From contig VHCI01000008.1 in NCBI GenBank assembly GCA_016871775.1, positions 1 to 53,852 on the forward strand: DNA of 53,852 bases, read 5' to 3'. The position numbers and the translations under genes were made by a program. The stretch's first letter is position 1. The number at the start of each line of letters is the position of its first letter. Under the pieces are notes generated by a model. The model worked only from the letters and a program-made list of their open reading frames with translations, was not told the DNA's origin and did no database searches. Origin of the DNA: Verrucomicrobiota bacterium (GTDB lineage Bacteria; Verrucomicrobiota; Verrucomicrobiia; Opitutales; Opitutaceae). Below are positions 1 through 53,852 of this stretch, piece after piece.

Positions 1-1
1 C

Positions 2-232
2 ATCGGGATGATCCCGATTCTCCTTGGGCTCGGCTGGTGGCTCCTGCGCCTCGCCCGCAGCTACTTTTGGGAAAATGCGTTCAGCGCGACCACCGTCCTG
101 GGCCTCCTCTTGGTCGCCGCCCACTCTTGGTTCGATTTCCCCTTCCAGTGCCCGGCGATCCTCATAACTTGGTGCGCGCTCTGGCCGGCCGTCACGCTCT
201 GGACCCAATACGAGGAGCAGGGATCGCGCTGA
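2..232 (+). CDS. C-terminal end of an O-antigen ligase-like polytopic membrane protein (partial)
   Basis: The reading frame is open from the first bases of the window to a TGA at 230-232, so only the last 76 or so residues are present. They are strongly hydrophobic, with two probable membrane segments around 'ILLGLGWWLLRL' and 'TTVLGLLLVAAHSW'. The stretch 'AHSWFDFPFQCPAI' resembles the 'H-S-x-x-D-F-P-x-Q-x-P-A' element near the end of O-antigen ligase/polymerase (Wzy/WaaL-type) proteins. The role would be polymerising or ligating surface polysaccharide at the inner membrane. The rest of the gene lies outside the window, so the family call is tentative. Confidence 0.55.
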   Translation: MGMIPILLGLGWWLLRLARSYFWENAFSATTVLGLLLVAAHSWFDFPFQCPAILITWCALWPAVTLWTQYEEQGSR

Positions 233-256
233 CCAACGCGCTCCCATTCGCTGGAG

Positions 257-1519
257 CTACTCACCCGGCATAAACCGAGCTTCCCCGCGCCAGCGGAAAG
301 CGGAGATGGCCTTGAGATCACGAACCACTAATTCGTCGCCGACGATCGCGAGGTGGGCCCAAGTCTCCTCCTCCGCCACCTTGGCTTGCCCCACGAGCTG
401 GAAGGCCGCCGGATCTGCCTGAATCAGCAACAGTATCCCGCGCTCGTCGAGGGCGAGAATTCGATTCCCCTGCGCCACGAGGCTCGCGTACTTGCCAAAC
501 GGGTCGGAGGTCCAGGTGCGCTCGCCGTCGGAGAGGCGGATACAGGTGAAGCGACCGTTGCCGAGGTGGAGGTAGGCGTGGCCGGCGATGATGACCGGGG
601 ACGACATATAGCCTTGGGCGTTGTTGCTCCAGGCCTCGCGCGCGGTCACCCCGGGCCCGCCCGCCTCGAGGCGGTAGAGCCAGCTCTTGTTCTGGTAACT
701 GCTGGTGAAGATGGCGTCGCCCGCAACGGTCGGGGTGAGGATGTTCATCCCGCGGTAGGAAGGCACCGAGTGCTCCCACAAGACTTTGCCCGTGGAGAGT
801 TCGAGACCGGCCAGCTTCTCGCGAGTCTGAACGACCAGCTGGCGCGTACCGAGCAGGGGGGCGATCACGGGCGAGGAGAAGGCCCCGGCTGACATCATCC
901 CGGACTTGCCCTCGAGCGCGCGCCAAATCACCTGCCCGTCCGCCGCCGCAACCTTCACCACCGAGTTTGCCGCCTGCAGGTAGACCGCGCCCTCATCGAC
1001 CAGCGGGGAGCAGACGAGACCAAAGTCCGGGGCACCCGTGTCGTACCGCGCCGCAAAGTCGATCCGCCACCGCTCGCGCCCGCTGGACGCTTCGAGCGCC
1101 ACGAGCACATCCCGCATCCCGGCCACAAACAGGGACTCGCCGTCGAACGCCGGCGTGGCGCGGATCCAGTCGCCGCGCGACTTGGCGAAGAAAGGCACCG
1201 AGATCGCGCCGGGCCACTCGTGCACCCAGCGCTGCTCACCGGTGCGGCGGTCAAGCGCGCGCACGACCTCGGCCCGCTTGTCGTGCGTCTCGGTCACAAA
1301 GACCAGATCCCGCGATACCAGCGGTCCGGAATATCCGGGTCCGAGCGGCACGCGCCAGAGCCGTTCCAAGGCGGAGTCGCCGAGCTTGGCCGGCCACGGC
1401 GCCCCCTCCACTCGGCCGTCCCGGGCCGGGCCGCGCCACTGAGACCAGGTGTCTGCGGCCGCAGGTAAAGCCAGCAGCGAGAAAATGATGACAAGGCGAG
1501 TGGGGCATTGACGGGTCAT
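257..1519 (-). CDS. Exported PQQ-like beta-propeller protein
   Basis: The protein has 420 residues. It begins with a signal peptide (hydrophobic 'IIFSLLALPAAA'), then 'WSQWRGPARDGR', the usual opening of planctomycete/verrucomicrobial PQQ-like proteins. Repeated blades follow, with patterns such as 'RRTGEQRWVHEW', 'SGRERWRIDF', 'DGQVIWRA' and 'TGKVLWEHS' (the A-x-D-x-x-T-G-x-x-x-W type repeat). The fold is a beta-propeller resembling BamB and quinoprotein dehydrogenases. No dehydrogenase catalytic site is evident, so a periplasmic scaffold or binding role is more likely than an enzyme. It is divergent from the sulfatase gene and converges with the membrane-protein fragment at the window edge. 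Confidence 0.8.
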   Translation of the reverse strand: MTRQCPTRLVIIFSLLALPAAADTWSQWRGPARDGRVEGAPWPAKLGDSALERLWRVPLGPGYSGPLVSRDLVFVTETHDKRAEVVRALDRRTGEQRWVHEWPGAISVPFFAKSRGDWIRATPAFDGESLFVAGMRDVLVALEASSGRERWRIDFAARYDTGAPDFGLVCSPLVDEGAVYLQAANSVVKVAAADGQVIWRALEGKSGMMSAGAFSSPVIAPLLGTRQLVVQTREKLAGLELSTGKVLWEHSVPSYRGMNILTPTVAGDAIFTSSYQNKSWLYRLEAGGPGVTAREAWSNNAQGYMSSPVIIAGHAYLHLGNGRFTCIRLSDGERTWTSDPFGKYASLVAQGNRILALDERGILLLIQADPAAFQLVGQAKVAEEETWAHLAIVGDELVVRDLKAISAFRWRGEARFMPGE

Positions 1520-1637
1520 ACCGTAGTATTACGGACCCGATAGGGCGGTGGATGCCACCTACAGGTTCGGACCCTTCGCTGGGCGAGGCCGCGGCTGGAT
1601 TTTCTCCGCGCTTCCCCCCAGCCTGCGACCCACCCCG

Positions 1638-3095
1638 ATGCCCTCCCCGCGCCTTTTGCCCTGCCTTGCGCTGCTCGCCCTCGCCTGCGCGCCCGCCGCG
1701 GCGGCGGCCGCGCGGCCGAACGTCCTCCTGATCGTCGCGGACGACCTCACTCGGACCGCGCTCGGGTCCTACGGCAACCGCATCTGCCGCACGCCGAACC
1801 TGGACCGCCTCGCGGCGTCGGGGCTCCGCTTCACCCGGGCCTATTGCCAGGGCACCTACTGCGGCCCCTCGCGCGCGTCGTTCCTATCCGGCTACTATCC
1901 ACACGCGACAGGCGTCCTCGGCTACACCAGCCCGCGCGCGGCGCTCGGGGAACGCGCGACGTGGCCCCAGCACTTCCGGCAGGCCGGCTACCACACCGCG
2001 CGGATCGGCAAGATCTACCATATGGGCGTGCCGGGCGGCGTGGAGGACCACGGGCCCGGCCGCGACTACAACGGCGCGGACGACCCGGCCTCGTGGACCG
2101 AGCGCTGGAACACGCCGGGGCCCGAGTGGCGCGCGTCCGGGACCGGCGAGACCCTTGAGCGCAACCCCGACGGCACCAAGCCGGTGATGGGCGGGAACAC
2201 CTTTGTCGTGGTCGAGGCGGACGGGGATGATGACGAGCACCACGACGGGAAGGCGGCCGCTCGGGCGGAAGAGTTCCTGCGCGCCCGCCGCGGCCGGCCG
2301 GAGCCTTTTTTCCTCGCCGTCGGTTTCGTCCGCCCGCACGTGCCCTTTGTCGCCCCCCGCAAGTACTTCGCGCCTTACCTGCCCTACGAGAACCTCCCTC
2401 TGCCCCCGAAGGTGCCGGGCGACTGGGACGATCTCCCGAAACCGGGGATCAACTACAAGACGAGCGTGAATATGCAGTTCGACGAGCGCCGGCAGCAGAA
2501 GGCGGTCGGGGGCTATTACGCGAGCGTCTCCTTTATGGACGCGCAGGTGGGCCGCGTGCTGGCCGCGCTCGAGGCGTCGGGACTGGCGGACGACACGATC
2601 GTAATCTTCACCAGCGACCACGGTTTCCACCTCGGCGAACACGATTTCTGGGCGAAGGTCAGCCTGCTGGAGGAATCCGCGCAGGTGCCGCTGCTGGTGC
2701 GCGTCCCGGGTCGGCAACCAGGCGTACGGGATGCCATCGTGGAGCTCGTGGACCTGTTCCCGACCACCGCCGCGATCTGCGGCCTGCCGGTGCCCGCGCG
2801 GCTGCAGGGGCGCGACCTCGCGCCAGTGCTCGCGGATCCCGGCGCGCGCGTGCGCGACACCGCGTTCAGCGTGGCACCCTCGACCAAGGGGTTCCTGCTC
2901 CGCGACGACCGCTTCGCGTTCATCCAGTATCAGGAGGACGCGGCGGCCGGGGTCGAGTTGTACGATCTGGCCGCCGACCCCGGGCAGTACACCAACCTGG
3001 CGCGCCGGCCGGAACACGCCGCCACCGTGGCCGGCTACCGGGAACGGTTGACCGCTACCTTGCGGTCCGTGCGGAACAACGACCTCGGCCGCTAA
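1638..3095 (+). CDS. Exported type I sulfatase, iduronate-2-sulfatase-like
   Basis: The protein has 485 residues from the ATG at 1638, which places a clean signal peptide ('LLPCLALLALACAPAAAAA') at the N-terminus; an upstream in-frame start at 1548 would bury it. Sulfatase landmarks are visible: metal-binding 'VADD' (D35, D36), the formylglycine motif C-G-P-S-R with C75 as the residue to be oxidised, and 'SDHGFHLGEH' near residue 345. 'VGFVRPHVPFVAP' and 'LPPKVPGDWDDLP' are typical of iduronate-2-sulfatase-like S1 sulfatases. It probably removes sulfate from an imported or surface polysaccharide in the periplasm. It needs a formylglycine-generating enzyme, which is not in this window. It converges with a TonB-dependent receptor gene. 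Confidence 0.88.
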   Translation: MPSPRLLPCLALLALACAPAAAAAARPNVLLIVADDLTRTALGSYGNRICRTPNLDRLAASGLRFTRAYCQGTYCGPSRASFLSGYYPHATGVLGYTSPRAALGERATWPQHFRQAGYHTARIGKIYHMGVPGGVEDHGPGRDYNGADDPASWTERWNTPGPEWRASGTGETLERNPDGTKPVMGGNTFVVVEADGDDDEHHDGKAAARAEEFLRARRGRPEPFFLAVGFVRPHVPFVAPRKYFAPYLPYENLPLPPKVPGDWDDLPKPGINYKTSVNMQFDERRQQKAVGGYYASVSFMDAQVGRVLAALEASGLADDTIVIFTSDHGFHLGEHDFWAKVSLLEESAQVPLLVRVPGRQPGVRDAIVELVDLFPTTAAICGLPVPARLQGRDLAPVLADPGARVRDTAFSVAPSTKGFLLRDDRFAFIQYQEDAAAGVELYDLAADPGQYTNLARRPEHAATVAGYRERLTATLRSVRNNDLGR

Positions 3096-3098
3096 GCG

Positions 3099-3127
3099 GG
3101 GCGGCGGGACCGGGAGGGCCGCCGCCC
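3099..3127. terminator. Possible bidirectional hairpin between convergent genes
   Basis: A 9-bp perfect GC stem (GGGCGGCGG at 3099-3107 with CCGCCGCCC at 3119-3127) and an 11-base loop lie in the 45-base gap between the sulfatase stop and the TonB-receptor stop. There is no U-tract on either side. Position favours a transcription end for both genes; the absence of a U-run and the high background GC limit confidence. Confidence 0.35.
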
Positions 3128-3140
3128 GGAGCCGCCGCGG

Positions 3141-6131
3141 TCAGAAGCTCACCGTCGTGGTCACGCCCAGCTTTCGTGGGGCGTTGAGCCACTGGGCGTA
3201 GCGAAGCGTGCCGTTGGTCGAGCGGATGAGGTACATCACCTCGTTCGCGTCGAGCAGGTTGGAAACGTTGATCTGGAGCGTCGTCCGGACCTTTCCGTAG
3301 GGCTTCAACCGGTAAAGTGCGAACAGGTCGTGAAGCATCCGATTGGGGAAGTAGTACATCTTTCGCCGGTTCCCGTCGGCGGCGTCATTGTACATATAAC
3401 CCCGGTGCTTCTCGCGCAGGCTGCTGCTAAGGCCGACTACGAGGCCGCGCAGCGGGCCCCGGTCGAACTGGAAGCGGTTGATCAGGCTGTAGCTGCGCTC
3501 GGCGTAGCCAATGGTACGCTCGCCCGCCTTGCGCACGATGAGGGTGCCGCCGGAGGGCGAGACGAACCCGAGCTGGTGCTGCGAGACCGGCAGACCGGTG
3601 GCGTTGGTGCCGACCCCAGGCGTGAAGAGGCCGAGCGTCTGCGCGTTGAGGATCTGGCCCGACTCGACGTCGAGCTGCGCGAAGTAGGCGCTGGTGGGAT
3701 CGCGCATCATCGCCAGCGAGAGGGGCAACGGCGTCGAGGCCGGATCGCGGGGATCCGAGGGCACCAAAAGGGGCGTGATCGCCCCGCCTGCGGTGGCGCG
3801 GACGCCGACGACCGTCTGCCCGCCGACGGTGGTGGTGTTAAACTGGTCGTTATAGAATTGCGGCAGGACCACATCGCTGCGCTCGCTGCCGTTGGCGGAG
3901 GCGAAGTTGACCCGCACCTCCCAGCCGCGCAGCGGGCGCGAGGAGAGGGTGAGGTTGTAGCCGTCGGAGGTGCGGCTGTAGGTGTAGGCGCCGCCCCCGT
4001 TGCGGCCGTTGATGCCGTTGGGGTCGACGTCGTTCTGCGCCCCGCCGAGGCCGGCGGTGAAGTTCTGCGCCTCCGAGACGTAGTAGTTCAGGTTGCCGGA
4101 GATCCGGTTCTCCCAGAGCCCGAATTTGAGGCCCACGTCGCGGCTCACGCCCTTGCCCGCGGGCAGCGGCTGGTTGTAGATGTCGCGGGTGGTGTCGAAA
4201 TTGATCTTCCCATTGGTTGAGTAGTTGAGGGACACGCGGACACCCCTGAGCGGAGTGTCGATCACGGCGCCGGTGGTGAGGCTGTCGTAGGTGATCGGCC
4301 CGCGGCGCAGGCCGGTGTTGGTGCGGAACGCACTCGCCTCTTCGGCCCGGTAGCCCGCCATGGTGTCGATGCGCCCCTTCCACCACTCGCTGAACAGGCT
4401 GAAGCCGTAGCTGCGCTCGTTGGTGTCGTCGTGGTAGTACCCGGTGATGGTGCTCTGACCGGTGTTGGCATTGATGGGACCCGAGAGCCCGAGGGGGTTG
4501 TTGCGGGTCGGGGGCACGGCGCCGGCATAGACCTGCGGCTGGTAGACGTAGGTCTTGCCGTTGGGGTGGACGAGCGAGGTGAACGGCCACTGCTGGCCGC
4601 CAATGACTTCCTTGGGGAAGATCGGCATCCAGACGGCGGGCAGGGTGATGCGCCCGGACTCGGTGGTGTTGATCTGGGCGGGATTCTGGATCACCCGGCC
4701 GGCGGCGTCCGCCTCGTAGAAGCGCCAGGGCTCCTGGTTGACCCACGACTGCATATCCTGGGAGAAAACGCTGGCCTGGTGGCGGCCCCAGCGGCCGAGG
4801 TTCTTCTGATAAGCCAGCGCCGCCCGGTAGCCGCGGGCGCCGGTATGGAAAGGCGCCGCGTTCATCGAGGTGGTGAAGGCCCACTGCGTCCCCACCAGGC
4901 CCGTCAACGGGTCCACGTACGCGTTGCCCGGGGCGCCGGGCGCGTAGACGGTGGTGCTGTTGGCGCGCAGCGGGTCGTTGATGCGCGCGTCGTGACCATA
5001 GCGCACCTGCAGCGCCAGCCCCTCGGCCAAAGTCGCCTCCGCGACGACCGACTTGATCCCGTTCTTGTAGGCATCGCGGTGGAACGGACCGATCGCGGAA
5101 TCGACCTTGGTCAGGTCAAAGGTACCGCCGGTGAGTTCGCGGACATTCGGGAACGCCACGAGGTAACGGGAGCTCTGGCCGTCCACCCGCTCGCCCGTGG
5201 GCAGCAGCAGGTTGAGGGGCGCGCGCACGGTCACCGCTTGGGCGAAGATCGTGTCGCGGGTGAAGTGGCGCCACTCGCCGCGGATCTGCAGGCGCCGCCA
5301 TGGCTGCAGGGTGAGCGCGAGGTGCAGGCCCTCGTTGATCTGGCGCGTCCCGGGCCGGAAGTAGCGGGTGTCACCGCGCACGGCGTTGATCCGGTAACCC
5401 CAGGTCCGGTAGCCGGCGCCGGCATCCAGCGTGAAGCGTCGCGTGCCCTCGGAGTCCCCGGTCGCCGCGAAGGTCACGCGGGGGCCGCGGTTGGCGTAGG
5501 CACGCTTGGAGGCGCTGGTGACCACGCCGCCGGCGTCACCGGAACCGAAGAGTAGGGAATTGGAGCCGCCGATGGCCTCGACGCGCTCGATGTCGAAGGA
5601 ATCGAGCAGGGTGGTGTCGGAGCGCAGGAAGCCGTCGCGGCGGGGGTTGTTGATCTGCAGGCCCCGCATCGTCATGCTCTTGGGGTCCTGCCGGTCGCCC
5701 TCGAGGTCGCCCCGCACATCCTCGCTGCCGCCGCCGATGATGGCCGAGCCGAGGCCGCCGAGCTTCGAGAGCATCTCGGTCATATCGACCACGCCCATCT
5801 CGTCCATCAGCTGCCGGTTAAATACCTTGGCGTCGAGGGGCGTCTTGCCGAGGGGGGTGTTGGTGCCGGTGATAGAGTTGGTGTTGGTCGCCTCGTAGGT
5901 GTCGAAGGCGTCGGCCGAGACCTCGAAGGGGGTGAGGGTGACGGCGCCGGAAGCGAGGGCGTCGTCGCGGGACTTGGCCGCCAGTTCCGTCGCATCGAGG
6001 CGGCCGTCGCGGTTGCGGTCGTAGCGGGCGAGGTCGCCCGGCGTGGGGGCGGCGGGCTCGCCGGCGAAGGCGGGGCCCGGCAGCGCGGCCAGGGCGAGGC
6101 CCAGGGGCAGGAGACGGAGCGAGGGTTGCAT
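3141..6131 (-). CDS. TonB-dependent outer-membrane receptor with an N-terminal EF-hand loop
   Basis: The 996-residue protein starts at the ATG ending at 6131, just before a signal peptide ('LLPLGLALAALPGPAFA'); a longer in-frame start at 6290 would precede this with low-complexity sequence. After the signal, residues 38-49 form a canonical EF-hand loop (D-x-N-x-D-G-x-x-D-x-x-E). A TonB-box-like 'VTLTPFEVSA' (63-72), a plug domain with 'GSNSLLFGSGDAGGVV', and a long beta-barrel follow. The protein ends in phenylalanine ('TTVSF'), as expected for barrel insertion. It would import a large ligand across the outer membrane using TonB energy. The neighbouring sulfatase suggests a sulfated glycan, but that is inference. 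Confidence 0.9.
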   Translation of the reverse strand: MQPSLRLLPLGLALAALPGPAFAGEPAAPTPGDLARYDRNRDGRLDATELAAKSRDDALASGAVTLTPFEVSADAFDTYEATNTNSITGTNTPLGKTPLDAKVFNRQLMDEMGVVDMTEMLSKLGGLGSAIIGGGSEDVRGDLEGDRQDPKSMTMRGLQINNPRRDGFLRSDTTLLDSFDIERVEAIGGSNSLLFGSGDAGGVVTSASKRAYANRGPRVTFAATGDSEGTRRFTLDAGAGYRTWGYRINAVRGDTRYFRPGTRQINEGLHLALTLQPWRRLQIRGEWRHFTRDTIFAQAVTVRAPLNLLLPTGERVDGQSSRYLVAFPNVRELTGGTFDLTKVDSAIGPFHRDAYKNGIKSVVAEATLAEGLALQVRYGHDARINDPLRANSTTVYAPGAPGNAYVDPLTGLVGTQWAFTTSMNAAPFHTGARGYRAALAYQKNLGRWGRHQASVFSQDMQSWVNQEPWRFYEADAAGRVIQNPAQINTTESGRITLPAVWMPIFPKEVIGGQQWPFTSLVHPNGKTYVYQPQVYAGAVPPTRNNPLGLSGPINANTGQSTITGYYHDDTNERSYGFSLFSEWWKGRIDTMAGYRAEEASAFRTNTGLRRGPITYDSLTTGAVIDTPLRGVRVSLNYSTNGKINFDTTRDIYNQPLPAGKGVSRDVGLKFGLWENRISGNLNYYVSEAQNFTAGLGGAQNDVDPNGINGRNGGGAYTYSRTSDGYNLTLSSRPLRGWEVRVNFASANGSERSDVVLPQFYNDQFNTTTVGGQTVVGVRATAGGAITPLLVPSDPRDPASTPLPLSLAMMRDPTSAYFAQLDVESGQILNAQTLGLFTPGVGTNATGLPVSQHQLGFVSPSGGTLIVRKAGERTIGYAERSYSLINRFQFDRGPLRGLVVGLSSSLREKHRGYMYNDAADGNRRKMYYFPNRMLHDLFALYRLKPYGKVRTTLQINVSNLLDANEVMYLIRSTNGTLRYAQWLNAPRKLGVTTTVSF

Positions 6132-6306
6132 CGGCAGGTAAGGTGAAACTCGCGCCGCGGACGGCGGCGGACGGGGATGGAAGAAGACTCGGGGGCCCGG
6201 GCCGCGGATGGCAACTGGGTTTTGCGGCGGACCGTCCGAAGGATCGTCACGCGGGCCCCGCGGAGGTTGACTCGGGGCGCGCCAGCCCAACCCTCCGCTC
6301 CGGATC

Positions 6307-6383
6307 CGGGGTGTAGCTTAGCCTGGTAGAGCGCCTGGTTTGGGACCAGGAGGTCGCAGGTTCGAATCCTGTCGCCCCGACCA
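6307..6383 (+). tRNA. tRNA-Pro (anticodon UGG)
   Basis: The 77-base gene folds as a full cloverleaf. The acceptor arm is CGGGGTG paired with CGCCCCG, with one G-T pair, then discriminator A and an encoded CCA at 6381-6383. The D-arm contains 'TAGCTTAGCCTGGTAGAGC'. The anticodon stem is CCTGG/CCAGG around the loop TTTGGGA, giving anticodon TGG. The T-arm contains the invariant 'GGTTCGAATCC'. It stands between the TonB-receptor start and the enolase-superfamily gene. Confidence 0.97.
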
Positions 6384-6396
6384 ATCCGCTGCGGAG

Positions 6397-7521
6397 TCAG
6401 GAGGATTCCGCCGCGGCGAGTTTCGCGGGATCCACCTCAACGCCCAGCCCTGGCCCCGCCGGCACCAGCGCCTGGTCCCCGCGCACCTCCAGCGGCCGCG
6501 CCAAAATACTCCCCGCGAGGAACTGCGGGGCATTCAGGGCCGCCGGCCGCTCCAGCCCATACGCCCCGAACAGCTGCAGGCACGCCGCGAAGGCCAGGTC
6601 CGGATCGGTCAGGCCGCTCGCGAAGAACAGCAGCCCGTGCTGCTCCATATATTCGAGGATGCGCCGCGCCTCGGTCAGGCCGCCGCACCGCGAGACCTTC
6701 ATCGCCACCCCGTCCAGCAGGCCCAGCTCGTGGAACGCCCGCAGGTCCGCCAAGGCGACGATGGCCTCGTCCATCAGGATCGGCAGCGCCCGCTGCTCCC
6801 GGAGCCGCTGGTAACCCGACAGGTCGTTCGCCGGCAGCGGCTGCTCCAGCGCCGCCACGCCCAGGTCCGCCAGCCGCCCCGCGACGCGCCGCGCCGTGTC
6901 CACGTCGTAGCCCCCGTTCGCGTCCGCCCACACGAACGCCCCCGGCGCCGCGCGGCGCACCTCCGCCGCGACCGCCACATCCGCCGCCGGGTCGCGGCCC
7001 ACCTTTAGGTTGAAATGCCGGAAACCCCGTTCGCCCGCCGCCGCCACCGCCGCCGCCGCCTCCGCCGGACCCGCGGCATCCACGGTCCAACTCAGGGTCA
7101 CCGCGCCCCCCCCCCCCCCCCCCCCCGGCGCCGCCACCGAGCGCCCCGCCCGGCGACCCGCCAGGTCCAGCAACGCCAAGTCGATCGCCGCCTTCGCGAT
7201 CGGTTGCCCGGTCGAGAATCCGGGCGCGATCACCCGCCGCAACAGGGCCTCGATCCCCGCGAAATCCTCCGGATCCCACCCGACCAGCGCCGGGCCAAGA
7301 TGCCGGTCGAGCGTGGTGCGCACGGTCTCCACGGTCTCGTAACTCCAGGTCGGCGAAGGCACCGCCTGACCCCAGCCGCAAAGGCCGTCCTCCGCCGTCA
7401 GCCGCAGCACCACGGTGTCGCGCGTCGGCCCCCTCCCACCCCGGGACGGAAGGTACTTGAACGCCCCGGTGACCGGATAACGCGCGAGGAAGGTCTCGAC
7501 GGCAACGAGGGGAGCGGACAT
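6397..7521 (-). CDS. Mandelate racemase/muconate-lactonizing (enolase superfamily) enzyme
   Basis: The 374-residue protein has an N-terminal capping domain (1-130) and a TIM barrel. Metal ligands are recognisable as D200 in 'WADANGG', E226 in 'EQPLP' and D251 in 'MDE'; a catalytic lysine, K275, is in 'AMKVSR'. In the usual K-x-K pair only the second lysine (K173) is present; the first position is N171, so the reaction cannot be assigned. Members abstract a proton next to a carboxylate (sugar-acid dehydratases, dipeptide epimerases, cycloisomerases). Residues 133-139 are seven glycines encoded by a 21-base homopolymer, at the usual 'LLGG' junction between domains. The gene follows tRNA-Pro on the opposite strand. 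Confidence 0.8.
   Translation of the reverse strand: MSAPLVAVETFLARYPVTGAFKYLPSRGGRGPTRDTVVLRLTAEDGLCGWGQAVPSPTWSYETVETVRTTLDRHLGPALVGWDPEDFAGIEALLRRVIAPGFSTGQPIAKAAIDLALLDLAGRRAGRSVAAPGGGGGGGAVTLSWTVDAAGPAEAAAAVAAAGERGFRHFNLKVGRDPAADVAVAAEVRRAAPGAFVWADANGGYDVDTARRVAGRLADLGVAALEQPLPANDLSGYQRLREQRALPILMDEAIVALADLRAFHELGLLDGVAMKVSRCGGLTEARRILEYMEQHGLLFFASGLTDPDLAFAACLQLFGAYGLERPAALNAPQFLAGSILARPLEVRGDQALVPAGPGLGVEVDPAKLAAAESS
7106..7126. repeat. 21-base C/G homopolymer inside a coding gene
   Basis: An uninterrupted run of 21 C on the + strand lies inside the enolase-superfamily gene, which reads it as glycine codons. A change in length other than a multiple of three would shift the frame of the C-terminal catalytic barrel. 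Such tracts are prone to slippage and also to sequencing error. Confidence 0.95.
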
Positions 7522-7642
7522 CGGAAAAACCCCGGCAGCCTGCGGGCGCCGCCCCGCGCTGGCAAACCTGGACTCCTCCGGTGATCCCCCTTCACGCCAA
7601 CCTCGCCCTTCGAACTCTGGTCCCGCCCCTACGCGGACCCTT

Positions 7643-8836
7643 TCAGCGCTCGCGCTCCGCCCGGGCCAGCCGCGCGTTGAACACGGCGATCAGCTCCAGG
7701 TGCTCTGGCGCCTCGGAACCGTCGTGGTGCAGCAAACCGGAGCCGAAGGGCGGCCGCTCAGCCGGGCCATCCCGCCAACGCCCCCAGCAATAGCCCACCG
7801 CCGCCGGATGGGCGGCTAGCCGGTCCAACGCCGTGCGCGCCCGGCGCAGCATCCGTTCTACCCCAGTTGCGCGGTCCCGTCTCCCGCCCGGGCGAGCCGC
7901 GCGGAACTCCGGTGCCGACCAACCCACGCCATCTGCCAGAAAAGGATGCGCCGAGTCCAGCGGCGGGGCGGTGCGCCAGCCAAGGAGCGGCAGATCCACC
8001 GCGGGATAAGCGCACTCCGCGGCCACCTCCGGACCCACGCCTTCGCCCAAGGGGCAGCCCAGAATCAGGTGATTGGGGTCCGCCGCGCGGATCGCGGCAG
8101 CCGCGGCCGTAAAGTAGCGCCGCGCGAACTCTCGCGCCCAGCGCTCGGCATCCCGCAGGTACCCCCGCGTGGCGATCCCCTGCTCGGCGCGGGTGAGTTC
8201 GCGCACCCGCTCCCGATGGGCCCAATCCTGCCCCCACGCCCGGGCCACCGCCTCGAGGCGCCCGCCGTGCAGCGCGAGGACAAATTCCCACGCCGCGTGG
8301 AAAGCGGCCGCGGAAGGCTCCTGCGCCAGGCAGAGTTGCAGCAGCGTGGGCCGGCCGGACCGCGATAGTTGGCACCACGCGAGGCCGGCATCCGTCACCC
8401 AACCCACCAATTCGGTCTGGTCGGCCGCCGGTCGGCACACCTCCTCCGCCCACGCGGCCGCCCGCGCCGGCCACGCCAAGTCGAAAACGTCGGGTAGGCG
8501 CAGACCCGGGCCGGTGAGGACCGGTCCCAGGCGGCAAAAATTCACCGCCGCGACATGGGGAAACCCGTCCGCGCGGATCGCTTCGGCCCCGAGGCCAAGG
8601 GCGTTGAAGCCCCAGCCCCGCAGCCGGGCGGCGGCATCCGGCGGTAATGGGCCATCTCCCAACGGCGGACTGGGCTCCACGTGGTGGACCGCCCGCAGGA
8701 AAACCCGCTCGCCCGCAGGATCCAGCAAACGCCAGCGTCCACCCGACCCGCGTTCTAGCCGGAACCATCCCGGCCGCCCCCGCGCCGCAACCGGGCCGCC
8801 CGGGCCCGCCTCACCCGCCAGACCTGGCACCGGCAT
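7643..8836 (-). CDS. Agarase-like glycoside hydrolase TIM-barrel protein, possibly degenerate at the active site
   Basis: The 397-residue protein opens with 'GRWRLLDPAGERVFLRAVHHV', the substrate-entry motif of agarase-like and GH-A-clan barrels ('...DP-x-G-x-x-F...G'). It contains 'YFTAAAAAIRAADPNHLILG', close to the 'Y-x-x-x-x-x-A-I-R-x-x-D-P-N-H-L-x-L-G' strand of GH50-type enzymes. The C-terminal 'VGYCWGRWRD' matches the last strands of the barrel. Where relatives have a 'D-N-E' active-site strand this protein reads 'VTDAGLAW', without the glutamate. No signal peptide is evident. It starts 6 bases after the LapA-like gene stops, so they may be co-transcribed. Either a divergent hydrolase or a sugar-binding relic is possible. 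Confidence 0.55.
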   Translation of the reverse strand: MPVPGLAGEAGPGGPVAARGRPGWFRLERGSGGRWRLLDPAGERVFLRAVHHVEPSPPLGDGPLPPDAAARLRGWGFNALGLGAEAIRADGFPHVAAVNFCRLGPVLTGPGLRLPDVFDLAWPARAAAWAEEVCRPAADQTELVGWVTDAGLAWCQLSRSGRPTLLQLCLAQEPSAAAFHAAWEFVLALHGGRLEAVARAWGQDWAHRERVRELTRAEQGIATRGYLRDAERWAREFARRYFTAAAAAIRAADPNHLILGCPLGEGVGPEVAAECAYPAVDLPLLGWRTAPPLDSAHPFLADGVGWSAPEFRAARPGGRRDRATGVERMLRRARTALDRLAAHPAAVGYCWGRWRDGPAERPPFGSGLLHHDGSEAPEHLELIAVFNARLARAERER

Positions 8837-8842
8837 CCCGCC

Positions 8843-9091
8843 TCACTTGGCCTTGACGCCCGCCGAGCCGCGCTTCCCGCCGGAACCGGCTGCAAGGATC
8901 GTGCCGCCCAACACCCCCACGGCGAAAACGCCGAAATAGATCAGGGCTGCCGAGGCGCGCAGCGGGGCCTTTGCGGAGGTCCCCGCGACGGGAAAATGGA
9001 AGTCGATCGACTGCAGATTATTCATTCCCACGTACAACATCACGAAGAGGAGCGCGAGGAACGCGACGGTTTTGAGGATGACCTTTATCAT
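8843..9091 (-). CDS. LapA-like small membrane protein
   Basis: The 82-residue protein has two membrane segments: 'VAFLALLFVMLYVGMNN' and 'ALIYFGVFAVGVLGGTILAAG'. Between them is 'NNLQSIDFHFP', matching the 'N-x-Q-x-V-x-F-x-F' loop of the LapA/YciS (DUF1049) domain; a basic tail follows. LapA in enterobacteria takes part in controlling lipopolysaccharide assembly, but small DUF1049 proteins elsewhere are uncharacterised. It is first in a probable operon with the downstream agarase-like gene and is divergent from an amidohydrolase gene. Confidence 0.7.
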   Translation of the reverse strand: MIKVILKTVAFLALLFVMLYVGMNNLQSIDFHFPVAGTSAKAPLRASAALIYFGVFAVGVLGGTILAAGSGGKRGSAGVKAK

Positions 9092-9211
9092 TAGATTAAG
9101 GGCGGCTGCCCACCCGACGGCCTAGACCGGCAACCCGGCGCGTGCAAACGCAAACCTGCCCGCCAGCAACCCGACGTCGACAGCCGGCCTTCAACTCCCC
9201 AAGCTTTCCCG

Positions 9212-10807
9212 ATGCTCCGCCCCACCCTCCTCCGTTGTCCGGGCCCGGCGCGTCGCCTGCTTTTCCTTGCGGCCGCCATCGCCCTGCCGTTGCCCGCCGA
9301 GGAATTCGACCTCGTGCTGCGCGGCGGCCGCCTCGTCGATGGCAGCGGCGCGCCCGCGCGGACGGGTGACGTCGCACTGCGCGGGGACCGGATCGTCGTG
9401 GTGGGCTTGGTGACCGGCCGTGGACGGGAGGAGATTGACGTCGGCGGGCAGGTCATCGCGCCCGGTTTCATCGATGTGCACACCCACTCGGAGGACATCA
9501 CCAGCATCCCAGTGGCGGAGAACTTCCTGCGGATGGGTGTGACCACGATCGTCACCGGAAACTGCGGCACCTCGCGGGTGGACGTGTCCGCGTTCCTCGA
9601 CTCGGTGGCCAAGGCCCGCACGGGCGTGAACGTCGCGACGCTACTCGGCCAAGGCTCGCTCCGCGGGCAGGTGATGGGCGGTAGCTTCATGCGCCCGCCC
9701 ACCGCGGAGGAACTGGGCCGGATGAGGGATCTGGTTGAGCAAGGGATGAAGGACGGCGCCCTTGGCCTGAGCACCGGACTGATCTACCTGCCAGGGACCT
9801 TCACCAAAACGGAGGAGTTGATCGACCTCGCACGGGTCGCCGCCCGCTATGGCGGGCTCTACGTCAGCCATATGCGGGCTGAGACGGTGAAGATTTTCGA
9901 TGCCCTCGATGAACTGATCCGCATCGCCCGCGAGGCCGGCATTCGCGCGCAGGTCTCACACCTGAAGCTCTCCGGCCCCGCCGCGTGGGGCCGGACGAAC
10001 GAGGTACTAGCCAAGCTCGCCGCCGCTCGCGCCTCCGGCCTCGACATCGGCCAGGACCAGTACGTCTACACCGCGTCGTCGACCTCCATCGCCACCCTGG
10101 TCCCGAACGAGGCCCGCGAGGGCGGCACGGAGGCCTTTCGTCAACGCCTCGCGGACCCCGCGCGCAAGGCGGCGATCATCGCTGAGATGCGCCGCACCCT
10201 CGAGAACGGCAAGCGCGGCGACTTCACCTACGCGGTGATCGCCAGCAACCCCCGCAACCCAGCCCTCAACGGCAAGACCATCCCCGAGGCGGCCGAACTT
10301 CTCGGCCGGACCCGCTCCTTGGAGGACCAGATCGAGACCGTGCTCGAGATCTCCGCCAGCGGCTCCGCGTCCGGTATTTTCCACGGGATGCACGAGGGCG
10401 ACCTCCGCCACTTCCTCGTGCAGCCGGAGACGATGTTCGCCTCCGACGCGGGTCCCCGCCGCCTCGGCCAAGCGGTGCCGCACCCCCGCGGCTACGGCAA
10501 CAACGCCCGCGTGCTTGGCCGCTATGTCCGCGAACTCGGCCTGATCTCTCTCGAGGAGGCCGTGCGCCGGATGACGCAGCTGCCCGCCCGCGCCTTCAAC
10601 CTGCGGGACCGCGGGGAGCTGCGCCCCGGCGCCGTGGCCGACCTCGTGGTATTTGACCCGGCAAAGGTCTCCGATCCATCCACGTTCTCCGATCCGCACC
10701 ATTATGCGGTCGGCTTCAGCGAGGTATTCGTCAACGGCGCGCCGGTGATCCGCGGGGGCACGCTCACCGCCGCCCGGCCCGGCCGGCCCGTCCGTCGGGG
10801 CGAGTAG
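9212..10807 (+). CDS. Exported N-acyl-D-amino-acid deacylase family amidohydrolase
   Basis: The 531-residue protein has a signal peptide ('LLFLAAAIALPLPA') and then the amidohydrolase opening 'DLVLRGGRLVDG'. The metal motif 'PGFIDVHTH' carries H90 and H92, and 'TGNCG' contains C118, a position used as a metal ligand in D-aminoacylases. 'HMRAE', 'QVSHLK' and the late 'ASDAG' supply the remaining metal and catalytic residues. These enzymes hydrolyse N-acyl-D-amino acids or related amides, and the signal peptide implies periplasmic scavenging, perhaps of peptidoglycan-derived compounds. Substrate is not readable from the sequence. The start is divergent from the LapA-like gene. Confidence 0.85.
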   Translation: MLRPTLLRCPGPARRLLFLAAAIALPLPAEEFDLVLRGGRLVDGSGAPARTGDVALRGDRIVVVGLVTGRGREEIDVGGQVIAPGFIDVHTHSEDITSIPVAENFLRMGVTTIVTGNCGTSRVDVSAFLDSVAKARTGVNVATLLGQGSLRGQVMGGSFMRPPTAEELGRMRDLVEQGMKDGALGLSTGLIYLPGTFTKTEELIDLARVAARYGGLYVSHMRAETVKIFDALDELIRIAREAGIRAQVSHLKLSGPAAWGRTNEVLAKLAAARASGLDIGQDQYVYTASSTSIATLVPNEAREGGTEAFRQRLADPARKAAIIAEMRRTLENGKRGDFTYAVIASNPRNPALNGKTIPEAAELLGRTRSLEDQIETVLEISASGSASGIFHGMHEGDLRHFLVQPETMFASDAGPRRLGQAVPHPRGYGNNARVLGRYVRELGLISLEEAVRRMTQLPARAFNLRDRGELRPGAVADLVVFDPAKVSDPSTFSDPHHYAVGFSEVFVNGAPVIRGGTLTAARPGRPVRRGE

Positions 10808-10866
10808 GCCCGGCCGACAGCTTGAGCTTGCGACCGCGTTCCCGGACACGCTTTCCTCCCTCCCAT

Positions 10867-11463
10867 ATGTCCAAGGTTAACGGCTTTTCGGAATCGGTCC
10901 TCGAACGCACTATCTTCGCCAGCCGCTGGCTGCAGGCACCTCTGTACGTAGGCCTGATCGTCGCTCAGAGCGTGTACGTGTATCAGTTCTTCGTCGAGCT
11001 CTGGCACCTCGTGGGCGTGGCAGTCCACGGCGCCCCGAAGGGCGGTCCGGATACCTCGACCACGATCATGCTCTACGTTTTGGGGCTGATCGACGTAGTG
11101 ATGATCGCGAACCTTCTCATTATGGTGATCATTGGGGGCTACGAGACCTTCGTCTCGAAGCTCAACCTCGAGGGCCACGACGACCAGCCCGAGTGGCTCA
11201 GCCATGTCAACGCGGGCGCACTGAAGGTGAAGCTCGCCACCGCCCTGATCAGCATCTCTTCGATCCACCTGCTGAAGACGTTCATCGAAGTCCGGCTGCC
11301 GACCACCACGTACAAGAACGACGACGTGATCTGGCAGATCGTAATCCACTGCGTGTTCGTCCTCTCAGCCATCGCTCTGGCCTACACGGACCGCCTAATG
11401 ATGATGACCGGGAACCTCGCGCACGCCGGCGGCAAGACCAAGGGCGGCCCCGCCGCGCATTGA
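10867..11463 (+). CDS. yqhA: YqhA/UPF0114 family integral membrane protein
   Basis: The 198-residue protein begins 'MSKVNGFSESVLERTIFASRWLQAPLY...', the characteristic start of the YqhA (UPF0114) family; a longer in-frame start at 10822 would add an arginine-rich leader and is less likely. Four hydrophobic segments are visible, around 'YVGLIVAQSVYVY', 'YVLGLIDVVMIANLLIMVI', 'VKLATALISISSIHLL' and 'IVIHCVFVLSAIALAY'. The family is widespread and without established function. It ends 15 bases from the convergent aminotransferase gene. Confidence 0.88.
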   Translation: MSKVNGFSESVLERTIFASRWLQAPLYVGLIVAQSVYVYQFFVELWHLVGVAVHGAPKGGPDTSTTIMLYVLGLIDVVMIANLLIMVIIGGYETFVSKLNLEGHDDQPEWLSHVNAGALKVKLATALISISSIHLLKTFIEVRLPTTTYKNDDVIWQIVIHCVFVLSAIALAYTDRLMMMTGNLAHAGGKTKGGPAAH

Positions 11464-11478
11464 GCCCCCGGCCGCAGC

Positions 11479-12630
11479 TCAGCGCCGCAGGCGCAGCAGG
11501 CGCTCGCCCGCCGCGTGCAGGGTCGCGGGGCGCTTGGCGAAATTTAGGCGCACGTAGCGGTGCTCCGCGGTCGCGAAGAAGCTCGACCCCGGCACGGGCG
11601 CGACGCCGATCTCCCGCGTCATCCAATGGGCGAACTCGACGTCGCTCGCGTGACCCAAGGGGGAGATGTCCACCATCACGAAATACGCCCCCTCGGGCCG
11701 TGAGTACGCGAGGCCAGTGCGCTCCAGGTAGGCGAGCAGAATATCCCGCCCCGCCGCGTACTCTGCCGCGAGGCCCGCGTAATACGACTCGGGGAACCGT
11801 AGCGCCGTCACCACCGCGTGCTGCAGCGGCGCGGCCGCGCCGACAGTCAGGAAATCGTGCACCTTCCGCGCCTGCGCGATGACCGCCGGCGCCGCCTGCA
11901 CGTAACCCAGACGCCACCCGGTGATGGCAAAGGTCTTCGAGAGCGAGGAGCACATCAAGGTCCGCTCTGCCATTCCTGGCAGGGTCGAGAAGTAGGTGTG
12001 CCGGTGGGGCGGGAAGACGATGTGCTCGTACACCTCGTCGGTCAGGACCCACACATCGAACTCCCCCGCCAGCGCCGCCAACTGACCCAGTTCCTCGCGG
12101 GTGAAGACGCGGCCGCAGGGGTTCGAGGGGTTGCAGAGCACGAAGGCCTTCAGGCCGCCCGCGAACGCCCGCCGCAGCTCCGCAGGATCGAAACGATACT
12201 TGGGCGGGTGCAGCGGCACGTATACCGGCTCCGCCCCGGCCAGCAACGCGTCCGCCCCGTAATTCTCGTAAAACGGCGAGAACAGCCCCACCCGATCACC
12301 CGGATCGCACACGGTCATCATCGCAACCATCATCGCCTCAGTCGCCCCACAGGTGACGACCAGCTCCGTCGCCGGGTCCACCGCCCGCCCCGTACATCGA
12401 CCCACTTTCGCCGCCAGCGCCTCCCTCAGCTCCGGGGCACCCCAAGTGACCGCATACTGGTGCCGGCCCGCGTCCATCGCCGCCCGCCCCGCGGCAACCA
12501 GCTCCGCCGGCGGATCCCAGTCGGGAAAGCCCTGCGCTAAATTGATCGCGCCATACCGGGCGGCGATGCGCGACATCTCGCGGATGACGGATTCGGAGAA
12601 ACGGGCCGTGCGGCGAGAGGTACGGGGCAT
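11479..12630 (-). CDS. PLP-dependent class I/II aminotransferase
   Basis: The 383-residue protein is a fold type I aminotransferase. The Schiff-base lysine is K232 in 'SSLSKTFAITGWRLGY'; 'NPSNPCGRVF' carries the cofactor-contacting asparagine and 'LTDEVYEH' the pyridine-binding aspartate. The N-terminal 'AINLAQGFPDWDPP' resembles the methionine/kynurenine aminotransferase branch (YbdL, KAT-like) more than standard aspartate aminotransferase. The C-terminal arginine that binds the substrate carboxylate is in 'YVRLNFAKR'. It starts 8 bases after the LysM-lipoprotein gene, so the two are probably one transcript. Confidence 0.88.
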   Translation of the reverse strand: MPRTSRRTARFSESVIREMSRIAARYGAINLAQGFPDWDPPAELVAAGRAAMDAGRHQYAVTWGAPELREALAAKVGRCTGRAVDPATELVVTCGATEAMMVAMMTVCDPGDRVGLFSPFYENYGADALLAGAEPVYVPLHPPKYRFDPAELRRAFAGGLKAFVLCNPSNPCGRVFTREELGQLAALAGEFDVWVLTDEVYEHIVFPPHRHTYFSTLPGMAERTLMCSSLSKTFAITGWRLGYVQAAPAVIAQARKVHDFLTVGAAAPLQHAVVTALRFPESYYAGLAAEYAAGRDILLAYLERTGLAYSRPEGAYFVMVDISPLGHASDVEFAHWMTREIGVAPVPGSSFFATAEHRYVRLNFAKRPATLHAAGERLLRLRR

Positions 12631-12638
12631 CGGGCGGC

Positions 12639-13502
12639 TCAGGGGATGCGCAGGGTCGTGCCGACGCGCAACGGGGTGCTGGCCCGGGGCAGCACGGCCG
12701 GGTTCGCGGCCACGATGTCCTCGACGCGGACCTGATAGCGGCGGGAGATACTGTAAAGGGTGTCCTTGGGCGCCACGGTGTGGCTGCGCCCCGCGGGACG
12801 GGCGGCCTCGGGCGCCGGCCGCGGCGGAGCCGCGGTCAACGCGGGGGCAGGCGTGACGAGCGGCGGCTGCTCCGGCTCCGGCGGGGCCGCGGGCTCCTCC
12901 CCCGTAGCAACCGCCACCGCGGGCGGACGGACAGGGCCAACCCGCACCTCGTCGGGCAAAGCGATCATCCGCGGACCGCGGACCGTCGGGGCGACGCCTC
13001 CACCGCGGATCACTGAGAGCTCGGCCCGCAACTCTTCGTTTTCACGCCGCAACTTGTGGACCTCGTCCTCCATCGCCAGCCGCAGGGATTGGTCATCGAG
13101 CGGGCGGCCCGGCAGAGTGCGGGCGAACTCGCGTTTGGCCTCCTCGATCTTGCCCAGCACGAGCGGGGCCTCCTTCGAATTCGGCTGCGCCTTGTGGTAG
13201 CGCCGCAGGTGGTAATAGGCGGCGGGGAAATCCTTCGTGTGGTAAAGGCAGATCAGCCCCGCCTCGAGATGCGACTCCGGGGAGGGGCTCTCGCCGCGCC
13301 GGTCGATGACTTTCAGGAAGGCATTGAGGGCCTCCGAGGGCCGACCCTGCTTCTGCAGCTGTTTCCCCTGCACGTAGAAGGGATCCTCGATCTCCGGCGG
13401 CAGGGGCAGCCGTTCCCGCTCGCCGCAGCCCGCGGCCAGCAGGGCCAGCAGCAGCCCGGCGAGGACGGAAAGGAGGCGATGGACTCTCGGCAAGGAGGGC
13501 AA
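12639..13502 (-). CDS. LysM-domain lipoprotein with TPR-like and coiled-coil regions
   Basis: The 287-residue protein has a lipobox 'LLAAGC' with C26 as the lipidated cysteine. Helical repeats at about 40-115 ('QLQKQGRPSEALNAFLKVI...') look like TPRs, followed by a short coiled coil at 135-165 ('DEVHKLRRENEELRAEL'). A proline/alanine-rich linker leads to a C-terminal LysM domain (about 240-287, 'HTVAPKDTLYSISRRY'). It probably sits in the outer membrane facing the periplasm and binds peptidoglycan. Its start is divergent from the kdsD-like gene, 64 bases away. Confidence 0.85.
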   Translation of the reverse strand: MPSLPRVHRLLSVLAGLLLALLAAGCGERERLPLPPEIEDPFYVQGKQLQKQGRPSEALNAFLKVIDRRGESPSPESHLEAGLICLYHTKDFPAAYYHLRRYHKAQPNSKEAPLVLGKIEEAKREFARTLPGRPLDDQSLRLAMEDEVHKLRRENEELRAELSVIRGGGVAPTVRGPRMIALPDEVRVGPVRPPAVAVATGEEPAAPPEPEQPPLVTPAPALTAAPPRPAPEAARPAGRSHTVAPKDTLYSISRRYQVRVEDIVAANPAVLPRASTPLRVGTTLRIP

Positions 13503-13566
13503 AAGGGATTGCGGCGCGTCGACGGCGACCTACGTTCCGCCGACTCACCCGCGACTCAAACCAGAA

Positions 13567-14556
13567 ATGGCGTTAGCCCCGCAAACCCTTCTCCGGCGCG
13601 CCCGCGCCTGCCTCCGCCTCGAGCGCGAGGCACTCACCGCCACCTCGCGCCGGCTCGGTCCGGAGTTCGTCGCCACCGCCCGGGCCGTCGCCGCCTCCGC
13701 CCGCGCGGGACGCAAACTGCTCTTCACGGGGGTGGGCAAAAACGCCCCCATCGCGGCCAAGCTCGCCGCCACCTTCAACAGCACCGGCCTCCCCGCCTGC
13801 GGCCTCGACGCCACCCAAGCCCTGCACGGCGACCTCGGTCTCGCTACCGCCGGAGACGTCGCCTTCCTCCTCAGTAACAGCGGCCAGTCGGAGGAAATCC
13901 TCCGCCTCGTCCCGCTCCTCAAGCGCGAGGGCGTCCGGGTCGTCGCCTTCACCGGTCACCCCGGCTCCGACCTCGCCCGCGCGGCCGACCTGCAGCTCCT
14001 CTACCGCGCGCCTCGCGAGGCCTGCCCCCTTCGCCTCGCTCCCACCGCCAGCACCACCGCCGCCCTCGCCCTCGGTGACGCCCTCGCGATGGTGCTCCTC
14101 GCCGAGCGCGGTTTCACCCGCGAGGAGTTCGCCCGCTTCCACCCCGCCGGAAACCTCGGGCGCATTCTGCTCCTCCGCGTCCGCGACATCATGCGCACCG
14201 GGGAACGGTTCCCCGTCGCCCCGGATACGGTCTCCACTCAAAATGCCATCCTCGCGATGACGCGCGCCCGCAGCGGCAGTATCGCGCTCATCCAACCGCG
14301 CACCGGGCGCCTCAGCGGCATCCTCACGGACGGGGATTTCCGCCGCGCCGCCCTCACGGGCCCGGACTTCCTCCGCCACCCAGTCGCGACCTTCATGACC
14401 CGCCAGCCCAAGGTCATCGCGCCCGAAGCCCTTGGCGCCGAGGCCCTGCGGCGCTTTGAAGAGGACCGGATCGACGACCTCATCGTGGTCGACCGCCGCG
14501 GCCGCCCCGTCGGGCTGGTCGACAGCCAGGACCTGCCCAGGCTAAAGCTGGTCTGA
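13567..14556 (+). CDS. kdsD: Arabinose-5-phosphate isomerase (KpsF/GutQ family)
   Basis: The 329-residue protein has an N-terminal SIS domain with 'FTGVGKNAPIAAKLAATFNSTG', 'SNSGQSEEI' and the family signature 'EACPLRLAPTASTTAALALGDALA'. 'HPAGNLGR' follows, and two CBS domains occupy the C-terminal 130 residues ('VRDIM', 'DDLIVVD'). It converts ribulose-5-phosphate to arabinose-5-phosphate, the first committed step to Kdo for lipopolysaccharide, in the cytoplasm. Length and domain order match KdsD. Its presence supports an LPS-bearing cell. Confidence 0.93.
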   Translation: MALAPQTLLRRARACLRLEREALTATSRRLGPEFVATARAVAASARAGRKLLFTGVGKNAPIAAKLAATFNSTGLPACGLDATQALHGDLGLATAGDVAFLLSNSGQSEEILRLVPLLKREGVRVVAFTGHPGSDLARAADLQLLYRAPREACPLRLAPTASTTAALALGDALAMVLLAERGFTREEFARFHPAGNLGRILLLRVRDIMRTGERFPVAPDTVSTQNAILAMTRARSGSIALIQPRTGRLSGILTDGDFRRAALTGPDFLRHPVATFMTRQPKVIAPEALGAEALRRFEEDRIDDLIVVDRRGRPVGLVDSQDLPRLKLV

Positions 14557-14607
14557 GCTTGGCGCGCCCTTTACAGGAACACGGTTAGCGGCGAGGATCC
14601 CGCCGTG

Positions 14608-16251
14608 ATGCCCACGCCTCCCTTCGTTTACCGAGACCCGCTCCCGCTCGGCCCCGACGAGACCGAGTACCGCCTGCTCTCCCGCGAGGGCGTCCGCACG
14701 ACGGCGTTCGAGGGGCGCGAGATCTTGAAGGTCGCCCCGGAGGCGCTAGCCTTCCTGACGCGCCAAGCCTTCCACGACACCTCGTTTCTGCTCCGCCCCG
14801 CCCACCTGCATCAAGTGGCCGCGATCCTTGAAGACCCGGAGGCCTCGTCCAACGACCGCTACGTCGCCCTCACGCTGCTGAAGAACGCCGAGATCGCCGC
14901 CGAGGGCATCCTCCCGATGTGCCAAGACACCGGCACCGCCGCCATCATCGGCAAGAAGGGCCAGCAGGTCTGGACCGGTGCCGACGACGCGGAGTGGCTC
15001 TCGCGCGGAGTTCACGAATGCTACACTACCGAAAACCTCCGCTACTCCCAGATTGCCCCGCTCGACCTCTGGCACGAGGTCAACACCGGCACCAACCTGC
15101 CGGCGCAGATCGACCTCGCTGCCACCGAGGGCGCGAAGTACGACTTCCTCTTCATCGCCAAGGGCGGCGGCTCTGCCAATAAGATGTATCTATTCCAGGA
15201 GACCAAGGCGCTCCTGAACCCGAAGAGTTTTGAGAAGTGGGTCGCCGACAAGCTTCCCCTCCTGGGCACCTCCGCCTGCCCGCCCTACCACCTCGTGTTC
15301 GTCATCGGGGGCACCAGCGCCGAGGCCTGCATGAAGACGCTGAAGCTCGCCTCCGCCAAGTACCTCGACGCGCTCCCCACCACCGGCAGCGAGTACGGCC
15401 GCGCCTTCCGCGATCTCGCGATGGAAGAGAACGTTCTCCAACTCTCCCGCGCCACCGGTATCGGCGCCCAGTTCGGGGGCAAGTACTTCGCCCTCGACGT
15501 CCGCGTCATCCGCCTCCCCCGCCACGGCGCCAGTTGCCCCGTCGCGATGGGCGTCTCCTGCAGCGCCGACCGCAACATCCGGGGAAAGATCACCGCCGAG
15601 GGAATCTTCCTCGAGAAGATGGAAACCAACCCGGGCCGCTACATCCCCGCTGCCAGCCGCCTCTGGAAGGACGAATCGATTCTACGTGTCGACCTCCGGC
15701 GTCCGATGCCCGAGATCCTTGCCCAACTCTCCCGACATCCGGTCACCACCCGCGTCGCGCTGACCGGACCGCTCATCGTCGCCCGCGATATCGCCCACGC
15801 AAAGCTCAAGGAGCGCGTCGACGCCGGCCAGGGCCTGCCCCAATACTTCAAGGACCATCCCGTCTATTACGCCGGCCCCGCCAAGACCCCTACCGGCTTC
15901 GCCTCCGGGTCCTTCGGCCCCACCACGGCCGGTCGGATGGACAGCTACGTCGACCTGTTCCAGTCGCTCGGCGGCTCGATGGTGATGCTCGCCAAGGGTA
16001 ACCGCAGCGCGGCGGTGACGGCCGCCTGCCGCCAGCACGGCGGATTCTATCTCGGAAGCATCGGCGGACCCGCCGCGGTCCTCGCCAAGGAAAACATCCG
16101 CCGCGTCGAGGTCCTCGAATACCCCGAACTCGGGATGGAGGCCATCTGGCGCATCGAGGTGGAGGACTTCCCGGCGTTCATCCTGGTCGACAACAAGGGC
16201 AACGATTTCTTCGCCAGCGGCTGCGCTGCCTGCCTCCCGGCTAAGCCCTGA
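14608..16251 (+). CDS. fumA: Class I fumarate hydratase (4Fe-4S)
   Basis: The 547-residue protein aligns with the single-chain FumA/FumB type. It hydrates fumarate to malate in the TCA cycle. The ATG at 14608 is preferred over the in-frame GTG directly before it: with it the probable cluster ligands fall at C105 ('MCQDTG'), C224 ('SACPPYH') and C318 ('VSCSADR'), the positions I recall for E. coli FumA. The N-terminal alpha domain and C-terminal beta domain ('[21 protein letters not shown]') are both complete. It converges with the putative anti-sigma gene, with a hairpin-forming gap between them. Confidence 0.95.
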
Positions 16252-16254
16252 CCC

Positions 16255-16302
16255 GGCGGGAGGGCGGCAAACCTTTCCCGCACTCCGCCGCCGAAGCCCG
16301 CC
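16255..16302. terminator. Possible nested hairpin between convergent fumA and anti-sigma genes
   Basis: An inner 6-bp stem (GGCGGC at 16263-16268 with GCCGCC at 16287-16292) is flanked by a second 6-bp pairing (GGCGGG at 16255-16260 with CCCGCC at 16297-16302). The element fills the gap between the two stop codons. No U-tract follows on either strand, so it is only a candidate bidirectional terminator. Confidence 0.3.
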
Positions 16303-16306
16303 CAGT

Positions 16307-17110
16307 TCAGAACCGGACGTTCACGCCGGCGCCCCGGGCGCCGAAACGCTCGATCTGATCGTAGAGCCGCTCCTCGGAGAGCCGGCTCGCGAAGCGCTCC
16401 GACACGCGCGGCCCGTTTTCCCCAGCCCCGGCGGAAACCATCGCGGTGAGGAGACGAGTCCCGCGGCGCTCGCCCGGCGGGACCATCTGCTGCAGTGGCT
16501 CCACCACGGGACGCGCATTCGGCACTCGCGGTTCAAACCGCCTGGTCCCGCCCAACAAGGACGCCGCCATCAAAGACTCCGTCTGCCCCGCGGCCGCCCA
16601 CGTGGCCGGAAAGGAATGCTTCGCCGCCCGGTCGGGAGCTGGCTCTCGAACCAGCACAGCCGGCGTCACCGCCGCCGCGGCCGCCACCGCCACGGGTTCC
16701 ACCAAAGCGCCCTGCTCCACTGCCGGAGCCACCTCAAGCGCGGGCGCGGGCAAAGCCGCCACGGCGACCATTTCCGCCCCCGGAGCCGCTACGGCGGCCG
16801 CCGGGACATTTTCCGCAGACGACACCGCCAGCGCTGGGCCCTCCGCCTCATCGCCGCCGGAGCGCGGCAAAAGGAAAAGACCGGCGATTAGCCCGACGGC
16901 GCCAAACGGCGCAGCTAGGCGGCTCAAAGCCGGCCAGAAACTGCCGTCCGCCCAACGCTGCCACCACGGACGGCTCCGCAGCAGCGCCGCCAGCTGCTTC
17001 TCCCGCAGCCGGTGATGAAAGTCTGCCCAGAAGGCCTCCGGCGGACGCTCCGCGCGCTTGAGGCGAAGGAGATCCTCCAAGGACACCGGACGATGGAGCG
17101 AACGCTTCAT
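16307..17110 (-). CDS. Single-pass membrane protein, putative anti-sigma factor partner
   Basis: The 267-residue protein has a cytoplasmic N-terminus of about 70 residues rich in charged helices ('SLEDLLRLKRAERPPEAFWADFHHRL'), one membrane segment around 'FGAVGLIAGLFLLP', and a low-complexity Ala/Pro/Val periplasmic region. I see no zinc-binding HxxxCxxC anti-sigma motif and do not recognise a named family. The call rests on context: its ATG overlaps the sigma-factor stop in an ATGA, so the two are translationally coupled. In such pairs the membrane protein usually holds the sigma factor inactive. Confidence 0.6.
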   Translation of the reverse strand: MKRSLHRPVSLEDLLRLKRAERPPEAFWADFHHRLREKQLAALLRSRPWWQRWADGSFWPALSRLAAPFGAVGLIAGLFLLPRSGGDEAEGPALAVSSAENVPAAAVAAPGAEMVAVAALPAPALEVAPAVEQGALVEPVAVAAAAAVTPAVLVREPAPDRAAKHSFPATWAAAGQTESLMAASLLGGTRRFEPRVPNARPVVEPLQQMVPPGERRGTRLLTAMVSAGAGENGPRVSERFASRLSEERLYDQIERFGARGAGVNVRF

Positions 17111-17793
17111 CGGCGCAGGTAGGGAGCAAGCTCAGACTGCAGCTGCTGCTTCGCATAGTGCAGGCGGGAACGCACCGTCCCCTCCGAGCACCCCATCACC
17201 TCGGCAATTTCCTGGTGATTCAGGCCGTCGATTTCGAATAGGGTGACCACGGTGCGATGCTTGATAGACAATCTTTGCAGCGCGTCGTTCAATTTTTCCT
17301 GGAGCTCCTGCGCGAAGGTCGCCCGGTCCGAACCTGATTTATCTGTAAGGGCATCAATCACTTCCTTGGCTACCGGGGCTTCGGTATCGAGCTGGTCGAG
17401 GCTGAGGAAGGACCGCAGTCGCTGCCGCCGGAGCTGGCTCAGGGTGGAGTTGACCGCGATACGGTAAAGCCAAGTGAAGAAGGCCGCCTGCGCGTGGAAA
17501 CGATGGATCGAGCGGAACGCCTTGATGAAGCAATCCTGAGTGAGGTCCGCTGCGTCCTCACGATTGCCAATGAGGTTGTAGATGACCCCGTAGACGCGCT
17601 CCCGATAGCGGAGGACCAGGGCGTCAAACGCCGCGACCTCCCCGGCTTGCACGCGAAGCACGATCTCCCGGTCCGCGTCCGCCTCTTGCCGCCGCTCCGG
17701 CGAGGCGATCAGCGCCTGTGGAAGGACTTTGGCCGCCGGGATCACGACTGCAGCGAAGGCCGCGGTGCCCCGCGCTGCAAACCGAAAAGTCAC
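17107..17793 (-). CDS. ECF-type RNA polymerase sigma factor
   Basis: The 228-residue protein has sigma region 2 at about 45-115, with 'FDALVLRYRERVYGVIYNLIGNREDAADLTQDCFIKAFRSI' features, and sigma region 4 at about 170-225 with the helix-turn-helix 'NHQEIAEVMGCSEGTVRSRLHYAK'. The layout is that of a short extracytoplasmic-function sigma factor. About 38 residues precede region 2; an internal GTG near 17745 could be the true start. It lies 15 bases after the polyprenyl-synthase gene and overlaps the next gene by 4 bases. Targets cannot be read from this window. Confidence 0.92.
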   Translation of the reverse strand: MTFRFAARGTAAFAAVVIPAAKVLPQALIASPERRQEADADREIVLRVQAGEVAAFDALVLRYRERVYGVIYNLIGNREDAADLTQDCFIKAFRSIHRFHAQAAFFTWLYRIAVNSTLSQLRRQRLRSFLSLDQLDTEAPVAKEVIDALTDKSGSDRATFAQELQEKLNDALQRLSIKHRTVVTLFEIDGLNHQEIAEVMGCSEGTVRSRLHYAKQQLQSELAPYLRR

Positions 17794-17808
17794 CGCACCC
17801 GCGGTGGC

Positions 17809-18858
17809 TCAGGATGACTGCGCGAGGGCGCTCACCTGAGCTTCGAGCAGGTCCGCGAGTTCGCCCAGCCGCGGCGCGGGCGCAAGCTGCTGCCAAGGGG
17901 ACAGCGCAGCCCGAGCGTCCGCCAGCTCCACCGCGACTTCCCCAGCCACGCGGGCGAAGACGCCCAGGCGCCGCATCTGCTCCAGCCGCGTGGCGAGGTC
18001 GGGCGAGCGGCGCCCGTCCAATTCCTCGGCCAGACGCTCTTGGTCGACCGGCTCAAGTCGCTCGCGCAACACGAGCAGGGGCAAGGTCAATTTGCCACTA
18101 GTGAGATCCGTACCGAGGGTTTTCCCGATCCGTGTCTCCTCCCCGAAGAAATCCACGAGGTCATCGTAAATCTGGTATCCGATGCCTAGGTGCCGGCCAA
18201 ACCGGCCCGCTGCCGCCACGAACCCCGCGGGTTGACCGGCCACCTCCGCGCCCAGCTGGCACGACACCCGGAAAAGCTCCGCCGTCTTGAGGTCCACGAT
18301 CCGCGAGTAATCGGCCCGGTCCACCCGCAACGATCCCCGCCGCAGGGTTTGGACGATTTCCCCGGCGCAGACCCGACGCATCGCCACCGAGACCGCCGCG
18401 CACACTCCCGTGGTCGGGTACTGGGTCGTGAGATGCAAGGCGTGCGCGAACAGGGCGTCCCCGAGCAGCACCGCTGCCGCCGAACCATACCGGCGCGCGA
18501 CGGTCGGTCGGTTCCGCCGCACCTCGGCCCCGTCCATAATGTCGTCGTGCACTAGGGTCGCCAAGTGCACCATCTCGACCACTGCCGCCACGCGCACCAA
18601 CTCGGCCGAGGGCGCGCCCGAACCTTTCCAACCCGAAAGAAATACCAGCGCGGGGCGAAGGCGCTTGCCTGAAGCGTCCAGCGCATAGGCCGCCAGGTCT
18701 CGAATCTCCGGTTCAAACTCCGCCAACTGCTCCCGCAGGAAGGTGTCCAAAGCCGACTGATGCAACGCCAGCCGCGCGAACACCCGGGAGAAAGCTAACG
18801 GCTCTGCCGCGGGGGCGACCGGAACCATCGAATCGGGAAGGACGGCGGTGGGACTCAT
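17809..18858 (-). CDS. Polyprenyl (long-chain trans-prenyl) diphosphate synthase
   Basis: The 349-residue protein, counted from the ATG ending at 18858 (upstream starts at 18870 and 18897 also exist), shows 'GKRLRPALVF'. The first aspartate-rich motif is 'HDDIMD' (DDxxD at 105-109) and the second is 'YQIYDDLVDFFG'. It condenses isopentenyl diphosphate units onto an allylic primer, giving the side chain of a respiratory quinone (octaprenyl/heptaprenyl class). The residues before the first motif are small to medium, consistent with long products, but chain length cannot be fixed. The gene is upstream of the sigma factor and divergent from a broken CPBP gene. Confidence 0.9.
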   Translation of the reverse strand: MSPTAVLPDSMVPVAPAAEPLAFSRVFARLALHQSALDTFLREQLAEFEPEIRDLAAYALDASGKRLRPALVFLSGWKGSGAPSAELVRVAAVVEMVHLATLVHDDIMDGAEVRRNRPTVARRYGSAAAVLLGDALFAHALHLTTQYPTTGVCAAVSVAMRRVCAGEIVQTLRRGSLRVDRADYSRIVDLKTAELFRVSCQLGAEVAGQPAGFVAAAGRFGRHLGIGYQIYDDLVDFFGEETRIGKTLGTDLTSGKLTLPLLVLRERLEPVDQERLAEELDGRRSPDLATRLEQMRRLGVFARVAGEVAVELADARAALSPWQQLAPAPRLGELADLLEAQVSALAQSS

Positions 18859-18928
18859 TAAGACCACCATCCTAGACGGGTTTTCGGAAATCACCAATCA
18901 AACCGCCGGTTCCTCTTCCGCCAACGAG

Positions 18929-19539
18929 ATGCCCTCGCCCCTGGTCCTCCTCGCGCTGCCCCCCGCCGGGGCCTACTGCGCCAAGCTCTGGGGGAATGAC
19001 CTGCGCGTCGCCGAGACCGGGCGGAGCGTGCGTGGCGGCTTCGCTGGGGCGACTCCCGCCCCCTCCGCGCCGCCGGTTCAGCGATCGCCTGGGCGTTGGT
19101 CCTGCTGGCTCTCGAAAGCGTCGGGGGACTCAAGCTCGGCATCGCCTTGGAGCAGACGCGGATGAACCTCGCCTTCGTCGCCTCCTCCATCCTCGCCGCG
19201 CCGATTATCGAGGAGATCATCTTCGGCAGCTGGCTGGCACTTGATCGCTACGGCAACGCAGCCCACTGGACCAGAATCGTCGGCGCCTCGGTACTTTTTG
19301 CCCTCCTGCACCCGTTCCTCAAGGCCGGGGACGACGCCAGCTTCCGGCTGACCCTCACGCTCAAGGGCTGATTTAGCACCACCGTCCTCTTTCCCTCCTC
19401 GCTCTGGTTCTATACCTCCCGCTTCGCCCCTCGGAACCCCCAGCCTTCCTTCCTGCCCTGCTTTGCCGCCCACGCGGCCAAAAACTTTGGCGGCGTGGCG
19501 ATCAAGGCCGTCTCGGGCCATCGGGCGCTCACCGGCTGA
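18929..19539 (+). pseudogene. Broken CPBP-family intramembrane protease gene
   Basis: The reading frame from the ATG at 18929 ('MPSPLVLLALPPAGAY...') loses homology near 19010-19050 and must shift frame to continue as 'WRLRWGDSRPLRAAGSAIAW'. The shifted frame then shows the CPBP (Abi/RCE1-like) core 'APIIEEIIF' and 'ALLHPF' before a TGA at 19369-19371. Beyond it the same frame continues with protein-like sequence ('SSLWFYTSRFAP...', 'CFAAHAAKNFGG', the C-terminal H-x-x-x-N motif) to a stop at 19537-19539. One frameshift and one nonsense codon make this a pseudogene unless both are assembly errors. The usual arginine after 'EExxF' is also missing. Confidence 0.7.
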
Positions 19540-19591
19540 GGCCGCCCGGAAAACCATTGCCCGCCCCCGCCCTCCGGATTGATTTCCCCCG

Positions 19592-20512
19592 ATGACCTCC
19601 CTGCCCCGCCGCGACTTCCTCCGCGCCTCCGCCGCCAGCCTTGCCTTCGCCGCCACCGCGGGCCCCGCCCCCGCCGCCGCCTCCCCCCTCGGGCGCACCG
19701 GTCGACCCGTCCTCCGCCCCGCGCTCGCCGCCTATTCGTTCCGCGAATCGTTTCCCGTGATGCGCGGCAAGGCCAACCCGAAGGTCCCCGCCGGCAAGGC
19801 CACGGATATGTTCCGCTTCCTCGACTTCTGCGCCGCCCACGGGGTCGATGCCGAACCGACGACCTATTTCTTCGCTGAGGAAACGGACGCCTACCTGCTC
19901 CGCCTGCGGCGCCACGCCTTCCTCCGCGGGGTTGCCATCAGCGGCACCGCCATCGGCAACAACTTCTCCCATCCCCGCGGGGAGAAACGCGACGCGGAGA
20001 TCCGGCTGACCAAGCAATGGATCGACCGCGCCGCCGTCCTCGGCGCACCCCACATCCGAGTCTTCGCCGGGGTCACCAAGGAGATCCCGCGCGCCGAGGC
20101 CGACAAGCTCGTGATCAGCGCGCTCGCGGAGTGCGGGGAATACGCGGGGCGCAAGGGCATCTTTCTCGGGCTGGAGAACCACGATTCGATCAGCACCTCC
20201 GCCGCCCTGCTGGAAATGGTCCGCGCGGTCGGGAATCCCTGGGTGGGAATCAACCTCGATTCCGGGAACTTCAAGTCCGCCGACCCCTACCGCGACTTCG
20301 CGGCCTGCGTCCCCCACGCGGTGAACGTCCAATTCAAGACGGAGATCCTGATCGGCGGCCAGCGGGTCGCAGCGGACCTCGGCCGCTTGACCAAGCTGCT
20401 GCGCGACGGTGGATACCAAGGCTGGGTGGCCCTCGAGTACGAGGCGAAGGAGGACCCGGCCACGGCCGTGCCCCGGCTCCTCGCCGAGATGAGGCGCCTC
20501 TTCGCGGCCTAA
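19592..20512 (+). CDS. Tat-exported sugar phosphate isomerase/epimerase (xylose isomerase-like TIM barrel)
   Basis: The 306-residue protein starts with a twin-arginine signal ('RRDFLRASAASLAFAATAG'). The AP-endonuclease-2/xylose isomerase-like barrel follows, with 'IFLGLENHDS', 'VGINLDSGNF', 'NVQFKTEI' and 'GYQGWVALEYEAKEDP', each containing a probable metal ligand (E, D, H/Q, E). These exported proteins are common in Planctomycetes and Verrucomicrobia and probably act on sugars in the periplasm; the exact reaction is unknown. The gene converges with the hybrid kinase, the stops being about 10 bases apart. Confidence 0.85.
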   Translation: MTSLPRRDFLRASAASLAFAATAGPAPAAASPLGRTGRPVLRPALAAYSFRESFPVMRGKANPKVPAGKATDMFRFLDFCAAHGVDAEPTTYFFAEETDAYLLRLRRHAFLRGVAISGTAIGNNFSHPRGEKRDAEIRLTKQWIDRAAVLGAPHIRVFAGVTKEIPRAEADKLVISALAECGEYAGRKGIFLGLENHDSISTSAALLEMVRAVGNPWVGINLDSGNFKSADPYRDFAACVPHAVNVQFKTEILIGGQRVAADLGRLTKLLRDGGYQGWVALEYEAKEDPATAVPRLLAEMRRLFAA

Positions 20513-20522
20513 AGCCGACGGG

Positions 20523-22907
20523 TCAGGCGCAGGGGCTCGCGCCGGCCAGAGCCCGGCGCAGGACGGAAAATAACTCCGCCCGCGAGAAGGGTTTGTCGAG
20601 GAAAAGACCCACCTCGACACCCTGCAGCGCCCGCGTCTCCGCGTCACCCAGCAAACCTCCCGCGACGATGACCGGCGTTCGCCGACCCCTGCGCCGCAGC
20701 TCCGTCACCAGGCCCAAGCCGTCGAGGACGGGCATATTTAGATCCGTAATGATAACCGCCAGCCGGTCGCCCAGCTCCTCCACCCGGCGCAGCGCCTCCG
20801 CCCCGTCAGCGGCCACTACCACGCGGTAATTCGCCCCCGCGAGGAGCAGCTGGGTCGTCTCGCGTAGGGCCGCCTCGTCGTCGACCACGAGCACGGTCTC
20901 CCCGGTCCCGATCTCGCCCGACGCAGGGAGGGCCGGCAGCGGCGCGGCCGGCGCGGCCACGGGCAGGAGAACGCGGAACGTGGTGCCCTGCGCCGGAGCC
21001 GAGGCGACGCCGATCACCCCCCCCGCCCGGCGGATGATACCAAGGGAGGTGACCAGTCCGAGGCCTGTGCCGCGGTCGGGACTTTTGGTGGTAAAGAACG
21101 GATCGAAGATGCGCGCCATCACCTCGCGGGTCATCCCCACCCCGGTGTCAGCCACGACCCATTCGACATACGGGCCCGGCTTGGGACTCGCGGTCCCGAC
21201 CTGTTCCCCCAGCACGATCTGGCGCGGGCGAGCCGTAATGCGCAGACAGCCGCCCTGGGGCATCGCGTCGCGCGCGTTCACGCTCAGGTTTAGGAGCACT
21301 TGGAAGAGCTGCGTCGGCTCCCCGATCACGTCCGGCAAGTCCGCCGCAACCTCGGTCTCCACGGCGATTTTCCCCGGGAAGGTGCTACGGATCATCGCCG
21401 CCAGCTCGGAGATGAGCCGCCCGCAGGAGACGGTGCGTCGCTCGCCCGCGGTGCCCTTGGCAAAGGAGACCAGCTGCTTCACCATTGCGGCGCTCCGGTG
21501 CGAGCTCTGCTCGATGACGCTGAGGAGCGCGTCCTCGTCCGGGTAGCGCAGCCGGAGCATCTCCGTCGCCATCGTGATCGGGGCGAGGGAATTGTTCAGA
21601 TCGTGGGCGATGCCGCTCGAGAGGGCGCCGATGCTCTCCATCCGCTGGGCCCGGAACTCGGCCTGCAGCATCGTCTCGCGCTGGGTGATGTCGGTAATCT
21701 GCGCCAGCTGGCCCCGGACCTCGCCCATCGAGAACGCGTGGAGCTGCAACTCGCCGAAGAAGTCCCCGCCGTCCCCGCGCCGCTCCAGCCGAAAGATCGC
21801 CTCGGGATCCGCCGCGGCTAGGAAACGGCTGAGCGCCGGCCGGTCCGAGGCGAAGCCAGCGTCCACGAGGAGATCGATCAGATGCCGGCCCTCCGCGTGC
21901 TCCTGCCCCGAATGTAGGATCAGCTCCGCCGCCGGGTTGGCGAGGAGCACTCGGCCGTTACCATCGGTGAGGAGCAGGCCCGAACTTGTGGTGCGGAACA
22001 CCTCGGTGAAGCGCGCCTCGTTGCTGCGCGCCTCGCGCTCCGCCGCCGCCAGCTGCCGCTGCCGCTCGGCGCTCTGATGCAAGGCCTCCTCCAGCCGCGC
22101 GGTTCGCTCCTGCACCAGGCTCCCTAATTGCCGGAAGAGCTGGAAGGCCCCCGCCCGCGCCTGCCGAATCTCCCGGCAGCCCGGCGCCGCCGGATCAAGT
22201 CGGAACGTGCCCTCCGGCTGCAGCGCCAACTTCGTCGCCCGCCCCAATTCCTGCAACGGCGCCACTACCAGCCGGTAAAAGAAGTAACCGCCCAGCAACG
22301 CGGCCGCTAGGGCGAGCGGCACCATCACCAGCGCCGTGCGTTTGGAGGCGGCGATCCGTTCCGCGTAAAACTCCCCTACCGCCCGGCGCTCCGCGGCCAG
22401 CTGCCCCTCCAATCGCCCGACTCCCGCCACGAGATCCCCCAACACCCCCTCCAACTGCGCCAGCCGACCCTCCAGCCCCCGCAGTTCCTGCTCGGTCTGC
22501 ACCGGCTGCAGCGCGGCCGAGACCAGCTCCAGATGCGCCAACGCCCGCGCCGCCAGCTCCCGCGTCGACAGCGCCCGGCCCCCGCGCTGCAGCGCCGCCA
22601 TATTGTCGCGGGCCACCCCCACCAGCCGCAGCGCGTTCTGCGCCTGCAGGGGATCCTTGATCTGCAGGTAGGCATCCGCCTGGTGCAGCATCGCCCGCAC
22701 ACTCATCTCCACTTGCGCGAACTGCCCCGCCACCAGCTTGACCTCCCCCTCCCGCTGCGCCGCGTACCCCGCCTCCTCCGTCCGCACGGTCACGTAAGAG
22801 AAGGTCGCCACCACCAGCGCGCCCACCGCCACCAGCAAAATGCCCACGACCCCGCGCAGGCTCAGCCCGCCTAGGCCGACCACCGCAGCCACGTCTGCCC
22901 GCTTCAC
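20523..22907 (-). CDS. Hybrid sensor histidine kinase (PAS, HisKA, HATPase, receiver)
   Basis: The 794-residue protein is counted from a GTG at 22905-22907 that overlaps the preceding stop (GTGA). Two membrane segments (about 17-39 and 191-213) enclose a periplasmic helical sensor domain. A PAS domain (about 293-410) precedes the dimerisation helix with phospho-accepting H435 in 'SGIAHDLNN', and the ATPase domain shows 'NLSVNARDAMP', 'DTGVGM' and 'GTGLGL'. A C-terminal receiver has D676/D677, phospho-acceptor D722 and K772, but the usual Thr/Ser after the fourth strand is Gly ('VIVAGG'). No DNA-binding regulator lies next to it, so its output is unknown. Confidence 0.92.
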   Translation of the reverse strand: MKRADVAAVVGLGGLSLRGVVGILLVAVGALVVATFSYVTVRTEEAGYAAQREGEVKLVAGQFAQVEMSVRAMLHQADAYLQIKDPLQAQNALRLVGVARDNMAALQRGGRALSTRELAARALAHLELVSAALQPVQTEQELRGLEGRLAQLEGVLGDLVAGVGRLEGQLAAERRAVGEFYAERIAASKRTALVMVPLALAAALLGGYFFYRLVVAPLQELGRATKLALQPEGTFRLDPAAPGCREIRQARAGAFQLFRQLGSLVQERTARLEEALHQSAERQRQLAAAEREARSNEARFTEVFRTTSSGLLLTDGNGRVLLANPAAELILHSGQEHAEGRHLIDLLVDAGFASDRPALSRFLAAADPEAIFRLERRGDGGDFFGELQLHAFSMGEVRGQLAQITDITQRETMLQAEFRAQRMESIGALSSGIAHDLNNSLAPITMATEMLRLRYPDEDALLSVIEQSSHRSAAMVKQLVSFAKGTAGERRTVSCGRLISELAAMIRSTFPGKIAVETEVAADLPDVIGEPTQLFQVLLNLSVNARDAMPQGGCLRITARPRQIVLGEQVGTASPKPGPYVEWVVADTGVGMTREVMARIFDPFFTTKSPDRGTGLGLVTSLGIIRRAGGVIGVASAPAQGTTFRVLLPVAAPAAPLPALPASGEIGTGETVLVVDDEAALRETTQLLLAGANYRVVVAADGAEALRRVEELGDRLAVIITDLNMPVLDGLGLVTELRRRGRRTPVIVAGGLLGDAETRALQGVEVGLFLDKPFSRAELFSVLRRALAGASPCA

Positions 22908-23560
22908 GGGCCCGCCGGCGCCAGCGCCCGCCGATTCACCCGCCAAATCTCTTGCGTCAGCCAGATGGTCTTCACGCCCGCCGCCACCGCGCCCTCGACG
23001 AGCGTGGGGCACACGTCCCCTTGCCCCTTCCGGGACTGCAAATCCCGCAACCACTCGGCCGACCAACGTTGCCGCATCTGGTCCAACGTGAGCCCTCGCA
23101 GGACCGCCGCCAGCCGGGATTGCCCTAGCTGGTCCGCTCCGGGCTCCCGCGACCGCTGCACGCGGAAGTCGAGCAGCGCCAGCTGAGCATCCAGCGCCCA
23201 CACATACTCGGTCAACCCCCACCGCGTCGGCTGGGTCCGCGCCTGCACGTACCCCGCGATCCGCTCACCCTCCATCACGATAAACAGCGGATGCCGCGTC
23301 ACCTCCCGTCGGTCGAAGACAAAGGGGAGGTCCGCGGGCAACGTGGACGCGGTCTGCGACGTGATCTCCAGCATCTCGGTGCGGAACCCAGTGTGCCGCG
23401 GGAACATCTCCCGGATCAGCCGGCTCGGCTCGCGCACGGAACAGAAGGTCTGCGCCCCTGCCTGCCCCGCTCCCGCCAGCACCAGAACCAGCGGCGACCA
23501 GCGCCACGCCCGCAGCAAGAAATGGGAAAGGTTCATCGGCGAAAGGGAGCCCACGTTCAC
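22904..23560 (-). CDS. Exported protein of unknown family in a coupled operon with a sensor kinase
   Basis: The protein has 218 residues from the GTG overlapping the upstream stop; an internal ATG ending at 23536 gives a tighter signal peptide ('PLVLVLAGAGQAGA'). The mature part, with 'MFPRHTGFRTEM', 'GERIAGYVQAR' and 'LLDFRVQRSREPG', faintly recalls the layout of FMN-binding RnfG/NqrC-type domains. The flavinylation motif S-G-A-T is not present, so I do not assign the family. It lies between a beta-barrel and a histidine kinase with 4-base overlaps on both sides. That suggests a periplasmic sensing or ligand-handling partner of the kinase. Confidence 0.6.
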   Translation of the reverse strand: MNVGSLSPMNLSHFLLRAWRWSPLVLVLAGAGQAGAQTFCSVREPSRLIREMFPRHTGFRTEMLEITSQTASTLPADLPFVFDRREVTRHPLFIVMEGERIAGYVQARTQPTRWGLTEYVWALDAQLALLDFRVQRSREPGADQLGQSRLAAVLRGLTLDQMRQRWSAEWLRDLQSRKGQGDVCPTLVEGAVAAGVKTIWLTQEIWRVNRRALAPAGP

Positions 23561-24633
23561 AGGCGACGGCGGACCTGGAGATTCAGGAACCCTTGCGGCG
23601 GCATGCCCCGCTGGCGCCAGATCCGCTCATCGCGCTGGGCACTCACGATCCAACCCGGCGCCGGCGTCCAGCGGACGCCCACCACCTGCGTCCAAGTTCG
23701 CGTGCCGCGGCCTCCCACCGAGGTCCGCTCGCCCACCAGCTGCACATACCCAGAAATGATTTCCCGCCGCGAGGTCAGGTTCGCCTCGGCCAACCCGTTT
23801 AGCACCCGGGCGCGGCCCGCGCCCTCCCCGTTGGAACCGGTGGAGAGCTCGCCCAACAAGCCCAGCGGCCCCAGGTACACTTGGCCATCCACCGCGACGC
23901 GCTGCCGCAGGTGCACCCCCGTGCGCGCCGGATTCAGGACCTGGGCCCGGAAGACACTGAAGCCCCACCCGTTCACGCCGCCGTAAGTCTCGTTGTCGAC
24001 CGGCGAACCGATACGCCCAAACAGGGAATAAGGGTCGAAGTGATCCGCATAAAACATCCCCGAACCCCGGCCCACGCCCACCTCATATTGAAAACGCTCG
24101 AGGGTACCATTGAGGGTCGCAACCCAGTCCACCATCAGCGCCGTGTTGGGACCGAGCGTGAATTGGCGCAGCTCCCCCGCATTGCTGATCGTGGCCTCCA
24201 GCCCGTACGGCAACTCGAGGTGCCCCACCTTCAGGTTGAGGCGGCGATCCTCCGTCAGGTGCAGGTTGATCGTGTTGATCATCGGCAGGACCTCCGTGTC
24301 GGAGGGCCCATCGAAGAACGGCGGCGGGGCCGGATGACGTTGCGCGCGCGAAAGGTAAACTTGGGCCACCACGGTCGCGACGTCCCGCTGCGGCGTGCCC
24401 AGCTTGGCGTAGGCGTCTAGGGCCAGATCGTACTGTGCCCCCTGCTGGCCGCCGGTCTCATCCCGCACCCACCGCGCGGACACGTCCGGAGTCAGGACAA
24501 ACCGCTCGCTACCCCAAGGCGTCGCCTCGGCCGGTATCCCGGCGAGCCAAGCCAGCAAAAGGAGCTCCCGGCGCAGGCCGGACCGAAGGAGACGAAGCCG
24601 AACGGGCGAAATCACGGGGTGGGAACCGGGCAA
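23557..24633 (-). CDS. Outer-membrane beta-barrel (porin-like) protein
   Basis: The 358-residue protein has a hydrophobic export signal ('LLLLAWLAGIPAEA'). Alternating hydrophobic strands follow throughout, such as 'NLKVGHLELPYGLEATISN', 'DWVATLNGTLERFQYEVGVG' and 'WTQVVGVRWTPAPGWIVSAQRD', which suggest an outer-membrane barrel of the phosphate-porin/OprO-like kind. The start is uncertain: TTG at 24633 or GTG at 24615. It heads a three-gene unit with the exported protein and the hybrid kinase, each joined by a GTGA overlap. The solute is unknown. Confidence 0.65.
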   Translation of the reverse strand: MPGSHPVISPVRLRLLRSGLRRELLLLAWLAGIPAEATPWGSERFVLTPDVSARWVRDETGGQQGAQYDLALDAYAKLGTPQRDVATVVAQVYLSRAQRHPAPPPFFDGPSDTEVLPMINTINLHLTEDRRLNLKVGHLELPYGLEATISNAGELRQFTLGPNTALMVDWVATLNGTLERFQYEVGVGRGSGMFYADHFDPYSLFGRIGSPVDNETYGGVNGWGFSVFRAQVLNPARTGVHLRQRVAVDGQVYLGPLGLLGELSTGSNGEGAGRARVLNGLAEANLTSRREIISGYVQLVGERTSVGGRGTRTWTQVVGVRWTPAPGWIVSAQRDERIWRQRGMPPQGFLNLQVRRRL

Positions 24634-25028
24634 ACCGATGACGCTAACAGCTCCCGAAGCAGACCACGGCGGCCTTCAACGGTGCAACGCCGGAATCTGT
24701 CCGCCGGGGACGGCACTCACCTACCGCGAGGCCGTGGACTAGGTCGCGGCACCGCCGCTCGGCGGCGGCGGCTGCCAGCTCAGCAGGGGCGGCCGGGGCC
24801 GGCTCCCATCGAGTCGCGCCAGAGTGAAAATCGGGAGCCAAGGCCAGCGGCTCGGCAACTGCGGCGCCAGCAGCGGCCGGCGGGGGCAGCGGCAGAAAAA
24901 ACGGTGAAACCGGGGCTGGGTACCGTCCGTAAAAACCCCGTGAATTTAGTAAACGCCCCCCGCACGCCGCAGCCGTAGAGCCCGCCGCGGGCATCGGTGA
25001 AGTTACGCAGCCCGGGCCCGGAAAGGGC
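24634..25028. other. 395-base interval without a supported gene
   Basis: This lies upstream of the porin-kinase operon and downstream of the YHYH gene, both on the minus strand. It holds an A-rich island at 24896-24950 and a short GC palindrome (CCGCCG/CGGCGG near 24752-24766). The only sizeable open frame is on the minus strand from an ATG near 24994 and is dominated by Ala/Pro/Arg with no recognisable domain. It may carry the operon's promoter and leader, but I can point to no specific site. Confidence 0.5.
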
Positions 25029-25931
25029 TCAAGGCGGTCCGAAACTAGGGCCTTTCGGGCCCTTGCCCTTCTTCTTGCCCCCGCCCGGCGGCGGCCCGCG
25101 CCGCAGGAAGGAAGAATCGGGCGTGCCTCGCCACAGCCGCGGCACAAACGGGAACTCCTCGGTCAAAACGTAATAATAGGTTCCCTCCGGAAAATCAGGC
25201 GTCCGGCCCCAGCGCCCGTTGCACTCGTCCAGATCCCCCGCACCCGGCCGGTATTCCCAGTCTTGGACGTAAGCCCCGTCGTGCCGCCCGCCCGGTCCGC
25301 CCGCGCGTTCGCCGGCGCGGAGGCGATAACTGGTCACCGCCGACCGCACGACCGCCGGCGCCGCCGGATCCGGGCTGATCCACGGGCCATAGATCGGAAA
25401 CCCATCCGCCGCCCAGCCCACGAGCACCATCCGCGGCCGCCCGGCGGTCAAGCGCGCCAGCAGCATCTCCGGCAGGCCGTGATAGTGGTAGGTGCCGGTC
25501 GGCTGGACGTGGGCGTGCTCCAAATCGAGGCCCAGATTGCGGCCTCCGCCCAAGGCCTCGTACTGCCAGCCGGAGCCCCGATCGTCCCGCCACCATTCGG
25601 CGGCCGCAGGATCGAATACCACGCCGTTCACTGCCACCCCGAACAGGCTCATCCCGACCGGCGTCGACCGCTCGCCCGCCCGCGGCGCCGCCGGCACACG
25701 GAAGGCGTGGTTCTGGGGCACGATGCGGTTCGGGTTGCCCTGCACCGGGAAGGCCCCCGTGGGATGATCCGGCAGGCCGTTGGCTCGGATCCAGCGGACT
25801 TCCCCCTCCACGGTGATCGCCACCCGCGGCGCCTCGCCGGCCCACGGCACGGCGTCGAGGTTGGTGTGGTCCGGGTGGGCAGACAGGCCGCCGACCAACT
25901 GCAGCATTAGGGGGAGGAACCGGCAACGCAT
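25029..25931 (-). CDS. Exported YHYH-domain protein
   Basis: The 300-residue protein has a short signal-like N-terminus ('LPLMLQLVGGLSA'). It contains the defining 'GTYHYHG' motif, preceded by 'NPNRIVPQNHAFRVP' and 'GVAVNGVVFDP' and followed by 'GWAADGFPIYGP' and 'DECNGRWG', the usual elements of the YHYH family. The C-terminus is a basic, Gly/Pro/Lys-rich tail. The family is common in environmental bacteria; the His-rich motif suggests metal binding but no function is established. The gene is divergent from the response regulator with 97 bases between. Confidence 0.85.
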   Translation of the reverse strand: MRCRFLPLMLQLVGGLSAHPDHTNLDAVPWAGEAPRVAITVEGEVRWIRANGLPDHPTGAFPVQGNPNRIVPQNHAFRVPAAPRAGERSTPVGMSLFGVAVNGVVFDPAAAEWWRDDRGSGWQYEALGGGRNLGLDLEHAHVQPTGTYHYHGLPEMLLARLTAGRPRMVLVGWAADGFPIYGPWISPDPAAPAVVRSAVTSYRLRAGERAGGPGGRHDGAYVQDWEYRPGAGDLDECNGRWGRTPDFPEGTYYYVLTEEFPFVPRLWRGTPDSSFLRRGPPPGGGKKKGKGPKGPSFGPP

Positions 25932-26028
25932 CAGATGGTCCCAGCGTAGACCGCACCCGAAGTGAATCGAGCCGATTCCCGGTCAACCCGGGATTGCAAG
26001 CGCGCCCAGCCTCCGCCACCACCCGCCT

Positions 26029-26757
26029 ATGCCCGAGACCGCCGACGGCCGCGCTCGCCTGCTGATGATCGATGACGATCGGAAGCTGTGCCGCCTCGTC
26101 GCCACCTACCTCGACCCTCTCGGCTTCGACGTCACCGCCGTCCACACCGGCCCCGAGGGCGTCGAACGCGCCATCGCTCCTGGCGCCCTCTGGCACGCCA
26201 TCATTCTCGATGTGATGTTGCCTGGGCTCGATGGCTTCGAGGTCCTCCGCCGCATCCGCGCCACCAGCGCCGTGCCCGTGCTGATGCTCACCGCCCGCGG
26301 GGACGAGACGGACCGCATCGTCGGACTGGAGGTCGGGGCCGACGACTATCTGCCGAAAACCTTCTCCACGCGGGAACTGCTGGCCCGGCTCCGCTCCGTG
26401 CTCCGTCGCAGCAGCCTCAACGCCCGCGGCCCCGCCACGCCCACGCCCCCCTCCGAACTGGTGGTCAGGGACCTGCGCCTCAACCTCGACGCCCGCTCCG
26501 CCGCCCTCGGCAGCCAGCCCCTCACGCTCACGCCGGTCGAGTTCGACCTGCTCGCCAGCCTCGCCAAGGCCCGCGGCCGGGTGAAATCCCGCGAAGCCCT
26601 CTTGGACGAGTGCCGCGACCGCAATTACGAGGTATTCGACCGCTCGATCGACGTCCATATCTCCGCCCTGCGACGTAAGCTCGGGGATGACGCCAAGGAG
26701 CCCCGCTACATCCGCACCATCCGCTCGGCCGGCTACCTGCTTGCCGGACCCGATTAA
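26029..26757 (+). CDS. OmpR/CpxR-type response regulator without an adjacent kinase
   Basis: The 242-residue protein has a receiver domain with acidic D15/D16, phospho-acceptor D61 ('ILDVMLPGLDG'), T88 and K110. Position 111 is Thr ('LPKTFSTRELLARLR') where most OmpR members have Pro; I recall this in CpxR-like subgroups. A winged-helix DNA-binding domain fills about 145-242 ('LTLTPVEFDLLASLAK...', 'VDVHISALRRKLG', 'IRTIRSAGYLL'). No histidine kinase gene follows; the next gene is oppA, 55 bases on. It may control the opp genes or answer to a kinase elsewhere. Confidence 0.92.
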   Translation: MPETADGRARLLMIDDDRKLCRLVATYLDPLGFDVTAVHTGPEGVERAIAPGALWHAIILDVMLPGLDGFEVLRRIRATSAVPVLMLTARGDETDRIVGLEVGADDYLPKTFSTRELLARLRSVLRRSSLNARGPATPTPPSELVVRDLRLNLDARSAALGSQPLTLTPVEFDLLASLAKARGRVKSREALLDECRDRNYEVFDRSIDVHISALRRKLGDDAKEPRYIRTIRSAGYLLAGPD

Positions 26758-26812
26758 CCCCTTGTCCGAGACCGGGCTTGCACAATCCGAGGCCCGACTT
26801 TCCCTCGACGTT

Positions 26813-28474
26813 ATGCTGAGACCCCTGACCTCCGCCCTCGCGCTCCTGCTCCTGGGCCTGGCCGCCGGCTGCGGCCGCCCGGCCAACCCGCCCGTCACCC
26901 CGGCTTCCGGCCCCGCCGCGGCCGCCGCCCCCGCCAAGGGCGGACCGATGATCTGGCGCGTCGGCAACGGCGCGGAACCCCAGGACTTGGACCCCCACAT
27001 CGTCACCGGCGTCCCGGAGCATAAGATCCTGATGGCCCTGTTCGAGGGCCTTCTCTCCGAAAACCCTCAGGACCTCAGCCCCGAGCCCGGCATCGCCGAA
27101 CGCTGGGAAATCTCCCCGGACGGCCTCACCTACACCTTCCACCTCCGCGCCGGCGCGCAGTGGTCCGATGGCGTGCCCATCACCTCAACTACCTTCGTCC
27201 GCTCCTACCAGCGGATGCTCACGCCCGCCCTCGGCGCCGAGTACGCCTCGATGCTGCACCACGTGCGCAACGCGAAAGCCTACAACGAGGGCAAGCTCAC
27301 CGACTTTAGCCAGGTCGGTTTCAAGGAGGTCGATGAGCGCACGCTACGGGTCACGCTGAACCAGCGCACGCCCTTCCTCCTCAAGATGATCGCCACCCAT
27401 TACTCCTGGTACCCGGTGCCGATCCACGTGATCGAGAAGTTCGGCGGCCTGGCCCGCAAGGGCACCGCCTGGACCCGCAAGGAAAACTTCGTGGGTAACG
27501 GCCCCTTCATCCTCAAAGACTGGAAGCCCCAGCAGGTCCTCCTCGCCGCCCGAAACCCGCGCTTCTGGGACCACGCCCGCGTCCGCCTCGACGAAATCCA
27601 TTTCTTCGCGGTCGAGAACCAGGACAGCGAGGAGCGGATGTTCCGCACCGGCCAGCTCGACCTGACCAATGAACTCCCGGTGGCCAAGATCGACGTCTAC
27701 CGGAAGGAGTTCCCCGAGTCTCTGCGGATCGACCCGTACCTCGGCCTCTATTTTTACCGCTTCAACGTCGAGCGCCCACCCCTGAACGACAAGCGCGTCC
27801 GCCGCGCCCTCGCCCTCGCCGTGGACCGCGAGAGCCTGGTCAAGAACGTCACCCGCGGCGGCCAAATCCCCGCCTTCAGCGTCAGCTACCCGGGCACCGC
27901 CGGCTACGCGCCCACCGCCAAGCTCACGGGCAAAGTCGAGGAGGCCCGCCAGCTCCTCGCGGCGGCCGGCTTCCCCGGCGGCCAAGGGTTCCCGAAGCTT
28001 GAGCTGCTCTACAACACCAGCCAGAACCACCGGCTCGTCGCCGAGGCCATCCAGCAGATGTGGCGCCGCCAACTGGGCATCGACATCGGCCTCCGCAACG
28101 AGGAGTGGAAGGTCTACCTCGACACCACCGACGCCCGGAAGTTCGACCTGCAGCGAGGCGGCTGGATCGCCGACTACGTCGACCCCCACTCCTTCCTCGA
28201 GATCTGGACCTCGGATAATCTCAACAACGACACCGGGTTCAAGAACGCGGACTACGACCGCCTCTTCGCCAAGGCCCTCGCCGCGCCGGATGACACTGCG
28301 CGCTACGCGGTGTACCAGGAGATGGACGCCCTCCTGGTCGAGGAACTGCCCGTGATCCCGATTTACCACTACACCCGGGTCGTCGCGATGAACCCGCGCG
28401 TGCAAGGCGTCTACCCGACGCTCCTCGACAACCACCCTTACAAGTACGTCTGGCTGCGCGACGCGGCCCGCTGA
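26813..28474 (+). CDS. oppA: Oligopeptide ABC transporter substrate-binding lipoprotein
   Basis: The 553-residue protein is counted from the ATG at 26813, which gives a lipobox 'LGLAAGC' (C20); a longer in-frame start at 26687 overlaps the response regulator and is rejected. It is a family 5 solute-binding protein, with 'GNGAEPQDLDPHIVTGVPEHKI', 'ALFEGLL', 'ERWEISPDGLTYTFHLR' and 'DKRVRRALALAVDRE' marking the SBP_bac_5 fold. It binds oligopeptides and delivers them to the OppBC permease. OppB starts 67 bases downstream. Confidence 0.93.
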   Translation: MLRPLTSALALLLLGLAAGCGRPANPPVTPASGPAAAAAPAKGGPMIWRVGNGAEPQDLDPHIVTGVPEHKILMALFEGLLSENPQDLSPEPGIAERWEISPDGLTYTFHLRAGAQWSDGVPITSTTFVRSYQRMLTPALGAEYASMLHHVRNAKAYNEGKLTDFSQVGFKEVDERTLRVTLNQRTPFLLKMIATHYSWYPVPIHVIEKFGGLARKGTAWTRKENFVGNGPFILKDWKPQQVLLAARNPRFWDHARVRLDEIHFFAVENQDSEERMFRTGQLDLTNELPVAKIDVYRKEFPESLRIDPYLGLYFYRFNVERPPLNDKRVRRALALAVDRESLVKNVTRGGQIPAFSVSYPGTAGYAPTAKLTGKVEEARQLLAAAGFPGGQGFPKLELLYNTSQNHRLVAEAIQQMWRRQLGIDIGLRNEEWKVYLDTTDARKFDLQRGGWIADYVDPHSFLEIWTSDNLNNDTGFKNADYDRLFAKALAAPDDTARYAVYQEMDALLVEELPVIPIYHYTRVVAMNPRVQGVYPTLLDNHPYKYVWLRDAAR

Positions 28475-28541
28475 GCCGCGCCCGGGGGTGCCTACTGCGG
28501 GCTTCCCCCCGGCCGCCTTTGCCACTTCGCTCCCCCTCCCG

Positions 28542-29462
28542 ATGTTCCGCTTCATCACGTCGCGCCTGCTGCAGTCGCTCCTGGCGCTGTTCCTCGTGAT
28601 CACGGCCACGTTCTTCATGATCCGGTTTGTGCCGGGTGGCCCGTTCACGGCGGAGAAGGCGGTCACGCCGGAGATTTTGCGTAACCTTGAGGCCCACTAC
28701 GGCCTCGATCGTCCCCTCTGGCGGCAATACCTCGACTACCTTGTTAGCCTAGGCCGCGGCGACCTCGGCCCCTCTTTCAAGTACCCGAACCGCACGGTCA
28801 ACGAGATCATTGGGGATAAGCTGCCCGTCTCGGCCGAGCTGGGCGCCCTCGCCCTCGCCTTCGCCCTCGTGATCGGGATCACCCTGGGAACCCTGGCGGC
28901 AGTCTACCGCAACACTTGGATCGACTACGTCGCATCGACCTTCGGGATGATGGGGATCTCCATTCCCACCTTTGTCGTCGGACCCCTGCTCGTACTAGGG
29001 CTAGCCATCCATCTGGGCTGGTTCAACGCCTCTGGCTGGTACGGACCGGCGGACCGCGTCCTGCCGGCGATCGTACTCGGCTTCGCCTATGCGGCGCCCG
29101 TGTCGCGGCTGACCCGCGGGGGAATGCTGGAGATCCTCGGGCAGGACTTTATCCGCACCGCCCGCGCCAAGGGAGCCTCGGAACTGCGGATCATCACCCG
29201 CCACGCCCTGCGCGGCGGCCTGCTCCCGGTAGTCTCGTTCCTCGGGCCAGCGGTGGCGGGCATTTTGACCGGCTCGTTCGTGATCGAGACCATCTTCCAG
29301 ATTCCCGGAATCGGGCGCGAGTTCGTGAACAGCGCCTTCAATCGCGACTACACCCTCGTCCTAGGCACGGTCATCCTCTACGCGGTGCTGATCATGGCCC
29401 TGAACCTGGTGGTCGACATCGTCCAAGCCTGGATGAATCCGAAAGTGAGGCTCGAAGAATGA
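28542..29462 (+). CDS. oppB: Oligopeptide ABC transporter permease OppB
   Basis: The 306-residue protein is counted from the ATG at 28542 ('MFRFITSRLLQSLLALF...'), the usual OppB/DppB start. It has six membrane segments, the 'GDLGPSF' segment after the first, and the coupling loop that contacts the ATPase around 'ILGQDFIRTARAKGASELRIITRHALR'. 'GSFVIETIFQIPGIGREFVNSAFNRDY' is typical of the C-terminal part. It forms the membrane channel with OppC. Its stop overlaps the oppC start in ATGA. Confidence 0.95.
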   Translation: MFRFITSRLLQSLLALFLVITATFFMIRFVPGGPFTAEKAVTPEILRNLEAHYGLDRPLWRQYLDYLVSLGRGDLGPSFKYPNRTVNEIIGDKLPVSAELGALALAFALVIGITLGTLAAVYRNTWIDYVASTFGMMGISIPTFVVGPLLVLGLAIHLGWFNASGWYGPADRVLPAIVLGFAYAAPVSRLTRGGMLEILGQDFIRTARAKGASELRIITRHALRGGLLPVVSFLGPAVAGILTGSFVIETIFQIPGIGREFVNSAFNRDYTLVLGTVILYAVLIMALNLVVDIVQAWMNPKVRLEE

Positions 29463-30355
29463 GCGTGCCCGCCACCGCCACCCTGCCGGCGCCCGAGGCC
29501 CTCGAACAGGGCTCCTCGCTCGGCCACGATGCTTGGCTGCGCCTGCGGAAGAACCAGCTGGCCGTCTTCGGCCTCGTCTGCCTCGCCGTCGTGGCCGTCC
29601 TCTGCCTCGTCGGGCCCTGGCTGCTGCCGTACGGATACGAGGAACAGAAGTTGGAGCTGGGCGCCTCGCCCCCCGGCGCGATGCATTGGCTGGGCACTGA
29701 CACCCTCGGCCGCGACCTGCTGGTGCGCTTGCTTTACGGCGGGCGTATCTCCCTCGGGGTCGGCCTTGCGGCGACCTTCGTGGCTCTAACCATTGGGGTC
29801 GTTTATGGGGCGGTGGCAGGTTTCTTCGGGGGTAAGCTGGACGCGGTGCTGATGCGCATCGTCGACATTATGTACTCTCTGCCCTTCCCGATCTTTGTGA
29901 TCCTGCTGATGGTGTTCTTTGGGAAGAACATCATCCTCCTATTCGTGGCCATCGGGGCGGTCGAGTGGCTGACGATGGCGCGGATCGTGCGGAGCCAAGT
30001 GATGGCGGTGAAGCGGATGGAGTTCATCGAGGCGGCCCGCGCGCTAGGCTTCGGCAAACGACGGATCATCTTCCGCCATATCCTGCCCAATATCCTCGGG
30101 CCGATTATCGTCTACACCACGCTGACCATTCCGGCCGTGATGCTGCTGGAGGCGTTCCTCAGCTTCCTCGGACTCGGCGTCCAGCCCCCCATGAGCTCCT
30201 GGGGCGTGCTGATCAAGGACGGGGCCGAGAAGATGGAGGAGTTCTCGTGGCTGCTGGTATTCCCCGCCGCCCTGTTCTCGCTGACCCTATTCTCCCTCAA
30301 TTTCCTCGGCGACGGCCTGCGCGACGCCCTCGATGTGCGTTCCTCCAAGGACTGA
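29459..30355 (+). CDS. oppC: Oligopeptide ABC transporter permease OppC
   Basis: The 298-residue protein is read from the ATG overlapping the oppB stop. The N-terminal tail 'LGHDAWLRLRKNQLAVFGL' leads into the first membrane helix. 'HWLGTDTLGRDLLVRLLYGGRISLGVG' is the OppC/DppC hallmark, and 'EFIEAARALGFGKRRIIFRHILPN' is the ATPase coupling loop. 'LSFLGLGVQPPMSSWG' is also characteristic. It completes the permease with OppB. No oppD or oppF ATPase genes follow; the next gene is a self-contained exporter. Confidence 0.95.
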   Translation: MSVPATATLPAPEALEQGSSLGHDAWLRLRKNQLAVFGLVCLAVVAVLCLVGPWLLPYGYEEQKLELGASPPGAMHWLGTDTLGRDLLVRLLYGGRISLGVGLAATFVALTIGVVYGAVAGFFGGKLDAVLMRIVDIMYSLPFPIFVILLMVFFGKNIILLFVAIGAVEWLTMARIVRSQVMAVKRMEFIEAARALGFGKRRIIFRHILPNILGPIIVYTTLTIPAVMLLEAFLSFLGLGVQPPMSSWGVLIKDGAEKMEEFSWLLVFPAALFSLTLFSLNFLGDGLRDALDVRSSKD

Positions 30356-30394
30356 CCCCTCACGGCCAAGGCGCGCGCCGCCTCCCCCCGCCGC

Positions 30395-32146
30395 GTGAAC
30401 CGCTTCCGACCCTACTTCCGCTACCTAGCCGCCGTCCGCGGTCCGATCGCCGCCGCCATTGGCTGCGGACTGCTGTACGGGGCCGCCAGCGGCGCGGGAC
30501 TACCCCTGCTGGTCAAGAACGTCTTCCCCCGGATCTTCCAACCCGGGCCCGAGGCGCTGCCGTTCCTGCAGGTCGCGCTGGTCGCGGCCTACATCCCGGC
30601 CATCTTCGCCCTGCGCGCCCTGAGCGGCTACCTGAACGGCTACTTCACCCAACTGGCGGGCGTCCGGGTGCTGGAGGCGCTGCGGCTCGACTATTTCCGC
30701 CAATTGCAGGCGCTGCCGCTGTCGTTCGTCCAAGGCAAGCGCACTGGCGACCTGATGTCGCGGGGCTTAGCCGACACCCAGCAGCTCCAGTATAGCCTCA
30801 CCCTCCTCGCGAACGACGGCATCAAGCAGCCGGCAACGCTCGTCAGCGCGTTGGCCGCGGTGGCGTACCTAGCGGCGACCTCGGAGGGCGTCTGGCTGGC
30901 GCTGGTCTGCCTGGCGGCGGTGCCCTTGACTGTCTTCCCGGTGCGTTACGTGGGCAAGAAAGTGATCCGCCGCGCCGCGCAGGTCCAGGCCCAGCTGGGC
31001 GGCGTGAGCGGGCAATTCGCGGAGAACCTGGCTGCCTCCCGCGAGGTGCGCGCCTTCGGCTTGGAGGAGCGCGAATCCAACCGTTTCGCTGCCGCCTGCC
31101 GCGAGCTGGTCACCTCGCAGATGAAGATCGTCAAGTATGCTCAGGCGCTGACCCCCGCGATCGAGGTTATCTCCGCGATGGGCATCGCGGTGACGCTCCT
31201 CTATGCGTACCAGGGCGGACTAAAGCTGGAGACCTTCATCGCCCTGATCACGGCCCTGTACAGCAGCTACGAGCCGGTGAAGAAGCTGGGCGCCCTGAAC
31301 AATGAGCTGAAGCGCGGCACCGCAGCCCTCGATCGGCTGGAGGTGATCCTGCGCGAGCCGATCCACCTCGCGGACCCCGCCCAGCCAGTACCGGTGGACC
31401 GCTTGCGCGGCGACTTGGCGTTCCGTGAGGTGAGCTTCTCCTATCCTGGCCACCCGCCCGCGCTGCGGGACGTCACCGTCTCGCTGCCCGCGGGCACCGT
31501 TTGCGCCTTGGTTGGTCCGAGCGGGGCCGGCAAGTCGACCTTCGCGCAGCTGGTGCCGCGGTTCCACGACGTGGATGCGGGCGTGATCTCGGTGGACGAC
31601 CACGATGTCCGCCAGCTGCGGTTGCAGGACCTGCGGCGCAACATCGCGTTGGTGCCGCAGGACCCGGTGTTGTTCCACGACACTATCCGGGCGAACCTAC
31701 TGGTGGGCCGGGCGGGGGCGACGGAGGCGGAGGTGGAGCAGGCGGCGAAGGATGCGTTCGCGCACGACTTCATCCGGCAGTTGCCGCAGGGGTATGACAC
31801 GGTCGTGGGTGAGCGGGGGGCGACCTTGTCGGGCGGGCAGCGTCAGCGGCTGGCACTGGCGCGGGCGTTTCTGCGGGACGCGCCCATTTTGATCCTGGAT
31901 GAGGCCACGAGCGCGTTGGACAGCGAGAGTGAGTCGTTCATCCAGGCGGCGTTGCGGAAGCTGATCGTGGGGCGGACCGTGCTGATCATCGCGCACCGGT
32001 TCTCGACCTTGCGGGATGCGACGCGGATCCTGGTGTTTGAGGCAGGCCGGGTGGTGGGCGAGGGCACGCACGAGAGCCTGCACGCGGGGAATGCGCTGTA
32101 CCGGAGCCTGTTCGACCGCCAGTCCGAGGGCCTGGGGCCGAGGTAA
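30395..32146 (+). CDS. MsbA-like ABC exporter (fused permease and ATPase)
   Basis: The 583-residue half-transporter starts at a GTG, 39 bases after oppC. The N-terminal 310 residues form a type I exporter membrane domain, with 'FVQGKRTGDLMSRGLADTQQLQ' in its intracellular loop. The C-terminal ATPase has Walker A 'GPSGAGKS', Q-loop 'VPQDPVLFHDTI', signature 'LSGGQRQ', Walker B 'ILILDEATSALD' and H-loop 'IIAHRFS'. It probably works as a homodimer exporting a lipid or hydrophobic compound, MsbA being the nearest familiar relative. Codon use shifts from C-ending to G-ending in roughly the last 500 bases. Confidence 0.88.
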   Translation: MNRFRPYFRYLAAVRGPIAAAIGCGLLYGAASGAGLPLLVKNVFPRIFQPGPEALPFLQVALVAAYIPAIFALRALSGYLNGYFTQLAGVRVLEALRLDYFRQLQALPLSFVQGKRTGDLMSRGLADTQQLQYSLTLLANDGIKQPATLVSALAAVAYLAATSEGVWLALVCLAAVPLTVFPVRYVGKKVIRRAAQVQAQLGGVSGQFAENLAASREVRAFGLEERESNRFAAACRELVTSQMKIVKYAQALTPAIEVISAMGIAVTLLYAYQGGLKLETFIALITALYSSYEPVKKLGALNNELKRGTAALDRLEVILREPIHLADPAQPVPVDRLRGDLAFREVSFSYPGHPPALRDVTVSLPAGTVCALVGPSGAGKSTFAQLVPRFHDVDAGVISVDDHDVRQLRLQDLRRNIALVPQDPVLFHDTIRANLLVGRAGATEAEVEQAAKDAFAHDFIRQLPQGYDTVVGERGATLSGGQRQRLALARAFLRDAPILILDEATSALDSESESFIQAALRKLIVGRTVLIIAHRFSTLRDATRILVFEAGRVVGEGTHESLHAGNALYRSLFDRQSEGLGPR

Positions 32147-32152
32147 GGAGAC

Positions 32153-32410
32153 CGAACTTACGCCTCGGCGAGGAAGGGCCACCCAGAGAAGACCGTCCGA
32201 GCCTTGCTCGACCTTTTCCCTAGGGTGGTCTTGGGCGAAGACGCAGCCTGGCATTAGGTCGAAATCCGGGCCCACTTGATGACGAAGGGCTAGCCAATTG
32301 GTACCCTCGGCCTGCTGATCGCCGCGCGCACGCGCAGCCTCGGCGCGCCGCTGCTGAGGGCCAACTTCGGTGAACTCCGCCGTGTCCGGGGCCTGAGGAG
32401 CGCCCCGTAG
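32153..32410 (+). pseudogene. Decayed VapC-type (PIN-domain) toxin remnant
   Basis: Reading through two in-frame TAG codons (32255-32257 and 32291-32293), this frame gives 'KGHPEKTVRALLDLFPRVVL', 'GEDAAWH', 'VEIRAHLMTKG' and 'PIGTLGLLIAARTRSLGAPLLRANFGELRRVRGL', broken only by the stops. This follows the C-terminal two-thirds of VapC ribonucleases in order, including 'piGxxDxxIAAhAxslgaxLvTnNxxEFxRVxGL'. In the remnant the catalytic Asp of 'G-x-x-D' is Gly. The N-terminal third and the VapB antitoxin are absent. It begins right after the exporter stop and ends 8 bases before the convergent DUF4838 gene. Confidence 0.75.
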
Positions 32411-32417
32411 GGCTGAT

Positions 32418-34919
32418 CTATGGCCCAAGGACCCGCCCTGAGCTCGCCGAGGGAGCCGGGAGGCGGCGCAGGGAGGCGCCGGTAAATTCCGCGAAGTCGT
32501 CGTTCACCTGGTTCAGGGCGCGCACCGCCATCCCCGCCCAGCGCGTCCCCGGCGGCGCCCGCCCGATCAGGGTCAGCCACAGCGCCTGCTCCCCCGCCCC
32601 CGCCGGCACCCGGTCCACTCGGCCCGGATCGAGGAAGCGACCCCGCTCGTCCATAAACCGCAGCAGTAGGTGGACCGAGGTTCCCGGGCTCACCCGCGCC
32701 CGCACCTCGGCCGCGGCCTCGTAGACCTCGCCTGCAGCCGCCGGCACCCACTGGGTCAGGTCATCGCGGATGCACCCGGCGAGCCGCAGGACGCGCCGCC
32801 CGTCTGGGGCGCGGACGAAGGTCACCTGCCGCGTCTCCCAGGGCTCCCCGAAACCGCCCCAAGCGTTATCGTGGGCCGTCCACTCAATCACCGCCGGCGA
32901 GGCGACCGGCCGCGTCACCACAACCTGCTCCCAGCCGGCATCGCGCAGGGCCTCGCGCCCCTCGGTGGGCAGCAGGAGGATTTCCTCCGCGGTGACGGCA
33001 TCGCCAACCGCGGACCGGCCCGCCCCGCCAGCCAGCAGCGCCCGGCCCTCCGACGTCGCGGCCAGCAGGCGGGCGACGCGGCCATCGGTCTCGGTGCGGA
33101 GGTACGGGGTGAGGTCCTGCGCCGCCAGCGCCAGAGGATGTTCGCGCCGGATCCGCGCGTAGGCCGCGCGGAAAACGCGCTCCGCCTCCTTGGCTTCGCG
33201 CCACGCCGCGGCCAGCCGGGCCGGCTCCGCCCCGGGCACGGCCAAGCGGGAAACCGCCCCGCGGGTCTCGCCGACGCGGGCGAAGGCCTCGCTCACGCCC
33301 AGTCCCGCAGCGGCGAAGGCCACCCGCGCGCGCACCCGCGGCGTCGAAGCGAGGGCCGCGGCCGCCCGCAGGTGCCCGGCCAGCAAGGCCCGCGCGGCCG
33401 GCGGGAAAATCCCCGTCTGGTCGTCGTCGCGGTAATGGCGCAGCCAGAAGGGCGGGCCAGGCTGCGCCTCCCAGACGCGGTCCGCCTCCGCGAAGAAGGC
33501 CCGCATCGGCGCGGCCGCCTCGCGCCAGTATTCCGCAAAGTAAAGGTCGAGCAGCGCGGCGGGATCGCGGGTCGGCTCCCACAGGAGTTGCGCGGCCAGC
33601 CACGCCTTGGGGCCGTCGATGGCCCAGTTCGGGTGCGCCTCGGCGTAGAACGCGCGCACTCCGGCCCGGTGATGGAAGGGGATGCTGCGGGCGACGGCGG
33701 GGAGCGTGGGCCGCGGGACCAGAAAGGGTCGCCCGTAAAAGTAGTCGTAGACCCCGACGAAGGCGGCGCCCGCGCGGCACCAGCGCTCGATCAGGTCCCG
33801 GTCATCCCGCTCGAACTCCGGGTGCGACCACTGGCTGCGGTCCGCGGTGAGGAAGGGCACGACGTTGCGCTCGACCGGGAACGGCGGCGCGTCCTCGCAC
33901 CAGTAGTAGGCGTAAGCGGGCAGCCAGCGGTCCGGGTGTTTCTCGGCCACGCGGCGGGCGACGGCATTGGTGAAGCGGAAGACAAGCGGGGCGTAATCCG
34001 GCCGGCCGCGGAAGTGGCGCAGCGGCGCGACCGCGGCCAGGGTGCCGGCGGAGTCGTCGTAGCGGATGGTGTCGTTGACGCTGAGCGAAAAGGACAGCCG
34101 GCTGGGCTCACGATCGAAGGCCCGAATGGCGAACGCGGCCGCGTGCTCGACGACCGCGGGGTGGCGCAGGTCGGGTTGCCAGTTGTCCTCGCCCGGCGCA
34201 GGGAAGTGCTTCCAGCCCCGGCGCTCGGGCGCCATCTCGGGCCGGCGGCGGAAGTCCTCGGGCCGGAAGATCGTCGTGAGGTTGTGCCCGTGCTCGAACC
34301 GCGCCTCCAGGCGGTTGGCCGCGCGCCACGCCAGTTCCGCGGGCGTGGGTTCGACCCCCAGATCCCGGTGGACGAAGTCCGGCCGGAAGGTGCGAACCCC
34401 GGGCTGCAGGCTGAGTCTGGCCCGCCGCGGCACCTCGCGCCCAAGGGGCCCGGGATGGAACCAACGGGCGTCAGTCTCCCGCTCGAGGAACCACGAGGCG
34501 GCGGCGACCATAATCTCCGGGCGTTCGGCGCCCAGCCGGAGGCCGCGTGCGTCCACGGAGTACCCGACCCCGTTATCGCGGGGCGGGGCCGGCGCGGGCT
34601 CGGTCGCCCCGGGCACCGGTCCCCCGATCCGTAAGGCCACGGCCGGGGCCAGCCAACCTTCGGGCAACAGGGGAAAACGGGAGGCGGGCAGGCCGGAGGC
34701 GGCCGCCAGGGTCTCCCGCACCAGATCCGCCGCGGCCCGTTCCGCGTCCGTGGCGCGCAGCGGAAGCACTAAGGGCAGTCCTTGGCCCTCCCCGAAGTCG
34801 AAAACCCGGCAAATCGCAGCCGATGGCCCCCGCGGGGCCATCCCTCCCCCCGCCACCAGCAGGGCGCAGGCCCCGGCGGTGAGGAAGGCGGCGAGGGCGC
34901 GAGGCACGAGGGCAGACAC
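32418..34919 (-). CDS. Exported DUF4838-domain protein
   Basis: The protein has about 833 residues from a GTG at 34917-34919 that opens a signal-like segment ('PRALAAFLTAGACALLVAGGG'); a longer in-frame start at 35069 would run into the divergent peptidase gene. The central region carries the DUF4838 pattern: 'ASWFLERETDARWFHPGPLG', 'WRAANRLEARFEHGHNL', 'FSLSVNDTIRYDD' and 'AYYWCEDAPPFPVERNVVPFLTADR'. DUF4838 proteins resemble alpha-glucuronidase-like glycoside hydrolases and are abundant in Verrucomicrobia. The last 160 residues look like a beta-sandwich carbohydrate-binding module ('YEAAAEVRARVSPGTSVHLLLRF'). Confidence 0.75.
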   Translation of the reverse strand: MSALVPRALAAFLTAGACALLVAGGGMAPRGPSAAICRVFDFGEGQGLPLVLPLRATDAERAAADLVRETLAAASGLPASRFPLLPEGWLAPAVALRIGGPVPGATEPAPAPPRDNGVGYSVDARGLRLGAERPEIMVAAASWFLERETDARWFHPGPLGREVPRRARLSLQPGVRTFRPDFVHRDLGVEPTPAELAWRAANRLEARFEHGHNLTTIFRPEDFRRRPEMAPERRGWKHFPAPGEDNWQPDLRHPAVVEHAAAFAIRAFDREPSRLSFSLSVNDTIRYDDSAGTLAAVAPLRHFRGRPDYAPLVFRFTNAVARRVAEKHPDRWLPAYAYYWCEDAPPFPVERNVVPFLTADRSQWSHPEFERDDRDLIERWCRAGAAFVGVYDYFYGRPFLVPRPTLPAVARSIPFHHRAGVRAFYAEAHPNWAIDGPKAWLAAQLLWEPTRDPAALLDLYFAEYWREAAAPMRAFFAEADRVWEAQPGPPFWLRHYRDDDQTGIFPPAARALLAGHLRAAAALASTPRVRARVAFAAAGLGVSEAFARVGETRGAVSRLAVPGAEPARLAAAWREAKEAERVFRAAYARIRREHPLALAAQDLTPYLRTETDGRVARLLAATSEGRALLAGGAGRSAVGDAVTAEEILLLPTEGREALRDAGWEQVVVTRPVASPAVIEWTAHDNAWGGFGEPWETRQVTFVRAPDGRRVLRLAGCIRDDLTQWVPAAAGEVYEAAAEVRARVSPGTSVHLLLRFMDERGRFLDPGRVDRVPAGAGEQALWLTLIGRAPPGTRWAGMAVRALNQVNDDFAEFTGASLRRLPAPSASSGRVLGP

Positions 34920-35017
34920 AGTCCCGGTTCTGGAGCCCGGCCGGCCGTGCTCAAGGCCCAATTGCCGCCCAGCGTTTTCAGGCTGGCCCCGCCAGAGCAG
35001 AGCCGCACCGTGCCCGG

Positions 35018-37465
35018 ATGGCCCCCCTCCCCCTCCGGCCCGCGTTCGCCTTCCTCGCGCTGGTTGCAACTCTGGCGCCCGGCCGCGCGGATGAGGCGCC
35101 GACTTTTCGGCGACCCTCCGCCGCTCTCGCCGCCCTCGTCGACGCCACTCTGTCGCCCACAGTCGTCCTCAGCCCTGACCGCACCCGCTTGCTGCTGCTC
35201 GACCGGCCTGGCGCGCCCGACCTCGCCGAACTCGCCGCGCCCGAGCTGAAGCTAGCCGGCCTGCGCCTCGACCCTGCCACCAATGGCCGGAGCCGCGAGG
35301 CGGTTCACACCGGCCTCGCCTTCCAGCCGATCGCCGGCGGGCCTTTGGTGCGCGTGAACAGCCTGCCGCCCAACCCGCGGATCAGCGGCTATGAATGGTC
35401 GCGGGACGGACGCCACCTTGCCCTCGCCCTGCTCGGGGACCGGGGCATCGAGCTGTGGCTGGTCGATGTCGCGGCGGCCACCGCGCGGCGCCTCGCCGCT
35501 ACGTTCCTCAACGCCACCTTCGGGGAACCGATGGTCTGGCTCGACGACTCCACGCTGCTCCTCCGCCGGATCCCCGCCACCCGCGGCGCCGCGCCCGCCC
35601 CCGGCCAGGTCCCCGCCGGCCCCGTCGTGCAGGAGAACCGCGGCCGCAAGGCCGGCGCCCGCACCTTCGACGGCCTCCTTGGCAACTCGCACGATGAGGC
35701 GCTGTTCGCCCATTACGGGGACACCGAGCTCGCCCGCGTCACCCTCGACGGCCAGCTCACCGCGCTGCCCGTGCGCGGCCTCATCACCTCCGTCCAACCC
35801 TCTCCCGACGGCACCCACCTCCTCGTCGAGACCCTCCGGCGGCCCTTCTCGTACCTCGTCCCATACTCGCGCTTCCCCGTGGACATCACGGTCCACGACC
35901 GCGCCGGCCGCAAGGTGCACTCCGTGGCGTCGTTGCCGCTGAACGAGGGGATGGCGACCAACGCGGTCCGCCCGGGCCCCCGCGGCGTCGCGTGGCGCGC
36001 GGACGCCCCGGCCACCCTCAGCTGGGTGCGCGACCTCGGGCGCGGGGCCAAGCTCGCTGATGGCAGCACCCAGGCGCGGGACGCCTGGTTCACCCTCGCC
36101 GCACCCTTCAGCGGCCCGCCGGTGGAGCAGCAGCGCTTCGAGTACCGGGTCACGGGCGTCCAGTGGGGCGGCGACGACCTCGCGCTGGTGACAGAGAGCT
36201 GGACCACCACGCGGCGCCTGCGGACGTGGCGGGTGGCGCCGGGGAAGCCGGGCGGCGAGCGGACGCTCCTCTCCGACCGTACGAGTGAGGACCGCTACCG
36301 CGACCCGGGCCGGGGCGCCACGGTGCGCAACGCCTTCGGACGCCTCGTCCTCGCGCGACGCCCCGCCGACGGCCGGATCTTCCTGACCGGCGCCGGCGCC
36401 TCGCCGGAGGGCGACCGGCCGTTCCTCGACGAGTATGACCCGGCTACGCGCGCGAGCCGCCGGCTGTGGCGCTCGGCCCCGCCGCATTACGAGGAATTCG
36501 TGGCCTTCCTCGACGCCGACTTCAGCCGGGCGCTGGTGATGCGGGAGTCGGCCGACCGGCCCGCAGACTTCCTTGTGCGCGACTACGCGAAGGGCGAGCT
36601 GCGCCCGCTGACCAGCTTCCCGCACCCGCATCCGCAGCTGACCGGGCTCACCCCCGAGGTGATCCGCTACCAGCGGGCGGACGGGCTGGAGCTGTCGGGC
36701 ACCCTCTACCTGCCGCCCGGCCACCGCGCCGGGGATCCGCCGCGCCCGGCCCTGCTTTGGGCGTATCCCCGCGAGTTCCTCGACCCCGAGAACGCGGGCC
36801 AGATGAAGGCAACCCCGGAGCGGTTCACCCGGATCAGCGTCTCCGGTCCCCTCCCCTTCCTGCTGGCCGGCTACGTCGTGCTGAATGATCCGGCGATGCC
36901 GATCGTGGCGGAAAAGGGGAAGAAGCCGAACGACACCTACCTGCCCCAGCTGGTGGCGAACGCCCGCGCGGCGATCGACGAGCTGGTGCGCCGGGGCGTG
37001 GCGGACCCGAAGCGCATCGCGATCGGCGGCCACAGCTACGGGGCCTTTATGACCGCGAACCTGCTGGCGCACTCCGACCTGTTCCGCGCCGGCATCGCCC
37101 GCAGCGGCGCCTACAACCGCACGCTCACGCCCTTCGGCTTTCAGAGCGAGCAGCGCACGTTCTGGCAGGCCCCGGAAGTGTACAATGAGATGTCGCCCTT
37201 TCACTACGCGGACAAGATCAAGGCCCCGCTGCTCCTGATCCACGGGGCCGCGGACAACAATTCCGGCACCTTCCCGGTCCAGACCGAACGGTTCTACGCC
37301 GCCCTGAAGGGCCACGGCGCAACCGCGCGCTACGTCGTCCTCCCGCACGAGAGCCACGGCTACCGCGCCCGCGAGAGCCTGCTCCACGTGCTCTGGGAGA
37401 CGGAGGCCTGGCTGGCCGAACACCTCCAAGCGGCGGCGAAGCCGGCCGCCTCCTCCACGCGATGA
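35018..37465 (+). CDS. Exported S9 family (prolyl oligopeptidase-like) serine peptidase
   Basis: The 815-residue protein has a signal peptide ('FAFLALVATLAPGRA'), a beta-propeller region up to about residue 520 ('YEWSRDGRHLALAL...', 'VQPSPDGTHLLVE') and a C-terminal alpha/beta hydrolase domain. The catalytic triad can be placed at S673 in 'GGHSYGAF', D746 in 'HGAADNN' and H780 in 'HESHGY'. The propeller and triad order match dipeptidyl/glutamyl-type S9 peptidases. It probably trims peptides in the periplasm. It is divergent from the DUF4838 gene and overlaps the next small gene by ATGA. Confidence 0.9.
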   Translation: MAPLPLRPAFAFLALVATLAPGRADEAPTFRRPSAALAALVDATLSPTVVLSPDRTRLLLLDRPGAPDLAELAAPELKLAGLRLDPATNGRSREAVHTGLAFQPIAGGPLVRVNSLPPNPRISGYEWSRDGRHLALALLGDRGIELWLVDVAAATARRLAATFLNATFGEPMVWLDDSTLLLRRIPATRGAAPAPGQVPAGPVVQENRGRKAGARTFDGLLGNSHDEALFAHYGDTELARVTLDGQLTALPVRGLITSVQPSPDGTHLLVETLRRPFSYLVPYSRFPVDITVHDRAGRKVHSVASLPLNEGMATNAVRPGPRGVAWRADAPATLSWVRDLGRGAKLADGSTQARDAWFTLAAPFSGPPVEQQRFEYRVTGVQWGGDDLALVTESWTTTRRLRTWRVAPGKPGGERTLLSDRTSEDRYRDPGRGATVRNAFGRLVLARRPADGRIFLTGAGASPEGDRPFLDEYDPATRASRRLWRSAPPHYEEFVAFLDADFSRALVMRESADRPADFLVRDYAKGELRPLTSFPHPHPQLTGLTPEVIRYQRADGLELSGTLYLPPGHRAGDPPRPALLWAYPREFLDPENAGQMKATPERFTRISVSGPLPFLLAGYVVLNDPAMPIVAEKGKKPNDTYLPQLVANARAAIDELVRRGVADPKRIAIGGHSYGAFMTANLLAHSDLFRAGIARSGAYNRTLTPFGFQSEQRTFWQAPEVYNEMSPFHYADKIKAPLLLIHGAADNNSGTFPVQTERFYAALKGHGATARYVVLPHESHGYRARESLLHVLWETEAWLAEHLQAAAKPAASSTR

Positions 37466-37701
37466 AATCCCGGCTGCTCTGGCTCGCGGTCCTCGCCGCC
37501 GCTCTCGCGGGGTTCTACGAGGGCACCCTCGGGACCGCTCGCCGCGGCGCCCCCGCCGTGGTCGATCGCCAGCGCATCAACCGGGAATTCGCAGACTTCA
37601 AGCTCCCGCCTTTGCCGGTACCGGAGCTGCCGCGCGCCGAGATCAACATCCCGCTGCCCGAGCCCACCGCGATCGCTCCCCCCGCGCTCCCGGGCTGCTG
37701 A
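37462..37701 (+). CDS. Small membrane-anchored proline-rich protein, unknown
   Basis: The 79-residue product has an N-terminal membrane segment ('LLWLAVLAAALAGFYEG') and a Pro/Leu-rich outer part ('LPPLPVPELPRAEINIPLPEP') ending in Gly-Cys. Its ATG overlaps the peptidase stop (ATGA), so it is translated from the same message. I do not recognise a family. The coupling suggests a partner or anchor of the peptidase, but it could be unrelated. Confidence 0.55.
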   Translation: MKSRLLWLAVLAAALAGFYEGTLGTARRGAPAVVDRQRINREFADFKLPPLPVPELPRAEINIPLPEPTAIAPPALPGC

Positions 37702-37730
37702 CCCGTCCAGCATAGCGGCGGGGAGCGGTC

Positions 37731-38150
37731 TCAGCGCGCCTGCCGGATGCGCACGGCGTACTTGCTGGCCTGGCCGTTCATCGCGGTGAAGCGCACGGCC
37801 TCAGTCACATACTCGGAGAGGATCAGGGTCTGCCACGGCGTCTCGTCGCCAGTGGAGGACCCGGAGGCGTCCTTGAACACGCAGTTCACTTGGACCTCGA
37901 GCCGGCGGTTCTCGCGGTTCTTGACGTTCGCGACCACCTCTAGACGCCCGTCCGGCAAGATGACCTCCTGTAGGCCCGTGCAGGTCACGGACACCTGGGA
38001 CGGCTGGTCCAGCAGAACGAAGCGCTCGGAGTTCTCGAGCGTGTACTTGGTGGTGTCGAGCGGGGGAAAGGGCCCGGTCGGGGTAGCGCAGCCCGCCAGC
38101 ACGCCCGCGGCGAGGACGGCGGCGACGAGGGGAGCGGAGGTCAGGAGCAT
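37731..38150 (-). CDS. ycfL: YcfL-family lipoprotein (DUF1425)
   Basis: The 139-residue lipoprotein has a lipobox 'AGVLAGC' with C21. The mature part has 'LQEVILPDGRLEVVANVKNRENRRLEVQVNCVFKDASG' and 'WQTLILSE', the beta-sandwich pattern of YcfL, in which a bulky-residue/N strand is followed by the 'W-x-x-L-x-L' element. In E. coli ycfL is next to lpoB; here it is last in a minus-strand set that also contains an LpoB homologue. It is probably an outer-membrane lipoprotein facing the periplasm. Confidence 0.8.
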   Translation of the reverse strand: MLLTSAPLVAAVLAAGVLAGCATPTGPFPPLDTTKYTLENSERFVLLDQPSQVSVTCTGLQEVILPDGRLEVVANVKNRENRRLEVQVNCVFKDASGSSTGDETPWQTLILSEYVTEAVRFTAMNGQASKYAVRIRQAR

Positions 38151-38185
38151 AAAGCGCGGCAGGGGATGAGGTAATGGACCGCGGG

Positions 38186-39403
38186 TCAGCGTGAAAGTTC
38201 GCTGAAAAACAGGACCGTGTCGCGGTCTCCGGGAGCGACGCTCAGGCTGACCGGGCGGGTGCGCGCCGCGAGGGCGCGGCCTTCGCGGTCGAGGAACTCG
38301 AGGCGGCCCGAGTGTTCGCCGGGAGGCAGGCGCAGCGCGGCGAAACTAAGCCGCTGGGGCAGGTTGTCCCATTGGCGGGTATCCGCCTCTGCCCGGGTGG
38401 CGGACGAAACGACCTTGCCCAAAATTCCCAGCACGCCCAGACCCACGGCCGCCGACTCTGATCCGCCGCCCTCCTTACCACGGAGCTCCCGTCGATGCGA
38501 CTGGTCGGCCGCGATGACGCTCCCGGCAAGGGCCACATCAGCCGCCGCGTTGGTCGCAGCCTTAAAAACCGCCTTGCGGCCGAGAATGTGGTCCATCACC
38601 CGGCCCCCGCGCGTGGTCGCTTGGAATCCGAGGTCGTCGTAGGCCGGTAGCGGCACGACGGTGCGGCCCTCGTGCAGCACCAGCCGGGCGGAACGCGAGG
38701 GAGGGTCCTGAATCTGGAAGCGCAACTGTTCCCCGAAGCGGCCGGCCGCGACCTTGCGAGGGCCGTACCCGTATTCGGCGAAGATGAGCACGTTGGCGCC
38801 GGGCGCATAATCCGGCAGCCGGAAGCGCTCCCCGGCGAGCACCCGCGCCCGCGCCAGGGCATCCGTGCCATCCCCCTGGAGCTTCGCCGTGGCGAGGCCC
38901 TCGAGGTACTCCAACAGGACATAGTCGGACGAGAAGCGTTCGTCCTGCGCGCCCGCATCGTTGAACTGACCCGAACGGAAACACGCGCGGGCATTGTCCG
39001 GCTCGCCGTCCCGCCAGTACAGGATCCCGCGGTAATAGTAGACCATCACCCGCTCGTAGGGTTCACCGACGAAGACCTTCGTGTCCTCGGCCGCGAAGAG
39101 GCTGCGGGCCCGCGCGGCGGCGGCGTCATCCACAATCAGCCCCCCCAGCCGGGCGAGGGCGTCATCCAGCCGCGCCTTCGCGCCGGAATAATCCCCCGTC
39201 CGCAGGGCCGTGGCGGCCGCGCGGCAGGCGTGGAGCACCCGGTCGCGCTCCGGCACGCCCGCTTCCCCTCGGACAGCGGCGCGCGGCTCGTCCGGGGCGG
39301 TGGCGCAGCCCGGCAAGCCCGCCGCGGCCGTCAGCAGGGCAAACAGGGGACGGGAGAGGGCGGCGACGCCGCGGAAGGCGCGGGGCCTAGCGGTAGGCCG
39401 CAT
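38186..39403 (-). CDS. COG3014-type lipoprotein with TPR-like region
   Basis: The protein has 405 residues from the ATG ending at 39403; an earlier start at 39499 would add an arginine/serine-rich leader lying inside the upstream gene. 'LLTAAAGLPGC' places the lipidated cysteine at C33. Helical repeats with 'ATALRTGDYSGAKARLDDALARL', 'YERVMVYYYRGILYWRDGEPDNARACFRSGQ' and 'DYVLLEYLEGLATAKL' match the COG3014 family found beside LpoB/YcfL genes. The start overlaps the lpoB-like stop by about 17 bases. Its function is unknown; the neighbourhood suggests cell-wall synthesis. Confidence 0.75.
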   Translation of the reverse strand: MRPTARPRAFRGVAALSRPLFALLTAAAGLPGCATAPDEPRAAVRGEAGVPERDRVLHACRAAATALRTGDYSGAKARLDDALARLGGLIVDDAAAARARSLFAAEDTKVFVGEPYERVMVYYYRGILYWRDGEPDNARACFRSGQFNDAGAQDERFSSDYVLLEYLEGLATAKLQGDGTDALARARVLAGERFRLPDYAPGANVLIFAEYGYGPRKVAAGRFGEQLRFQIQDPPSRSARLVLHEGRTVVPLPAYDDLGFQATTRGGRVMDHILGRKAVFKAATNAAADVALAGSVIAADQSHRRELRGKEGGGSESAAVGLGVLGILGKVVSSATRAEADTRQWDNLPQRLSFAALRLPPGEHSGRLEFLDREGRALAARTRPVSLSVAPGDRDTVLFFSELSR

Positions 39404-40016
39404 CCTCAAGGCCCTGCTTCTTGATCTCGGCGGAGTCCTCCCAGACGATCCGGCTGGTGCGCGCGTCGGTGAGGCGGAAGCTGTAGAGGACGTAGTCACT
39501 GGTACCGGCCGCGGTGCGCGTGCTCATCCCGTCGAGCTTCCCGGTCAGGAAATAATCCGCGCCCCCAAACTCGACCACGTTCGGGTCAGCGCTCGCCGTC
39601 ACCTGGCCCGAACGCTTGAGCTCCCGCTCCCGCTGAAGGGTCTTCATCAGGTCGCGGTCGAGGAAGCTGACCCGACCGGAGGCCTTGCTGTTGAGCTGCG
39701 TCCGCAGGCGTGTGAGGAAGATGTCTTTGTTGACCGGGAAGCGGGTGTTGTTGACCACCGGCTCCAGCACGACGCTCGGGGGGGTCGCGGCGCGGGAGAT
39801 CTGCGGGATGCCGAGGATGCTGCGCGCCATCCGGTCGGTGACCGCAACCATATCCTGCGCCTCGATGCCGGTGCCCGCCACGAAGCCGCGCTCATCGGGG
39901 CGCATTTCCGTGACCGGGACGCCGGAAGGGTTGCGCACCCCCTCTGAGGTGGCGCACCCGCCGAGCAGCGCAGCGGCGAGGAGGAAGGGCGGACCGGAGC
40001 GGAAGGGAAGCGACAT
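39387..40016 (-). CDS. lpoB: LpoB-like penicillin-binding-protein activator lipoprotein
   Basis: The 209-residue lipoprotein has a lipobox 'AALLGGC' (C21). The mature domain contains 'GTGIEAQDMVAVTDRMARSIL', 'VVLEPVVNNTRFPVNKDIFLTRLRTQLN' and 'SGRVSFLDRDLMKTLQRERE', followed by 'GGADYFLTGKLDGMST' and 'YSFRLTDARTSRIVWED', which follow the LpoB fold throughout. In E. coli LpoB spans from the outer membrane to activate PBP1b transpeptidase and glycosyltransferase activity. The short N-terminal linker here differs from the long disordered E. coli linker. The set lpoB-like, COG3014, ycfL probably forms one transcript. Confidence 0.85.
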   Translation of the reverse strand: MSLPFRSGPPFLLAAALLGGCATSEGVRNPSGVPVTEMRPDERGFVAGTGIEAQDMVAVTDRMARSILGIPQISRAATPPSVVLEPVVNNTRFPVNKDIFLTRLRTQLNSKASGRVSFLDRDLMKTLQRERELKRSGQVTASADPNVVEFGGADYFLTGKLDGMSTRTAAGTSDYVLYSFRLTDARTSRIVWEDSAEIKKQGLEDAAYR

Positions 40017-40049
40017 AAATGATCGGGGAAGGACGCGGCGCGGGGCGGT

Positions 40050-40649
40050 TCAGCAGCCGAAGAGGGCGTTGGCTTCGGCGAGGGGAGAGGTGTCCCCGAG
40101 GGGCCGTACCACCCGGACGGGCACGTGGGCCGGCGCGCGAAACTCCAGCACCGGCGGGGCGGGCGGCGGGATCTCCCGATACGAGACGGGCGCGGTCCGG
40201 CTGGCCTCCACCACCGAACCGAGCAACAGGCCGGCCCCGGCACCGAGGGCGGCCTCGCGCCAGGCGTTGTGTCCGAGGTCGCCCCTGTTGTGCCCGAGAA
40301 TGCGCCCGGCCAAGGCGCCGAGCCAGAAGCCGGTTGCCGCCGGACCCGCGGGAGCGGCCACCGGGGCCGGGTAAACCACCACGGGAGCCGGATAACGGAG
40401 CCCGTAATCGGCCCCGTACACCGGGTAGTAGTCGAAACGCCGGTTCGCCCCGTGATCGCGTGGATGGCCCCAATGGAAACGCGGGGCCGGCGGAGGGGCG
40501 CGGTGCACGACGATCGGCGCGGGCACCCGAACCGTCACCCGTGCGGCGGGACCGGGCGCGGCGCGGTCGCGGCGGCCGACCTCAGGGCGGTTAACCTGCG
40601 CGGAGGCGGACGCGACGGCGAGGCTGAGGAGCAGCGGCAACGCTTTCAT
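40050..40649 (-). CDS. Exported Pro-rich protein with a glycine-zipper-like segment
   Basis: The 199-residue protein has a signal peptide ('LPLLLSLAVASASA'), a Pro/Tyr/His-rich middle ('FHWGHPRDHGANRRFDYYP') and one Gly/Ala-rich hydrophobic stretch split in two ('GFWLGALAGRILGH' and 'EAALGAGAGLLLGSVVEA'), reminiscent of glycine-zipper membrane hairpins. I cannot assign a family. It is 33 bases upstream of the lpoB-like gene in the same direction and probably opens that operon. Confidence 0.6.
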   Translation of the reverse strand: MKALPLLLSLAVASASAQVNRPEVGRRDRAAPGPAARVTVRVPAPIVVHRAPPPAPRFHWGHPRDHGANRRFDYYPVYGADYGLRYPAPVVVYPAPVAAPAGPAATGFWLGALAGRILGHNRGDLGHNAWREAALGAGAGLLLGSVVEASRTAPVSYREIPPPAPPVLEFRAPAHVPVRVVRPLGDTSPLAEANALFGC

Positions 40650-40688
40650 GCGGGCAACGTCGTCCGACAGCGGCGGCGCGGCAAGGTT

Positions 40689-41774
40689 TCAACCGCCAAG
40701 CGTGGCAGTCGGCGGCGCGGCGGGAACGATCGCTCGGGCATCGGCGAGCAGGGCATCGACCGTCTCCTCCCGAGTGGCCCAAGAGCACATCAGGCGGTAG
40801 CCGTGCTCCCCGATAAAGCGGTAAAAGCGCCACCCGCGGGCCTCGAGGCCTTGGGCCAGCGCGGGGCTGAGTTCCACGAACACCCCGTTGGCCTCCACCG
40901 GGGCGATCAGTTGGGCTCCGAGGGCCTCCAGCCCGGCAGCGAGGCGGCGGGCCAGGCGGTTGGCATGCGCGGCGTGCCGGAGCCAGGCACCGTCACGCAG
41001 GACGGCCACCCACTGGGCGGAGGCGAACCGCTGCTTGGAGGCGAGCTGGCCTGACTGCTTGACCCGGTAGGCGAACTCGCGGGCAAGATCCCGATTGAAG
41101 AAGACCACTGCCTCGGTCGAAAGCAGGCCGTTCTTGGTGCCGCCGAGGCAGAGGACGTCCACCCCGGCGCGCCAGGAGAGGTCGGCGGGCGACCAGCCCC
41201 GCTCCCGGCCGGTCGCGGCGGCGTTGGCGAAGCGGGCGCCGTCCAGGTGCACCGCCAGTCCGTGTGCGCGCGCGAACTCCCCCAGCGCCCCCAGCTCCGC
41301 GGGCGTGTAGAGCGTGCCCAGTTCGGTGGCCTGGGTCAGCGAAAGGGCTCGCAGCTTCGGGAAGTGGATCCCGTGGCCGCGGCTGGGCAGCGGGGCCAGC
41401 GCGGCGGGCGTCACCTTGGCGTGCTCCCCGGGCACGGTCAGGAGCTTGGCTCCACCGGTGAAGAACTCGGGCGCCCCGCACTCGTCCGTCTCAACGTGCG
41501 CCAACGCGTGGCAGGCGACCGCATGGTGGCGCTGGCAGAAGACGGCGAGCACCAGAGCGTTGGCCGCGGTGCCATTGAAGACGAAGGCCACCTCGCATTC
41601 CCGCTCGAAGGTTTCCGCCAGCAGCCGCCGAGCCTCGGCCGTCGCCACATCGTCGCCGTAACTGGGCGCGCACCCGGTGTTGGCCGCGGCGAGGGCGGCC
41701 CAAGCCTCCGGGCAGACGCCCGCGGTGTTGTCGCTCGCCAAGGAGTAATCGGGGACCGGGTGGGATGAGGACAT
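40689..41774 (-). CDS. ltaE: Low-specificity L-threonine aldolase (PLP)
   Basis: The 361-residue protein is a fold type I beta-eliminating lyase. 'SLASDNTAGVCPEAWAALAAAN' and 'PSYGDDVATAEARRLLAE' are the family N-terminus. 'HLDGARFANAA' holds the pyridine-binding Asp, and 'LCLGGTKNGLLS' contains the Schiff-base lysine K214. It cleaves threonine/allo-threonine to glycine and acetaldehyde in the cytoplasm. It is divergent from aroK; the ATG here ends at 41774. Confidence 0.9.
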   Translation of the reverse strand: MSSSHPVPDYSLASDNTAGVCPEAWAALAAANTGCAPSYGDDVATAEARRLLAETFERECEVAFVFNGTAANALVLAVFCQRHHAVACHALAHVETDECGAPEFFTGGAKLLTVPGEHAKVTPAALAPLPSRGHGIHFPKLRALSLTQATELGTLYTPAELGALGEFARAHGLAVHLDGARFANAAATGRERGWSPADLSWRAGVDVLCLGGTKNGLLSTEAVVFFNRDLAREFAYRVKQSGQLASKQRFASAQWVAVLRDGAWLRHAAHANRLARRLAAGLEALGAQLIAPVEANGVFVELSPALAQGLEARGWRFYRFIGEHGYRLMCSWATREETVDALLADARAIVPAAPPTATLGG

Positions 41775-41824
41775 GGTTTCGCGGCTGGCAAACTAGCCGG
41801 ACCCCGGCTCTCCTCAAGCGCCTG

Positions 41825-42370
41825 ATGTCACCTGCAGACGTGAACCTTTATTTGGTCGGTTTTATGGGCACCGGCAAGACGACCGTCGGCCGCGTGGTTG
41901 CCCAGCGACTGGGCTTCGCCCTGCTTGACAGCGACCACGAGATCGAGCGAGTGCAACAGTTGACGATTCGGGAATTGTTCGCGCAGCGGGGAGAAGCCGC
42001 GTTCCGGGCCCTAGAGCGGGCCTTCATCGAGCAGGGGCACCCGCCCAGCCGCACGGTCGTCGCCTGCGGGGGTGGCCTGGTGGTGCCGCCCGGGATGTTG
42101 CCGCTGCTGCAAGCGCGTGGGGTCGTGGTGTGCCTCCACGCCTCCCTCGAGACGATCCTCGCCCGCACGTCCCGGGCGCGGAACCGCCCGCTCCTTGAGG
42201 TGGAAAACCCGGAGGAGCGGATCCGCATTCTCTACGCCGCCCGCGAGGCCGCGTACCGCGCCGCGGGCACGATGGTCCTCACAGACTCCCGCCCGCTCGC
42301 GGACATCGCCGCCCATGTCGCGCGCGTCTGGCAGCGAGACGCCCGGGATTTCGCCCGGCGGGCGTCGTGA
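41825..42370 (+). CDS. aroK: Shikimate kinase
   Basis: The 181-residue protein is read from the ATG at 41825; a longer in-frame start at 41765 overlaps the divergent gene. The P-loop 'GFMGTGKTT' (12-20), D36 in 'LLDSDHEIE' binding shikimate/Mg, 'FRALE' with the substrate arginine (about 61) and 'CGGGLV' (81-86) identify it. The LID region is 'RTSRARNRPLL'. It phosphorylates shikimate in aromatic amino acid synthesis. Its stop overlaps the queG start (GTGA). Confidence 0.93.
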   Translation: MSPADVNLYLVGFMGTGKTTVGRVVAQRLGFALLDSDHEIERVQQLTIRELFAQRGEAAFRALERAFIEQGHPPSRTVVACGGGLVVPPGMLPLLQARGVVVCLHASLETILARTSRARNRPLLEVENPEERIRILYAAREAAYRAAGTMVLTDSRPLADIAAHVARVWQRDARDFARRAS

Positions 42371-43497
42371 GCCCCGCCGATCCCCGGCCCGGGGAACTTC
42401 ACCGCCGGCTCCTCGCCCTTGGCTTCGACGAGGCCCGCTTCGCGAGCATCCCGGGGCCGCTTCCCGATCCCCTGCCCGCCTGGCTCGCGGCCGGGCACCA
42501 CGCGGAGATGCAATGGATGGAGCGCACCGCGGCCAAGCGCCTCGATCCCGGGCTCATCCTGACTGGCGCCCGGTCGGTCGTGATGCTAGGGGTGAACTAC
42601 TGGGCAGACGCCCTTCGGGACCCGCCCGCCGGGGCCCCGCGCTGGGCCCGATACGCGCTGCACGAGGATTACCACGACACCATCCGGCCCGCCCTCGAGG
42701 CCGCAGCGCGGCTCCTGGAGGAACTGTTCGGGGCGGCCCCGGGCGACACCCGGTACTATATAGACACCGGGCCGGTGCTCGAACGCAGCTGGGCGGTCCG
42801 CGCCGGCCTCGGTTTCACCGGGAAGAACGCGATGCTCATCTCGCGCCGCCACGGCAACTGGCTGTTCCTCGCCGCCCTGCTCACCCGCGTACCGCTGCCC
42901 GCCGATCCTCCTGCGGCCCCACCCGGCGACCGGCCCGCCATCGGCACCTGGTGCGGCAAGTGCACCCGCTGCCTCGACCAATGCCCCACGGCCGCCTTCA
43001 CCGCGCCCGGGGTCCTCGACGCCCGCCGCTGCGTGTCGTACCACACGATTGAGAACAAGGGCATCATCCCCCGCGACCTGCGCCCAGGCATCGGCAACCG
43101 CGTCTACGGCTGCGACACCTGCCTGGAAGTCTGCCCTTGGAACCGCTTCGCCCGGGCTGGCCGCGCCGTGCTGCTCTCGGCCCGGCACGACCTCGCCGGC
43201 CTCAGCCTAGCCGACCTGCTCGACCTCACCCCTGAGACCTTTGCGGCCACGTTCCGCCGCACCGCGGTCAAACGCCTCAAGCTGACCGGCCTGCTCCGCA
43301 ACGCCTGCGTCGTCGCGGGCAACTCCGCCGACCGCTCCCTCCTGCCGCGGCTGCTCCGGCTCGCCCGCACCCACGTCTCGCCGCTGGTCCGCGCCCACGC
43401 CGTCTGGGCCGTCCGCCAGCTCGAAGCCACGGCCCTCCCCCCCCTTCCACCCGCGGAGGAAAGGGACCCCGCGGTCCAAGCGGAATATACCGCCTAG
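42367..43497 (+). CDS. queG: Epoxyqueuosine reductase QueG
   Basis: The 376-residue protein starts at a GTG inside the aroK stop. The N-terminal cobalamin-binding part has 'MQWMERTAAKRLDPGLILTGARSVVMLGVNYW' and 'RYALHEDYHD', the 'DTGPVLERSWAVRAGLGFTGKNAMLI' signature follows, and two 4Fe-4S motifs are present ('CGKCTRCLDQCP' and 'GCDTCLEVCPWN'). A HEAT-like C-terminus ends the chain. It performs the last step of queuosine formation in tRNA. The stop codon shares its bases with the convergent thioesterase stop. Confidence 0.94.
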   Translation: MSPADPRPGELHRRLLALGFDEARFASIPGPLPDPLPAWLAAGHHAEMQWMERTAAKRLDPGLILTGARSVVMLGVNYWADALRDPPAGAPRWARYALHEDYHDTIRPALEAAARLLEELFGAAPGDTRYYIDTGPVLERSWAVRAGLGFTGKNAMLISRRHGNWLFLAALLTRVPLPADPPAAPPGDRPAIGTWCGKCTRCLDQCPTAAFTAPGVLDARRCVSYHTIENKGIIPRDLRPGIGNRVYGCDTCLEVCPWNRFARAGRAVLLSARHDLAGLSLADLLDLTPETFAATFRRTAVKRLKLTGLLRNACVVAGNSADRSLLPRLLRLARTHVSPLVRAHAVWAVRQLEATALPPLPPAEERDPAVQAEYTA

Positions 43498-43895
43498 CGG
43501 AAGGCGGCGGCAAAGAGCGCCGCCACCGCGGCCGGCGGACGCACCGGGCGGCCCTGCAGGTCGATGAACGCGTGCACGCTGTGCCCGGTCGCCAGCAGTT
43601 CCTCGCCACGGCGCACCTCGTACTCTAAGCGGATCCGCAGCAAAGGCCGCTCGGTCAGCCGCGTCACCACAGTCACGAGGTCATCATACCGCGCCGGACG
43701 GAGGTACTTCAGGCTGACCTCCAACACCGGGAGCCGGAAACCCGACTCCTCCAATTGCCGGTACGGCAGCCCCAACTCCTTCAAAAGCTGCGTGCGCCCC
43801 ACCTCAAGCCACGGGACATAACTTCCGTGGTACACCACCCCCATCATATCGGTCTCCGCGTAGCGGACGGTGAGCTCCGTGGTCGACGTGATCAT
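43494..43895 (-). CDS. Hot-dog fold acyl-CoA/acyl-ACP thioesterase (4HBT, YbgC-like)
   Basis: The 133-residue protein is counted from the ATG ending at 43895, which overlaps the glycosyltransferase stop (ATGA). 'VRYAETDMMGVVYHGSYVPWLEVGRTQLL' is the YbgC/4HBT active-site region, with the catalytic Asp in 'ETD' and the conserved H-x-x-Y-x-x-W/F. Length and fold match. It hydrolyses a thioester, and the company of an acyl-carrier-protein dehydratase and ketosynthase suggests release or editing of a special acyl chain. Confidence 0.88.
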   Translation of the reverse strand: MITSTTELTVRYAETDMMGVVYHGSYVPWLEVGRTQLLKELGLPYRQLEESGFRLPVLEVSLKYLRPARYDDLVTVVTRLTERPLLRIRLEYEVRRGEELLATGHSVHAFIDLQGRPVRPPAAVAALFAAAFR

Positions 43896-45040
43896 AAAGC
43901 CTGAATCGGCCCGGGGCCGAACAGGGCCGCCGCCGAGGCTGCCCACGACGTGCGCCCCGCCCAGCGCCGGCCCTCCTCGCCCAAGCGCCGCCGCAACGCC
44001 CCATCCGCCAGCACCCGCGCAAAGGCGGCCGTCAGATCCTCCGGCCGGTCCGGCGGCACCAGCAGGCCGGTTTGGCCATCCGCCACCGCCTCAGACACCC
44101 CACCTACGGCGTGCGCCACGACGGGCAGTCCCTGCGCCGAGGCCTCTAGGTACACAAGGCCGAAGCCCTCGACGCTGTGCCCGTGCTGAATGCTGGTGAG
44201 GGCGAAAACGTCCGCCCCCGCATAGATGGCCGGCAACTCCGCGTCGGGCACGTCTCCCCAAAAGGTCACCCGGAAATCGGAGCGCGCCGCCTCCGCCCGG
44301 AGGGTTTGGGCGTAGCCCGGATCCGACTCCGTTCCCACCACGCGGTACTCCAATCCTGCCCGCAGTGCCTCCGGCAGCCGTTGCAGCGCCTGCAGCGTCC
44401 GCAATTGCCCCTTCCGCGGGTGCAGGCGACCGACCGTCAGGACCACGCTTCCGGCTCCCTTCCGGGTCGCTGCCCGCGGCGCCACCCCAAAGTCTGACCG
44501 TAACGCCCCGGGGGTCAGGACCAATTTGCCCTCCGACTCCGGGAAATGCCGGCGCACGAGGTCCGCGGTGAACGCCGTGAGGGTGCTGATTCGGTCCGCG
44601 CGCGCAAACAGGCACGCCGCCAACCGCCGTCGCCAAGGGTGGTGGGCGAACCGTAGCACCTCGGAGCCGTGAACCGTCAGCACCAGCCGCCGCGGCCGCA
44701 GGGCGCCAGCAAATTGCAGTAGCATCCAAACCAGCATCGGTCCCGGCTCCGCGAGGTAGATCGACGACTGCCGCAGCCGGCGCCGGTCGCGCAGGAGCTC
44801 GCGCGCGAGGCGCATTTGGCATCCCCAGTTGTGAGTCCCGGCGAGGGGCAGGTGGCGGATGGGGAAGGGCCAGTCGGCTTTGGTCACCCTGGTTTGCGGA
44901 GCCCAGACCTCCACCGCGTGGCCCGCGCGGGCGGCCGCCCGGGCCATTTCCTCAGCGAATGTCGCGATCCCCCCGCGTTGCGGGAAGAATTCATGGGTGA
45001 TCACGCAGAGAGGCGGGGAGCCGATGGGCGGGGCGCGCAT
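43892..45040 (-). CDS. GT4-family glycosyltransferase
   Basis: The 382-residue protein is counted from the ATG ending at 45040, just before 'LCVITHEFFPQRGGIATFAEEMARAA'; an in-frame start at 45121 would add a basic leader. The donor domain carries 'VGRLHPRKGQLRTLQAL' and 'EGFGLVYLEASAQGLPVVAHAVGGVSEAV', the GT-B/GT4 E-x-(7)-E signature that binds the nucleotide sugar. It transfers a sugar to a lipid or glycan acceptor in the cytoplasm or at the inner membrane. It lies upstream of the thioesterase and divergent from the ACP-dehydratase gene. Confidence 0.9.
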   Translation of the reverse strand: MRAPPIGSPPLCVITHEFFPQRGGIATFAEEMARAAARAGHAVEVWAPQTRVTKADWPFPIRHLPLAGTHNWGCQMRLARELLRDRRRLRQSSIYLAEPGPMLVWMLLQFAGALRPRRLVLTVHGSEVLRFAHHPWRRRLAACLFARADRISTLTAFTADLVRRHFPESEGKLVLTPGALRSDFGVAPRAATRKGAGSVVLTVGRLHPRKGQLRTLQALQRLPEALRAGLEYRVVGTESDPGYAQTLRAEAARSDFRVTFWGDVPDAELPAIYAGADVFALTSIQHGHSVEGFGLVYLEASAQGLPVVAHAVGGVSEAVADGQTGLLVPPDRPEDLTAAFARVLADGALRRRLGEEGRRWAGRTSWAASAAALFGPGPIQAL

Positions 45041-45180
45041 GCGCGGAGTAAAATCGGGGCCGCCGCGGCCCCGGGACGCAGGGCTACGGGACGCCCCCGC
45101 CCGGCGCAAGCGTCCTTCCACGGTCTGGCGAACTGCGCCAATTCGACACCCAACGTGGCGAATCCACGAGAATAATGGGG

Positions 45181-45208
45181 TTTACTTTCGTGCCCTCCGC
45201 GACATAAC
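45181..45208 (+). promoter_or_regulatory. Possible sigma-70 promoter of the ACP-dehydratase operon
   Basis: In the 179-base divergent gap, TTTACT (45181-45186) and CATAAC (45203-45208) are 16 bases apart and match the -35 and -10 consensus at four of six positions each. They lie in the most AT-rich part of the gap. The predicted start of transcription would be only a few bases before the ATG at 45220, so an almost leaderless message or a different upstream promoter is possible. Confidence 0.25.
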
Positions 45209-45219
45209 CCCGATGGACG

Positions 45220-46191
45220 ATGTCAGAAGCCACCGTTAAGCCAACGCTGCCGAACCAACCGGTCGCACCCGCGCCCAAGCCGTTCGCGCCGGAGGACGAG
45301 GTGATGCTCCGGGAATCGCTGAAACGCTGCTCCCCCTCCACCTTCGAGGCCGCCATCCAGTTCCGCAAGACGGGCAATCCGGACCACGTCCCAGCGGTAG
45401 TCATCGGAGTCATCGAACGCTTTGTCGAGCCGGACCTTCGGGTGAAGCTGAAGGACGCCGACGACGACCTCCGTCTCGTCGAGGACCTCGGGATCGATTC
45501 GCTGACGATGATGGAGATCGTGATCCTCGTGGAGGACGTGCTCCAGATGTCGATCAACAACGAGGAATTGCGCAATCTCCGAACGGTTGGTGACGTTAAG
45601 ACATTCATCGACTGCAAGGCCCGTGGGCTGCCCCTGCCGAAGCCGACCAAGTTCCTGCCCATCGAGCACATCGGCACCGTGATGCCGATCCAACCCCCCT
45701 TTCTCTTCCTCAACGAGGCCTCCGTCAGCTCCACCTCGGCGAGCGGCAAATATAAGATCACCGGGCAGGAGTTCTTCCTTCAGGGTCACTTCAAGGACAA
45801 CCCGGTGATGCCCGCCTCGATCATGCTCGAGGCCTTGGGCCAACTCGCGGTGCTGTACCTGCTCGAGGGTGCCCCGGCGGATCCCGGCAAGCGGGTCAGC
45901 CCCCTGACCATCTTTTTCACCGGCTGCGAGGGCGTGCGCGCCCATCGCGTCTGCAGGCCGGGTGACATCCTGTCCCTCTCGGTGAAACCGAAACGGATGA
46001 AGATGCCCCTCGCCACCTTCGAGGGCTCCATCCGCGTGGGCGCCGACAAGGCCGTCATCGCAGAGGAAATCACCCTGACCTTCGGCTTCGTGGAAATCGC
46101 CGAGGCCCCGGCCCCCGCCGCCGCGGCGCCCACCATTACCGCCCCCGCGCCCGCGGAGGCCGCCCCGCTGCGAGCGGCCGTCAACGCCTGA
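45220..46191 (+). CDS. Acyl carrier protein fused to a FabZ-type dehydratase
   Basis: The 323-residue protein joins an ACP domain (about 55-135, phosphopantetheine serine S94 in 'DLGIDSLTMMEI') to a hot-dog dehydratase domain (about 145-290). H190 in 'LQGHF' and E204 in 'IMLEALGQ' are spaced 14 apart, as the catalytic H54/E68 of E. coli FabZ. The usual 'LPHRYPFLLVD' strand is replaced by 'MPIQPPFLFLN', with the HR pair lost. An Ala/Pro-rich tail ends the chain. It would carry and dehydrate beta-hydroxyacyl groups, with the substrate held on its own ACP. It heads a run of six forward genes. Confidence 0.88.
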   Translation: MSEATVKPTLPNQPVAPAPKPFAPEDEVMLRESLKRCSPSTFEAAIQFRKTGNPDHVPAVVIGVIERFVEPDLRVKLKDADDDLRLVEDLGIDSLTMMEIVILVEDVLQMSINNEELRNLRTVGDVKTFIDCKARGLPLPKPTKFLPIEHIGTVMPIQPPFLFLNEASVSSTSASGKYKITGQEFFLQGHFKDNPVMPASIMLEALGQLAVLYLLEGAPADPGKRVSPLTIFFTGCEGVRAHRVCRPGDILSLSVKPKRMKMPLATFEGSIRVGADKAVIAEEITLTFGFVEIAEAPAPAAAAPTITAPAPAEAAPLRAAVNA

Positions 46192-46226
46192 GTCCGGGCC
46201 ATCCGGCCGGCACCCGCCTAGGCCCT

Positions 46227-47489
46227 ATGCCCAGAGTCTTCATCACCGGGCTCGGGTTCGTCACCAGCATCGGTAACGACGCCGCTACGGTCGTCGACCA
46301 TCTCTACGCGCTCCGGCACGGATTCGAACTTTACCCGCCCTTCCAGACCTCGGATATTCCCTGCAAGGTCGTTGGCACGATCAAGGGGTTCACCACCGAC
46401 TCGACGGACCCCGAGGACTGGACGTTCCCCGCCGCCTACGCAATCAAGCGGGAACTCCTGCGCTCGATGGCGCCCAACGGACTCTACGCCCACTGCGCGC
46501 TCCTTCAGGCAATCGCGGACGCGCGTCTGACGCCCCCGGACATTTCGAATGCGGACACCGGCCTCTACGCTGCCTCCGGCGGTTCGCCCTACCTCACCCA
46601 CCACCATCACGGGCGCTTGCAGAAGGTCGGCGTGATGCGCTGCTCACCCCTCGGCATCGTCGCGTCGATTGTGGGGACACTGAATTTCAATCTGGTGGCC
46701 GCTTTCCGCATCCACGGTGCATCCTGCGGGTTCTCTTCCGCCTGCGCCTCCTCCGCCCACGCCCTCGGCTTCGCCTTCGACGATCTGGTGCTCGGCCGAC
46801 AAAAGCGGATGTTCATCGTCGGGGCCGAGGACGGCAACCGCGACGCAATTCTGCCCTTCGCCGGGATGCGCACGCTCTCCCTGCAGACGGACCCCGGGAT
46901 AGCCTCGCGACCCTTCGATGCGGCACGCGACGGCTTCGTCGGCACTGGCGGGGCCACGGTGATGGTGCTCGAGACGGAGGACGAGGTTGCTCGCCGCGGC
47001 GTCACGCCCTACGCGGAAGTGCTCGGCTGGGGCCAGGCCTCGGACGGGCACAACGTGGCCATCTCGCACCCCGAGGGCCTCGGCTCCGCCGCCGCGATGC
47101 GGCTCGCGCTCGAGGCTTCCCGGGTCGAGCCCGCGGACGTGGAGTACGTCAACGCCCACGCCACCTCGACGCTTATCGGCGACATTTCCGAGGCGCGCGC
47201 GCTGCGGACCGTGTTCGGCCCGGCCCTGCCCCAGGTGGCCGTTAGCAGCACCAAGGCCCTCACCGGCCACGGGCTCTCCCTCGCCGGGGTAATGGAAAGT
47301 GCCTTCTGCGCCCTCGCCCTGCGCCACGGGTTCATCCCCGGCTGCGCCCACCTCCGCACGGTGGACCCGGAATGCGCCGGTCTCAACCTCCCGCGGGCGA
47401 CGGAGGCGCGGCCGGTCCGCACCGTGCTGAAGAACAGCAGCGGTTTCGGCGGGGCCAACGTTGCCGTCCTCTTCCGGCGGGCCACCTGA
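46227..47489 (+). CDS. Beta-ketoacyl-ACP synthase (KAS II-like)
   Basis: The 420-residue protein is a condensing enzyme of the thiolase fold. The Cys-His-His triad is placed at C173 ('SSACASSAHAL'), H311 ('NAHATSTLIGD') and H348 ('KALTGHGLSLAG'). 'MPRVFITGLGFVTSIG' and 'GGATVMVLE' are normal for the family. It elongates an acyl chain with malonyl-ACP, probably on the ACP domain encoded just upstream (35-base gap). The sequence deviates from housekeeping FabF in several places ('THHHHGRLQKVG'), so a dedicated role is likely. Confidence 0.92.
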   Translation: MPRVFITGLGFVTSIGNDAATVVDHLYALRHGFELYPPFQTSDIPCKVVGTIKGFTTDSTDPEDWTFPAAYAIKRELLRSMAPNGLYAHCALLQAIADARLTPPDISNADTGLYAASGGSPYLTHHHHGRLQKVGVMRCSPLGIVASIVGTLNFNLVAAFRIHGASCGFSSACASSAHALGFAFDDLVLGRQKRMFIVGAEDGNRDAILPFAGMRTLSLQTDPGIASRPFDAARDGFVGTGGATVMVLETEDEVARRGVTPYAEVLGWGQASDGHNVAISHPEGLGSAAAMRLALEASRVEPADVEYVNAHATSTLIGDISEARALRTVFGPALPQVAVSSTKALTGHGLSLAGVMESAFCALALRHGFIPGCAHLRTVDPECAGLNLPRATEARPVRTVLKNSSGFGGANVAVLFRRAT

Positions 47490-47497
47490 GCCGACCC

Positions 47498-48328
47498 GTG
47501 GGCCGCGTCGCCGATCTTTACCGCACGGCCTTCGTCACCGGGGCCTCCACCGGCCTCGGCCGGGAATTTGCCCGGATGCTGCTCGCCGAGGGTGTCACCG
47601 TCTGGGGCACCTCCCGAGATCCCACCCGCCTCGCCGACCTTGCCCGCGAACTCCCCGGCCGGTTCCACCCGGTGGCCCTCGACCTGCGGGACGCCGCCGC
47701 GGCCCTCGCGACCTTCCGCCAGATGGACGCCGCGGCGGGCGGCTGCGACCTCCTCCTGAACAACGCCGGCTTCGGGGTCTTCGGTGAGTTCAGCGCCGCG
47801 GACTTCACGGTCTGGCGCGAGCAGTTGGAGGTGATGCTGGTGCTGCCCGCGGCCCTCGCCCACGCCGCGCTCCCGGGAATGCGCGCCCGCGGCCGCGGCG
47901 CCCTCGTCAACATCTCCTCGCTCGCGGCCGAATTCCCCCTGCCCTACCAAGCCACCTACAACGTCACCAAGGCCGGCCTCACCGCCCTCAGCGAAAGCCT
48001 GATGCTCGAGACCGCCGGCAGCGGGGTGATCGTGCTGGACATGCGCCCGGGCGATTACCGCACTGACTTCGAGACGTCCCTGCGGCGCCTGCCCGGGTCC
48101 GATTCGCCACGCCTAGACCGGGTCTGGCGAGCCTTCGCGGCGATGATGCGCTCGGGCCCCGTCCCCGCCGCCGCCGCCGCCGACCTGCGGCGCGCCCTCC
48201 GCCGCGGCCGCAGCGGCACGCTCCGCACCGGACGGTTCTTCCAGGCTGTCGCCGGGCCCCTGCTCGCCCGCCTCGGCTCGCTGCCACTCCGGCGCCGCCT
48301 GCAGGCCGCCTACTTCAACCTCCGCTGA
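47498..48328 (+). CDS. Short-chain dehydrogenase/reductase
   Basis: The 276-residue protein is counted from a GTG at 47498, eight bases after the ketosynthase stop; an earlier in-frame start lies inside that gene. The nucleotide motif 'FVTGASTGLGREFA', 'LLNNAGFG', the serine of 'NISSLAA' and the Y-x-x-x-K of 'YQATYNVTKAG' define a classical SDR. In this setting it could be the ketoreductase that makes the beta-hydroxyacyl intermediate, but a different alcohol/ketone step is possible. The C-terminal 'RRRLQAAYFNLR' tail is basic and might associate with the membrane. Confidence 0.9.
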   Translation: MGRVADLYRTAFVTGASTGLGREFARMLLAEGVTVWGTSRDPTRLADLARELPGRFHPVALDLRDAAAALATFRQMDAAAGGCDLLLNNAGFGVFGEFSAADFTVWREQLEVMLVLPAALAHAALPGMRARGRGALVNISSLAAEFPLPYQATYNVTKAGLTALSESLMLETAGSGVIVLDMRPGDYRTDFETSLRRLPGSDSPRLDRVWRAFAAMMRSGPVPAAAAADLRRALRRGRSGTLRTGRFFQAVAGPLLARLGSLPLRRRLQAAYFNLR

Positions 48329-48331
48329 CCG

Positions 48332-49543
48332 ATGGCGCAACTGCGGATCCTCGTGCTCACCTCCAGCACCGGCGGCGGCCACGACGCCCGCGCCGAGGCC
48401 TTCGCGGAATGGTGCTTCCAGCTCTACCGGCACGACGTCGACGTCCGCATCGAGCATATGCTCGAGCGCTCTTCGGTCGTGCACCGCTCGGGGGTCTGGT
48501 TCTACAACAACATCCAGCGCACCGCGCCCTGGGTGCATACCCTTTTCTATGCGGCCGTCGAGCTGCTTAGCCTGCTCAACCGCCGCTCGGTCAGGCTCGG
48601 CGCCGCCTATTATCGGCGGGTGCTGGAGGAATACCGGCCGCATCTGATCCTCAGCGTCCACGACTGCCTCAACCTGGGGTACTTCCCCCTCGCCCGCCGC
48701 GTGCTCGGCGCGGAGCGCGTCCGCTGCGCCACCTATTGCGGGGAGTTCTCCGGCGGCTGGGGCTACTCGCGCAACTGGATCGAACCGAGCGTGGACCTGT
48801 ATCTCTCGCGCACCCCGACCGCGCGCGACTACGCGGTCAAGCGCGGCATCCCGCCGGAGCGGGCGCGGGTCCGCGGTTCCCTGATGCGGCCGCAGGCGCA
48901 CCTGGAGGTGCTGGACGCCGCCGGCCGCACGGCGCTACGCCGCCGGCTGGGCCTCGACCCGGACCGCTTCACCGTCTTCCTCGCCACCGGGGCCAACGGC
49001 GCGAGCAACCACCTCGCGCTCCTCCCAGTCCTCCTCGCCCACGCGGAGCGCGTCCAGGCGATCCTCATTTGCGGCCGCAACCGCGAGCTGCACCACGAGC
49101 TCCTCCATTGGCGCACCGAGCACCCGGAGTTCCCCTGCTACGTGGAGGGTTACTCGGACTCCGTGCACCTGCTACTGCAGGCGAGCGACGTAATCGTGAC
49201 TCGCGGCGGCACCACCACCTGCGCCAAGGCGCTGCACTTCGGCTGCCCGATCGTCTTCAACGCCTTCGGCGGGATTATGCCCCAGGAGAGCCTGACCTGG
49301 AAATTCTTCCGCAACGGGGCCGCTTCGGAGAAGATCGGGGACGCCGAGGACTTCGCGCGGGTGCTGGGCCGCTGGCTTGAGGAGCCGACGACCTATGCGG
49401 CCGTGCGCGAGAACTTCCTGCGCCTCCGCTACGAGGAGGATCCGACCGCGGTGATCGACGAGCTGGTGGCCCTAGGCAACGAGGTCGCGCACGCCGAGCT
49501 GCGCCGCCAGCCGTTCCCGCCCCCTGAGTCCGGGACCGCCTGA
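48332..49543 (+). CDS. MGDG-synthase/MurG-like (GT28) glycosyltransferase
   Basis: The 403-residue protein starts with 'LRILVLTSSTGGGHDARAEAFAEW', the 'S-x-T-G-G-G-H' opening of the diacylglycerol glycosyltransferase (MGDG synthase) family. The C-terminal donor site has 'LLLQASDVIVTRGGTTTCAKALHFGCPIVFNAFGGIMPQE'. These GT-B enzymes add a sugar to diacylglycerol or a related lipid. It follows the SDR by three bases. The natural acceptor may be the acyl product of the preceding genes. Confidence 0.85.
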   Translation: MAQLRILVLTSSTGGGHDARAEAFAEWCFQLYRHDVDVRIEHMLERSSVVHRSGVWFYNNIQRTAPWVHTLFYAAVELLSLLNRRSVRLGAAYYRRVLEEYRPHLILSVHDCLNLGYFPLARRVLGAERVRCATYCGEFSGGWGYSRNWIEPSVDLYLSRTPTARDYAVKRGIPPERARVRGSLMRPQAHLEVLDAAGRTALRRRLGLDPDRFTVFLATGANGASNHLALLPVLLAHAERVQAILICGRNRELHHELLHWRTEHPEFPCYVEGYSDSVHLLLQASDVIVTRGGTTTCAKALHFGCPIVFNAFGGIMPQESLTWKFFRNGAASEKIGDAEDFARVLGRWLEEPTTYAAVRENFLRLRYEEDPTAVIDELVALGNEVAHAELRRQPFPPPESGTA

Positions 49544-49610
49544 GCCGCCGCGCGCCGTGGCCGCAATGCGCTTGGCCGCGCGCCGCGCGCCGTTCTAGCC
49601 TCGCCCGAAC

Positions 49611-50828
49611 TTGCCCGCGCCGACGCCCCTCATCGCCTACCTCTTCACGACCTTTCCGCTCGGCACGGAGACGTTCCTCCAGCGCGAGATCGTCGCGCTG
49701 CACCGGCGCGGCGTCCCGCTCCGCCTCTATTCGCTTTGGGGCGGCGGGGGCACCTTCCGCGGCCTGCCGGTATACCGGTTCCCCAAGTGGCGCCTGCTGC
49801 TGCTCCCTTGGGTGCTCCCGCGTGAGGCCTGGCGCCGGCCCGCGGCGCTGGCCGAGCTGCTGCGCGGTCTCGCCTCCCGCAGGGCCCCCTCGTGGCTGAA
49901 TTTTTGGGAGAATATGCTTGGCGCCGGCTTCGCCTGCCTCTTCGCCAGGGCCTTCCGCCGCGACCCGCCCGCCTTGGTCCACGCCGCGTGGGGCGGCGCC
50001 CCGGCCACCGCCGCTTGGATCCTCTGGCGCATCAACGGCCACCGCTACAGCGCCGCCGCCCACGCCTACGACCTCTACGAGCATGGGGGCGACTGGTGGC
50101 TGCGGGAAAAGCTCGCGCCCGCCGCGTTCGTTCACACCTCCACCGAGATGGGCCGCCGCGCCCTCTTGGCCCGCGGGCTCAACCCCGCCCGCATCGCCTG
50201 CATCCGCCGCGGGCTCGATCAGTTGCCCCCGCGCAAGGCCCTCCGCGCCCTGCGCACGCCCCTCCGCTTGATCTGCGTGGCCCGCCTCGTCGGCAAGAAG
50301 GGCCTCGACCATCAGCTCCGCATTTACGCCGCGCTCAAGGCGGCCGGGGTACCCTTTTCCGCCCACATCATCGGCGAGGGGCCGCTGCGCGCGGAACTCG
50401 AGCGGCTCGCGGGCCAGCTGGGGGTGGCCCCGGAGGTCACATTCACCGGCCACCTGCCCCAGCACGAGGTCTGGAACCAGCTGGCCTGGGCCGACGTACT
50501 CCTCCACACAGGCGTGATCGCCGGAAGCGGCGACCGCGACGGCCTGCCTAACGTGATCCCTGAGGCGATGGCCGCCGGGGTCCTCGTCCTGACCTCCCCC
50601 GCGGCCGCCACCACCGAGGCCGTCACCCACGGCGTCTCCGGCCTCGTCGCCGAGGTCACCGCCCCAGCCGACTGGGTTGGCTGGCTGGACCGCCTCTCCC
50701 GCGACGACGCCTTCGCCGAACGCCTCCGCACGGCCGCGCGCGCCTGGGTGGAGGAACACTTCGACGCCCACCGCAACGCTGCGGCACTGTGGGAGCGGTT
50801 CCAGGCCGCGCTGGCCCCGGACCGATGA
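49611..50828 (+). CDS. GT4-family glycosyltransferase, WcaL/AmsK-like
   Basis: The 405-residue protein begins at a TTG ('MPAPTPLIAYLFTTFPLGTETFLQREI...'), the start type seen in exopolysaccharide glycosyltransferases of the WcaL/AmsK group. The donor domain has 'CVARLVGKKGLDHQLRIYAAL', 'IIGEGPLRAELERLAGQLG' and 'GDRDGLPNVIPEAMAAGV', where the glutamates bind the nucleotide sugar. It follows the GT28 gene after 67 bases of GC-rich spacer and overlaps the next gene (ATGA). It probably extends a glycan. Confidence 0.88.
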   Translation: MPAPTPLIAYLFTTFPLGTETFLQREIVALHRRGVPLRLYSLWGGGGTFRGLPVYRFPKWRLLLLPWVLPREAWRRPAALAELLRGLASRRAPSWLNFWENMLGAGFACLFARAFRRDPPALVHAAWGGAPATAAWILWRINGHRYSAAAHAYDLYEHGGDWWLREKLAPAAFVHTSTEMGRRALLARGLNPARIACIRRGLDQLPPRKALRALRTPLRLICVARLVGKKGLDHQLRIYAALKAAGVPFSAHIIGEGPLRAELERLAGQLGVAPEVTFTGHLPQHEVWNQLAWADVLLHTGVIAGSGDRDGLPNVIPEAMAAGVLVLTSPAAATTEAVTHGVSGLVAEVTAPADWVGWLDRLSRDDAFAERLRTAARAWVEEHFDAHRNAAALWERFQAALAPDR

Positions 50829-51949
50829 TCCTCTTCGACGTCACCAAGGCGGCCGAGGACCGGCACGCCTCCGGCCTGCAACGAGTCAGCCGGCGGCTCC
50901 GGGCCGCGCTCGGGCCGGCCGCGACACCGGTCCGCTGGCACCCCGGGAGCGGCAGTTTCCGTTCCGCGGCCGGGGCCGAGCCTAGGGCGGGCGACTGGCT
51001 GCTGACCCCGGAAGTATTCGCACCCGGGGAACGCCCGGGGTTCGCCGCGTGGCTGGCGAGGCGTCCCTGCCGGTGCGCGGCCGTCTACCACGACGCGATC
51101 CCGCTGCGGCTGCCGCACGTCACCTGGCCACGGAGCGTGGCGCGGCACCCGGCTTACCTGCGCTGCCTCGCGGAGCTGGATGCGGTCTGGGCGGTGTCGG
51201 CGGCCAGCCGGGTGGAATTAGAGGGGTATTGGCGCTGGGCAGGGGTCGAGCGGCCACCACCGGTGGCGGTGTTACCCCTAGGGGCGGACTTCGACGGCTC
51301 GCCGCGCGCGCCAGCGGGAGTGCCGGAGGACCCGCCGCGGCTCCTCTGCGTGGGAATACTGGAGCCGCGCAAGCAGCAGACCCTGCTCGTCGAGGCCGCG
51401 GAACGGCTCTGGGCGGAAGGCCGGCGCTTCGAGCTGCACCTGGCGGGGCGGGTCAACCCGCACTTCGGGGCGCCCGCGCGCGCGCGGATCGCGGCGGCGG
51501 CCCGGCAGCACCGGGGGGCGCTGCAGTTCCACGAGGCCCCCAGCGACGCGACCCTGCGCCCGCTGCTGGACGGGGCGGCGGCGACGCTGTTCCCGAGCCT
51601 GGCGGAGGGCTGTGGCCTGCCGGTGCTGGAGTCCCTGTGGCGGGGCGTGCCGTGTCTGGCGAGCGACCTGCCAGCCCACCGGGAGCACGCGGCGGGGGGC
51701 GGCTGCCGCCTGTTCCCGCCCGGAGACATCGACGCCTGGACGGCGGGCCTGCGAGGTTTTTTGGACGATCCGACCGGCGCCGCGGACCTGCGCCGCGGGG
51801 CGGCAAGCCGGAGTCTGCCGACCTGGGCGGAGGCGGCGGCCGGCTTGCAGGCGGAGCTGGCGACCTGCCAGGGACGGGGAGAGGGGGAAGGCGGAGCCGG
51901 GGACGCCAAATCCAACCCAATCTTTCCGCCGCAGGCGGGCCCAGCCTGA
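50825..51949 (+). CDS. GT4-family glycosyltransferase
   Basis: The 374-residue protein is read from the ATG overlapping the preceding stop. 'FDVTKAAEDRHASGLQRVSRRLRAAL' and 'YHDAIPLRLP' recall mannosyl-type GT4 enzymes that act on polysaccharide intermediates. 'CVGILEPRKQQTLLVEAAERL' and 'PSLAEGCGLPVLESLWRGVPCLASDLPAHRE' form the GT-B donor site. It is the last of the forward glycosyltransferase genes. The final 20 residues are low complexity. Confidence 0.88.
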   Translation: MILFDVTKAAEDRHASGLQRVSRRLRAALGPAATPVRWHPGSGSFRSAAGAEPRAGDWLLTPEVFAPGERPGFAAWLARRPCRCAAVYHDAIPLRLPHVTWPRSVARHPAYLRCLAELDAVWAVSAASRVELEGYWRWAGVERPPPVAVLPLGADFDGSPRAPAGVPEDPPRLLCVGILEPRKQQTLLVEAAERLWAEGRRFELHLAGRVNPHFGAPARARIAAAARQHRGALQFHEAPSDATLRPLLDGAAATLFPSLAEGCGLPVLESLWRGVPCLASDLPAHREHAAGGGCRLFPPGDIDAWTAGLRGFLDDPTGAADLRRGAASRSLPTWAEAAAGLQAELATCQGRGEGEGGAGDAKSNPIFPPQAGPA

Positions 51950-51959
51950 ACCACGCCGC

Positions 51960-51990
51960 CAGCCTGCGGGGTCAGTTGCGCCGCAGGCTG
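51960..51990. terminator. Inverted repeat between convergent glycosyltransferase and pyrophosphatase genes
   Basis: CAGCCTGCGG at 51960-51969 and CCGCAGGCTG at 51981-51990 form a perfect 10-bp stem with an 11-base loop, starting 11 bases after the glycosyltransferase stop. A second palindrome, CTGCCGGCAG, is at 52051-52060 near the pyrophosphatase stop. Neither is followed by a U-tract. They may end transcription from both directions. Confidence 0.4.
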
Positions 51991-52069
51991 CCGCGGGGGT
52001 GGCCCCGAACACATCCCAGGAGCAACGCCCCGCGAAGCGCCGGGGGATAACTGCCGGCAGGCTCCCGGC

Positions 52070-53852
<1,783 letters not shown>

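Follow-up and report, generated by a model that had tools for sequence, protein, structure and literature searches.

Sphingolipids were long considered rare in bacteria. According to excerpts of PMC9386255, proteobacterial serine palmitoyltransferases (SPTs) prefer a specialised acyl carrier protein (ACP) encoded beside spt, as in the AcpR-AasR-SPT systems of Caulobacter (CC_1162 to CC_1165) and E. coli BL21; Caulobacter also makes glyco-sphingolipids (excerpts of PMC11324152). In this work, we analysed a gene block carried by a window of 53,852 nucleotides (i.e. the whole stretch of DNA examined) from a member of the Opitutales. The block resembles AcpR-AasR-SPT in that, in part of the genomes that carry it, a special ACP is encoded near a putative SPT-type enzyme, hereafter c4. 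It differs in that the ACP forms one protein with a dehydratase and is accompanied by a ketosynthase (KAS), that no AMP-binding domain and no AasR-type AMP ligase was found among the eight block proteins, that the ceramide synthase bCerS is unmatched and that four glycosyltransferases are built in.

Other described systems share further parts with the block. The FabA/FabB pathway likewise combines a dehydratase with a KAS, and that of the block groups with E. coli FabB at moderate support, but here the active site is of FabZ type, the ACP is fused on and the genes are set among glycosyltransferases. Aryl polyene clusters contain the same types of KAS, ACP, dehydratase, reductase and thioesterase, whereas the block has a single KAS and four glycosyltransferases and is devoid of AMP ligase, acyltransferase and MMPL exporter. 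The AcpXL/FabZXL/FabFXL very-long-chain acid cluster of rhizobia also dedicates an ACP, a dehydratase and a KAS to an envelope lipid, but does so with separate proteins and with an LPS acyltransferase in place of c4 and the glycosyltransferases.

Among the literature matches listed, none dealt with this block or with sphingolipids of the Opitutales as judged by title and start of abstract, which leaves absence unproven. Excerpts of PMC11334938 report 22 Verrucomicrobiota MAGs with Spt-like proteins, and those of PMC5673642 deal with glycosphingolipid metabolism by hydrolases only.

Composition and conservation of the block

Eight intact ORFs, of the families first named (ORF list, Pfam), fill positions 43494-51949 in two divergent units (Table 1), which bears out the compact divergent locus of the original prediction. 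Pfam assigned a family to each of the eight proteins (E-values in Table 1). The genes of the + strand are spaced by 35, 17, 3 and 67 bp, and the final pair overlaps by 40 bp. The true start of the SDR is probably at 47507, and that of the thioesterase is likely the internal ATG of MITSTTE. We take the upstream flank to hold aroK, queG and an aldolase-like ORF, and the downstream flank a pyrophosphatase-like gene.

Table 1. Positions of the block features within the window, with the evidence for each assignment
Feature	Position	Strand	Evidence
YbgC/FadM-type 4HBT thioesterase	43494..43946	-	Pfam 4HBT_2 1.5e-18; TIGR00051 77.7 bits (cut-off 68.7)
GT4a, GT4, divergent from fusion gene	43892..45121	-	Pfam Glycos_transf_1 3.1e-35
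Divergent intergenic gap, 98 bp	45122..45219		coordinates
ACP fused to FabZ-type 3-hydroxyacyl-ACP dehydratase	45220..46191	+	Pfam PP-binding 3.2e-6 and FabA 2.6e-15, one protein
FabB/FabF-type ketosynthase (KAS)	46227..47489	+	Pfam 4.3e-32
Classical SDR	47507..48328 (ORF 47372-48328)	+	Pfam adh_short 1.1e-36
GT28, MGDG-synthase-like	48332..49543	+	Pfam Glyco_tran_28_C 1.1e-6
GT4b, GT4	49611..50828	+	Pfam 1.8e-25
GT4c, GT4	50789..51949	+	Pfam 7.6e-18

Motifs linked to activity were found in the KAS (SACASS, NAHATS and LTGHG), the ACP (GIDSL), the dehydratase (QGHFK and MLEAL) and the SDR (TGASTGLG and YNVTK), and we take them to be those expected of active enzymes. The GT28 protein bears a family likeness to diglucosyl-diacylglycerol and MGDG synthases, scoring 24.6 bits against Pfam MGDG_synth, just under the 25-bit cut-off, and 92.5 bits against NCBIfam PRK13609, far under the cut-off of 500.

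To survey conservation, we used the best 80 loci out of 309 confirmed relatives; by title, these are Opitutaceae, Opitutae/Opitutia, Opitutus, Cephaloticoccus or unplaced Verrucomicrobia MAGs; two of them, L159 and L160, look identical. Genes were counted by tblastn at 1e-15 in loci with enough contig only, and a gene given as 'not detected' may in fact have diverged. Among these relatives, the genes are not scattered: where there was room, GT4a lies beside the fusion in 78 of 78 loci, the thioesterase near it in 75 of 75, the KAS directly 3' of it in 73 of 75, and GT28 is present in 60 of 62. GT4b and GT4c were each found in 42 of 55 loci. G007 and G032, which belong to a different family of the Opitutales, show the gene order as well, and three genomes from other orders of the same class keep GT4a together with ACP-dehydratase, KAS and SDR (36-38% identity for GT4a, 38-45% for the SDR), c4 being absent from the 19.5 kb read. 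Recurring in 80 loci, in another family and partly in other orders, the arrangement is more than chance. The bacteria that keep this block live in freshwater and soil.

This kept order, together with further fatty-acid enzymes elsewhere in the genome, upholds the view that the block is a dedicated unit. Its KAS and dehydratase are not the genome's only ones: PF00109 occurs in 4 places and PF07977 in 3, and three KAS genes lie outside the block (all statements on this genome refer to an assembly of 274 contigs, 95.95% complete). The proposal that the parts together cover carrier to release is not upheld in full: the SDR is not FabG-like (NCBIfam ranking) and, among the best 80 of 309 relatives, was found in 42 of 62 loci and not detected in 20, so that the set is not closed within the block.

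The alpha-oxoamine synthase c4

The partner c4 is a serine-palmitoyltransferase-like alpha-oxoamine synthase encoded outside the window. In this genome, it lies on contig C3 (L077 8720-9940, - strand), followed by a GT4 and then a PMT_2-like membrane protein, and it was missed by the original prediction because it is on another contig. Among the best 80 of 309 relatives, c4 comes directly after the last glycosyltransferase (GT4c) in 31 of the 42 loci with room, with gaps of -2 to 351 bp, and in many relatives it converges on GT4c from downstream; the 11 loci without c4 at this place include two very close relatives of the window, L103 and L115.

A sample of 177 genomes of the order yielded a fusion match in 94, which we grouped as full length (70), separate ACP and dehydratase (21) or weak ACP only (3). 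We called c4 present when its match reached about 1e-96, as it did in 72 genomes; a tally of 76 at 1e-60 takes in four paralogue-only genomes (G019, G102, G110 and G142). By this measure, c4 occurs in 63 of the 70 genomes with a full-length fusion and in 9 of the 107 others (Fisher 8e-30, a value that ignores kinship); in eight of these nine, the ACP/dehydratase match is split or weak. Fusion and c4 lie within 12 kb of each other in 28 of the 63 genomes and further apart in 35, i.e. on different contigs in 30 and 32 kb to 1.07 Mb apart on one contig in 5. In G055 (family f21) and G057 (family f24), ACP, KAS, SDR, GT4b and c4 stand in a row, with GT28 diverging. GT4b, recovered by clustering in 29 of 42 stretches, often adjoins the fusion or c4, and in G144 (67%), G084 (38%) and G146 (47%) a GT4b-like gene adjoins c4 at a site remote from the fusion. 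The presence of c4 alters the likely product of the block.

The best PDB sequences for this genome's c4 are the SPTs 8guh and 3a2b (1.7e-96), followed by the BioF/KBL-type 8s1y (1.9e-78); proteobacterial SPT structures (1.5e-72) rank after this BioF/KBL-type enzyme. A c4 homologue had SerpalmtaseCFB as its best NCBIfam model (367 bits, cut-off 640) and stayed under the cut-off of every SPT model. In a tree of 34 sequences, rooted at midpoint for drawing only, 14 c4 proteins form one clade (100/100) inside a 95/95 group with proteins from SPT-like contexts, the SPT labels of plasmid proteins being our own, given in part via gene neighbours; this group also takes in uncharacterised enzymes of Priestia, Nonomuraea and Aureispira. 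E. coli KBL and BioF fall outside it, BioF as a long branch. Neither E. coli KBL nor BioF is as near to c4 in the tree as the SPTs are.

BioF uses acyl-ACP, and c4 is the sole alpha-oxoamine synthase found in this genome, as would be expected if c4 were BioF and the ACP module made a pimeloyl-type precursor of biotin. This reading is scarcely credible: BioB is unmatched in this genome, passes the cut-off in 0 of 15 sampled family genomes and in only 9 of the 72 c4 genomes, which effectively refutes it unless biotin is made without BioB, and the tree separates c4 from E. coli BioF, long branch as that is.

The position of c4 nearer to SPTs and a dedicated ACP near c4, which recalls proteobacteria, would also suit the canonical route to glycosylated ceramide via SPT, bCerS and CerR, the genes being scattered. 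This pathway was dropped as first choice after the ceramide synthase search (Rahnella query, E 1e-8, matches down to 28% identity), in which bCerS matched only 6 of the 177 order genomes and was unmatched in 171, this genome among them. Where bCerS stands beside an alpha-oxoamine synthase, in G080 and G102, the latter is a different enzyme, in both cases outside the 95/95 group. Neither CerR nor CerS gave a match at 1e-10 in the 20 loci read, and the block SDR is of another type (Pfam adh_short). We consider this pathway improbable. Community c15, tried as ceramide reductase, turned out to consist of mixed epimerases, its L053 member being OleD-like.

Proposed pathway and product

The reading that we prefer, tentatively and with slightly less than even confidence, is that the block serves as dedicated acyl-ACP supply and decoration for c4 and would make a glycosylated sphingoid-like envelope lipid. 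Each substrate, step and product given here is what we infer from the genes, their motifs and kept order, the co-occurrence and linkage of c4 and its placement nearer to SPTs. The FabB-like KAS would elongate acyl chains on the dedicated ACP, and the FabZ-type dehydratase would act on the 3-hydroxyacyl chain of its fused ACP. In a third step, c4 would form a long-chain 2-amino-3-ketone by condensing the acyl-ACP with an amino acid, presumably serine. Where the block SDR is present, this candidate 3-keto reductase would reduce the ketone. GT28 and the GT4 enzymes would finally glycosylate the base or its N-acyl derivative, destined for the envelope, and the thioesterase may clear stalled chains.

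The unusual glycolipid first proposed for this locus stays the best broad label. If our reading is true, an SPT-type enzyme would be fed by its own elongation-dehydration carrier and not by ligase-loaded fatty acids, and the product would be an undescribed glycolipid. For one clade of SPT-like enzymes, the block provides a concrete partner set in many families of an order of which the chemistry is poorly known.

The fusion protein gave a middling AF2 model (mean pLDDT 79.7, pTM 0.57, ten-sequence alignment), the best fold matches of which are FabZ structures (3az8: 148 columns, TM 0.90 on target). Its dehydratase scored 65.4 bits with the FabZ model of NCBIfam and 25.3 bits with the FabA model. 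His190 and Glu204 are invariant in 10 homologues, Glu204 being a FabZ-type Glu in place of the FabA-type active-site Asp. A more specific form of the preferred reading, which we consider quite unlikely, is that the fused dehydratase passes trans-2-enoyl-ACP (or 3-hydroxyacyl-ACP) directly to c4. As acyl carbons 2 and 3 become base carbons 4 and 5 in the SPT reaction, the double bond or hydroxyl would then come to lie at the 4,5 position and yield a sphingosine-type base without a desaturase, to be glycosylated afterwards; this would explain why the dehydratase is fused to the carrier.

The main rival is a FabA/FabB-like unsaturated-fatty-acid module, in which the fused dehydratase would work as FabA does and the KAS as FabB does, giving monounsaturated chains for bulk lipids, the glycosyltransferases and c4 being envelope genes that have come to stand beside them. 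FabZ-type enzymes with isomerase activity exist. In a tree, the KAS falls with E. coli FabB and not with FabF, with a support of 89/88 that is under the tool's 95 mark and on a long stem (the C42 entry of this tree is a fragment of 219 residues); identity is 36% to FabB and 34% to FabF. Family f16 also speaks for such a module: it accounts for 12 of the 23 genomes, among the 94 with ACP/dehydratase matches, in which c4 is missing, and 12 of its 13 genomes have ACP and dehydratase matches while 0 of 13 have a c4 or FA_desaturase match. A single f16 locus was read (G036, L072), and there the dehydratase is followed by a KAS of this type. Opitutae make C16:1 and C18:1 acids (excerpts of PMC12193912 and PMC10288369). 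We nonetheless regard this module as rather unlikely, given the FabZ-type Glu, the higher FabZ score and the FA_desaturase match in this genome; it also leaves GT4a, GT28, GT4b, the company of c4 and the ACP fusion unexplained. In a plasmid search with the KAS, no match reached 60% identity, and the best-ranked ones stood at 37-38%.

AcpXL systems are the comparison for a further reading, in which the block would tailor lipid A or LPS: its dedicated acyl-ACP would provide LPS with an acyl chain of unusual kind, and the glycosyltransferases would build core sugars. LpxC is present in 164 of the 177 genomes, including this one, and heptosyltransferase-like genes occur in 7 of 42 stretches, several of them adjoining c4 or GT4b. 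LpxC is, however, also found in 73 of the 83 genomes that have no match to the fusion, and LPS therefore does not require the block; no acyltransferase is among the eight proteins, and c4 would go unexplained. Such tailoring is, in our estimate, a long shot.

In contrast to the preferred glycosylated sphingoid-like lipid, the polyene-like chain suggested as the other possible product was abandoned, because the eight proteins include none of the aryl-polyene partners listed above and a better-suited, separate cluster is found on contig C42. The latter comprises a KAS, an ACP, two CrtI-like oxidoreductases, a FabZ-like protein, an enoyl-reductase-like SDR, a KAS III and a hydrolase. An antiSMASH 'arylpolyene' match is on record in one Opitutales strain (excerpts of PMC12193912).

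Architecture and conservation of the divergent block

The eight genes were all found intact, with the families and coordinates of the original prediction. The minus-strand unit consists of two overlapping genes, for a YbgC/FadM-type thioesterase and a GT4 glycosyltransferase (GT4a). The divergent plus-strand unit lies 98 bp away and encodes a fusion of an ACP to a FabZ-type dehydratase, a ketosynthase (KAS), an SDR, a GT28 and two further GT4 enzymes (GT4b and GT4c), with successive gaps of 35, 17, 3 and 67 bp and then one 40-bp overlap. Catalytic motifs sought in the block proteins were found. The predicted structure of the fusion has a helical N-terminal part and its best matches are FabZ structures; His190 and Glu204 are invariant among ten homologues, a pattern which, from the residue roles, we take to be of FabZ type. 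The GT28 resembles lipid glucosyltransferases, with a score far under their cut-off.

Coordinates of the block and of other loci discussed
Feature	Sequence	Coordinates	Strand	Content
Block	window	43494-51949	- and +	eight genes in two divergent units
Upstream genes	window	41765-43497	+	presumed shikimate-kinase-like and QueG-like genes
Downstream gene	window	52070-53827	-	long membrane protein, presumably pyrophosphatase-like
Second fatty-acid-like cluster	L075 (contig C42, this genome)	8985-16685	+	FabF-like KAS, ACP, two CrtI/carotenoid-isomerase-like oxidoreductases, FabZ-like protein, enoyl-reductase-like SDR, KAS III, alpha/beta hydrolase near haloalkane dehalogenases
OleD-like reductase	L053 (genome G014)	10293-12964	-	OleD-like reductase and adjoining 554-aa protein
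SPT-like cluster	L203 (Rubrobacter radiotolerans plasmid)	8845-12212	+	SPT-like, bCerS-like and CerR-like genes

A contig scan with the fusion alignment yielded 309 confirmed relatives, the best 80 of which were read. Considering only those of the 80 loci with enough contig, the fusion was accompanied by GT4a in 78/78, the thioesterase in 75/75, the KAS in 73/75, the GT28 in 60/62, the SDR in 42/62, and GT4b and GT4c each in 42/55. Across 42 clustered stretches (the window, three further contigs from this genome and 38 family or order loci), the commonest genes were the fusion (38), the KAS (34) and GT4b (29). Both genomes read from family f8 carry all eight genes in unchanged arrangement, at 39-59% identity, and in three genomes of other orders of the same class GT4a is still divergent from fusion-KAS-SDR (fusion identity 39-44%). 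On these data the objection that relatives might scatter the genes fails, and a dedicated unit is supported. Nor are the KAS and dehydratase the sole fatty-acid enzymes of the genome, PF00109 occurring at four places and PF07977 at three. The two upstream genes also precede the thioesterase in many of the best 80 loci, so that the shared gene order extends past the block.

An SPT-like partner enzyme

Clustering of neighbouring ORFs revealed an alpha-oxoamine synthase, c4, in 15 of the 42 stretches, mostly convergent and downstream. Among the best 80 of the 309 relatives, c4 directly follows GT4c in 31 of the 42 loci with room, and next in most of these comes a homologue of the GT4 that, with a PMT_2-type membrane protein, stands behind c4 on contig C3 of this genome. 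In the whole of this genome, c4 is the sole alpha-oxoamine synthase at E 0.001. In the window and in two close relatives (L102 and L103), GT4c is followed by another gene; the locus was thus apparently split in this lineage, with the downstream membrane protein gene marking the place. Over 177 order genomes, c4 occurs in 63/70 with a full-length fusion against 9/107 others; the two lie within 12 kb in 28 of the 63, the smallest distance being 1.3 kb. Two genomes (G055 and G057) have ACP, KAS, SDR, GT4b and c4 in one row with a divergent GT28, their ACP match being weak. Where c4 lies apart from the fusion, it has a GT4b-like gene beside it in G144, G084 and G146, and no block gene alongside in, for example, G007, G032, G164 and G069.

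The top NCBIfam model for one c4 homologue is the Bacteroidota-type serine palmitoyltransferase (SPT), at 367 bits against a cut-off of 640, and the best solved structures for c4 are the SPTs 3a2b and 8guh; the PDB search placed a BioF/KBL-type enzyme ahead of proteobacterial SPTs. In a maximum-likelihood tree of 34 sequences, the 14 c4 proteins form one clade (100/100) on a long stem, nested in a 95/95 group. Its other members are proteins of Rubrobacter, gammaproteobacteria and Bacteroidota whose gene contexts are SPT-like, and uncharacterised enzymes of Priestia, Nonomuraea and Aureispira. Outside this group fall E. coli KBL, E. coli BioF and two Opitutaceae enzymes adjoining a ceramide synthase; the sister group of c4 is unsettled in this tree, and BioF is a long branch. 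An identity of c4 as BioF was rejected, since BioB exceeds its cut-off in 0/15 family genomes sampled and 9/72 c4 genomes.

Candidate product and alternative roles

Proteobacterial SPTs draw acyl chains from a special ACP loaded by an acyl-ACP synthetase, according to PMC9386255. Here the ACP is fused to a dehydratase and accompanied by a FabB-like KAS, and the eight block proteins include no AMP ligase; the chain would thus probably be built or tailored on the fused carrier. The SDR is a candidate for reducing the ketone so formed, and the product proposed is a glycosylated sphingoid-like lipid. We infer all chemical steps of this pathway.

The ceramide synthase query had no match in this genome and matched in 6/177 order genomes. 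In G080 and G102 the match adjoins a non-c4 alpha-oxoamine synthase (L181/L207 and L187/L205, respectively), and at least these two Opitutaceae would, from sequence, possess a conventional-looking ceramide pair separate from c4. Accordingly, either c4 is something else, or it works with another N-acyltransferase, or its base stays un-acylated.

Against the sphingoid-like reading, 23 of the 94 genomes with an ACP/dehydratase match are without c4. Twelve of them belong to family f16, in which the ACP and the dehydratase are encoded by two genes at distinct locations (e.g. L072, G036). The 13 f16 genomes have neither c4 nor an FA_desaturase match, this genome having the latter, and their module may make unsaturated acids in FabA/FabB fashion. 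This could be its older role, into which c4 and the glycosyltransferases tap, or its sole role, and f16 genomes offer a natural test of an unsaturated-fatty-acid function. In the stretches read from the three genomes of other orders, c4 was not found beside the GT4a/fusion-KAS-SDR core. Replacement of LPS by the proposed sphingoid-like lipid is unlikely, because LpxC occurs in 164/177 genomes, including 91/94 with a fusion match.

No description of the block was found in the literature searched, among the matches listed. As Verrucomicrobiota Spt-like proteins and special ACPs serving SPT are already on record (PMC11334938 and PMC9386255, respectively), we file the block as a variant of known SPT systems, the new element being an SPT-like system whose supply comes from a KAS and an ACP fused to a dehydratase, with many glycosyltransferases and without bacterial ceramide synthase (bCerS).

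Related clusters elsewhere

The SPT-like gene of the Rubrobacter plasmid is 46.6% identical to c4, and behind it come a bCerS-like gene (33% against the Rahnella ceramide synthase) and a ceramide reductase (CerR)-like gene (29%); judged on these similarities, it is a putative plasmid-borne actinobacterial ceramide-type cluster. In the second fatty-acid-like cluster of this genome, we take the KAS III (427.8 bits against the PRK09258 cut-off of 285) to be OleA-like and the alpha/beta hydrolase OleB-like; the product could be a polyene hydrocarbon or a ladderane-like chain. The OleD-like reductase of G014, just upstream of the fusion, scores 375 and 386 bits against cut-offs of 580, and the protein adjoining it has, by eye, the look of an OleC-type ligase.
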